In this document: piece by piece, positions 1-36,872 of the stretch | How the letters are laid out: every line of letters starts with the position of its first letter | How positions within the stretch are numbered: position 1 is the first letter of the stretch | Source: Prevotellaceae bacterium | Lineage (GTDB): Bacteria > Bacteroidota > Bacteroidia > Bacteroidales > Muribaculaceae | NCBI GenBank assembly: GCA_021772015.1 | Contig: JAETNS010000023.1 | Span: 1 to 36,872 of the forward strand | DNA length: 36,872 nt | Reading direction: 5' to 3' | Notes under the pieces: generated by a model | Databases searched by the model: none | Told to the model about the DNA's origin: nothing | Seen by the model: only the letters and a program-made list of their open reading frames with translations | Position numbers and translations under genes: made by a program

Positions 1-98
1 ACCCCCCAGACGCAGCCCAGTCAGCAGCTTATAAGGAAAAAGACGTTCTCGTAAAATAAACATCTTATACCAACTGTTTATTTTCCTTAATTCAAAAT

Positions 99-158
99 GA
101 CAACAACAGCGCGGGCCGCAAACTGGCAGGCCTGTTTCCGGCCCGCGATATTGTTGTC
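99..158 (-). terminator. Strong hairpin terminator after the small barrel gene
   Basis: A long inverted repeat lies just past the stop of the 205-residue barrel gene. The outer arms GACAACAA (99-106) and TTGTTGTC (151-158) pair, and so do the inner GC-rich arms CGCGGGCCG (110-118) and CGGCCCGCG (139-147), with a 3x3 internal loop between them. In the minus direction it is followed by a weak ATTTTGAATT tract. It probably ends the typA-hisS-barrel transcript. Bases 1-98 hold no gene that I can see. Confidence 0.65.
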
Positions 159-174
159 AAACCGATGAATTGTT

Positions 175-792
175 TCAGAAGAAATAGGTGACGGAGGCGG
201 ACCAGTAGCGGTTACGGGCGGAGTAATTCTCGAGTTTGACAGCCTTTGTGGCATAAGTCATACCCCATGTGTAGGAACCGGCCACCTGCCAGCGCTTGAA
301 GATCTCCGCGCCGATTCCGGCTCGCAATCCGATGGAACCAAAAGGATATTCCATAGCCTTGCAGGAGGAGTGGGCGATATTGAAACTGAATACCGGGCCG
401 CCGAATACAAACGGGGCGAGGGTATCCTCAAAGCCATTCATGCGGGTCCATTTGAATTCGAGATTCAAAGGAATTTCAAGTGTATGCAGATAAAGGTGTT
501 CTTTGCCATAACCGTCGACAGCCCATATCTTGCGGCTTCCAAGATCAAGCGTCGCCCCTTTCATGGCATACAAAGCCCCGATACGAAGTCCAAGGCCGAT
601 TCCGGGAAACATCAGTTCTCCTTGCACTCCGACCCGTGGGCCAACGGCACCATCAACCGTGACCAAGTCCTGTTTGAAGTCAAGAGTGGTGAATCCGGCT
701 CCCACCTGGGCGCCATAACGGAATTCCGCCTTTGATGAAAATGCCCCTCCTACGAGGAGGAGGCAGACCAGGATATATTTAAGCAGTTTCAT
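175..792 (-). CDS. Small outer-membrane beta-barrel protein, PorT-like family
   Basis: This is a 205-residue protein with a Sec signal peptide (charged start, hydrophobic stretch at about residues 4-20, likely cut after SSKA). The rest alternates polar and aromatic residues as in a small barrel and ends in YFF, a typical last-strand signature. It resembles the Bacteroidetes 'outer membrane protein beta-barrel' (PorT-like) group of 200-250 residues. Its exact role is unknown. The ATG overlaps the hisS stop as TAATG, so the two are translationally coupled and the start is well fixed. An unrelated small porin-like protein is the main alternative. Confidence 0.75.
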   Translation of the reverse strand: MKLLKYILVCLLLVGGAFSSKAEFRYGAQVGAGFTTLDFKQDLVTVDGAVGPRVGVQGELMFPGIGLGLRIGALYAMKGATLDLGSRKIWAVDGYGKEHLYLHTLEIPLNLEFKWTRMNGFEDTLAPFVFGGPVFSFNIAHSSCKAMEYPFGSIGLRAGIGAEIFKRWQVAGSYTWGMTYATKAVKLENYSARNRYWSASVTYFF

Positions 793-2162
793 TACTTGGG
801 AAGAATTACATTGATTATGGAAGGAACATCGGCATTCACCGAGAGCTGATCACCGGTCGCCATGTCCTTTAGCGTGACTTTCCCTTCGGCCAGTTCGGTT
901 TCACCGATAATTGCGACAAATGGAATCGAAGAGGCATCCGCATAACCCATCTGCTTTTTCATCTTGACACAATCAGGATATACCTCGGCCGGAATACCGG
1001 CTGCACGAAGGCCCTTGATGAGCTTCAATGCCAATGATGATTCCGACTCTCCGAAATTAGCGAAAAGCACAGTCGTGGCTGTAGCTTTAGCCTCCGCCGG
1101 GAATAGATCAAGGGCAAGAAGGACATCGTATATGCGATCCGCCCCGAATGACACACCTACGCCTGACAAGCCCGGCATTCCGAACACCCCGGTAAGATTG
1201 TCATAACGGCCGCCCCCCGAAATCGAACCGATCTGGACATCAGCCGCTTTCACTTCGATAATTGTGCCGGTATAATAGTTAAGGCCGCGGGCAAGAGAAA
1301 CATCCAGATCAAGAACAGCGGTTAGGCCGAGAGCGGTGACACCGTTGATGACGGTCACAAGCTCCTTGACTCCAAGCGAGCCGATCTCCGAACCGGACAA
1401 CAAAGTCTCCAGACGGGAAAGGCGTTCTTCCAACGAACCGGAAATAGCCAGTATCGGCTGAAGTCTGTCAACAGCCTCCTGAGACAATCCGCGTTCGAGA
1501 AGCTCCTCATTGACTTTCTCCAGGCCGATCTTGTCGAGCTTGTCAATTGCCGTGGTTATGTCTATGATCTTGTCAGGATGACCTATCAGTTCGGCGATCC
1601 CGGCCAGTACCTTGCGGTTGTTGAGTTTGATGACAACACGGATGTCAAGGCGGCGGAAAACCTCGTCGACCATCTCCAACAGTTCGATCTCGTTGATCAG
1701 CGAATCCGAACCGACCACATCGGCATCACATTGGTAGAACTCGCGGTAACGTCCTTTCTGAGGCCTGTCGGCGCGCCATACCGGTTGTATCTGATACCGT
1801 TTGAACGGCATCTGAAGATCGTTGCGGTGCTGGACAACATAGCGGGCGAACGGCACTGTCAGGTCATACCGCAACCCTTTCTCGCTGATCTTGGATGTCA
1901 GTTTCGGATAACTCAAATCGGCCACCTCCGCCGGATCAACATTCTTCATGTACTCGCCGGAGTTGAGGATCTTGAAGAGCAACTTGTCACCCTCCTCGCC
2001 ATATTTCCCCATCAGGGTAGAGAGATTTTCCATCGCCGGAGTCTCAAGCGGATTGTAGCCATAGAGCCGGAAAACGGTACGGATGGTGTCGAAAATGTAA
2101 TTGCGGCGCGCCATTTCCACCGGGGAAAAGTCACGGGTACCTTTGGGTATGGAGGGTTTCAT
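792..2162 (-). CDS. hisS: Histidine--tRNA ligase
   Basis: This cytoplasmic class II aminoacyl-tRNA synthetase charges tRNA-His with histidine. At 456 residues it has the usual length. Visible signatures are KGTRDF near residue 7, motif 2 with [10 protein letters not shown] (137-146), the histidine-binding ARGLNYYTG near 295, GGGRYDNL and the motif 3 segment [11 protein letters not shown], followed by an anticodon-binding C-terminal domain from about 360. The ATG is 15 bases after the typA stop and the stop overlaps the ATG of the downstream barrel gene, so typA, hisS and the barrel probably form one operon. Confidence 0.97.
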
Positions 2163-2177
2163 GTCAATTCAAAATTA

Positions 2178-3977
2178 TCAGTTCTTATTGGCGCGTTTGC
2201 GTTCAAGCTCGTCGAGGATGATCTTGCGCAGACGGAGATGATTGGGGGTCACCTCCACATACTCATCCTCTTTGATGTATTCCAACGCCTCTTCAAGGCT
2301 GAAGACGACGGGAGGGACAATCTTGGCCTTGTCGTCAGCGCCTGAAGCACGCATGTTGGTGAGTTTCTTGGATTTGGTGACATTGATGACAATGTCCTTG
2401 TCTTTGGCGCTTTCTCCGACAACCTGTCCGGCGTAGACCTCCTCCTGCGGGAAGATGAAGAAACGCCCGCGATCCTGGAGTTTGTCTATGGCATAGGCGT
2501 AAGCGGTTCCCGCCTCCATTGCTATCAGTGAGCCGTTTGTGCGCCGTTCAATGTCACCTTTCCACGGCTGGTACTCCATGAAGCGGTGAGCCATTATCGC
2601 CTCTCCGGCAGAACCGGTAAGGACATTGTTGCGCAGTCCGATGATACCGCGTGACGGGATCTGGAACTCCATATGCACACGGTCGTTCTGGGTAGTCATT
2701 GATACCAGATCACCCTTGCGGCGAGTGACCATGTCGATCATTTTGGAGGCATACTCCTCCGTCACATTTATGGTCAGCAGTTCGACCGGCTCACATTTGA
2801 CCCCGTCAATCTCCTTGACGATGACCTGGGGTTGGCCGACCTGAAGCTCGTAGCCCTCACGGCGCATGGTCTCGATAAGCACCGATAGATGAAGGACACC
2901 ACGCCCGTAGACATTCCATTTGTCTTCATTGTCGCTCTTGGTCACGCGCAAGGCGAGATTCTTGTCAAGCTCACGGGTAAGACGTTCCTGGATATGGCGC
3001 GATGTGACGAATTTACCATCCTTGCCGAAGAAGGGTGAGTCGTTTATGGTGAATGTCATCGACATAGTCGGTTCATCGATGGCAATTCTCGGAAGCGGCT
3101 CGGGATTGTCGGGAAGCGTCACCGTGTCGCCGATCTCGAAGCCTTCCAGACCGACAAGGGCGCAGATATCTCCTGAAGAGACCTCCTGCACGCGTTTGCG
3201 ACCCATTCCCTCGAAAGTATGAAGCTCCTTGATCTTCTGCTTCGATACAGACCCGTCGCGGCGGCAGAGTCCGATCTCCATTCCCTCGCGCAAAGTTCCG
3301 CGATGGACGCGCCCGACGGCAATACGGCCCACATAACTCGAATAGTCAAGCGAAGTTATCAGCATCTGGGGATCACCTTCGATTGTTGTGGGGGCGGGTA
3401 TATGCTCTATGATAGCGTCAAGGAGCGGTATGATATTGTCGGTTGGCTGCTTCCAGTCGAGGCTCATCCAGCCATTCTTGGCCGAACCGTAGATAGTCGG
3501 GAAATCAAGCTGCTCCTCCGTGGCATCGAGGTTGAACATCAGATCGAAGACCATCTCCTGGACTTCCTCGGGACGACAGTTGGGTTTGTCGACCTTGTTG
3601 ATGACAACCACCGGTTTCAGGCCCATCTGTATTGCCTTCTGCAGCACAAAACGGGTCTGGGGCATCGGACCTTCAAACGCGTCGACAAGCAAAAGACATC
3701 CGTCGGCCATATTCAGGACTCGCTCCACCTCCCCGCCGAAGTCGGCGTGGCCCGGAGTGTCGATTATGTTTATCTTTGTGTCCTTATAATTTATGGAGAC
3801 ATTTTTTGAGAGGATAGTTATACCCCTCTCCCTCTCCAAGTCATTGTTGTCGAGTATAAGTTCGCCGGCATTCTGATTCTCGCGAAAGAGATGCCCGGCC
3901 AAAAGCATTTTGTCTACCAACGTCGTCTTACCGTGGTCGACGTGGGCGATGATTGCGATGTTGCGGATGTTCTGCAT
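2178..3977 (-). CDS. typA: Ribosome-associated GTPase TypA/BipA
   Basis: This is a translational GTPase that binds the ribosome and helps 50S assembly and stress adaptation. The GTPase motifs are AHVDHGKTT (11-19), ERERGITI near 48-55, DTPGH (73-77), NKVDK (127-131) and a SAKNGW segment. EF-Tu-like domain II, domain III and the BipA-specific C-terminal domain follow. An in-frame start exists upstream at 4028, but the ATG at 3977 gives 599 residues, the family norm, and begins with MQNIRNIAIIAHVDHGKT, so I chose it. A TAACTTTG -7 box lies about 50 bases upstream. It leads a likely typA-hisS-barrel operon. Confidence 0.96.
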   Translation of the reverse strand: MQNIRNIAIIAHVDHGKTTLVDKMLLAGHLFRENQNAGELILDNNDLERERGITILSKNVSINYKDTKINIIDTPGHADFGGEVERVLNMADGCLLLVDAFEGPMPQTRFVLQKAIQMGLKPVVVINKVDKPNCRPEEVQEMVFDLMFNLDATEEQLDFPTIYGSAKNGWMSLDWKQPTDNIIPLLDAIIEHIPAPTTIEGDPQMLITSLDYSSYVGRIAVGRVHRGTLREGMEIGLCRRDGSVSKQKIKELHTFEGMGRKRVQEVSSGDICALVGLEGFEIGDTVTLPDNPEPLPRIAIDEPTMSMTFTINDSPFFGKDGKFVTSRHIQERLTRELDKNLALRVTKSDNEDKWNVYGRGVLHLSVLIETMRREGYELQVGQPQVIVKEIDGVKCEPVELLTINVTEEYASKMIDMVTRRKGDLVSMTTQNDRVHMEFQIPSRGIIGLRNNVLTGSAGEAIMAHRFMEYQPWKGDIERRTNGSLIAMEAGTAYAYAIDKLQDRGRFFIFPQEEVYAGQVVGESAKDKDIVINVTKSKKLTNMRASGADDKAKIVPPVVFSLEEALEYIKEDEYVEVTPNHLRLRKIILDELERKRANKN

Positions 3978-4025
3978 TACGGATGTAAACAGCTTTGAAA
4001 TTATTTTCAGTTCATTTTCAAGCTG

Positions 4026-4033
4026 CAAAGTTA
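4026..4033 (-). promoter_or_regulatory. Candidate -7 box for typA
   Basis: The minus strand reads TAACTTTG, matching the Bacteroidales -7 consensus TAnnTTTG, with a 5' untranslated region of about 40 bases to the typA ATG. I found no TTTG at the expected -33 position, so confidence is modest. Confidence 0.4.
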
Positions 4034-4090
4034 CGAAATTTTCCCGTAAACCGCCCTACCTGTCACCGCTTTTTTATGTTCGCGCCGGCC

Positions 4091-4106
4091 GATCACAGCC
4101 GTGATC
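4091..4106 (-). terminator. Hairpin after barrel 1
   Basis: GATCAC (4091-4096) and GTGATC (4101-4106) form a six-pair stem with an AGCC/GGCT tetraloop, a few bases past the stop of barrel 1. There is no clear T tract on the minus strand, so it may be a weak terminator or an mRNA 3'-end stabiliser at the end of the RiPP transcript. Confidence 0.35.
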
Positions 4107-4114
4107 ACACCCCG

Positions 4115-6277
4115 TCAAGGCTTGGCGGAGTTTTGATCGGTCAGGCCGTCATCGCCGGGGGCAGCACGGAGATATTTCGGATCGTGGTTTCTTGCCCGTC
4201 CTTTTGAGAAATAGCAGGTAAACGATAGGCTGAACATTTCCCGGGGATGATATGATTTCCGTTGGCTGTAACTGAAATCACACGGCACCAATCCCGTAGC
4301 ACCCTCACCGACAGCGGGCATCGCCGACACACCTTTTCCCGTGACCGTCGTATGAGAGCCGGCATAGTTGAAATGGAAACCGAAAGAAAAATTACGGTAC
4401 TTGTATTGCGCCGTGATGGCCCATTGCATTCCGCTTTCAGTGGTGAGGTCTCCGTCAAACTCCTTTGTCGGGGAGTTGACATGAGCCGCTGCCTCGAAAT
4501 TGTTTTTTGAGAACTTCAATGAGCCACCTCCCCGCAGATAATTCGATCTCACGCGCCGGGACGGGGTGTCGTAACGGGTGGTATACAGCTCTACATACGG
4601 GGAAATCTCAAGCCAGGGGAAAACCGCCCAGTTACCGTTCAACTCAAGATAATTGGTGAATGAAGATGAGATCTGCGTAGGACGCATCCGTTCGATGCCG
4701 TCGTGGGGCGCGATGACCGAGACCGCCGGATGATGATCATACTCCGGCATAACCATCAGAATCAACCGGTTGGGATTGGACGAACCGATATACCCCACGG
4801 CAAGCTTCGCCATAGTGCGCCATGAGTCATTTTTCAAAGAAGGATTCCCCGTCGAGACAAACCATGTGTCAAGATATGTCGGACTTCCAGACAGGTCGCC
4901 AAGTTTATACGTTTGCCGAGAAAGAGTCATGGTCAACTGGGCTGTCAGGCCGCTAAGCTTCCCTTGACCCCACCAGTCGCCATATATCCTGACATAAGGG
5001 GAAATGTTGGTCAGGCTCTTTTCTGAAGTGGCTTGTGAATAAATCGAACCGCCAAGGTTCAAAGCCGCCGAAAAGCTCGCGTTCTCTCTCGGAAAGCTCT
5101 TGGCATATCCCGCGTTGAAGAAATCGTAATGGATATGAGGTGTGGTTCTGACATCGGCTACCGACTGGCTCATTCGCTTGAAATCATAAGCGTTGGCAAC
5201 CGAGAATTGTCCCCCTCTAATAAATGAGACGAACATGGCCGTGGCCGACAGGTTATAGACATTGTTGTCTACCGAGGCTATGTTGCCAAATGGTTCGCCG
5301 CCATCGGTAGATGGGATATCCATCCAGACCTCCGATGTAGAGGTGGATTTCCCCAATGTGTTTACCACGTTGACAGCGAACAATGATCCTTTGGGAAAGG
5401 TGTAGGCATAATACAGATCCGCCACACCTGTCTTGGCATCGCTCTCAAGATAATTGCGGCTCGAACCGCTCAACTTATCCTGACCCGCAACAAGAGCTGA
5501 ACGCGTGTCATAACGTTCATTTGCCGGATCGGATATGAATGAAAGTTTGGCGTTGAAAAGGTGGTCCCCCTGAAAACGTTGATACGAGACAGACGCAGTC
5601 TGGTTTACCCAATGATGCCGGCCCCGGCCAACATATGACGTGGCCATGTCGGGAGAATATATGTAATCGGAGTTAAGCTCCGTGCCACGGTATATGCGGT
5701 AATCCGCTATATATCCGATTTTGACCTGATTGAGGGAATCGGCATATGTCAGGTCGAGCTGATCGGTGCCATACCCGGCATTTACGGCGTTACGCGCATT
5801 GACGTATGCGCTATACAGTCGGTCGAACCGTCTCTTTGTTATGACATTCACGATCGGGCCGGTTGTGAACGACAGATACCGGGCAGGCGCGACCTGATAA
5901 TACTCGACTTTCTTTATGTCAGCTCCCTGATATGAGCGCAAGTCAAGAGCTGTAGACGGAACACCATTGATGAGCACATACACGTTCTGACGATCCCATG
6001 ACGTCAATGTCGTGGCATTCAGCGACGGGACAAACCTGTTCATCGAGGATATCGCGTCGAGCGCGTTAGTGCCAAACTCCCGGTTTTCTTTTGAGAGCAA
6101 CAGGACCTGGCAACCGTCACGATGGATCACATTTTCCGCCTTGACAACCACCTCGTCAAGATGCCTGTCCCCGATTGAATCCACCGGTTCAGCAGCCATC
6201 GCCCGTCCCCCGATTGTGACAACACAACCGACCACCACCAGCCATTTCACAACATCCATTCTCATACCGATTGACAT
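4115..6277 (-). CDS. TonB-receptor-like outer-membrane barrel 1 (RiPP module 1)
   Basis: The 720-residue protein has a signal peptide (hydrophobic VVKWLVVVGCVVTIGG, likely cut after AMA), a short linker with LDEVVVKAE, a plug-like domain at about residues 45-160 (VLINGVPSTALDLRSYQG, VEYYQVAPARY, GPIVNVITKR) and a large barrel. It has no N-terminal carboxypeptidase-regulatory-like domain, unlike barrel 2, and no clear TonB box. The barrel ends near FSLSFTCYF, followed by an unusual hydrophilic tail of nearly 30 residues. The ATG at 6277 is 7 bases after the radical SAM 1 stop; a longer reading from 6307 would overlap that gene. I infer a dedicated outer-membrane partner for peptide 1 (export, uptake or immunity). 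Its base composition is closer to the housekeeping genes than that of the adjacent radical SAM gene. Confidence 0.8.
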   Translation of the reverse strand: MSIGMRMDVVKWLVVVGCVVTIGGRAMAAEPVDSIGDRHLDEVVVKAENVIHRDGCQVLLLSKENREFGTNALDAISSMNRFVPSLNATTLTSWDRQNVYVLINGVPSTALDLRSYQGADIKKVEYYQVAPARYLSFTTGPIVNVITKRRFDRLYSAYVNARNAVNAGYGTDQLDLTYADSLNQVKIGYIADYRIYRGTELNSDYIYSPDMATSYVGRGRHHWVNQTASVSYQRFQGDHLFNAKLSFISDPANERYDTRSALVAGQDKLSGSSRNYLESDAKTGVADLYYAYTFPKGSLFAVNVVNTLGKSTSTSEVWMDIPSTDGGEPFGNIASVDNNVYNLSATAMFVSFIRGGQFSVANAYDFKRMSQSVADVRTTPHIHYDFFNAGYAKSFPRENASFSAALNLGGSIYSQATSEKSLTNISPYVRIYGDWWGQGKLSGLTAQLTMTLSRQTYKLGDLSGSPTYLDTWFVSTGNPSLKNDSWRTMAKLAVGYIGSSNPNRLILMVMPEYDHHPAVSVIAPHDGIERMRPTQISSSFTNYLELNGNWAVFPWLEISPYVELYTTRYDTPSRRVRSNYLRGGGSLKFSKNNFEAAAHVNSPTKEFDGDLTTESGMQWAITAQYKYRNFSFGFHFNYAGSHTTVTGKGVSAMPAVGEGATGLVPCDFSYSQRKSYHPREMFSLSFTCYFSKGRARNHDPKYLRAAPGDDGLTDQNSAKP

Positions 6278-6284
6278 AGCTATT

Positions 6285-7568
6285 TTATTTAGTGCATTGT
6301 TTGACAAGAAATTTCAATAGTTCATCTTCGAACACCTCATCCATTGAATCGAATTTGCAGAAATTCTCACCTGCAAGAAAGTTTTTAGGGCACAACCCCA
6401 TACACACCGGCAACTCCTTGCATGCAAGACATCTTGGATTCTCAAACGATGGAGAGAAACATTTTAAATCAAAATCGTCATGCCATTCTATAGTTCCGTC
6501 TTCTTTCAATATCCCTTTAGGTTTTTCCTCATAGAGATCATTACAAGCCGTGCATTTTACTATATGTCCGTTGTAATTTATGGCATTATAGTATTTCTTA
6601 TTTACATAACAAGGTGTAAAACCTATTTGGCCAATGGCATTACTGATTTTATATCCTGAATTCTCAAAACAATTCACCACGTCAGACAATCTGCTCCCAA
6701 AAGATTTATCAACACTCTCTTGCCATACTTTTTTGGGTGAAATGAATATACGATCACGCACCTCAGGGCAAACTTGTTTGTTGACCTCTTCCACCAATCT
6801 CATAGAAAGATTATGATGAGTATAATTTATCCTCAAAAACAATGTCACATTCTTATTGACAATGAGCATATTATTTATGTTTGACAAAACTCTCTCAAAC
6901 GCAGAGTCACAACCTTTGGTAAATTTCACCTTATCATGCACACGCTTCTCTCCATCCAACGTAATTTGAAATTGGCGAAACCCTAACTCCTGTAATTGGG
7001 ACAAAACTCTTGGAATCAGGAAGTAACCATTGGTCGTCGCACTTGTCATATATGGCAATCCTTTGAGCTTACATTTCTCAACTGCATATTTACTGATTGG
7101 AGCAATGACTTGATCAAAGAACATAAATGGTTCACCTCCGAACCAATCCAAATGTAATGATTCAATCCCAACCTCTTCTATCATATAATCGATATGACGT
7201 TTTAAAGCATTCATTGTGTCTTCTTTCATTATAGACACTTTATGATTCTGAATACAGTACCAACATTTGAAATTGCAATTCAGTGTAGGCAATACGACCA
7301 GAAAATAATTTTTATCGTTTACAGCTTCATGATATTTTTTGCGTATGATATCTCGCTCATCAATATCTTCAGGCACGATGAATCCATTCTCTAATAGTTT
7401 TTCATAAAATATCGGAGATGTTTCTTTAATCGCCACTAAATCCTCCATAGAGTTTTCAATCTTTCGGCTCAAATTCTCTGATATTTGGAAATAGCATTGT
7501 GTGAGGCCATTATACCAATAGCCACTACCATTAGTATATAATATGTAATTGTATTTGCTTTGTTTCAT
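6285..7568 (-). CDS. SPASM-domain radical SAM peptide maturase 1
   Basis: This enzyme likely modifies precursor peptide 1 in the cytoplasm by radical chemistry. The radical SAM cluster motif is CNFKCWYC (C98, C102, C105), followed by WFGGEPF and TTNGY signatures of the TIM barrel. The C-terminal SPASM region carries a Cys set (CYVNKKYY, VKCTACND, CLACKELPVCMGLCPKNF) for auxiliary Fe-S clusters. About 90 N-terminal residues (YILYTNGSGYWYNG, FQISENL) resemble those of radical SAM 2 and may bind the leader, an inference. The ATG at 7568 (427 residues) is chosen because a longer frame from 7616 would run through the intergenic hairpin. The gene is AT-rich (18 G/C of 60 in 7261-7320). It matches the general pattern of Bacteroidales GG-leader radical SAM maturases; the chemistry cannot be read from sequence. 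Confidence 0.9.
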   Translation of the reverse strand: MKQSKYNYILYTNGSGYWYNGLTQCYFQISENLSRKIENSMEDLVAIKETSPIFYEKLLENGFIVPEDIDERDIIRKKYHEAVNDKNYFLVVLPTLNCNFKCWYCIQNHKVSIMKEDTMNALKRHIDYMIEEVGIESLHLDWFGGEPFMFFDQVIAPISKYAVEKCKLKGLPYMTSATTNGYFLIPRVLSQLQELGFRQFQITLDGEKRVHDKVKFTKGCDSAFERVLSNINNMLIVNKNVTLFLRINYTHHNLSMRLVEEVNKQVCPEVRDRIFISPKKVWQESVDKSFGSRLSDVVNCFENSGYKISNAIGQIGFTPCYVNKKYYNAINYNGHIVKCTACNDLYEEKPKGILKEDGTIEWHDDFDLKCFSPSFENPRCLACKELPVCMGLCPKNFLAGENFCKFDSMDEVFEDELLKFLVKQCTK

Positions 7569-7584
7569 AATCAAATTTTTTAAT

Positions 7585-7614
7585 GGGATCGAAATAGAAT
7601 ACCATTTCGATCCC
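7585..7614 (-). promoter_or_regulatory. Hairpin between precursor 1 and radical SAM 1
   Basis: GGGATCGAAAT (7585-7595) and ATTTCGATCCC (7604-7614) form a perfect 11-pair stem with an 8-base loop. It sits 21 bases after the precursor stop and 16 bases before the radical SAM ATG. No strong T tract follows it on the minus strand, so partial termination or RNA 3'-end protection, giving more precursor than enzyme, is likelier than full termination. Confidence 0.75.
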
Positions 7615-7635
7615 AAATAAAGAGGTTGGTCGTTT

Positions 7636-7830
7636 TTAATGAGTGATAACAGGAGCCATGCCGCATCCAGTCACAGCATTGAGACATCGAAGCTGATCAA
7701 CACCAGCTCCACATCCTTTAGATGCATTGACACACTCTGTTTGAGCCAAAGGATTAGCACTGCTACCACCCCTGATTTTCAAAGCTTCAAGTTCTTGAAG
7801 TTCGGTGATTGAGAATTTTGCCTTGTTCAT
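7636..7830 (-). CDS. RiPP precursor peptide 1, double-glycine leader, Cys repeat core
   Basis: This is a 64-residue precursor. The leader MNKAKFSITELQELEALKIRGG ends in GG at 21-22, the cut site expected for the C39 exporter. The 42-residue core has four Cys (33, 40, 49, 56) in two copies of C-[VL]-N-A-x-x-G-C-G spaced exactly 16 residues apart. It sits directly upstream of radical SAM 1, its probable modifier. It resembles the GG-Bacteroidales class of natural-product precursors. The mature product could be a thioether-linked or otherwise Cys-modified peptide; the activity is unknown. Confidence 0.85.
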   Translation of the reverse strand: MNKAKFSITELQELEALKIRGGSSANPLAQTECVNASKGCGAGVDQLRCLNAVTGCGMAPVITH

Positions 7831-8136
7831 AATGAAGTTAATTGATTAATTGACGATTCACCTTAGCAAACTTACTATAGGCGACTTGGAATTAGAGATC
7901 ATTTTTAGTTGGCAAAGAATACTGTTTATTGCCTTGTGTTTTCGCACAAAATTATATAAAACATCTGATATCGCCAAATTTTCGACAGATTATTTATTCC
8001 ACACCCAATATTTATAACCCGTTTATTTTTAGCTATTTACAAAACGCATCAACAATAAATTTTCTACACCTTGCAACTATCTATCCCCCAACGAGTTACC
8101 AAAACGCCGCGTCTGCCCTCGCTAACATATTGGTTA
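7831..8136. other. 306-base intergenic region upstream of precursor 1
   Basis: This AT-rich gap holds the promoter at 7947-7983, a second -7-like box TAAGTTTG (7867-7874, minus) without a partner -33, and a tandem 8-base repeat TTAATTGA x2 (7838-7853) just before the precursor ribosome-binding region. A plus-strand open frame (7929-8246) has no coding character and I do not call it. I see no further peptide gene here. Confidence 0.5.
7947..7983 (-). promoter_or_regulatory. Promoter for precursor 1 module
   Basis: The minus strand has TTTG (7975-7978), a 20-base spacer and TAATTTTG (7947-7954), a full Bacteroidales promoter. The -33 element sits in a longer GAAAATTTGGCG that is nearly the same in the promoter of precursor 2. 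It predicts a 5' untranslated region of roughly 110 bases. Confidence 0.6.
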
Positions 8137-8604
8137 TTAATGTTTTACACCCAGCAGAGAAACAAAGGATGCCTTATCTGTGGCTTCGGAAGATAGAATG
8201 CGATCGGCGATACGCCGTCTTTTGGTATAAAAATTCTTCAGTTTAAGATCACAGAAGAAACACACTGATCGAGTTGACAACCCGGCATAGATCAACAAGA
8301 CAAACTTCAAATCTTCAGAAGACAGCCACGGGCACTGTTCTCTAAGACGGCCCATTATACTATCCATATATTTATTGACGGATATCTCAATCTTGCGAAG
8401 ATTGTCAGGAGAAGTCATATTGCCCAATTCCTCCTCTATCCTTTTTATTATCAAAGGATGCAACTTAGTCATGTTGGACCTCTCGAAAAGTTCTTCACAT
8501 AACATATCAACAGTAATCCAACGCTCTTTGAATAGAGCCAGAATGGATTCGGAAAAGACCTCATTGGACATTGGATTTTTGTTAGAATCGTCTGATAATT
8601 TCAT
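8137..8604 (-). CDS. Soluble HTH regulator resembling the TPR regulator C-terminus
   Basis: The 155-residue protein has no signal peptide or membrane segment. Its C-terminal half (LKFVLLIYAGLSTRSVCFF, KNFYTKRRRIADRI) lines up with the end of the membrane TPR regulator at 15429-17141 (IYFIALKLAGFSPKSICLL, TNYYTKWQRIRARI), and an upstream LFK...LCEELFE segment also matches. The pattern GxSxKxI...L...S...Y.xxxRIR is LuxR-type helix-turn-helix-like, so DNA binding is likely. It lies between the exporter and precursor 1 and probably controls this locus. A TAAATTTG box lies 7 bases upstream of the ATG, so the transcript may be nearly leaderless. It could be a gene fragment, but the frame is intact. 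Confidence 0.65.
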   Translation of the reverse strand: MKLSDDSNKNPMSNEVFSESILALFKERWITVDMLCEELFERSNMTKLHPLIIKRIEEELGNMTSPDNLRKIEISVNKYMDSIMGRLREQCPWLSSEDLKFVLLIYAGLSTRSVCFFCDLKLKNFYTKRRRIADRILSSEATDKASFVSLLGVKH

Positions 8605-8611
8605 AATCTTA

Positions 8612-8619
8612 CAAATTTA
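8612..8619 (-). promoter_or_regulatory. Candidate -7 box for the soluble regulator
   Basis: The minus strand reads TAAATTTG, ending 7 bases before the ATG at 8604. No TTTG is found at -33. If used, the mRNA would start within a few bases of the ATG. Confidence 0.3.
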
Positions 8620-8645
8620 GCTCCGTTTTTAAGTGTCTTTAGCTG

Positions 8646-8855
8646 TCACCAACCCTTTATACGCGTCAAAATGACGCGGTCGAGATCAAGGAGGATGAAA
8701 ACGAACACAAGAGCGGCCACACAAAACAGGATGGCGACATAGCCCCAAAGATATAGAGCGAGAGGATGCCGTCCGAGCAGACGGCTTACTTTAGGCGAAC
8801 GTTCGATCGGAGTAGAAGACGTCGCCGAATCTGGCGGTGAGGAAGTACGGTTCAT
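8646..8855 (-). CDS. Small single-pass membrane protein of the exporter unit
   Basis: The 69-residue protein has a Ser/Pro/Thr-rich N-terminus, then one hydrophobic helix (LYLWGYVAILFCVAALVFVF) and a short charged tail ending RIKGW. I do not recognise the family. It sits 50 bases downstream of the exporter gene on the same strand. A membrane-fusion protein (HlyD type) would be expected there, and such proteins also begin with a short tail and one helix, so this could be a shortened relative, a small exporter partner or an immunity protein. A TTG start at 8870 is possible but the ATG at 8855 is preferred. Confidence 0.5.
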   Translation of the reverse strand: MNRTSSPPDSATSSTPIERSPKVSRLLGRHPLALYLWGYVAILFCVAALVFVFILLDLDRVILTRIKGW

Positions 8856-8905
8856 AACGGTGATTGGCAAATAGTTAGAGATTATTGATCGGAGAGGACT
8901 GTCTA

Positions 8906-11134
8906 TTAACCTCCAAGTTCAAGTTGGTTCTTTATAAGGTTGAAATACTTTCCGTGGAGCGCGACGAGGTATTCGTGAGTGCCCTGCTCGACAACATGGC
9001 CTTGGTCAAGCACTACGATATGGTCGGCATTACGGACTGTCGACAGGCGGTGGGCGACGACTACAACGGTTCGTTCCCGATAGAATCCATCAAGATTTCC
9101 TACTATCTCCCTCTCGTTGCGGGCATCAAGCGAGTTTGTCGCCTCGTCGAGAAAGATAAAGGGAGGATCCTTGTAGACGGCGCGGGCGATCAGGATCCGT
9201 TGTTTCTGACCCTGGCTAAGTCCCGTGCCGTCGGGTCCTATAACCGTGTCATAGCCTAACGGGAGGGATTGGATGAAGTCATGGATGTTGGCGATCCGAG
9301 CAGCCTCCAGAAGTCTCCCGCCATCGATTTCGCCGTCATCGACAGCGATGTTGCGGGCGATGGACTCGGAGAATATGATGCCTTCCTGCATCACCGCTCC
9401 GCATTGTCCGCGCCACCATCGGAGATCTATTTCCCGCAAGTTCCACTCCCCTATCATGATCTCTCCACGCGACACAGGATAGTAGCCGAGCATGAGCTTC
9501 ACAAGGGTGGTTTTTCCCGACCCGGAAGCACCGACTATGGCTGTCACCTTACCGGCGGGGATCTCAATATCGACACCGCGTATGGTTTCCTGTGGAGAAT
9601 GAGGATCATATCTGAAACCGATTCCGCGCAGGCTGATTGATTTTGCCGTGCCGCCGAAATCAGAGGCGGTCGCACCCCGCTGTTCCTCCTCGCGCCCCCG
9701 GTGGATCTCGTTTATGCGCTCAAGAGAGATCTTGACATCCTGTATGGAATAAATGAAAGCCATAAACTGCTCCACGGGGGAATTCAACTGGCCGACAATA
9801 TACTGGATGGCAAGCATAGCGCCCAACGACAGGCTGCCGTCGATGACACCTTTGGCCGCAAGCACGGTTATCAGGATATTCTTGACCTCGTTTATAAAGA
9901 CGCTACCCGCTTCCTGAGCCTGCTGCAGGCGCAGACTCTTCATCTGTACGGCGAAGAGATCGGCCTGCACATCCTCCCATTCCCACCGACGGCGACGGCC
10001 GCAGCCCTGCAGCTTGATCTCCTGCATGGACGTGATGAAACGGAAGGTCTTGTTCTGGTTATCGGCCTGCTTCTCAAACAGTTCATAATCGATAACCTTA
10101 CGCTGCCTTAGGAAAGAAGCGATCCATATCCCATACACAATGCTTCCTGCAAGGAACACCCCGAAAACCAGCTTGTCATAGAGCAGCAACACCACCCCGA
10201 ATACGAGGAAACTCAACATCGTGAACATGATCCCGAGGGTCTGCCCTGTCAGGAATGACTGGACCCGCTGATGGTCTGCCATCCGCTGCATCAGGTCGCC
10301 GGTGAGCTTCGTGTCGAAAAACGCCATCGGCAGATTGAGCAACTTTACGAAAAAGTCGCTCAACAATGATATGTTGACCCTCATCGATATGTGGAGCAAC
10401 AGCCGGCGGCGGATGAAATCTGTAGCTGCCCTCCCTATGACTATCATCAGTTCCCCCAACAGTATCAGCCATATGAAACTTATCTCTTTCCTGCTTATCC
10501 CCACATCGACGATGGCCTGGGTCAACATCGGCATCACCAGTTGCAACAGACACCCGGCCAAAAGCCCCAGGAATATCTGCAGGAAGAATTTCCGATACTC
10601 CTTGAGATACCGGGCAAGCACCCTGAAAGGATTCCCCCTCCGGTCCTCCTCCCGCTTCAACCGGCCAAAACGCTCGGTGGAGGTAAACCACATCCCGATC
10701 CCCTCACGGCCACTTTCATCCCTATTATCACTTGGAGGCAACCATCCTGCGGCAAATTCCTCGCGGGAGTAAGTGACCTTCCCTTTCGCGGGGTCGGCGA
10801 CTTTGAAACGTCGGCCACCGTTACTGACTTTGTAAAGCACCACAAAATGGTTCTGATTCCAATGCAATATGCACGGCAGCGGCAATCTTACAAGGTTGTC
10901 AATCGAGGTTTTCCCGCCTTTCGCCTCCAGTCCCAGCGATCCTGCGGCATCGGCTATACCTTTTAGCGACACCCCATCCTTGGTCGGGAAGCACAGCTCT
11001 TCAAGTTGCCCCACAGAACATCTCAACCCCAAACGGCGACATACCATCCAGAGCGCGACGACCCCGCACTGCATCGAGTCGCGCTGTTTCATGAAAGGGA
11101 AACTCACCAAGGCACCTTTGATTTTTGATCGCAT
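8906..11134 (-). CDS. Peptidase-containing ABC transporter (C39, PCAT)
   Basis: This inner-membrane exporter cuts double-glycine leaders and exports the peptide. Residues 1-130 are a C39 peptidase with Gln17, catalytic Cys23 (QRDSMQCG), His96 (NHFVVLY) and Asp114 (VADPAKGK), all present. A transmembrane region (about 180-470, several helices) follows, then an ATPase with Walker A GASGSGKTT (535-543), a signature written LSQGQ, Walker B FIFLDEA and the switch His in VVAHRLS. It probably serves both GG precursors in the locus. No HlyD-type adaptor gene is present. The ATG at 11134 is used; TTG at 11140 is the alternative. About 60 bases separate it from barrel 2, consistent with one operon. Confidence 0.93.
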   Translation of the reverse strand: MRSKIKGALVSFPFMKQRDSMQCGVVALWMVCRRLGLRCSVGQLEELCFPTKDGVSLKGIADAAGSLGLEAKGGKTSIDNLVRLPLPCILHWNQNHFVVLYKVSNGGRRFKVADPAKGKVTYSREEFAAGWLPPSDNRDESGREGIGMWFTSTERFGRLKREEDRRGNPFRVLARYLKEYRKFFLQIFLGLLAGCLLQLVMPMLTQAIVDVGISRKEISFIWLILLGELMIVIGRAATDFIRRRLLLHISMRVNISLLSDFFVKLLNLPMAFFDTKLTGDLMQRMADHQRVQSFLTGQTLGIMFTMLSFLVFGVVLLLYDKLVFGVFLAGSIVYGIWIASFLRQRKVIDYELFEKQADNQNKTFRFITSMQEIKLQGCGRRRRWEWEDVQADLFAVQMKSLRLQQAQEAGSVFINEVKNILITVLAAKGVIDGSLSLGAMLAIQYIVGQLNSPVEQFMAFIYSIQDVKISLERINEIHRGREEEQRGATASDFGGTAKSISLRGIGFRYDPHSPQETIRGVDIEIPAGKVTAIVGASGSGKTTLVKLMLGYYPVSRGEIMIGEWNLREIDLRWWRGQCGAVMQEGIIFSESIARNIAVDDGEIDGGRLLEAARIANIHDFIQSLPLGYDTVIGPDGTGLSQGQKQRILIARAVYKDPPFIFLDEATNSLDARNEREIVGNLDGFYRERTVVVVAHRLSTVRNADHIVVLDQGHVVEQGTHEYLVALHGKYFNLIKNQLELGG

Positions 11135-11191
11135 CCACAAAGTTAGTCAAATTTCCTTTTCATCCAACAGTTTTTCAGCCCAAACTTATTT

Positions 11192-13495
11192 CTACAAACG
11201 GTTTTTCTCCGAAGCACCGGCTCCTTGTCCTTTGTATCGCGAGCGGGTGGCATTGAATGTGTATTTCACTGTCAGTTTGAAATCCCGGAACGACCGATCG
11301 GTCATCCCCTTGTTTATGGTCGCCGGATCGTAGCTTGTGTAATGCAAGCGTTGTTGATCAAGCAGATCACGACCCCACACTTGTATGGCAAGCATCCCTT
11401 TCAGGAAAGTTTTCGACAAGCCGATATTCAGAAGATGGGAATACCTGATATAACTTAACCTGCTGTCTCCTGAAGACCTGAACACATACTGCCCGTAAAG
11501 AGTGAAACCATAAGGCAACTCTATGGAATTGTCAAAGGCAACTGTGAATATCGGCTGCGAAAGGGCCACTTGGCGACCTCCCGACTCTACTTTTAACCAT
11601 TGTTTCTCCAAACCCATAGACAATGAGGGAGTCCATCGGATAATCTTTGTGCCATATCCCGCATTGACATACATTGACTTTATGTCGGGAATATTCATCC
11701 AATATTGTAAAATAATTTCAGGATCAGGCTCATACAATACAGAAGCGTGGATAATGGCTGATTTTTCATATTTGTAACCCGACTGAAGCCAGAAAGCCCC
11801 ATATTGGGCATTGAGATAAACCCGCTGTAATTTCGACGACCTCAACTGTGGATTGCCGGCCTGATAGGTATAGCGGTTGACATAGTTCACCTGCCCGGTC
11901 ATCATGCTGTAGGATGGCTGGTAGGTGTCATAGCGATAGCCTATATTCCATGAAAATTTCCCGAATGTCGCTCCGAATTTTATATTAGGGAAAAGATAGT
12001 CATGATTCTCCTTGTAGGAGTCATCACTGCCGTAATATTTGACACGACGATGTTCGTATCTCAGTCCTATTTCCCAGAAAAACTTTGAAAGACGCTGTTT
12101 CCAACTCGCAAACACAGCTATCGATGATTCGTTATTGTCAGAATATCCGGCATTCATCACCCCCTCCGGACTAAAGAACGTTGATTTATAATCAGTATCT
12201 GTCCACTCCTGACCAAGAGAAAATTCCGCGTTTTTTACCGGATAAGCCAGAATCACATTCTCGGCCAACAGGCGCGACGAGGATGTACCCTGCGTTGAGA
12301 AAAACCTCGACGGAGTAGTTCCTCCGAACTCATGATAACGGGTATCGGTTCGGGAATCATTCCCCTGATAATCAAAATTAGATGAGACGGACAGGTCTCC
12401 TATTTTTCCCTCATAGTAAAAATTGAGGTTATGGCAAGGCCACATACGGGTGTCGCCCTCCTCATTCTGCTCCCATTCGTCGGTTGTATCAGGTGTAAGC
12501 TGTTTCGTAGTGCTTGACAGATCCCTTTTTGTCTTTGACCAGAGAAGATAATAAGAACCGCCCACCGAATGATTAGCGTTGAAATCATAGCTGAACCCCA
12601 CTTTGCCGTTGACATTATTGTGTAGGTCTATGTAACGTGATGAAAAATCTTCCCTACGCGGTATAGAAGAAAAGACATCAGAGTAATATTCCATAACCGT
12701 CTCGCTGTCAATATGGTTCTGGTAAATGCGACCAAACAGCTCAAGTCCGCGCCAACGGTATTGAAGATAGGTTCCAATCGTGTTTGAAAACCGGGGATCC
12801 AACACCATCGTCTCCGAGATCCACCCGCTAAGCCCCTCCCCTGCCTGTTTCTTTGTCTTGATAAGAATAACCGCATTCACATCCGCCCCATAGCGGCTTC
12901 CGGGATTGGTTATAACCTTTATTGATGCGATATCTGACGGTTGCAACGCCCTCAGATCAGACAGATCCCTGACCCGGCGGCTGTTGATATAAAATATCGG
13001 TGAGCCTTTGCCGAACACACTGACACTTTCCCCCTCGACCGACAACATCGGGATAAATGACAGCGTCTCAAACACCGTCGGCATATCGGCCAGCGGTGTG
13101 TTCCCCACGGATGTCACCATATCCCCCTCGACAAGACGTGTCATTGGTTTCCTTGCCGTTACGGACACTTCTTGCAACAACGTTTCTTTAGGAGAAAGTC
13201 TGACAATCAATGACTGCCTGTCATTATCCCCGACAGCCAGAGTCTGCTCATCATACCCTACAAGTCTGAATGTCAACATCTCAATCCCCTTTCCCGGCAA
13301 CTCAAACCTGCCGACAGAGTCTGTCACCGTACCCGCCACGAATGTGGAGTCTGCCCCCATCCCCACAACGTTGACAAACTCAAGTGGAGCCAAAGAGATA
13401 ATATCTTCAACATTACCTGTAACACTCTGTCCGTATGCTGTCAAACTGAATAAACAGATGATGCCATGAAGTATCAGAAGTGATATGTTTTTCAT
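11192..13495 (-). CDS. TonB-receptor-like outer-membrane barrel 2 (RiPP module 2)
   Basis: The 767-residue protein has a signal peptide (ISLLILHGIICLFSLTAYG), an N-terminal carboxypeptidase-regulatory-like domain (VTGNVEDIISLAPLEFVNVV to about residue 105), a plug (LQEVSVTARKP, FETLSFIPMLSVEG, VFGKGSPIFYINSRRV, VITNPGSRYG) and a barrel. It fits the Bacteroidetes 'outer membrane protein beta-barrel family' (PF14905-like) and ends with the tail GAGASEKNRL typical of that group. The ATG at 13495 is 64 bases after radical SAM 2. It occupies the same place in module 2 as barrel 1 in module 1. Transport or binding of peptide 2 is an inference. Confidence 0.85.
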   Translation of the reverse strand: MKNISLLILHGIICLFSLTAYGQSVTGNVEDIISLAPLEFVNVVGMGADSTFVAGTVTDSVGRFELPGKGIEMLTFRLVGYDEQTLAVGDNDRQSLIVRLSPKETLLQEVSVTARKPMTRLVEGDMVTSVGNTPLADMPTVFETLSFIPMLSVEGESVSVFGKGSPIFYINSRRVRDLSDLRALQPSDIASIKVITNPGSRYGADVNAVILIKTKKQAGEGLSGWISETMVLDPRFSNTIGTYLQYRWRGLELFGRIYQNHIDSETVMEYYSDVFSSIPRREDFSSRYIDLHNNVNGKVGFSYDFNANHSVGGSYYLLWSKTKRDLSSTTKQLTPDTTDEWEQNEEGDTRMWPCHNLNFYYEGKIGDLSVSSNFDYQGNDSRTDTRYHEFGGTTPSRFFSTQGTSSSRLLAENVILAYPVKNAEFSLGQEWTDTDYKSTFFSPEGVMNAGYSDNNESSIAVFASWKQRLSKFFWEIGLRYEHRRVKYYGSDDSYKENHDYLFPNIKFGATFGKFSWNIGYRYDTYQPSYSMMTGQVNYVNRYTYQAGNPQLRSSKLQRVYLNAQYGAFWLQSGYKYEKSAIIHASVLYEPDPEIILQYWMNIPDIKSMYVNAGYGTKIIRWTPSLSMGLEKQWLKVESGGRQVALSQPIFTVAFDNSIELPYGFTLYGQYVFRSSGDSRLSYIRYSHLLNIGLSKTFLKGMLAIQVWGRDLLDQQRLHYTSYDPATINKGMTDRSFRDFKLTVKYTFNATRSRYKGQGAGASEKNRL

Positions 13496-13559
13496 AATTA
13501 TATGGCACATTATAAATATATGATGAGATTCTTTAGGCTAAATATCAAAATTCCATGTG

Positions 13560-14882
13560 TCAAATAGACAAGTAGAATTTCTGTATATTATTCTTTTTAC
13601 TTTCCAAATAAAGCAGCAAAGATTCCTCCAACATTTTTGTATCTTTAAAAAATGGACATAGAGAATAGTGGCCTTTTTGTACTAAGTTTTTACTTCGATA
13701 ATAACCGCATCCACCGCTACAAGCAGGGAAAACCACACAATCCTTACAATTTTTATCAGAAAACGGAGAGGTCTCCAAAAGATAATGCATAAACAACCGT
13801 CTATTATTAAAATCATTAGTACGTATATTCCCAACAACCCTATCAGGATGATTCACATCATTCCAACAAGTGTATATTTCACCCTCCGGCCCAATGATAA
13901 ACGCATTGAGAGAATGAATTATACACCCTTTACCCTCGATTTTTCGCGGCATAAAATCCACAGAAATTCCTTCTTGATGACATTCCTTAAGAAATTCAAA
14001 ATAATCCGCAGGATTAAGACATGAATAACACATGGAACATCCATCTGGAGTTTCCTCACGGATGATTCCAGGATATATTGCAAATGTTTTATCAGGATAT
14101 AATCGCCTAAGCTCTTTATGCATGGAGATGTAATCACGTTTGTTTCTTTTTGATATATTTATTCTGATGCTTAAATCACAATCAGGCAAATTAGTCAGTA
14201 TTTCTCCAATGTTTCTTATTATATTCTCATATGTGCCTTCCCTACTACCTTTAAGACATCTCGTCAGATTGTGATTTTCTTTTACACCATCCAATGTTAT
14301 CTGAATACTTTTTAACCCAGTCTCGCACATGAAGTCTATGATCTCACGATTAATAAGATAACCATTTGTAAGAATTGAGTGACCGTTTATTTCAACTCCA
14401 TCAATTTCTCTTATCGCGTTATAAAGTTTTTGTACCCGCTGAAACGCCAACAATGGTTCTCCACCATACCATGTTAGACTTATATTTTTTACAGTTTCAC
14501 GTTTTTTTATGAACTCAACTAACTGAAGTTGAGTTTCATCACTCATAAATTTCCCGATCTTTTGTCCCTCGAAACAATATGGGCAATCAAAATTACATGC
14601 AGTTGTCGGGACTAACACCAAGCTCAATTGCGATAAATTATATCCCCTGATATTCGATTTGATGAGAGATTCGTTGTAATATTGATATTTATCGTCATGA
14701 GGCACCAAAACATTTTTAGATAATAAATCATCCAGGACCTCTGATGGCAAACTCTCATAGTCTCTATCATATAATACCTGGAATAAGTCCTCACTAATCT
14801 CCGCGAAAAACCTATGCATGGCATTGTATAAATAACAATGGCCTTTTCTCTGAAAAATATGTGTATATATCGATTGTATCAT
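13560..14882 (-). CDS. SPASM-domain radical SAM peptide maturase 2
   Basis: The 440-residue enzyme likely modifies precursor peptide 2. The radical SAM motif is CNFDCPYCFE (C96, C100, C103), then TWYGGEPLL and LTNGYLI. The SPASM region includes GCIIHSLNAF, IYTCWNDV, CKDCVVFPACSGGCGYYR and a final LCPFF. The first 80 residues (YLYNAMHRFFAEISEDL) resemble the N-terminus of radical SAM 1 and may bind the leader; this is an inference. Its Cys layout differs from enzyme 1 outside the core motif, suggesting different substrates. It is AT-rich (19 G/C of 60 in 14641-14700). The start is fixed by the ATG 13 bases after the intergenic hairpin. Confidence 0.9.
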   Translation of the reverse strand: MIQSIYTHIFQRKGHCYLYNAMHRFFAEISEDLFQVLYDRDYESLPSEVLDDLLSKNVLVPHDDKYQYYNESLIKSNIRGYNLSQLSLVLVPTTACNFDCPYCFEGQKIGKFMSDETQLQLVEFIKKRETVKNISLTWYGGEPLLAFQRVQKLYNAIREIDGVEINGHSILTNGYLINREIIDFMCETGLKSIQITLDGVKENHNLTRCLKGSREGTYENIIRNIGEILTNLPDCDLSIRINISKRNKRDYISMHKELRRLYPDKTFAIYPGIIREETPDGCSMCYSCLNPADYFEFLKECHQEGISVDFMPRKIEGKGCIIHSLNAFIIGPEGEIYTCWNDVNHPDRVVGNIRTNDFNNRRLFMHYLLETSPFSDKNCKDCVVFPACSGGCGYYRSKNLVQKGHYSLCPFFKDTKMLEESLLLYLESKKNNIQKFYLSI

Positions 14883-14895
14883 TAGTAAAATTTTT

Positions 14896-14932
14896 ATAAG
14901 GCGTATCGCATATCAATTACGATACGCCTTAT
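14896..14932 (-). promoter_or_regulatory. Hairpin between precursor 2 and radical SAM 2
   Basis: ATAAGGCGTATCG (14896-14908) and CGATACGCCTTAT (14920-14932) form a perfect 13-pair stem with an 11-base loop, ending 13 bases before the radical SAM 2 ATG. It has the same placement as the module 1 hairpin but no shared sequence. Confidence 0.78.
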
Positions 14933-14947
14933 ATTCGAATGATTAAA

Positions 14948-14974
14948 GAATGGATACCCTTTGGATATCCATTC
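14948..14974 (-). terminator. Second hairpin just after precursor 2
   Basis: GAATGGATA (14948-14956) and TATCCATTC (14966-14974) form a nine-pair stem with a 9-base loop, starting 14 bases past the precursor 2 stop and followed on the minus strand by TTTAATC. It is probably a partial terminator or 3'-end stabiliser that works with the next hairpin. Confidence 0.55.
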
Positions 14975-14988
14975 ATCCAAGTCAGTTT

Positions 14989-15165
14989 TTAGCCCACAGT
15001 CTGACTTCCGCATCCAGATTTGTTATCTTTGCAAAAATCATTACAATTACAGCCATAATTCTCATCACAGCACACACCTTTAGTTGTGCCTCCTTTGACA
15101 AAGCCAAGATTAATGGGAGTGACTTCCTGAAAGGAATAGACAGCCATGGAAAAATCTTTTTTCAT
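14989..15165 (-). CDS. RiPP precursor peptide 2, double-glycine leader, six-Cys core
   Basis: This is a 58-residue precursor. The leader of 26 residues (MKKDFSMAVYSFQEV... ending VKGG) is followed by a 32-residue core with six Cys at 32, 33, 39, 41, 45 and 52. The core is unlike that of peptide 1, though both leaders share a K..FS start and end in GG. A longer frame begins at 15234, but its first codons lie in the promoter, so the ATG at 15165 is right. Radical SAM 2 lies directly downstream and the C39 exporter should cut after GG. Mature structure and activity are unknown. Confidence 0.83.
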   Translation of the reverse strand: MKKDFSMAVYSFQEVTPINLGFVKGGTTKGVCCDENYGCNCNDFCKDNKSGCGSQTVG

Positions 15166-15231
15166 AGGTTCTTTTTTGATTAGAAAATTGTTTCGAGTCA
15201 TCTTATATCTGACACTTGATGACTTTATTGT

Positions 15232-15270
15232 CAAAATTACACCTAAGATCAGGATTGCACCAAATTTTTC
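15232..15270 (-). promoter_or_regulatory. Promoter for precursor 2 module
   Basis: TTTG (15261-15264, minus), a 21-base spacer and TAATTTTG (15232-15239) match the Bacteroidales consensus. The -33 lies in GAAAAATTTGGTG, nearly the same as in the precursor 1 promoter. The predicted 5' untranslated region is about 60 bases. Confidence 0.65.
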
Positions 15271-15428
15271 CTCAAATTAAATTGTCACATGTTTTATTAT
15301 ATTACAACCACAATATAATGACAACCAACGCATTACAGATTTGTGACATATTAACTTTGTCACACTTATTCAATCCCGTAATTTATAAGGATATAAGAAT
15401 ACCAACAGCCCTTGTTTGTAAGATATTT

Positions 15429-17141
15429 TTACGAGAAAAGATCAGCATTTGTTGTGAGCACATTGGATTCTGCGATACGCGCTCGGATCCGCTGCCATTT
15501 AGTATAGTAGTTGGTTGGGGAGATTTCCAGTAAAAGACAGATCGATTTGGGAGAGAAACCGGCAAGTTTTAAAGCGATAAAATAAATATCGGCGGTTTTA
15601 ATTTTAGGCATCTCTAACTTGATTTTAGATAAAATTCCATTATAGAGTAGCTCTATTTTATCGCTAATCAAATCCAATGACCCTTTCGATCTCAGCTTTT
15701 CAAGTTGTAAATCCATACTTCTAATAACTGATTCTGGAGTACCACGCCCCGTGGATTTAGCAATAAAGTATTCCGTGATCAGTTTATCCAATGACTCAAA
15801 ACCAGCTTTAAACAATACTTCCGCGACCGATCTGTCTATTTTAGCAGATTCCAATTGCTCCCTAACACTATCAAGTTCCATTAATGTTGATATTTCACGC
15901 TCTTTTCGCTGCTTTAGTCTAAAACGGAAGAACAACATCAAAAATATAATGGCTATAAGAGAAGACAACACAACTATAAAAATAACATTATTCCGTGTTT
16001 CTACTTTTACAGCCTCCTTCTGGGCTTCTTTATTATAATATTCACTTGTGACAAGTGAGGGGGCTTGCGTCACTGTGACATTATGACGAAACTGGCTGAT
16101 ACTGTCGGCAAGCCGCGCATACTTATACGCCCGTTTATAATCTCCGCGTGCCTCGGCTGCAAGCTGACTATAACGGTAATAATAAAAGTTACCGTCACCC
16201 CCATAATAATGATCTTTCATTACCGGGAGATAATGCTCCACACTGTCAATCTTGCCCGCTGCATAAAACATCATCAAAACATTCCGCCAATCTATTTTCT
16301 TCAAAAAATCATTTCCGGAATATTTAAGGGAGTTACGAAAAGACTTTTCTGCCTGTGCCAAACTATCTCCCGCCACATAAATCATTATATAGCTATTATA
16401 AATCTCCGCAAGTGAGACGGAATCAGTAATAGGAGTTGCCAGAACGACACTATCCATCAAAGCCAATGCCTCATCAGTTCGTCCAACACCATTCAAATAG
16501 ACCGCAACAAATCTTTTATGTCTGCGGACATCTCCATAGCGGCCACAAGCAGCATAATATGAGCAGCATTTTTGAGCATGGGAAAGGACCGAGTCATCTT
16601 GATAAACCGGCTCAAATGCATACATTAGCATTTTCTCTACACGAGCCATATGAAGAGTATCTATTCCAGTCACAGCAATATCTTTCGCTTCAAATGCATC
16701 CGACATTGCATCCGACAGATTACGTTTAAATAAATTCCATGAGCTTCTTACAATCAACGCTTCAAACAGATGCCTGTCATCCCCCTCTTTTCTGAAAAAC
16801 TCCACATGGGCTGTCAGCGCGGAGTCAGTTTCGGGATAATCACCACAGTAAATGTTTCCTTTCGACCGCAAAAGGCCATGCAATTCCCGACGACGGTCAT
16901 TGTCAAGGCTTGCCGACGGAATTGAATCAAGCTGCCGCAAAAGCAACCTGACATCGGGCATCGTGTCATTGAACCTCTCCTCGATATCGGCAAGCAGTCG
17001 GTCGGTATCCGTTTCGCGGTGGCATGAACAGAGTGCCGGAATCAGAAACAGCAGGACCAGCGGGAACAAGGAAAGCCCCCGACGTAAAACACGACAGCAA
17101 ATACGATCCGGTGTAGATCCAAGTGTTTCGGAGAAAAGCAT
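15429..17141 (-). CDS. Membrane-bound TPR regulator with C-terminal HTH
   Basis: The 570-residue protein starts with an N-terminal hydrophobic segment (LSLFPLVLLFLIPALCSC; the LCSC end could be a lipobox). TPR-like helices at about 45-360 are predicted periplasmic. A transmembrane helix follows (VIFIVVLSSLIAIIFLMLFF, about 386-405), then a coiled coil and a cytoplasmic domain ending in a LuxR-like helix-turn-helix (GFSPKSICLLLEISPTNYY, RIRARI). It resembles Bacteroidetes DUF6377-type membrane regulators. Placed first in the RiPP locus, it may sense an envelope or peptide signal and control transcription. A GTG start at 17171 would lie in the -7 box, so the ATG at 17141 is chosen. Confidence 0.75.
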   Translation of the reverse strand: MLFSETLGSTPDRICCRVLRRGLSLFPLVLLFLIPALCSCHRETDTDRLLADIEERFNDTMPDVRLLLRQLDSIPSASLDNDRRRELHGLLRSKGNIYCGDYPETDSALTAHVEFFRKEGDDRHLFEALIVRSSWNLFKRNLSDAMSDAFEAKDIAVTGIDTLHMARVEKMLMYAFEPVYQDDSVLSHAQKCCSYYAACGRYGDVRRHKRFVAVYLNGVGRTDEALALMDSVVLATPITDSVSLAEIYNSYIMIYVAGDSLAQAEKSFRNSLKYSGNDFLKKIDWRNVLMMFYAAGKIDSVEHYLPVMKDHYYGGDGNFYYYRYSQLAAEARGDYKRAYKYARLADSISQFRHNVTVTQAPSLVTSEYYNKEAQKEAVKVETRNNVIFIVVLSSLIAIIFLMLFFRFRLKQRKEREISTLMELDSVREQLESAKIDRSVAEVLFKAGFESLDKLITEYFIAKSTGRGTPESVIRSMDLQLEKLRSKGSLDLISDKIELLYNGILSKIKLEMPKIKTADIYFIALKLAGFSPKSICLLLEISPTNYYTKWQRIRARIAESNVLTTNADLFS

Positions 17142-17170
17142 TTTTGATAACGTTGAGGAGTAATAATTCA

Positions 17171-17202
17171 CAAATTTAAAATATTATTCCCAAATCAGCA
17201 AA
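17171..17202 (-). promoter_or_regulatory. Promoter for the TPR regulator
   Basis: TTTG (17199-17202, minus), a 20-base spacer and TAAATTTG (17171-17178) give a full Bacteroidales promoter, with about 25 bases of leader before the ATG at 17141. Confidence 0.58.
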
Positions 17203-17257
17203 TAAATCCCTAATCATAAGCCTCAATTTTTACACACATCTTTTTGCCGAAATTAAA

Positions 17258-17293
17258 TTTGCAATTTTGTAACTTTATTTGTAATTTTGCAAC
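17258..17293 (+). promoter_or_regulatory. Promoter and direct repeats upstream of higBA
   Basis: TTTG (17258-17261), a 20-base spacer and TAATTTTG (17282-17289) form the promoter. It coincides with two 16-base direct repeats, TTTGCAATTTTGTAAC (17258-17273) and TTTGTAATTTTGCAAC (17278-17293), with two mismatches and a 20-base period. The repeats may be the antitoxin operator, as these systems usually autorepress. Confidence 0.6.
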
Positions 17294-17312
17294 GAATTAA
17301 ATCTTATGTATT

Positions 17313-17606
17313 ATGCGTATCATCACAGAAGAGCCACTTAAGGAGTTTATCCTACGTCACCCCGACAGCAGGACAGCATTACAAGACTGGGTAAAGACTG
17401 TCAAGACAGCCAAATGGAGTAATTTCGCTGATGTCAGGAAGACGTTCAATAGCGCAGACAACGTTGGGAATCAACATTATGTCTTCAATATAAAAGGTAA
17501 TCAATACCGGATAGTGGCAGTTATTAAATTTACAATACAATGGTTATACATCAGATTCATAGGCACTCATGCGGAATATGACAAGATAGATTGCGCAACA
17601 ATTTGA
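17313..17606 (+). CDS. higB: HigB-type mRNA interferase toxin
   Basis: The 97-residue protein resembles the E. coli HigB toxin family, which cuts mRNA on the ribosome when not bound by its antitoxin. Matching segments are MRIITEEPLKEFILRHPDS at the start, NQHYVFNIKGNQYRIVAVIKF in the middle and the closing IGTHAEYDKID. The length fits. The antitoxin gene follows after 77 bases on the same strand. It lies next to the RiPP locus but is divergently transcribed, so no link is claimed. Confidence 0.85.
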   Translation: MRIITEEPLKEFILRHPDSRTALQDWVKTVKTAKWSNFADVRKTFNSADNVGNQHYVFNIKGNQYRIVAVIKFTIQWLYIRFIGTHAEYDKIDCATI

Positions 17607-17621
17607 ATAACTTACAATTAA

Positions 17622-17662
17622 AACCATCAAGCTTAAACACAAAAACTTGACGGTTGTTTTTA
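17622..17662 (+). terminator. Hairpin with T tract between higB and higA
   Basis: AACCATCAAG (17622-17631) and CTTGACGGTT (17646-17655) pair with one mismatch, followed by GTTTTTAA. It looks like a weak terminator inside the operon, which would lower antitoxin readthrough or stabilise the toxin message. Confidence 0.45.
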
Positions 17663-17683
17663 ATCTAAAGAAAGGGAATCGAA

Positions 17684-18049
17684 ATGACACGAATTGAAAA
17701 CGAAGAACAATATCGCTGGGCGCTTGAACGCGTTGAGGAGCTTCTGCCCCTTGTCTCGGACAGCACGCCTTTGTCAGATCCCCGAAGCATCGAACTTGAT
17801 TTACTGTCGGGACTTGTCGCTGATTATTCCGACGAGCATTATGCCATCGGAGAACCAACGCTTATCGACATGATAAAGCTAAGGATGTTCGAAATGGGCC
17901 TGAACCAGGCCGCTCTATCGGAATTATTGGGGATAAACCGTTCGCGTATCTGCGAATACCTCTCAGGCAAGAAACTGCCGACGCTCCCGCAAGCGCGCGT
18001 CATAAGCCAGAAACTCAACATCGATCCCGCGATTGTTCTTGGGGTATGA
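17684..18049 (+). CDS. higA: HigA-type antitoxin, XRE-family HTH
   Basis: The 121-residue protein has an N-terminal region typical of HigA (NEEQYRWALERVEELL) that would bind and block the toxin. A C-terminal Cro/C1-type helix-turn-helix follows from about residue 60 (GLNQAALSELLGINRSRICEYLSGKK). Such antitoxins also repress their own promoter, and direct repeats over the higB promoter are candidate sites. A good ribosome-binding sequence, AAAGGGA, precedes the ATG. It ends 15 bases from the convergent YigZ gene. Confidence 0.87.
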   Translation: MTRIENEEQYRWALERVEELLPLVSDSTPLSDPRSIELDLLSGLVADYSDEHYAIGEPTLIDMIKLRMFEMGLNQAALSELLGINRSRICEYLSGKKLPTLPQARVISQKLNIDPAIVLGV

Positions 18050-18064
18050 TTATTGCAAACAACG

Positions 18065-18658
18065 TTATTCCTGCGGGCTGACCCCGTCAAGCGACAGAAT
18101 GCGGCCGGAGATTTCGGGATAGATGTCGGCCCGCATCGAAAGAGTCATCGAGCAGGAGTTGTCGAATGACTGGGATAAGATCTCTACATCAGAGGATTTG
18201 ACCACTTTCATGACATCGTTCATCGCCAGATAAGGGAATGTGAATGAGAATGTCTCTTTCTTATGGCACTCTATTATCTCACCCTCCTCGATGGCGAGAC
18301 GCGCGGCTTCCCGATAGGCGGCTATCAAGCCGGGTGTGCCGAGTTTTATGCCACCGAAATAGCGGACTACGATAATCAATATGTCAGTCAGGTTAAAGGA
18401 ATTGATCTGGCCGAGTATAGGCTTGCCGGCCGTCCCTGACGGTTCGCCGTTGTCGCTCGACAGGAAGTCGAGCCGATCAGCCCCCAGCATGAACGCCCAG
18501 CATACATGTCTGGCATCGAAATATTCCTTAGACAAACGTTTGATCTCTTCACGGGCCTCTTCACGGGTCGTGACGGGAATCGCGAAGCTCAGGAAGCGGC
18601 TCCGTTTCTCGGTGAATACGGCCTTGGAGGGGGCGGCGAGGGTGTGGTATGTGTCCAT
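18065..18658 (-). CDS. YigZ/IMPACT family protein
   Basis: The 197-residue cytoplasmic protein has the family signature VRYFGGIKLGTPGLIAAYR and the SDNGEPSGTAGKPIL segment. The N-terminal half is the IMPACT (UPF0029) domain and the C-terminal part a DUF1949-like fold. Homologues are linked to ribosome or translation control, but the bacterial role is poorly defined. The ATG at 18658 is 13 bases beyond the stop of the upstream gene; an extended frame to 18709 would overlap that gene and is rejected. Confidence 0.88.
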   Translation of the reverse strand: MDTYHTLAAPSKAVFTEKRSRFLSFAIPVTTREEAREEIKRLSKEYFDARHVCWAFMLGADRLDFLSSDNGEPSGTAGKPILGQINSFNLTDILIIVVRYFGGIKLGTPGLIAAYREAARLAIEEGEIIECHKKETFSFTFPYLAMNDVMKVVKSSDVEILSQSFDNSCSMTLSMRADIYPEISGRILSLDGVSPQE

Positions 18659-18671
18659 CTGATCAGGTTTG

Positions 18672-19535
18672 CTAAAGTTTCGGAAGCGGAGAACGAGGAA
18701 ACGCGTCAATCATCGAACCGGGTGTGGCATTAAATATCTCGACACCACAGCTCTCTGCCCATGCCTGTATGCGATGATATGACCGGAACGCAATCGTCAT
18801 GCTCTCCAGAACCTCATGTAATGGATGCCTGACATACTCCTCCCTGATCCTCTTTTGCTCCTTGTCATCCTCTTTGTAAAAATGGGGCTGGATTGAGACC
18901 ACCTCATTGCGGTCATTGACCGAAAGGGTCGAGAGCCACGAATGATCTGCCCCCAGAAGGTAAATCTGTCTGTAACCGAGCCATATACCGACCATCATCG
19001 ACGGGATAAGCACATTGCGCGGACGCGGCATACCGCGCCGCATACCGAACATCGCGTTCTCAAACCACTTGAAGCCTTCTATGGCGATAAAATTGAATTG
19101 TCTCACCTTAAGCAGCGGATTGGCAAACAGGCGCGACCCCCTTCCCCTGCCGGAAGGGACAAACAATATCATCGGGAAATCTATGGCATTCAGGTTGGCT
19201 ATCAGCCGCGAGACATTCGGATCGCTCTCCGCCTTCTCGAAGAAATGAGGATCGGCAAGCACATAATATCTTGGCTTGACTTTCCGGAATTCCGGGGAAT
19301 TGGCAAAAAAATTGACAGCCAATGTGTCAGTCTCTCCCAATAGCTCCATATCCTCCTCAAGATTTCGTCGGAGCGAAGGCCCGTTGCCAAGGATGACAAG
19401 AGGACGGCTTGCTTCGGAGACAAGCTTGTCAGGCCCGTTTTTACCCAATGACGGCAACATCTTCAGGCAACTGACAGCTGTCGACCCGAGCGAGCCGATG
19501 AAGCCGGTCAGGAGGGATATAGCGGATTTACCCAT
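18672..19535 (-). CDS. DUF115/MptE-like protein
   Basis: The 287-residue protein has VILGNGPSLRRN (LGNGPSL at 49-55), the nucleotide-binding hallmark of the DUF115 family (6-hydroxymethylpterin pyrophosphokinase-like, also found in surface-glycan proteins). YVLADPHFF and IYLLGADHSW are further typical motifs. In Bacteroidetes such proteins often sit with cell-surface polysaccharide genes. The substrate cannot be told. A TTG start at 19556 is possible; the ATG at 19535 is preferred. It is divergent from glsA. Confidence 0.65.
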   Translation of the reverse strand: MGKSAISLLTGFIGSLGSTAVSCLKMLPSLGKNGPDKLVSEASRPLVILGNGPSLRRNLEEDMELLGETDTLAVNFFANSPEFRKVKPRYYVLADPHFFEKAESDPNVSRLIANLNAIDFPMILFVPSGRGRGSRLFANPLLKVRQFNFIAIEGFKWFENAMFGMRRGMPRPRNVLIPSMMVGIWLGYRQIYLLGADHSWLSTLSVNDRNEVVSIQPHFYKEDDKEQKRIREEYVRHPLHEVLESMTIAFRSYHRIQAWAESCGVEIFNATPGSMIDAFPRSPLPKL

Positions 19536-19587
19536 TCTTATGCGGATATTAGACAATGTTATTCTATCTATGTCATCTATTTTGATG

Positions 19588-19595
19588 CAAACTTA
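19588..19595 (-). promoter_or_regulatory. Candidate -7 box for the DUF115-like gene
   Basis: The minus strand reads TAAGTTTG, about 53 bases upstream of the ATG at 19535. No -33 partner is seen. Confidence 0.35.
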
Positions 19596-19638
19596 ATAAA
19601 TTTAAAGGAATTTCCATCCCCGTTTCACTGAAAAATAG

Positions 19639-19646
19639 TAAATTTG
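19639..19646 (+). promoter_or_regulatory. Candidate -7 box for the glsA operon
   Basis: TAAATTTG lies 18 bases before the ATG at 19665. No TTTG is found at the -33 position. It also shows that the longer TTG-start frame from 19644 is not real. Confidence 0.38.
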
Positions 19647-19664
19647 CCCCTCGTAAAGCAGCCT

Positions 19665-20594
19665 ATGGCAGACAGTGAAGTCATAAAAATAGATCTTGAC
19701 GGGGTATTGCGCCAACGGCTTCCCCGGCTGTCGAAGTTCATTCCGCGATTTGCCGTGGAATGGATGAAGCGCACCATATGTCAGGATGAGCTTAACCGCA
19801 TTCTGGAAGAAAACGCGGGGCTGGAAGGTGCTGACTTCTGCAGGGGCGCGCTGAAATCGCTTGACATACAGCTCGACGCAAGATTCGAGGAACGGCTTCC
19901 GTCGCCGGAGAAACGGCGCGTGTTGTATGTCAGCAATCATCCGTTGGGAGGCCTTGACGGGCTTGCGCTTATCGATTATGTGCAACGTCGCCACGGCGGA
20001 AATGTCTATTTTATCGTCAACGACCTGCTGTCGGCTGTAAAGCCGTTGGAAAACGTGTTTCTGCCGGTCAACAAGTTCGGCAAACAGAACCGTGAGGCGG
20101 TCAAAGCAGTGGAAGATGCGTTCGCCGGAGATGACCCCATAATAATGTTTCCCGCAGGCCTCGTGTCAAGGCTGCGCCGCGTGCCATTCATGGGCAAGAA
20201 AACCCGGATGGTATCCGATCTCCCGTGGAACAAGATGTTTGTCAACAAAGCCCACCATCACAAGCGCGACATCATTCCGCTGTTTTTCAGCGGGGAAAAC
20301 TCCAGACACTTTTACCGCATGGCCAATCTGCGCCGCCGTCTCGGAATGAAATTCAATTTCGAGATGATATATCTTCCCGGAGAGATGGTAAGGATGGCCC
20401 ACAGCCGGTTATCAATAACTTTCGGAGTCCCGCTGTCCTGGGAAATGCTGACTCCCGGACGAAACGCCGGTGGATGCGCCGCCTCGGTAAGGGCATCGGT
20501 CTACCATCTCAATGTGGTAGATCCCGACCAGCCCCCGGCCAAACGGATATTGTTCCCCATGGGGACACCTGAAAAACAACCACACACGACATGA
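19665..20594 (+). CDS. glsA: PlsC-like O-acyltransferase, likely glycine-lipid GlsA
   Basis: The 309-residue protein has the acyltransferase motif NHPLGGLDG (His92, Asp98) and FPAGLVSR (from 162), which bind and transfer the acyl chain. In Bacteroides the GlsB N-acyltransferase and GlsA O-acyltransferase build glycine lipids in the membrane. The next gene, overlapping by ATGA, is a GNAT-type N-acyltransferase, which fits this pair. It is somewhat longer than ordinary PlsC. The assignment rests on family and neighbourhood; another membrane-lipid acyltransferase is the alternative. Confidence 0.75.
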   Translation: MADSEVIKIDLDGVLRQRLPRLSKFIPRFAVEWMKRTICQDELNRILEENAGLEGADFCRGALKSLDIQLDARFEERLPSPEKRRVLYVSNHPLGGLDGLALIDYVQRRHGGNVYFIVNDLLSAVKPLENVFLPVNKFGKQNREAVKAVEDAFAGDDPIIMFPAGLVSRLRRVPFMGKKTRMVSDLPWNKMFVNKAHHHKRDIIPLFFSGENSRHFYRMANLRRRLGMKFNFEMIYLPGEMVRMAHSRLSITFGVPLSWEMLTPGRNAGGCAASVRASVYHLNVVDPDQPPAKRILFPMGTPEKQPHTT

Positions 20595-21544
20595 TGGCTG
20601 AAAATATAATCGACCCGGTATCACCCGACAAGATAGTCAAAGAGCTTACACCTGACCGTCTTCTCCGAAAGACCAACAAGGGTGGAAATGAAATATATGT
20701 TATCGATGCCCACTCCGCGCCGGAGACAATGCGTGAGATCGGGCGGTTGCGCGAGATCGCATTCCGCTACGCAGGTGGTGGCACAGGGAAGTCATGTGAT
20801 ATCGACAGATATGACACCATGTTCCCGCCATGCCGGCAGCTTATAGTATGGTCGCCTGAAGACCGGGAAATCATCGGAGGGTATCGTTTCATCCTGGGAA
20901 AAGAGATACGGATGGAAAACGGACGGCCAAGGATCGCCACATCCCACATGTTTGACTTCTCGCCGATCTTCATATCCGAATATCTTCCACGCACAATAGA
21001 GTTGGGACGCTCTTTCGTAAGACTGGAATACCAGTCGTCACGCGCAGGAGCAAAGGCGATATTCGCACTCGACAATCTATGGGACGGTCTCGGAGCACTC
21101 ACTGTGGAATATCCCGAAATCAAATATCTTTTCGGGAAATTCACGATGTACCCCAGCTATGACCGGGAGTGTCGCGACATGCTGCTGTATTTCCTCAACA
21201 AGCATTTCCCTGATCCCGACAGCCTGTGCCGCCCGTTCATGCCCATAACCCGTGGCGACGGTGACGGGAAATTCGAGAAAATGTTTCCCGGTCATGACTT
21301 CAAGGAAGATTACCGGATACTTAACAGCGCGATACGCGATCACGGCATAAACATTCCACCTCTTGTCAACGCATACATGAGCCTTAGCCCCACACTGAAA
21401 ATATTCGGTACTGCCATCAACGACGAGTTCGGCGATGTGGAGGAAACCGGCATCTTCCTTACTATCGCCGAAGTCTATGAGGAGAAAAAAGACCGCCATA
21501 TAAATTCATACCACCCGGAAGGGGAACACCACACCGACATATGA
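20591..21544 (+). CDS. glsB: GNAT-type N-acyltransferase, likely glycine-lipid GlsB
   Basis: The 317-residue protein belongs to the group often labelled 'hemolysin', related to OlsB N-acyltransferases. Visible family segments are LREIAFRYAGGGTGK, IVWSPEDREIIGGYRF, IELGRSFVRLEYQ and LFGKFTMYPSY. In Bacteroides the equivalent enzyme N-acylates glycine as the first step of glycine-lipid synthesis. It overlaps glsA and the following Wzi gene by ATGA, so all three are translationally coupled. Two in-frame ATGs adjoin (20591, 20594); either may start translation. Confidence 0.75.
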   Translation: MMAENIIDPVSPDKIVKELTPDRLLRKTNKGGNEIYVIDAHSAPETMREIGRLREIAFRYAGGGTGKSCDIDRYDTMFPPCRQLIVWSPEDREIIGGYRFILGKEIRMENGRPRIATSHMFDFSPIFISEYLPRTIELGRSFVRLEYQSSRAGAKAIFALDNLWDGLGALTVEYPEIKYLFGKFTMYPSYDRECRDMLLYFLNKHFPDPDSLCRPFMPITRGDGDGKFEKMFPGHDFKEDYRILNSAIRDHGINIPPLVNAYMSLSPTLKIFGTAINDEFGDVEETGIFLTIAEVYEEKKDRHINSYHPEGEHHTDI

Positions 21545-23163
21545 CCTGCTACCTACGACGAAATCCAGATATGCACTCCCATATGGCCCGGAGATCCGTG
21601 GCAAGAATGGCGACCGTTGTAATGTCACTACTCTCATGTATATTGACAATACAGGCCACGGATAATAACCATGAAGAGTTCAGTATGACCGGGCGAGTGG
21701 AAGGGATCTTCGCGGCAGGCAACGGAAACTTCGCGCCATATTACATCGCGTCCAACCATCACGGCATCATAACCCAGAGCAAAGACGCGTTGCTACGCCT
21801 ATCACTTTACAAACAAGCCGACCCATCCCGTCGTTTCAGCTATGGGTTCGGAGCCGATGTCATAACCGGCTACACATCTTCCACCGACTATCTGCGTTTT
21901 TCCCCGGACGAAGCTGCCGGAAGCATGGCAGTGAAAAACGGATGGCTTGTTCCCCACTCCGAGCATCCGTCTCGCATATGGCTCCAGCAACTTTACGGAG
22001 AAATCCGTTACCGTGGAGTTTTCATAACCGTAGGAATGAAAGAACATTCTTCCGCTCTGTTAAGCCCCACTCTTTCGAGTGGCGATCTTGTGGAGAGCGG
22101 CAACAGCCGGCCAATTCCCGAAGTAAGAGCCGGATTCAATGATTTCCAGGACATACCTTTCACAAAAGGATGGGTCCAGATCCAGGGGGAAATATCATAT
22201 GGAAAGATGACAGACAACGCCTGGATCCGCAACCATTACAATTATTACGACAGCCACTACAACCAAGGCGCGTTATACACATACAAGCGCTGTTATTTCC
22301 GGACAAAGCCGTCAGAACGATTCTCCGCGACCGTCGGCATGCAAACCGCAGGATTCTTTGGAGGGGAAAGCAAGTGGTATGAACGGGGAAAACTTGTCAA
22401 TACCAAAAAGTTCTCCAAAGGGATCAAACAGTTTTTCAAGATGTTCCTGCCGACCGACGGAGGCAAGGAATATTACTCCGGCAGCTCACTTGGAAGCTGG
22501 GACCTGATGCTGCGTTATCGCCTGCGCGACGGCTCGACAATCAAAGCATACATGCAGAAGCCCTGGGAGGATGGTTCCGGTATCGGATTCCTCAACGGAT
22601 TCGACGGCGTGTGGGGCTTGCAATTCACCTCTGCCCGCAACGGATGGATAAATGGAGCGGTTATCGAATACCTCGACTTCACAAACCAGTCGGGGCCCAT
22701 GCACTGGGATCCGGATGACTTTCCCGGCACAGACATACCGAACCGTGCTGAGGGCGCCGACGACTATTATTACAATCATGAATACAACTCATATGCCAAT
22801 TATGGCATGGCGATAGGATCACCGTTCTTGGTTTCACCGATATACAATACTGACGGATTCCTCCAGTTCGCGGCCAACCGTGTAAGAGGATTTCATATAG
22901 GAGTCGAAGGAGATATCTGTGGAGGGCTGTCATATCGCGTACTCGGTGGCTACCGGCGGTCATGGGGAAGCGGACGCATCCCGTTTCTTGCGCCAAAAGA
23001 TGACACATCGTTCATGTTGGAAGCCACATACGCGCCCCCAAGAGTCAGCGGCCTGACCGTGAAGGCGGCTTTCGGACTCGACCACGGAGACCTCTACGGC
23101 AACACAGCCGGAGGAATGATAACAGTTAGCTTCAATGGTCTGATCAGAATACACAAAAAATGA
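21541..23163 (+). CDS. Capsule assembly Wzi family outer-membrane protein
   Basis: The 540-residue protein has an N-terminal signal peptide (ATVVMSLLSCILTIQA) and a long barrel-like sequence rich in Gly and aromatic residues. It fits the Wzi family, whose E. coli member is an outer-membrane lectin that helps anchor capsule; Bacteroidetes members are more diverse. The ATG overlaps the glsB stop (ATGA), so I use the first of three nearby Met codons; later ones (residues 11 or 15) would give a more usual signal peptide. It suggests a role in surface polysaccharide display. Confidence 0.75.
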   Translation: MTCYLRRNPDMHSHMARRSVARMATVVMSLLSCILTIQATDNNHEEFSMTGRVEGIFAAGNGNFAPYYIASNHHGIITQSKDALLRLSLYKQADPSRRFSYGFGADVITGYTSSTDYLRFSPDEAAGSMAVKNGWLVPHSEHPSRIWLQQLYGEIRYRGVFITVGMKEHSSALLSPTLSSGDLVESGNSRPIPEVRAGFNDFQDIPFTKGWVQIQGEISYGKMTDNAWIRNHYNYYDSHYNQGALYTYKRCYFRTKPSERFSATVGMQTAGFFGGESKWYERGKLVNTKKFSKGIKQFFKMFLPTDGGKEYYSGSSLGSWDLMLRYRLRDGSTIKAYMQKPWEDGSGIGFLNGFDGVWGLQFTSARNGWINGAVIEYLDFTNQSGPMHWDPDDFPGTDIPNRAEGADDYYYNHEYNSYANYGMAIGSPFLVSPIYNTDGFLQFAANRVRGFHIGVEGDICGGLSYRVLGGYRRSWGSGRIPFLAPKDDTSFMLEATYAPPRVSGLTVKAAFGLDHGDLYGNTAGGMITVSFNGLIRIHKK

Positions 23164-23669
23164 TTGCTCGCATTCACGACATATCCCGCCATAACGGCGG
23201 CACTCCTGCCTACGGTTTCTTGAAAGCCGCGTTTCTCTGTTGCCTGCTTATGCTGCTCTCCTCAAGTTGCACCCGCAACAATGGCGACATCGGCAAATGG
23301 TTCGGCAAATGGCAGATCATGGAAATCCGCGTTGACGGTCAACCCGAGGAAGATTACGAACCACGATTTTTCATGGAGTTCCAAAATGACATAATCAGAC
23401 TCGTATGGGTAGGCCCGACCGGATATGACCGCGAAACATACTATTGTTACGGGACATGGCAACAGTCCTCTGACAACGCCATGATCCTCGACTTTACCCA
23501 CAGCGACGATTCAGGCAGATTGTTTTACGTCCCGTTCGGAGCATTGCATTTTCCGGGAGACAAGCCGTTCACATTGACTCTGAGCGATGACTCCGGGAAA
23601 AATTGCACTATGAAATATGTCGATGAGACAACTTCCACGGAATACACCTATCTGCTTCGTAAACGATAA
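23160..23669 (+). CDS. Small lipoprotein, lipocalin-like
   Basis: The 169-residue protein has a hydrophobic N-terminal segment ending in LSSSC (Cys37), a lipobox, so it should be a lipid-anchored envelope protein. The body (FGKWQIMEIRVDG, YYCYGTWQQSSDNAMILDF, YTYLLRKR) has the beta-rich pattern of Bacteroidetes lipocalin-like domains. The function is unknown. The ATG overlaps the Wzi stop (ATGA), so it is co-translated with that gene. Confidence 0.65.
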   Translation: MIARIHDISRHNGGTPAYGFLKAAFLCCLLMLLSSSCTRNNGDIGKWFGKWQIMEIRVDGQPEEDYEPRFFMEFQNDIIRLVWVGPTGYDRETYYCYGTWQQSSDNAMILDFTHSDDSGRLFYVPFGALHFPGDKPFTLTLSDDSGKNCTMKYVDETTSTEYTYLLRKR

Positions 23670-23690
23670 AATCTGACACCACCAGCAACC

Positions 23691-24680
23691 ATGCCACGCG
23701 AAATACATCACGCTCTCGTCACCGGAGCCGACGGTTTTATCGGCTCCCACCTCGTAGACCTCCTCCTTAGCAAAGGAATAAAGGTCAGAGCTTTGTCTCA
23801 ATACAATTCTTTCAACAACTGGGGGTGGCTCGAAGGGAAAAACGATCCCGACCTTGAGATAGTTTGCGGAGATGTCCGCGACGCGGCCTTTTGCCGCCAT
23901 ATCGCCAAGGATGTAGACACGATATTCCATCTTGCGGCCTTGATCGCGATCCCCTACAGCTATTTAGCCCCGGAAAGCTATGTCGACACGAATATCACAG
24001 GGACGCTCAACATATGCCAGGCGGCGAAAGACCTCAACACAGGTCGCCTCATAGTGACCTCCACATCTGAAGTCTACGGAACCGCGCTTTATGTCCCGAT
24101 TGACGAGAAGCATCCCCGTCAGCCCCAATCGCCTTATTCGGCTACAAAAATCGGAGCCGACGCGATCGCGAAAAGTTTCTTCAACGCGTTCAACCTCCCT
24201 GTCGTCATAGCCCGACCGTTCAACACCTACGGGCCGCGTCAAAGCGCGCGGGCCATCATTCCGACGATAATATCACAGATCGCCAATGGAGCGCGGGAGA
24301 TCAAAGTCGGTGACCTTTCCCCTACCCGCGATTTCAACTTCGTCGAGGATACTTGCCGGGGATTCGTCGCCCTTGGTGAGGCCGACGGTGTGGAGGGGGA
24401 AGAAATAAATATTGCCACCGGAACTGAGGTCACAATGGCCGACACTCTGAATTTGATTGCCGAACTGATGGATGCCGATGTCAAATATGTCGTGGACCCT
24501 CAGCGTCTGCGCCCGTCAAAGAGTGAAGTGTTCCGTCTATGCGGAGACAACACCAAGATCAAAAAACTTACCCCCTGGAAGCCGGAAGTCTCCTTACGTG
24601 AAGGTCTGTCACGCACCATCGCGTGGTTTACCGATGGCGACAATCTATTGAAATACAAGTCTGATATCTATAACCGCTGA
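23691..24680 (+). CDS. legB: LegB-like NDP-sugar 4,6-dehydratase
   Basis: This 329-residue extended SDR enzyme probably removes water from a nucleotide-GlcNAc (4,6-dehydration), the first step to legionaminic acid or bacillosamine-type sugars. NAD binding is shown by TGADGFIGSH (11-20). The catalytic set is TSTSEVYG (123-130) and YSATK (Tyr149, Lys153). The NSFNNWGWLEG segment is characteristic of the LegB group. It lies 21 bases after the lipoprotein gene and is followed by an ATP-grasp gene and NeuB, fitting nonulosonate synthesis. Other sugar dehydratases are less likely. Confidence 0.78.
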   Translation: MPREIHHALVTGADGFIGSHLVDLLLSKGIKVRALSQYNSFNNWGWLEGKNDPDLEIVCGDVRDAAFCRHIAKDVDTIFHLAALIAIPYSYLAPESYVDTNITGTLNICQAAKDLNTGRLIVTSTSEVYGTALYVPIDEKHPRQPQSPYSATKIGADAIAKSFFNAFNLPVVIARPFNTYGPRQSARAIIPTIISQIANGAREIKVGDLSPTRDFNFVEDTCRGFVALGEADGVEGEEINIATGTEVTMADTLNLIAELMDADVKYVVDPQRLRPSKSEVFRLCGDNTKIKKLTPWKPEVSLREGLSRTIAWFTDGDNLLKYKSDIYNR

Positions 24681-24686
24681 CAATTG

Positions 24687-25619
24687 ATGAGGAAAGTCAA
24701 TATCCTTTTTCTCGGAGGGGCCAAAAGGGTCTCGATGGCAGAGAAATTCATCCGAGCCGGGCTTCGTCTCGGACTGGAAGTCAAACTTTTCAGCTACGAA
24801 TTATCAAGGGAAGTCCCGATTGCATCGAAAGCAACCATCCTGACAGGCCGCAAATGGAAAGATCCTGAAATTTACGAAGACCTCCACCGGCATATTGAGG
24901 ATAACGGGATTGACATCATGATACCCTTTGTTGACGGAGCCGTGGAAATCGCAGCCCGTTACCGCGACCGCTACGGGGACATCGGAGTACCGGTAGGTGA
25001 TGCCGCTACGGCAGCCGTTATGTTCGACAAGATTGAAGCCGACAGCTTGTTCCGCACACTTGGCTTGCCGGTTCCGTCAGACAAAGACTTCCCTAAGATC
25101 GCGAAACCCCGCTTCGGGTCCGCCTCTAAGGGCATAAGGCTCATCAAGGACAAAGCCGAATTGGATGTCCTGGAAAACGCCTCCGAATACCTGCTGCAGG
25201 AATACATCTCACCGCGCAAGGAAATCACCGTCGATTGCTATGTCTCTCTTGCGGGAGAACTGATCACTGCGGTTCCCCGTTATCGGATCGAGACACAAGG
25301 AGGGGAAGCCTCCGTCACCGAAACATTCCACAACGCGGAGGTGGAATCACTTGCCCGCGAGACCTTACTCAAGACCGGACTGCGAGGAGCCGTAACCATA
25401 CAGATGCTGCAAGACCAGCGCGACCAACGTTTGATGCTGATGGAGATAAATCCCCGGCTCGGCGGAGGAGCCGTATGCTCTTGTCATGCCGGAGCGGATC
25501 TGCCGGAGTTCATAATGCGAGATCTCCTCGGATCAGGGGTCACACCCTGCGATACATGGAAAGGGGGAATAAGGATATGCCGGTATTTCTCCGAAGTGGC
25601 ATTCGACATGAACCGATGA
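24687..25619 (+). CDS. ATP-grasp enzyme of the nonulosonate operon
   Basis: The 310-residue protein is an ATP-grasp ligase of the carbamoyl-phosphate-synthase-like type. It has a preATP-grasp N-terminus (LGGAKRVSMAEKFI), the ATP-binding KPRFGSASKGIRLI segment and the metal-binding end LMLMEINPRLGGGAV. It lies 6 bases after legB and 7 before neuB. The substrate is unknown; it may add an amino acid or carboxylate group to a sugar or its precursor. The ATG at 24687 is used; a TTG at 24684 is one codon earlier. Confidence 0.72.
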   Translation: MRKVNILFLGGAKRVSMAEKFIRAGLRLGLEVKLFSYELSREVPIASKATILTGRKWKDPEIYEDLHRHIEDNGIDIMIPFVDGAVEIAARYRDRYGDIGVPVGDAATAAVMFDKIEADSLFRTLGLPVPSDKDFPKIAKPRFGSASKGIRLIKDKAELDVLENASEYLLQEYISPRKEITVDCYVSLAGELITAVPRYRIETQGGEASVTETFHNAEVESLARETLLKTGLRGAVTIQMLQDQRDQRLMLMEINPRLGGGAVCSCHAGADLPEFIMRDLLGSGVTPCDTWKGGIRICRYFSEVAFDMNR

Positions 25620-25626
25620 TAACCTG

Positions 25627-26661
25627 ATGTCATCCCAAACATCATTTCCTATGAAAAAAGACAACGTCATCATAATAGCGGAAGCCGGAGTAAATCACAA
25701 CGGCGACTATGACCGTGCGGTAGAAATGATCCATGCCGCCAAGGCTGCGGGAGCCGACTATGTGAAATTCCAGACTGCGGTGCCCGAACTCGTAATCTCT
25801 TCCGTGGCCCCGAAAGCGGAATATCAGAAAGAGACCACAGGCAACGATGACAGCCAGCTTGAAATGTGTCGCAAGATCCACCTGCGACTTGACGACTACA
25901 GACCGCTGGCCGACATTTGCCGTACAGTGGGAATCGGATTCATGTCGACACCTTTTGACTTGGTCTCAATCGACTGTCTCGCTTCTCTTGACATGGATTA
26001 TTGGAAAATTCCGTCGGGCGAGATTACCAACCTGCCATATCTCCGCAAAATAGCGTCAAAGGGAGGCAAAGTGATATTGTCGACAGGGATGTCCGAACTG
26101 CCTGAGATAGAAGCAGCGATAGAGATTCTTGAAAAAGGAGGCATAGCAAGGAGTAATATCGCCCTGTTGCATTGCAACACTCAATATCCCACTCCCATGC
26201 GAGATGTAAACCTGCGGGCAATGGATCAGCTTCGCGGACTTAATGCCGGCATGGTGGGCTATAGTGACCATACAGTCGGAATTGAAGTACCTATTGCCGC
26301 AGTGGCTATGGGCGCAAAGATCATTGAGAAACACTTCACTCTCGACAAAAACCTGCCGGGTCCGGATCACCGTGCATCACTTGACCCGGCAGAGCTTTCC
26401 GCCATGGTAAAAGCCATCCGCAACATCGAGAATGCTTTGGGTGACGGGGAGAAGCATGTGTCGGAATCTGAACGCCCCAACATAGAAGTAGCCCGTAAAA
26501 GCATCATCGCCGGCCGAGACATAAAGGCAGGCGAACTGCTTTCCGAAGAGAACCTGACGGTTAAACGACCCGGAAACGGTATATCTCCCATGCTTTGGGA
26601 CAGCGTGATAGGCACTCCGGCCATACGTGATTTCAAGGCTGATCATCTGATCGAGATCTGA
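25627..26661 (+). CDS. neuB: NeuB/LegI family nonulosonate synthase
   Basis: The 344-residue enzyme condenses phosphoenolpyruvate with a 6-carbon amino sugar to make a sialic-acid-like nine-carbon sugar. Key motifs are IIAEAGVNHNG (about 16-26), KFQTAVPE, STGMSELPEI, GYSDHTVG and GPDHRASLDP, with a C-terminal antifreeze-like SAF domain (from about 285). LegB upstream suggests the LegI function (legionaminate) rather than sialic acid. No CMP-transferase, aminotransferase or epimerase is near. A second Met at residue 9 is an alternative start. Confidence 0.88.
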   Translation: MSSQTSFPMKKDNVIIIAEAGVNHNGDYDRAVEMIHAAKAAGADYVKFQTAVPELVISSVAPKAEYQKETTGNDDSQLEMCRKIHLRLDDYRPLADICRTVGIGFMSTPFDLVSIDCLASLDMDYWKIPSGEITNLPYLRKIASKGGKVILSTGMSELPEIEAAIEILEKGGIARSNIALLHCNTQYPTPMRDVNLRAMDQLRGLNAGMVGYSDHTVGIEVPIAAVAMGAKIIEKHFTLDKNLPGPDHRASLDPAELSAMVKAIRNIENALGDGEKHVSESERPNIEVARKSIIAGRDIKAGELLSEENLTVKRPGNGISPMLWDSVIGTPAIRDFKADHLIEI

Positions 26662-26758
26662 TCCGCCATCAAATTTCGACATCCTTTTACACAAATAAAC
26701 AACGATGTCAAGTGTTATAAGATCATAGCACGATTTGGTATTTGACATACACTTACTT

Positions 26759-27643
26759 ATGGATTATTCGGAAAAGCCTGTCGCCCCACTCAAGACAGTG
26801 ATGGCAGACATAAAAAAAAGCCTCGCGCCAAAATATGGCGATGGAGAAGCCCGCGAGATGGCTCGAATCATTTTCGAGAATCTTAAGGGGTGGAACCCTG
26901 TGGAGATAGCGATAAGGCAGGATGAACCTATAAGCGGATTCATCGTCGGGAAAGTCGATGCTGTCGTAGACAGGCTACTTCACGACGAACCTATCCAGCA
27001 GATTTTCGGGAAAGCGGATTTCTATGGTCTGAAACTTAAAGTCACCCGCGACACCCTGATTCCACGTCCCGAAACAGCCGAACTTGTTGACTTGATCGTA
27101 AAGGAGAACCCCGGCAAAGACCTGCGGGTACTCGATGCCGGAACCGGCACAGGCTGCATCGCCTTGGCGCTGGCACGCAATCTCTTGTTCCCGGAAATCA
27201 CTGCTATAGACATCAGTGACAAAGCCCTTGAAGTGGCTCGTGAGAACGGGAAAAACCTCCATGCTGCTGTTGATTTTATAAAAGCAGATATTCTACAGCT
27301 TCCTGATGGACTTAAAGGGGAAAAATTCGATATCATCGTCAGCAATCCTCCATACATAGCCGAGAAAGAAAAAACGGCGATGGATAGCAACGTGCTTGAT
27401 TACGAGCCTTCGGAGGCGTTGTTTGTGCCTGATTCCGATCCTTTGAAATTCTATATGGCGATCCTTGAAGCCGCCAGAGGAGAGATGCTTGTCCCGGGCG
27501 GCCGCATATATTTTGAAATAAATCCTTTATATGCGGAAGAATTGAAGAATAACACCGAGGAACTTGGCTACAAAAATGTCTCACTGACACGCGATACTTA
27601 TGGCAAACAACGCTTTCTATCGGCTGAAAAAGAAAATTTCTGA
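26759..27643 (+). CDS. prmC: Peptide chain release factor N5-glutamine methyltransferase
   Basis: The 294-residue enzyme methylates the GGQ glutamine of release factors RF1/RF2 in the cytoplasm. The SAM-binding motif is DAGTGTG (126-132) and the catalytic motif is NPPY (196-199). The N-terminal helical domain includes the QIFGKADFYG and IPRPETAELV segments of the family. A frame begins at 26735 with TTG; the ATG at 26759 gives the usual length. The 3' end overlaps recX by 44 bases. Confidence 0.94.
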   Translation: MDYSEKPVAPLKTVMADIKKSLAPKYGDGEAREMARIIFENLKGWNPVEIAIRQDEPISGFIVGKVDAVVDRLLHDEPIQQIFGKADFYGLKLKVTRDTLIPRPETAELVDLIVKENPGKDLRVLDAGTGTGCIALALARNLLFPEITAIDISDKALEVARENGKNLHAAVDFIKADILQLPDGLKGEKFDIIVSNPPYIAEKEKTAMDSNVLDYEPSEALFVPDSDPLKFYMAILEAARGEMLVPGGRIYFEINPLYAEELKNNTEELGYKNVSLTRDTYGKQRFLSAEKENF

Positions 27644-28109
27644 AGCGACAGCCCTCCAGAAACTGGAGAGCCTTTGCGCCGCAGGAGAACATTGCAGGAA
27701 TGAACTTCACGAGAAGTTGCGGAAATGGGGAATGTCATCGGAAGAATCGGAAAGGATACTTGAGTCGTTGGAAGAGCGGAGATTTTTCGACGACAGCAGA
27801 TTCGCGTCTGCTTTTGTCCGCGACAAGCTGTTATACAACAAATGGGGACGCATGAAGATTATGCTCGCATTGAAAGCAAAACGGCTTGACTCCCGCATCA
27901 CACATGAGGCCCTGGATGAGATTGACGAAGATGAATACCGGAGGATCGCCCGCGAACTGCTCACGACAAAAGCCCGGACGATCAAGGAGGGGAACACTTA
28001 TGAAGGACGTACCAGGCTTTATCGGGCAGGAATAAGCCGTGGCTTCGAGCCATCGCTTGTCGCCGATATTGTTAAGGATCACGCCACATGGCCTGAGAAG
28101 GAACCATAG
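27600..28109 (+). CDS. recX: Regulatory protein RecX
   Basis: The 169-residue protein matches the RecX family, which binds RecA filaments and limits recombination. It consists of repeated three-helix units: LQKLESLCAAGEHCRNELHE and RRFFDDSRFASAFVRDKL are typical, as is GRMKIMLALKAK. It overlaps the prmC 3' end by 44 bases in another frame. A later start would remove conserved N-terminal residues, so 27600 is kept. Confidence 0.83.
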   Translation: MANNAFYRLKKKISEATALQKLESLCAAGEHCRNELHEKLRKWGMSSEESERILESLEERRFFDDSRFASAFVRDKLLYNKWGRMKIMLALKAKRLDSRITHEALDEIDEDEYRRIARELLTTKARTIKEGNTYEGRTRLYRAGISRGFEPSLVADIVKDHATWPEKEP

Positions 28110-28155
28110 ACAATTATTTCACCCAAGTCATCCCACATCAACCTGCCTCTGCCAA

Positions 28156-28890
28156 ATGATATTCAATCGAGAAAAAATATGGGAATCCTTGAAACAACTG
28201 ACTTGGGATTTTTCAAGGATACTGTTTCCTGTATGTTGTCCTGTTTGCCATAAGCCACTGGTCAAGGGAGAGAAACTTCTATGTCTTGAATGCATGTGGA
28301 AAATTCCCCGCACCGACTATCATTCCCAATCCGAAAACGATCTCATAAAGAAGCTTGTCGATCCGAAAGTTCCGATTGAGAAAGCCGTCGCTTTCTTTTT
28401 CTACAAAAACAGCAGTCCATACAGCAGTATGATCCGCGACGCGAAATATAACAGTCGTCCGGAAATAAACAGGCAACTCGCAAGACACTACGCTCTCGAG
28501 ATACGTTCGTCGGGCTTTTTCGATGATATAGATTTGATCATGCCTGTACCCATACATTGGACCAAAAGGCTACGCAGAGGCTATAACCAGACAGAATACA
28601 TAACAGCCGGTTTAAGCGAAGTCACCGGCATTCCTGTCGCAAACAATCTCCGTGCGGCAAAACGTCATTCCACCCAGACCCACAAGAGCGGTGTTCAACG
28701 CGTCGCTGCGCTTCGTGATGTTTTCGTGGTTGAAAAAGCGGAAGAACTTGCTGGACGGCATCTTCTTCTTGTTGACGATGTCATAACTACCGGATCGACA
28801 ATAATGGCTTGCGCAAAAGCGCTCCTCGACTCGACGGCAGGCTTACGCCTATCGATACTTTCTCTCGCCGCCACAAAACTCGAGAAATAA
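28156..28890 (+). CDS. comF: ComF-family phosphoribosyltransferase-like protein
   Basis: The 244-residue protein is related to the competence protein ComF. A short N-terminal zinc-binding set has Cys28, Cys31, Cys43 and Cys46 (CPVC, CLEC), followed by a phosphoribosyltransferase domain with the PRPP-binding LLLVDDVITTGST. Conserved PVPIHWTKRLRRGYNQTE is also visible. Its role in Bacteroidales is not well known. The frame is open from 28039, but that would overlap recX; the ATG at 28156 fits the family start. Confidence 0.88.
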   Translation: MIFNREKIWESLKQLTWDFSRILFPVCCPVCHKPLVKGEKLLCLECMWKIPRTDYHSQSENDLIKKLVDPKVPIEKAVAFFFYKNSSPYSSMIRDAKYNSRPEINRQLARHYALEIRSSGFFDDIDLIMPVPIHWTKRLRRGYNQTEYITAGLSEVTGIPVANNLRAAKRHSTQTHKSGVQRVAALRDVFVVEKAEELAGRHLLLVDDVITTGSTIMACAKALLDSTAGLRLSILSLAATKLEK

Positions 28891-28893
28891 AAA

Positions 28894-28933
28894 TTTCCGG
28901 CGTGAGTACTACATATAGTGCCCGAACCGGAAA
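28894..28933. terminator. Possible bidirectional hairpin between comF and DUF2148
   Basis: TTTCCGG (28894-28900) and CCGGAAA (28927-28933) pair across a long loop, with a small inner stem ACTA/TAGT. A-rich and T-rich flanks lie on both sides of this convergent gap. Evidence is weak. Confidence 0.35.
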
Positions 28934-28983
28934 ATAAAACATAATTACCGCCACTCAGTCAACGACAGCCCTTTACCGTCATT

Positions 28984-29502
28984 TCAACGGTCAAAGAACG
29001 GCGATTTGGAGGAAGCGGAAACCGGGATTGCGAAATATTGCGAACATCCAGGAAGAAGATTCATGCGTTCGGCTCCCATTCCTGCCGAGAACATTACACG
29101 GGTGTCAACCCTTTCGTCTGCAGCAGTGGCCACTGCCGACCCGATGGCGATGCCGACATCTGTGGAATTAAAGGCACATGGCACATTATGAGGTTTGTCA
29201 GCACATGCGGGGAAACCGCAATGACCGCAGTTGAGTCCCATCATCTGTGAGCGTGTGGCAATAATCAGCACGCAATCAGCCTGCAGTATATTTCCACTGT
29301 CACGTTTATAGACAGGTCTCCCGGTCTCCAGGTGGAGTTCCATCATGACATCCGACAGGCGCTTTATGTCATCACCTGTAAGCAGACAGCATTCCAGAAT
29401 ATCAACACCCTTTGCTTTGGGTGCTGTCCGGGCAGCCGTCATCATCCTGCGCCCCGCCTCTATAACCCTTTCAGAGCGGCTTTTTCTTTCTTCGACAATC
29501 AT
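28984..29502 (-). CDS. DUF2148 ferredoxin-domain protein
   Basis: The 172-residue protein has a Cys cluster (GLNCGHCGFPACADKPHNVPC) of the DUF2148 family, which likely binds an Fe-S centre, and a flanking nucleotide-like fold (ADCVLIIATRS). The function is unknown. It lies 8 bases after queA on the same strand and is probably co-transcribed with it. Confidence 0.8.
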   Translation of the reverse strand: MIVEERKSRSERVIEAGRRMMTAARTAPKAKGVDILECCLLTGDDIKRLSDVMMELHLETGRPVYKRDSGNILQADCVLIIATRSQMMGLNCGHCGFPACADKPHNVPCAFNSTDVGIAIGSAVATAADERVDTRVMFSAGMGAERMNLLPGCSQYFAIPVSASSKSPFFDR

Positions 29503-29510
29503 GGCTGTTA

Positions 29511-30563
29511 TCAGTCTATGATCAGCATTGCGTCGCCATATGCGCCGAACCTATACCCCTCCTTGACCGCTATGTCATAGGCTTTCATCACAAGCTCATA
29601 ACCACCAAACGCGCAGACCATCATCAGCATTGTCGAGTATGGCATATGGAAGCCGGTTATCAGGGCTGTGCTTACGGTGAAATCATACGGAGGGAAGATG
29701 AACTTGTTGGTCCAGCCCGTGTAGGTTTTCATATGGCCACCCATGCTGACCGCGCTTGCGATACCACGCAATGTAGATGTCCCGACAGCACAGACCTGTT
29801 TGCCGTTGTCCTTGGCATGGTTGACCATCTCGACAAGCCCCTCGGTGACAGACATGTCTTCTGAATCCATCCTGTGTTTGGTCAGATCCTCCACATCGAT
29901 CTCACGGAAAGCGCCAAGCCCGCAATGCACTGTCAGGAAGCCCTGCTCAACGCCTTTTATCTCCAACCGTTTCATCAGTTCGCGGCTGAAATGCATCCCG
30001 GCGGAAGGAGCGACAACCGCTCCCTCGTTCTTGGCAAAGATCGTCTGATAAGCCGTTGCATCCTCTTCGTCAGGTTCACGTTTGATATATTCGGGAAGAG
30101 GAGTCTGCCCCAAGGAATAGAGTGCGCCCTTGAACTCTTCATGAGGACCGTCGTAAAGGAAACGCAAGGTACGGCCACGAGATGTCGTGTTGTCGATGAC
30201 CTCGGCCACCATAGACTCATCCTCTCCGAAATACAGTTTGTTGCCGATACGGATTTTCCTGGCCGGCTCGACAAGCACATCCCACAGCTTGTGTTCAGGA
30301 TTCAATTCCCGGAGCAGGAAAACCTCGATACGCGCCCCTGTCTTCTCTTTGTTTCCATAGAGCCTGGCCGGGAAAACTTTGGTATCGTTGAAAACCATCA
30401 CGTCGCCATCATCAAAATACTGGATGACATCTTTGAATTCCTTATGTTCGATTTCGCCCGTCTTGCGGTGTATTACCATAAGACGGCATTCGTCACGATG
30501 AACCGCAGGGTTCTGAGCGATGAGGGCTTCTGGAAGTTTGAACTTAAACTGTGAAAGTTTCAT
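29511..30563 (-). CDS. queA: tRNA ribosyltransferase-isomerase QueA
   Basis: The 350-residue enzyme transfers the ribosyl part of SAM to preQ1 in tRNA, making epoxyqueuosine. Family segments are [15 protein letters not shown] near the start, [46 protein letters not shown] and a final [13 protein letters not shown]. The length matches. It forms part of the conserved Bacteroidales order uppP-truB-queA. Confidence 0.96.
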
Positions 30564-30632
30564 GAAGTAACTGGGATATTTGGTGTTGGATGGAGAATAT
30601 TCTATATATTCAAGATGGGCGGGATGGTGAAA

Positions 30633-31496
30633 TCATCTCATTGCCATTTTCTCTTCATAAGTCAGTATGTCACGGGCATCCGGCCCGTCAGATCTTGAAG
30701 CCGGGGCATAATCCTCCGGGGGTAGCACTATCGGAGGGAGCCCCTCTGGCTGTGGTATGATTATTTCCGAATGATATATTTCCTCCACAGCCTCTTCTAT
30801 CTTAAGGCATTCATCTGAATGATAGTCGCCGACCCGGATGCGTCGAAGCGAAGCAAGATGGGCTCCTGATCCGAGAGCGCAACCGATATCGCGGGCCAAA
30901 GCCCTGATATAAGTACCTTTGGAACAGACAATCCGCAATTCGAGCGTCATCTTCTTCTCATCAAATCCTACTATATCTATCTCATCAATGACAAGAGTCT
31001 TTGGTTTCAGCTCAACCGCCTCTCCCCCTCGGGCCATTTTGTAAGCCCTTTTACCATCGACTTTACATGCCGAATACGATGGGGGAACCTGGCTTATTGT
31101 CCCGGTGAAACGAGGAATAACCTCTTCAATAAGACTGCGGTTAATATGTGAAGTCGGATATGTCGCGTCTACAGGAGTCTCCAAGTCAAACGACGGGGTT
31201 GTCGAGCCGAGCTGCAATACGGCGACATATTCTTTAACTCCGGCCTGAAGCTGTTCGATCTGCTTGGTTGCCTTCCCCAGACAGATAAGCATCACACCCG
31301 AAGCAAGAGGATCAAGAGTGCCGGCATGGCCGACCTTCAGTTTCCGTATGCCACTATGCCTGACACGCGACAGCAATGCGCCGCGAAGCTTTTTCACTAC
31401 GTGGAAAGACGACCAACCCAACGGCTTGTCAACAGCCCAGATCTTACCTTCCTGAATGTCAAGCCGACCGGCTTTTATGTCAATATCTTCTTTCAA
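30633..31496 (-). CDS. truB: tRNA pseudouridine(55) synthase TruB
   Basis: The 287-residue enzyme makes pseudouridine 55 in the T loop of tRNAs. The catalytic Asp62 lies in KVGHAGTLDPLASGV. Other family marks are VDKPLGWSSFHVV, QVPPSYSACKVDGKRAYKMAR and the CSKGTYIRALARDIG segment. The C-terminal tail after residue 250 is low in conservation. The uppP stop lies 19 bases upstream, consistent with an operon. Confidence 0.95.
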   Translation of the reverse strand: MKEDIDIKAGRLDIQEGKIWAVDKPLGWSSFHVVKKLRGALLSRVRHSGIRKLKVGHAGTLDPLASGVMLICLGKATKQIEQLQAGVKEYVAVLQLGSTTPSFDLETPVDATYPTSHINRSLIEEVIPRFTGTISQVPPSYSACKVDGKRAYKMARGGEAVELKPKTLVIDEIDIVGFDEKKMTLELRIVCSKGTYIRALARDIGCALGSGAHLASLRRIRVGDYHSDECLKIEEAVEEIYHSEIIIPQPEGLPPIVLPPEDYAPASRSDGPDARDILTYEEKMAMR

Positions 31497-31515
31497 GCGT
31501 ATAAACTCTGACAGG

Positions 31516-32394
31516 TCACCAACATATGCAGATCACGCCGACTATCACGCAGTACAACGAGAACCAGATCAGCTTGCCTTTTTTCACGATCTCAAGCATC
31601 CACTTGCAGGCAATACAGCCTACGATGAACGCCGCCAGAAAACCTGCCAACAATGGAAGCCAGCCAAGAGCGGCCTCGCCTGCAGGAGCCTCGATCATCT
31701 TGCGGAAATCCAGCAATGCTTCCCCAAGTATGGGTATGATGACCATGAAGAATGAAAACTGAGCTACTTGCTCGCGGCGGTCTCCGATGATAATGCCGGT
31801 CGCGATAGTAGTGCCTGAGCGGCTCAAACCGGGCAATACGGCAATCGCCTGGCTACATCCTATGATGAACGCGTCATACCAGGTTATGTTGCGGCCGACC
31901 ATCGCCCCGGTGTCACCTTTAAGCATCGGAGCGCGCCCACGACGAGAAACCAACCCGCCGGATGCACGCCTGTTGGAGAAATAAGCGAAAGCCAGCAGTG
32001 TGGCTGTGACGCAGAGACAGATTCCTATCAGCAACAAATTGTTGCCGCCATCCTCGTTTACACCGAAAAACTGCTCCACCTGATCTTTGAACAGCACCCC
32101 GACGATGCCGACCGGAATACATGAAAGTATGATCTTCCAGACATAACGGCTGTTCGCATCATTGCGGAATGTGAAAAACGAGGTGCACAATGGGACAAAC
32201 TCACGCCACAACACCACCAAAGTGGAAAGCACTGTCGCGACATGGAGAACCACATTAAGCTGCAAAGCATCCTCTCCCGGCAAATCAAGGCCGAGTATCT
32301 CCCGGCATATCTCGATATGTCCGCTTGAACTTATGGGAAGATACTCGGCGAGTCCCTGGACAATGCCAAGTATCAATGCGTCTAACCAATCCAT
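31516..32394 (-). CDS. uppP: Undecaprenyl-diphosphatase (UppP/BacA)
   Basis: This 292-residue inner-membrane enzyme recycles the lipid carrier for peptidoglycan and surface glycan synthesis. The two active-site motifs are visible: AEYLPISSSGH (Glu17, Ser22-24, His26) and LPGLSRSGTTIATG (Arg192). Several hydrophobic helices fill the rest. It sits 18 bases after DUF3098 and 19 before truB. Confidence 0.95.
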   Translation of the reverse strand: MDWLDALILGIVQGLAEYLPISSSGHIEICREILGLDLPGEDALQLNVVLHVATVLSTLVVLWREFVPLCTSFFTFRNDANSRYVWKIILSCIPVGIVGVLFKDQVEQFFGVNEDGGNNLLLIGICLCVTATLLAFAYFSNRRASGGLVSRRGRAPMLKGDTGAMVGRNITWYDAFIIGCSQAIAVLPGLSRSGTTIATGIIIGDRREQVAQFSFFMVIIPILGEALLDFRKMIEAPAGEAALGWLPLLAGFLAAFIVGCIACKWMLEIVKKGKLIWFSLYCVIVGVICICW

Positions 32395-32412
32395 TTCTGA
32401 CTCTGTTTCTGT

Positions 32413-32748
32413 TTACAAATCATCATTCTGTGTATCATCATCCGTCCCCTGATTGTCTGTTGACGGGCGGCGGATTATCGCATATCCCATAAAAAGGAAT
32501 CCGAGGAAAGAGATTGTCGGGCCGACGACGACACGCCGGGCACTGAATATGTCGGGATTGAATGCATCCTCAGTCGAACTGCCACCCAGCATCAACAGGA
32601 AGCCTATCACAATCAATGCTCCGGCAATTCCCATCATGATGAAATTCTTCTTTCCCAGCGGGAACTGAGAGGAGGTCTCTTTTTCAAGCCTGTTGTCGGG
32701 CTTATGCTTGCCGGGCTGTTGACCGGCATTATTCTGTTGTTTTACCAT
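32413..32748 (-). CDS. DUF3098 small membrane protein
   Basis: The 111-residue protein has a charged N-terminus and two hydrophobic helices (FIMMGIAGALIVIGFLLML and VVVGPTISFLGFLFMGYAII) separated by a short loop with FNPDIFSARR, the DUF3098 signature. Its tail is acidic. Function unknown; it occurs between ftsX and uppP in Bacteroidales. Confidence 0.85.
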   Translation of the reverse strand: MVKQQNNAGQQPGKHKPDNRLEKETSSQFPLGKKNFIMMGIAGALIVIGFLLMLGGSSTEDAFNPDIFSARRVVVGPTISFLGFLFMGYAIIRRPSTDNQGTDDDTQNDDL

Positions 32749-32799
32749 TTGGAAACTTCTAATAGGAAACGGTTATGTCAATCATCGACCCGCGAGGGG

Positions 32800-33672
32800 C
32801 TATTCAAACATATCGTCGTAATCTGTCTTCAGATAGCGGTTGGTCGCGAACAACGCTGCCAAAGAGCATATTGCCATACCAAGGAGCAGGATCGCTCCGA
32901 AAATGATACCGACAGCCCCCCAAGGCAGCAATGTGTCCAGAGACTCATCCCAGTTCTTACCCCACCCGATAAGCAATGCGAGCAATCCCGAAGCGATCAT
33001 CCCGGCTATCGTGCCTTGTATGAGATTGGTGACGATGAACGGGCGGCGGATGAATCCGGATGTGGCTCCGACAAGTTTCATAGTATGGATGATGAAACGC
33101 CGGGAATACACTGTCAGTCGCACCGTATTGTTGATCAGCACAAACGATATGAGCAACAAGGCGGCCGCGATAACAAGCATCACGGTATTGAACATACGGG
33201 CGTTACGCGTCAGGTTTTTGACCATGTCGGTATTGACCGAGACATCCCCCACGCCATCCATACGGCTCCATTTGTCTACAAGCACGGCAATACTGTCGAC
33301 ATTGGCCCAGTCCCTTTTGACACGGATGTCAATCATCGGGGAATAAGGGTTGACCCCAAGCATCTCCACCAACGCCGGGCCGTCATTGCCTGCCTCCTCC
33401 CGGAGCACCTCCTCGGGCGAAAGATATTTGAATTCTGAAACATAAGGGGACTCCACGCAAAGCTGACGCAGCTTTCCGATCTCTTCGGAAGCCACCGAGT
33501 CGCGCAAGACGACAGTAAAGCCCATCTTTTCTTTCAGTTCCCTGTCAAGGGAGTTGAACGTTATGTTTATCGCCGCCACAAGCCCGAGGATGAACAACAC
33601 CAGAGTGACGCTTATGGTAGATGTCACTCTGTCGCCCATCCCGGCCATGCGGGAATGATTCTTTTTCTCCAT
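32800..33672 (-). CDS. ftsX: Cell-division ABC transporter permease FtsX
   Basis: The 290-residue protein has four membrane helices (about 20-40, 165-190, 215-240 and 260-285) and a periplasmic loop, the FtsX pattern. With the ATPase FtsE it activates peptidoglycan hydrolases at the division site. No ftsE is in the window. The ATG at 33672 is used; the longer TTG frame from 33684 would fall inside a -7 box. Confidence 0.92.
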   Translation of the reverse strand: MEKKNHSRMAGMGDRVTSTISVTLVLFILGLVAAINITFNSLDRELKEKMGFTVVLRDSVASEEIGKLRQLCVESPYVSEFKYLSPEEVLREEAGNDGPALVEMLGVNPYSPMIDIRVKRDWANVDSIAVLVDKWSRMDGVGDVSVNTDMVKNLTRNARMFNTVMLVIAAALLLISFVLINNTVRLTVYSRRFIIHTMKLVGATSGFIRRPFIVTNLIQGTIAGMIASGLLALLIGWGKNWDESLDTLLPWGAVGIIFGAILLLGMAICSLAALFATNRYLKTDYDDMFE

Positions 33673-33681
33673 ATTGTCGTG

Positions 33682-33689
33682 CAAAATTA
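33682..33689 (-). promoter_or_regulatory. Candidate -7 box for ftsX
   Basis: The minus strand reads TAATTTTG, ending 9 bases before the ftsX ATG, so the transcript would be almost leaderless. No clear -33 is present. Confidence 0.3.
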
Positions 33690-33757
33690 CAACATCAGGA
33701 AGCCCTTGTCAAGAGCGATGGCCATTTTATTATATTAAAATTCCTAAAAAGGGCCAA

Positions 33758-35116
33758 TCACTGCGCAAGGTCGCATATCAGAGTCGCTGATGAAGAATCC
33801 CGGACAATGACCTTCACAAAATCACCGGCTTTATAGTTACCTCGCGGAAACACACAAGTCTTGTTTTGTTGAGTCCGGCCCACCCATTGCTCCTTGCTGC
33901 GTTTCGAGACACCTTCCACAAGCACTTCGAACACTTTCCCGATATCCCTCCGGTTGGACTCCGCCGACAGCCGGTTCTGCATGGCTATCATACGGTTGAG
34001 TCGATCGATTTTCACCTCTTCGGGAATGTTGTCAGGCATCGTCCGGGCGGCCAATGTGCCGGGGCGTTCGGAATATTTGAACATGAATGAGGAATCAAAA
34101 CGCGCTTCCTCCATAAGAGAAAGAGTCTGCTGGAATTCCTCTTCAGTCTCCCCATGGAAACCGGTGAACAAGTCTGTGGTGATTCCACAGTCCGGGATAC
34201 GGCTCCGTATTGCAGCCACACGCCCCAGATACCAATCACGGGTATATTTGCGGTTCATCGCCTTCAACACATTGTCAGCCCCCGACTGCACGGGGAGATG
34301 CACATGGTTACAGATGTTATCATATCTGGCAATCATCTCAATGGTCTCGTCACTCATGTCCTTGGGATGGGAGGTGGTGAAACGGATCCTCATCCCGGGA
34401 GCGGCAAGAGCAACAAGTTCGAGCAGCCTGGGGAAGTCGACCACCTCCTTTCCGGGAGCGGCATACTCTCCGGCCTCGTCCCCCCCATAGCGGTAAGAGT
34501 TTACATTTTGCCCAAGCAAGGTGACCTCCTTGAATCCTCGCGCCTTTAGATCGGCGACCTCATTCAGGATGCTGCCGGTCTCGCGGCTGCGTTCCCGGCC
34601 ACGTGTGTAAGGCACAATGCAGTAAGAGCAGAAATTGTTGCATCCGCGCATTATGCTGACGAATCCTCCGACACGGTTTCCCCCTATGCGTGAAGGAATT
34701 ATGTCACGGTATGTTTCCGTAGTGCTCAACTCTACATTGATAGCTTTCTGGCCGGCTTCAACGGCGGCAAACAGATTCGGCAAGTCGAGATAAGCATCCG
34801 GGCCGGCAACAAGATCGACACCGTAGTTCTCTATCAGTGAATCTTTCACACGCTCGGCCATACAGCCGATCACTCCGAGAATCAATCGGCCCGACTTCCT
34901 GCGGCGCAATGAAGCGAGATACTGTAGCCTGTTGACTATCTTCTGCTCGGCATTGTCGCGTATAGAGCAGGTATTTAGCAATATAGCATCGGCTTCTTCC
35001 GCATTTGAAGCCTGGACATAACCGCCTACCCCAAGAATGGAAGCCACGACTTCGCTGTCGGCCACATTCATCTGGCAGCCATATGTCTCTATGAAGAGTT
35101 TCTTATCCTTTTCCAT
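33758..35116 (-). CDS. miaB: tRNA methylthiotransferase MiaB
   Basis: The 452-residue radical SAM enzyme adds a methylthio group to i6A37 of tRNAs. The N-terminal UPF0004 domain has Cys14 (GCQMN), Cys50 and Cys85 (GCMAE) for one cluster. The radical SAM motif is CNNFCSYC (C159, C163, C166) and a C-terminal TRAM domain follows. The length is normal. This enzyme is housekeeping and unrelated to the RiPP maturases at 6285 and 13560. Confidence 0.96.
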   Translation of the reverse strand: MEKDKKLFIETYGCQMNVADSEVVASILGVGGYVQASNAEEADAILLNTCSIRDNAEQKIVNRLQYLASLRRRKSGRLILGVIGCMAERVKDSLIENYGVDLVAGPDAYLDLPNLFAAVEAGQKAINVELSTTETYRDIIPSRIGGNRVGGFVSIMRGCNNFCSYCIVPYTRGRERSRETGSILNEVADLKARGFKEVTLLGQNVNSYRYGGDEAGEYAAPGKEVVDFPRLLELVALAAPGMRIRFTTSHPKDMSDETIEMIARYDNICNHVHLPVQSGADNVLKAMNRKYTRDWYLGRVAAIRSRIPDCGITTDLFTGFHGETEEEFQQTLSLMEEARFDSSFMFKYSERPGTLAARTMPDNIPEEVKIDRLNRMIAMQNRLSAESNRRDIGKVFEVLVEGVSKRSKEQWVGRTQQNKTCVFPRGNYKAGDFVKVIVRDSSSATLICDLAQ

Positions 35117-35177
35117 CTGATTCCTATGGCGTTAGAACAGGCGACACATAAAATCTGCCGTAAAACACCAAAATAAA

Positions 35178-35209
35178 TTTGTCAATGATGCACAAATATC
35201 CTATTTTTG
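35178..35209 (+). promoter_or_regulatory. Promoter for the CoA-transferase gene
   Basis: TTTG (35178-35181), a 20-base spacer and TATTTTTG (35202-35209) form a full Bacteroidales promoter. The start would be near 35216, with about 30 bases of leader before the ATG at 35245, which rules out the longer frame from 35179. Confidence 0.62.
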
Positions 35210-35244
35210 CGCAAAATTACGAAAAAAACCTGAAACCAACCATC

Positions 35245-36738
35245 ATGGCATACGAATTTATCTCGGCGGCAGAAGCAGCCGGAATGATTTGCAACGGAAA
35301 CACCCTCGGGCTGTCAGGCTTCACTGCTCCGGGCAACCCCAAGAGTATCACAGAGGCGCTTGCGGCAAAAGCTGCCGCAGAGCACGAGCAAGGTCGTGAA
35401 TTCAAGGTGAACATATTCACCGGAGCCTCTACCAACGACCATGTCGACGGCATTCTGGCCCGTAACAATGCCATCAACATGCGCGCACCTTACCAGAACA
35501 CCCCCGACCTGCGCAAACGCATCAACGCCCATGATGCCCATTACTTCGACCGCCACCTCTCCGAGATGGCCCAGGAGATGCGCTACGGGTTCTATGGCGA
35601 CATAGATTTCGCCATCATTGAAGCCGCCGCCATAGACGAAAACGGAGAGGTGCTGCTGGGGTGCGGTGTCGGCAACATCCCGACATATGCACCCCGCGCT
35701 AAAAAGATTTTCATCGAACTGAACGAAGCCCTTCCCCAGGCCCTCATGGGGATGCACGACATATACCTTCCCGCCGATCCCCCTTATCGCCGGGAAATCC
35801 CGATTTTCTCCCCCAAAGACCGCGCCGGTCGCCCGACACTGAAAATCGATCCCTCGAAAGTCGTAGGCATTGTCAGGACAAACTCCCTTGACGGGGTGAA
35901 GGCTTTCACCAAGCCTGACGAGGTTTCGGAAAAAATCGGATCAAACGTTGTCAACTTCCTCATTTCCGAATATCGCAAAGGACGCATCCCCAAAGAATTC
36001 CTGCCGTTGCAGAGCGGTGTGGGCAACGTGGCAAACGCCGTGCTTCACTATCTCGGAGTCGACAAGGAGCTGCCTAACTTCATGATGTACACCGAAGTCG
36101 TGCAAGACTCCGTGCTTGAATTGCTCCGTCTTGGGAAATGCACATTCGCGAGCACCTGCTCCATGACTTTCTCCGACGATGTGGAAAGACAGCTGTTCGC
36201 CGACATGGACTTCTTCCATGACAAGATCCTGTTGCGTCCGGCGGAAATATCCAACAACCCCGAGGTGATAAGACGCCTCGGAGTCATAGCGATGAACACC
36301 GCCCTTGAGGCTGACATATTCGGCAACGTCAACTCCACCCATGTCCTTGGCACCAGAATGATGAACGGCATCGGAGGATCAGGCGATTTCACCCGCAACG
36401 GATATATCTCTATCTTCTCATGCCCCTCCATCACAAAAGAAGGTCTGATAAGCAATATCGTACCCCATGTGTCACACCACGACCACTCGGAACACTCGGT
36501 GGATGTGTTGGTGACAGACCAGGGATTCGCAGATCTCCGCGCGAAAGATCCAGTACAGAGGGCTGAAGCGATCATAGAGAACTGCGCCCACCCGATGTAC
36601 CGCGACCTGTTGTGGGATTACCTCAAGATGGGCAAAGGTGGCCAGACACCGGCCACGCTCAATGCGGCATACGCTTTCCACACAGCTTTCGCCGAGACAG
36701 GCGACATGCGCAACGTGGACTTCGCCAAATATGTCTGA
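35245..36738 (+). CDS. Acetyl-CoA hydrolase/CoA-transferase family
   Basis: The 497-residue cytoplasmic enzyme belongs to the acetyl-CoA hydrolase/succinyl-CoA:acetate (or propionyl-CoA:succinate) transferase family, with the likely catalytic Glu284 in YTEVVQDS. It probably moves CoA between acids, a step in Bacteroidales succinate/propionate or acetate formation. Other family marks are GLSGFTAPGNPKSI near the start and GIGGSGDFTRNG. The exact substrate cannot be read. It stands alone, with its own promoter and a terminator. Confidence 0.88.
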   Translation: MAYEFISAAEAAGMICNGNTLGLSGFTAPGNPKSITEALAAKAAAEHEQGREFKVNIFTGASTNDHVDGILARNNAINMRAPYQNTPDLRKRINAHDAHYFDRHLSEMAQEMRYGFYGDIDFAIIEAAAIDENGEVLLGCGVGNIPTYAPRAKKIFIELNEALPQALMGMHDIYLPADPPYRREIPIFSPKDRAGRPTLKIDPSKVVGIVRTNSLDGVKAFTKPDEVSEKIGSNVVNFLISEYRKGRIPKEFLPLQSGVGNVANAVLHYLGVDKELPNFMMYTEVVQDSVLELLRLGKCTFASTCSMTFSDDVERQLFADMDFFHDKILLRPAEISNNPEVIRRLGVIAMNTALEADIFGNVNSTHVLGTRMMNGIGGSGDFTRNGYISIFSCPSITKEGLISNIVPHVSHHDHSEHSVDVLVTDQGFADLRAKDPVQRAEAIIENCAHPMYRDLLWDYLKMGKGGQTPATLNAAYAFHTAFAETGDMRNVDFAKYV

Positions 36739-36772
36739 CACCTGAATTTCAGACTTGTCCTAAAGCCTAACA

Positions 36773-36827
36773 GGGACGTGGCCTGACGGCGGGGAAACCG
36801 CCAGCCCACGCCCAGAAGGCTGTTTTT
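36773..36827 (+). terminator. Terminator after the CoA-transferase gene
   Basis: Nested stems GGCGG/CCGCC (36788-36792 with 36798-36802) and CGTGG/CCACG (36777-36781 with 36806-36810), extended by GGG/CCC, are followed by TTTTT at 36823-36827. This is a good intrinsic terminator shape. Confidence 0.65.
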
Positions 36828-36872
36828 ACGTCAAACAGCGTGATAAATAATGAATAAAAAAAAAAAAAAAAA

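Follow-up and report, generated by a model that had tools for sequence, protein, structure and literature searches.

Can a single exporter serve two modified peptides, and by what route would such peptides cross the outer membrane of a Bacteroidota cell? The question is raised by a locus in the window (the whole 36,872-nucleotide stretch of DNA analysed, from a Prevotellaceae bacterium), where two modules on the minus strand at 4115-17141, each made up of a promoter match, a precursor gene, a hairpin, a SPASM radical SAM gene and a barrel gene, flank a single C39 exporter; also encoded are two related regulators and a membrane protein of 69 aa, and typA lies on one side of the locus and a UPF0029 gene on the other (Table 1). 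The genome very likely belongs to Muribaculaceae, a gut-associated family. All parts named in the first-pass annotation were found at the position and on the strand given there, and its description of a RiPP locus with two modules and one shared exporter is upheld by gene content. The best explanation, in which our confidence is evenly divided, is that two independent RiPP modules have been joined on one exporter. On this best reading, the locus consists of exchangeable peptide-maturase cassettes, a shared inner-membrane exporter and TonB-type barrels at the outer membrane.

Table 1. Features of the locus, with positions in the window
Feature	Position	Strand	Description	Evidence
omp2	4115..6277	-	TonB-dependent-transporter-like barrel with plug, 720 aa	model pLDDT 81.6
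rSAM2	6285..7568	-	radical SAM/SPASM maturase, 427 aa	PF04055, 44.5 bits
Hairpin	7584..7615	-	between pep2 and rSAM2	fold z -4.5, 0/200 shuffles
pep2	7636..7830	-	64-aa precursor; GG leader; two CxN(x4)CG repeats in core	
Promoter-like, module 2	7947..7978	-	TTTG-N20-TAATTTTG	pattern match
reg2	8137..8604	-	155 aa, related to C-terminal part of reg1	
Reduced HlyD-type adaptor ("mini-MFP")	8646..8855	-	69 aa, cytosolic tail and one transmembrane helix	
Exporter	8906..11140	-	C39 peptidase-containing ABC exporter, 744 aa, sole one in locus	PF03412, PF00664, PF00005
omp1	11192..13510	-	772-aa barrel; CarbopepD_reg_2 domain at N-terminus	PF14905, 140 bits
rSAM1	13560..14882	-	radical SAM/SPASM maturase, 440 aa	PF04055, 68.8 bits
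Two strong hairpins	14895..14984	-	between pep1 and rSAM1	fold z -8.2, 0/200 shuffles
pep1	14989..15165	-	58-aa precursor; GG leader; core TTKGVCCDENYGCNCNDFCKDNKSGCGSQTVG	C39-type leader
Promoter-like, module 1	15232..15264	-	TTTG-N21-TAATTTTG	pattern match
Inverted repeat	15342..15364	-	TGTGACAA-N8-TGTCACA, candidate operator, between reg1 and pep1	
reg1	15429..17141	-	transmembrane regulator, 570 aa	TPR-type N-terminal part, helix, HTH-like C-terminal part
Promoter-like, ahead of reg1	17171..17202	-	TTTG-N20-TAAATTTG	5 window matches vs 0.31 expected

Two precursor-maturase modules

In both modules a short, Cys-rich precursor with a GG leader lies beside a SPASM enzyme, the arrangement of a radical SAM/SPASM RiPP cluster. 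The pep1 precursor matched no family in NCBIfam, Pfam or PHROG. The repeats of pep2 are also present in precursors of rSAM2 relatives: two or more CxN(x2-4)C[GA] repeats occur in 8 of 12 precursors of near rSAM2 relatives and in 0 of 66 others, and one or more in 9 of 12 and 5 of 66, the motif and the distance limit for near relatives having been picked after the cores had been seen. The six leaders nearest to that of pep2 likewise all come from near relatives of rSAM2. The two leaders had been called similar; both do end in GG, but their likeness is only mild, the pair being closer than 87% of pairs among 78 leaders. Hydrophobic residues occupy positions -4 and -12 in both (and in 94% and 85% of the 78 leaders), and positions -4/-7/-12 read V/L/V in pep1 and I/A/L, with a small Ala at -7, in pep2. 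The portion of the LahT150 C39 structure report drawn on here places leader contacts at Val-4, Leu-7 and Leu-12 (PMC6363468). Since both leaders fit C39 recognition, judged by their residues, one exporter can plausibly serve both peptides.

Both maturases exceed the Pfam cut-off, and rSAM1 also matches the SPASM domain model TIGR04085 (50.5 bits, cut-off 27). In a 21-row alignment seven C-terminal cysteines occupy invariant columns with the spacing of the SPASM motif. Among the maturase families listed in the NCBIfam search, both enzymes fell below every cut-off: TIGR04463, the best maturase model for rSAM1, requires 525 bits and gave 218 for rSAM1 and 160 for rSAM2, and the GG-Bacteroidales peptide maturase model TIGR04148 (cut-off 300) gave 48.6 bits for rSAM1 and was absent from the best 25 of 53 families for rSAM2. 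Among solved structures, the maturases find their nearest relative by both sequence (5.5e-42) and fold (2.3e-17) in CteB, a thioether-forming enzyme (PDB 5wgg) and the best PDB match of the predicted rSAM2 model (pLDDT 90.7). CteB shares the SPASM domain with the enzymes described here; its identity in the structural alignment is 19% and its precursors differ. Each leader would be bound and the cysteines of its core then cross-linked by the SPASM enzyme of its own module, most likely through thioethers, for which the resemblance to CteB is the pointer; a thioether joining Cys to a carbon of a different residue would make the products sactipeptides or ranthipeptides. The idea that one module arose by duplication of the other was ruled out: the maturases share 25% identity and the barrels have no detectable BLASTP similarity (E 0.99), which argues against recent duplication.

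The Bacteroidetes-type promoter pattern TTTG-N20/21-TAATTTTG occurs three times in the window, where chance would give 0.04 matches, and each precursor has one such match before it. When the folded piece was shortened so as to cut into the second hairpin of pep1, z was -2.4 (4/200 shuffles), and an Rfam search of 4000-18100 returned no known RNA element. Each precursor would be transcribed from its own promoter and, because a hairpin follows the precursor gene, would outnumber its enzyme. Ahead of pep1, the inverted repeat matched once in the window, with no second copy, and in 0 of 100 shuffles, its pattern having been composed after the site was seen; an equivalent repeat lies at the same place in a sister species (L218, 8091-8113). 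An operator common to both modules, motif AAAAWTTTGGYG before both precursors, was dropped; 1.35 matches are expected by chance, so the promoter match alone was retained. The domains of reg1 were assigned mostly by sequence inspection, its DUF6377 and BT3442-family matches being weak and under the cut-offs; in L218 the corresponding site carries an ortholog of reg1 with 64% identity, and reg2 aligns with the C-terminal part of reg1 at 27% over 117 aa (E 4e-13). The two regulators may tune the two units separately, and the peptides could have an antibacterial or signalling role.

A shared exporter, a reduced adaptor and two barrels

The exporter, whose peptidase domain matches PF03412 at 6.9e-29, aligns over its full length with the solved bacteriocin transporter 4ry2. 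By its sequence, the 69-aa membrane protein beside it is an HlyD-type adaptor of which an N-terminal tail and a single helix remain, an identity that goes beyond the first-pass annotation, as do the sister-species site states described below. Adaptor forms of 433, 241, 161 and 50-80 aa bridge it to full adaptors. A model built on 17 short forms retrieves PF13437 proteins of 433 and 447 aa (8e-14 and 1e-12), and a model of three PF13437 proteins retrieves 20 short forms (≤82 aa) at E <0.001, so that tail and helix are homologous to the anchor of PF13437 proteins. The window's own adaptor is divergent: the model of three PF13437 proteins misses it, one built from nine longer forms detects it at E 0.008, and it joins the family via the short forms (leave-one-out E 1e-6). 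Against 30 loci with PF13437 matches from 21 genomes (L187-L216), the short-adaptor model gave no match up to E 1. The full HlyD adaptor with periplasmic domain of type I secretion is absent, the ten locus proteins giving no HlyD match in Pfam, and the locus holds no TolC. The proposal that full adaptors accompany TolC was dropped; the 462-aa ORF adjoining one such adaptor (L122) encodes a Peptidase_S41 protein.

The two barrels were classified by different routes. omp1 is placed among TonB-dependent transporters by PF14905 only, and its PF13715 match scores 32.4 bits (cut-off 32.2). omp2 has no Pfam match; its predicted model and fold search recovered a plug and large barrel (TM-scores to query length 0.40-0.56), and the 50 PDB matches listed are all TonB-dependent receptors or transporters named for uptake. 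A near-invariant L-x-E-V stretch close to the N-terminus in the barrel alignment (A2) is presumably the TonB box.

On the preferred reading, both leaders would be cleaved at GG and the cores pumped over the inner membrane by the single exporter, aided by an adaptor of which nothing but the HlyD-type tail and the membrane anchor is left. Because the locus holds no periplasmic duct or TolC, each peptide would be freed into the periplasm and would then leave through its own TonB-dependent barrel, which would thus act in export rather than in uptake or self-sensing.

That direction has a rival. TonB-dependent transporters usually work as importers, in keeping with the names of the omp2 matches, and the barrels might instead be receptors, the peptide exiting elsewhere and being retrieved for self-sensing via the regulators, for immunity or for metal-peptide uptake. 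We consider this possible but doubtful. In the sister species L218 the same site holds a regulator, omp1, the exporter and the reduced adaptor, and has no precursor or radical SAM gene; since omp1 is kept there without a maturase, a receptor or immunity role fits equally well. Amino-acid change in the exporter, regulator and adaptor of L218 is well below silent change, a pattern that genes for immunity or eavesdropping would show. However, L218 retains the exporter as well, and the Pfam scan of the ten locus proteins found no SusD-like protein and no further outer-membrane channel.

Recurrence of modules and pairs

Two-module loci with one exporter in view number at least seven (the window, L064, L067, L087, L088, L144 and L229), come from several lineages, and in each case have their maturases about 7 kb apart and carry a reduced adaptor. 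Since at most four candidates were scored per genome, the numbers of genomes and of pairs are minima. Three close pairs were left out as not two-module: G147 (L089), where no precursor, barrel or exporter was seen adjoining, and G086 and G219, whose adjoining partial matches were read as single-gene pieces. The loci L047-L106 were picked as strong matches, not at random; the 44 of 123 modules with no recognised precursor were excluded from leader counts; and L226 and L227 begin near contig ends, so that an absent maturase there was not counted. The expectation that the two modules would be found together elsewhere thus held for the layout, in six further loci, but not for the same two clades: among the loci fetched, a close rSAM1 relative is paired with a close rSAM2 relative only in the window. 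As module partners and gene order vary between two-module loci, the suggestion of a conserved peptide pair acting together is not supported, nor is the suggested competition between the peptides, and the paired form reads as a modular tandem.

Across loci, barrel distance follows maturase distance (r 0.51, 72 modules, 0/2000 permutations), as does leader distance (r 0.37, n=78); for exporter against maturase distance r is 0.09 (n=57, 149/2000 permutations). When the comparison is confined to the 27 modules that have every one of the four parts, host relatedness being left in, exporter distance follows that of the maturase (r 0.30) and of the leader (r 0.66), which makes a contrast between dedicated barrel and generic exporter a matter of degree. 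Within two-module loci the module's own maturase beats the partner for the leader in 6 of 10 modules and for the barrel in 5 of 7. The assignment of a barrel to each maturase is accordingly clear for module 2 and weak for module 1, where the pep1 leader is tracked more closely by the partner enzyme (Spearman 0.32) than by rSAM1 (-0.13) and where omp1 persists in L218 with no maturase beside it.

That the pep1 leader follows rSAM1 relatives no better than rSAM2 relatives would also suit a true two-component product, in which both peptides are needed jointly and the enzymes possibly form one complex; two precursors, two maturases and one exporter stand together in the locus, and thuricin CD, in the part of the account drawn on here, offers a precedent (PMC12093266). 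We nevertheless think this very improbable: in the stretches fetched, close relatives of module 2 (L062, L063) and of module 1 (L047, L048) are solitary, partners vary elsewhere, the promoter matches are separate and the enzymes are only 25% identical.

Chance adjacency of two mobile RiPP loci, with loss of a redundant exporter and no functional meaning to the pairing, differs from the best explanation mainly over actual use of the shared exporter by module 2. Several features suit it: the site is empty in the sister species L217 and different in L218; the maturase genes are richer in AT than the genes around them (in the window 0.35, with barrels and exporter at 0.46-0.54; across Muribaculaceae modules the maturase value lies under that of the barrel in 52 of 55 and under that of the exporter in 32 of 32); gene order varies among two-module loci; and in L088 the second module is followed by a broken second copy of the adaptor, as though another exporter had once been present there. 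The L088 remnant suits the best explanation too. Chance adjacency is very unlikely all the same, because the combination of one exporter and two maturases roughly 7 kb apart is seen in seven loci, which come from several lineages. Among 72,556 plasmid records searched by tblastn with rSAM2, 10 matched, all below 60% identity.

The locus may be a plug-in way to export modified peptides. A wider hub-and-spoke scheme is offered tentatively: a C39 exporter with an anchor-only HlyD adaptor would pass several modified peptides into the periplasm, each would leave by its own TonB-driven barrel, and precursor-maturase-barrel cassettes could be plugged in or lost with the exporter untouched. If this is true, some Bacteroidota have swapped the TolC duct for dedicated TonB-dependent exporters. 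The reduced adaptor and TonB-type barrels provide concrete genes for the question of how peptides cross the Bacteroidota outer membrane, and the states of the site across sister species, from empty through an exporter and barrel that lack a maturase to two modules, form a natural series for separating production from export or immunity.

Comparison with known systems

The locus had been taken for a distinct system, which it is not as such: single modules are widespread, and a layout of PCAT and outer-membrane protein with no adaptor has been described. In the parts of that study drawn on here, BGC6-9 are Bacteroidales GG-leader clusters with PCAT and OMP and no membrane fusion protein, and the authors ask of four adaptor-less clusters whether transport is mechanistically distinct or an adaptor was overlooked (Fernandez-Cantos et al., 2023; PMC10352776). 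As far as those parts go, BGC6-9 share with the window a GG precursor, a C39 exporter and an outer-membrane protein, BGC6-8 a radical SAM enzyme, and BGC2 and BGC9 a TPR-type protein; unlike the window, BGC6-8 have YcaO and BGC9 LanM, and in the window the adaptor is found as a stub of 69 aa and there is one exporter for two modules. BGC5 has two precursors and two radical SAM enzymes, but no exporter is given for it there (PMC10352776). Thuricin CD (TrnA/B, TrnC/D), as far as the source consulted describes it, likewise clusters two Cys-containing precursors with two radical SAM maturases; it comes from Bacillus, which has no outer membrane, and its enzymes work as a complex, whereas module relatives here also occur singly and promoter matches are separate (PMC12093266).

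With HlyB-HlyD-TolC type I secretion the window shares a C39-type ABC exporter and an HlyD-type N-terminal anchor, but its locus encodes neither TolC nor the periplasmic domain of HlyD and has TonB-type barrels instead. Oar, a TonB-dependent transporter with a CarboxypepD_reg-type domain (here found in omp1), is required for protein secretion in Myxococcus according to the part of the work drawn on; its cargo is PopC, a protease, while export by the barrels of the window is putative (PMC6434023). In Bacteroidetes graspetide loci, TonB-dependent receptor-related proteins are predicted to mediate export; PF14905 barrels stand there, as here, beside C39 exporters and SPASM maturases, those loci differing in being defined by ATP-grasp enzymes and in listing HlyD-family proteins (PMC8939145).

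Locus organization and expression signals

The window constitutes a complete contig (G000:C1) of a 2.86-Mb genome, very likely from Muribaculaceae. The locus is flanked by typA and a UPF0029 gene, and every component that the first-pass annotation had named is present where it had been placed. In minus-strand order, from right to left, the genes encode a regulator (reg1), a precursor (pep1), a maturase (rSAM1), a barrel (omp1), the C39 exporter, a 69-aa membrane protein, a second regulator (reg2), and a second precursor, maturase and barrel (pep2, rSAM2 and omp2). The pattern TTTG-N(19-21)-TAATTTTG, which we take to be the Bacteroidetes-type promoter consensus, occurs three times in the window (0.04 expected), two of the matches being located at pep1 and pep2. 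A looser pattern, TAnnTTTG, is found upstream of 9 of 78 precursors vs. 28 of 2440 random stretches. Each precursor gene is followed by a strong hairpin (z -8.2 for pep1, -4.5 for pep2), a common feature, with z <= -2 in 63 of 78 modules (34/41 from Muribaculaceae, 29/37 others). This arrangement of promoter and hairpin would be expected to raise precursor output well above enzyme output. The precursors and maturases in the window are AT-rich (GC 0.35-0.44), as are the regulators (0.42 and 0.39), while the barrels and exporter have a GC content of 0.46-0.54. Among Muribaculaceae modules, maturase GC is below barrel GC in 52 of 55 and below exporter GC in 32 of 32. Immediately outside the locus, on the opposite strand, a promoter match precedes genes for a HigB toxin (PF09907, 2e-33) and for an HTH antitoxin-like protein, neither of which was found in the typA-site stretches of two same-genus genomes (L217, L218).

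Coordinates of features in the window and in stretches from other contigs or genomes
Stretch	Position	Strand	Feature
Window	4115-17141	-	Two-module locus
Window	17258-17289		Promoter match
Window	17313-18049	+	HigB and HTH antitoxin-like genes
L088	18471-18818		Broken second adaptor copy
L111	10001-13306	+	1101-aa maturase
L062	12617-12991		~125-aa secreted-looking protein
L071	G000:C8:210001-230000		Third locus, same genome as the window

Proposed exporter sharing and co-variation of module components

A 21-sequence maturase profile finds matches at 1e-40 in at least 98 of 397 genomes of the family and at 1e-60 in at least 32 of 393 genomes of the order. The usual layout in Muribaculaceae is regulator, precursor, maturase, barrel and exporter in that order, one of each; outside this family the barrel is often the leading gene. 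Seven loci show two modules and a single exporter in view; of these, the window, L064, L067, L087 and L088 represent at least 5 of the 98 family genomes, L144 belongs to Phocaeicola sartorii and has divergent modules, and L229 comes from one more of the 32 order genomes; the L067 and L229 stretches reach contig ends. No second exporter is present in the stretches adjoining L087 and L064 (L230 and L231, respectively). Maturase starts lie ~7 kb apart at all seven loci, and the module partners differ at every one. The order is module-exporter-module in the window and L088, the exporter is last in L064 and L087, and the barrel is first in L229.

Several related arrangements were also observed. The genome of the window contains a third locus of this kind (L071), in which a barrel, a precursor bearing CxN..C repeats, a maturase and another barrel are accompanied by a separate and more distant exporter (35% to that of the window). 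In many relatives with single-module loci, a small secreted-looking protein (DUF3244 at 1e-6 in L062) lies between regulator and precursor; it is absent in the window, and the L064 copy has no Pfam domain. A cytidylyltransferase gene adjoins the precursor in L050 and L087 (PF02348, 4e-23 and 6e-22), and L051 and L087 both encode, next to the barrel, a protein of 433-434 aa, the L087 copy having no Pfam match; the peptide may perhaps carry a sugar.

In distance comparisons that ignore kinship of the hosts, maturases co-varied with leaders (r 0.37, n=78, 0/2000 permutations) and barrels (r 0.51, n=72, 0/2000), and more weakly with exporters (r 0.09, n=57, 149/2000). The corresponding values within Muribaculaceae were 0.60 (n=41), 0.55 (n=55) and 0.18 (n=32, 24/5000 permutations), and for the 27 modules in which all four parts are present they were 0.55, 0.66 and 0.30. 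Leader and exporter correlated at 0.66 in these 27 modules, so the exporter is not independent of the peptide. For module 2, both the pep2 leader (Spearman 0.55 with rSAM2 vs. -0.38 with the partner maturase) and omp2 (0.64 vs. -0.46) followed their own maturase; for module 1, the pep1 leader ran against its own pairing (-0.13 own vs. 0.32 partner) and omp1 was weak (0.07 vs. -0.29). In the two-module loci covered by this test, leaders followed their own maturase better than the partner enzyme in 6 of 10 cases and barrels did so in 5 of 7, and thus the test does not prove pairing within such loci. Two candidate cassettes on one exporter unit is the best description of the pair.

The typA site and the reduced adaptor

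Twelve other same-genus genomes have a typA match, and nine of their sites were fetched (L217-L225); the UPF0029 neighbor was found at two and was not within the fetched stretch at the other seven. The L217 site is empty. L218 carries reg1 (64% identity), omp1 (64%), the exporter (81%) and an adaptor of 65 aa; no same-strand ORF of at least 30 aa occurs in the 230 bases that correspond to the place of pep1 and rSAM1, and module 2 is absent. In both the window and L218, the interval between reg1 and the gene that follows it contains an inverted repeat. Amino-acid change between them is well below silent change, which is saturated, for the exporter, reg1 and the adaptor (omp1 lay outside this comparison). 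The difference may reflect gain of the cassettes in the window or loss of one in L218.

The 69-aa protein is one of a family of single-helix proteins (50-80 aa) whose genes mostly lie directly behind that of the exporter. A model built from 17 short forms matches the N-termini of PF13437 HlyD proteins of 433 aa (8e-14) and 447 aa (1e-12), both scoring above the family cut-off, as well as intermediates of 241-244, 171, 161 and 154 aa. In the opposite direction, a model built from three PF13437 proteins matches the intermediates (the 154-aa form at no better than 0.002) and, at E < 0.001, 20 short forms; none of 9855 shuffled decoys matches the short-form model or a model from all nine long forms. 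The window copy is divergent (leave-one-out E 1e-6), with E 0.008 against the nine-long-form model and no match to the strict three-protein PF13437 model; its L218 counterpart scores 3.9e-9 with a model excluding both copies. Where 250 bases or more lie behind the exporter gene, an adaptor-type ORF follows 15 of 31 exporters in Muribaculaceae (all 15 of <=90 aa) and 9 of 24 elsewhere (3 of <=90 aa), so over half have none at that place. All seven two-module loci have one, of 161 aa in L229 and ~56-71 aa in the other six. Behind its second module, L088 has another adaptor copy (226 bases, 81%) that is broken into two ORFs, suggesting how exporter sharing can arise. No such stub is described in the open-access literature searched, including passages of PMC10352776, PMC8939145 and PMC8277102.

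Barrels, maturases and relation to known systems

Iterated profile searches, counted separately, recovered 71 ORFs from omp1 and 71 from omp2. The omp2 model (mean confidence 81.6) has TonB-dependent receptors or transporters as its best 50 PDB matches listed (TM-scores 0.40-0.56 over the query), some of them presumably of that class, and it is possible that omp1 and omp2 work in import or sensing. Omp1 is a PF14905 protein with an N-terminal CarbopepD_reg_2 domain. Oar offers a precedent for export by such a barrel: it carries a CarboxypepD_reg-type domain, and its TonB box is important for secretion (PMC6434023). Barrel export is predicted for graspetides (PMC8939145).

Both maturases are radical SAM/SPASM proteins, and neither reaches a maturase-family cut-off among the best 25 families listed for each. 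The closest solved relative is CteB (5wgg), by sequence search and by the rSAM2 model, whose first 60 residues form three strands followed by helices and would fit a putative leader-binding RRE. With the motif and the near-relative distance limit both set after inspection of the cores, at least two CxN(x2-4)C[GA] repeats occur in precursor cores of 8 of 12 near rSAM2 relatives and in none of the 66 others, and one or more repeats in 9 of 12 and 5 of 66, respectively; Cys spacings in the pep1 core differ from these repeats. In the 1101-aa maturase of Prevotella sp. ne3005 (L111), the radical SAM Pfam match is limited to the first part and the remainder has no Pfam match. Three maturase-like genes are interleaved with other genes in L059 and L061, with no convincing precursor, barrel or exporter of this kind in the stretch viewed.

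A large share of this organization is already known, namely single modules, an exporter and barrel without an adaptor, and TPR-type proteins; the new elements are recurring exporter sharing, the adaptor stub and a natural series at one site.
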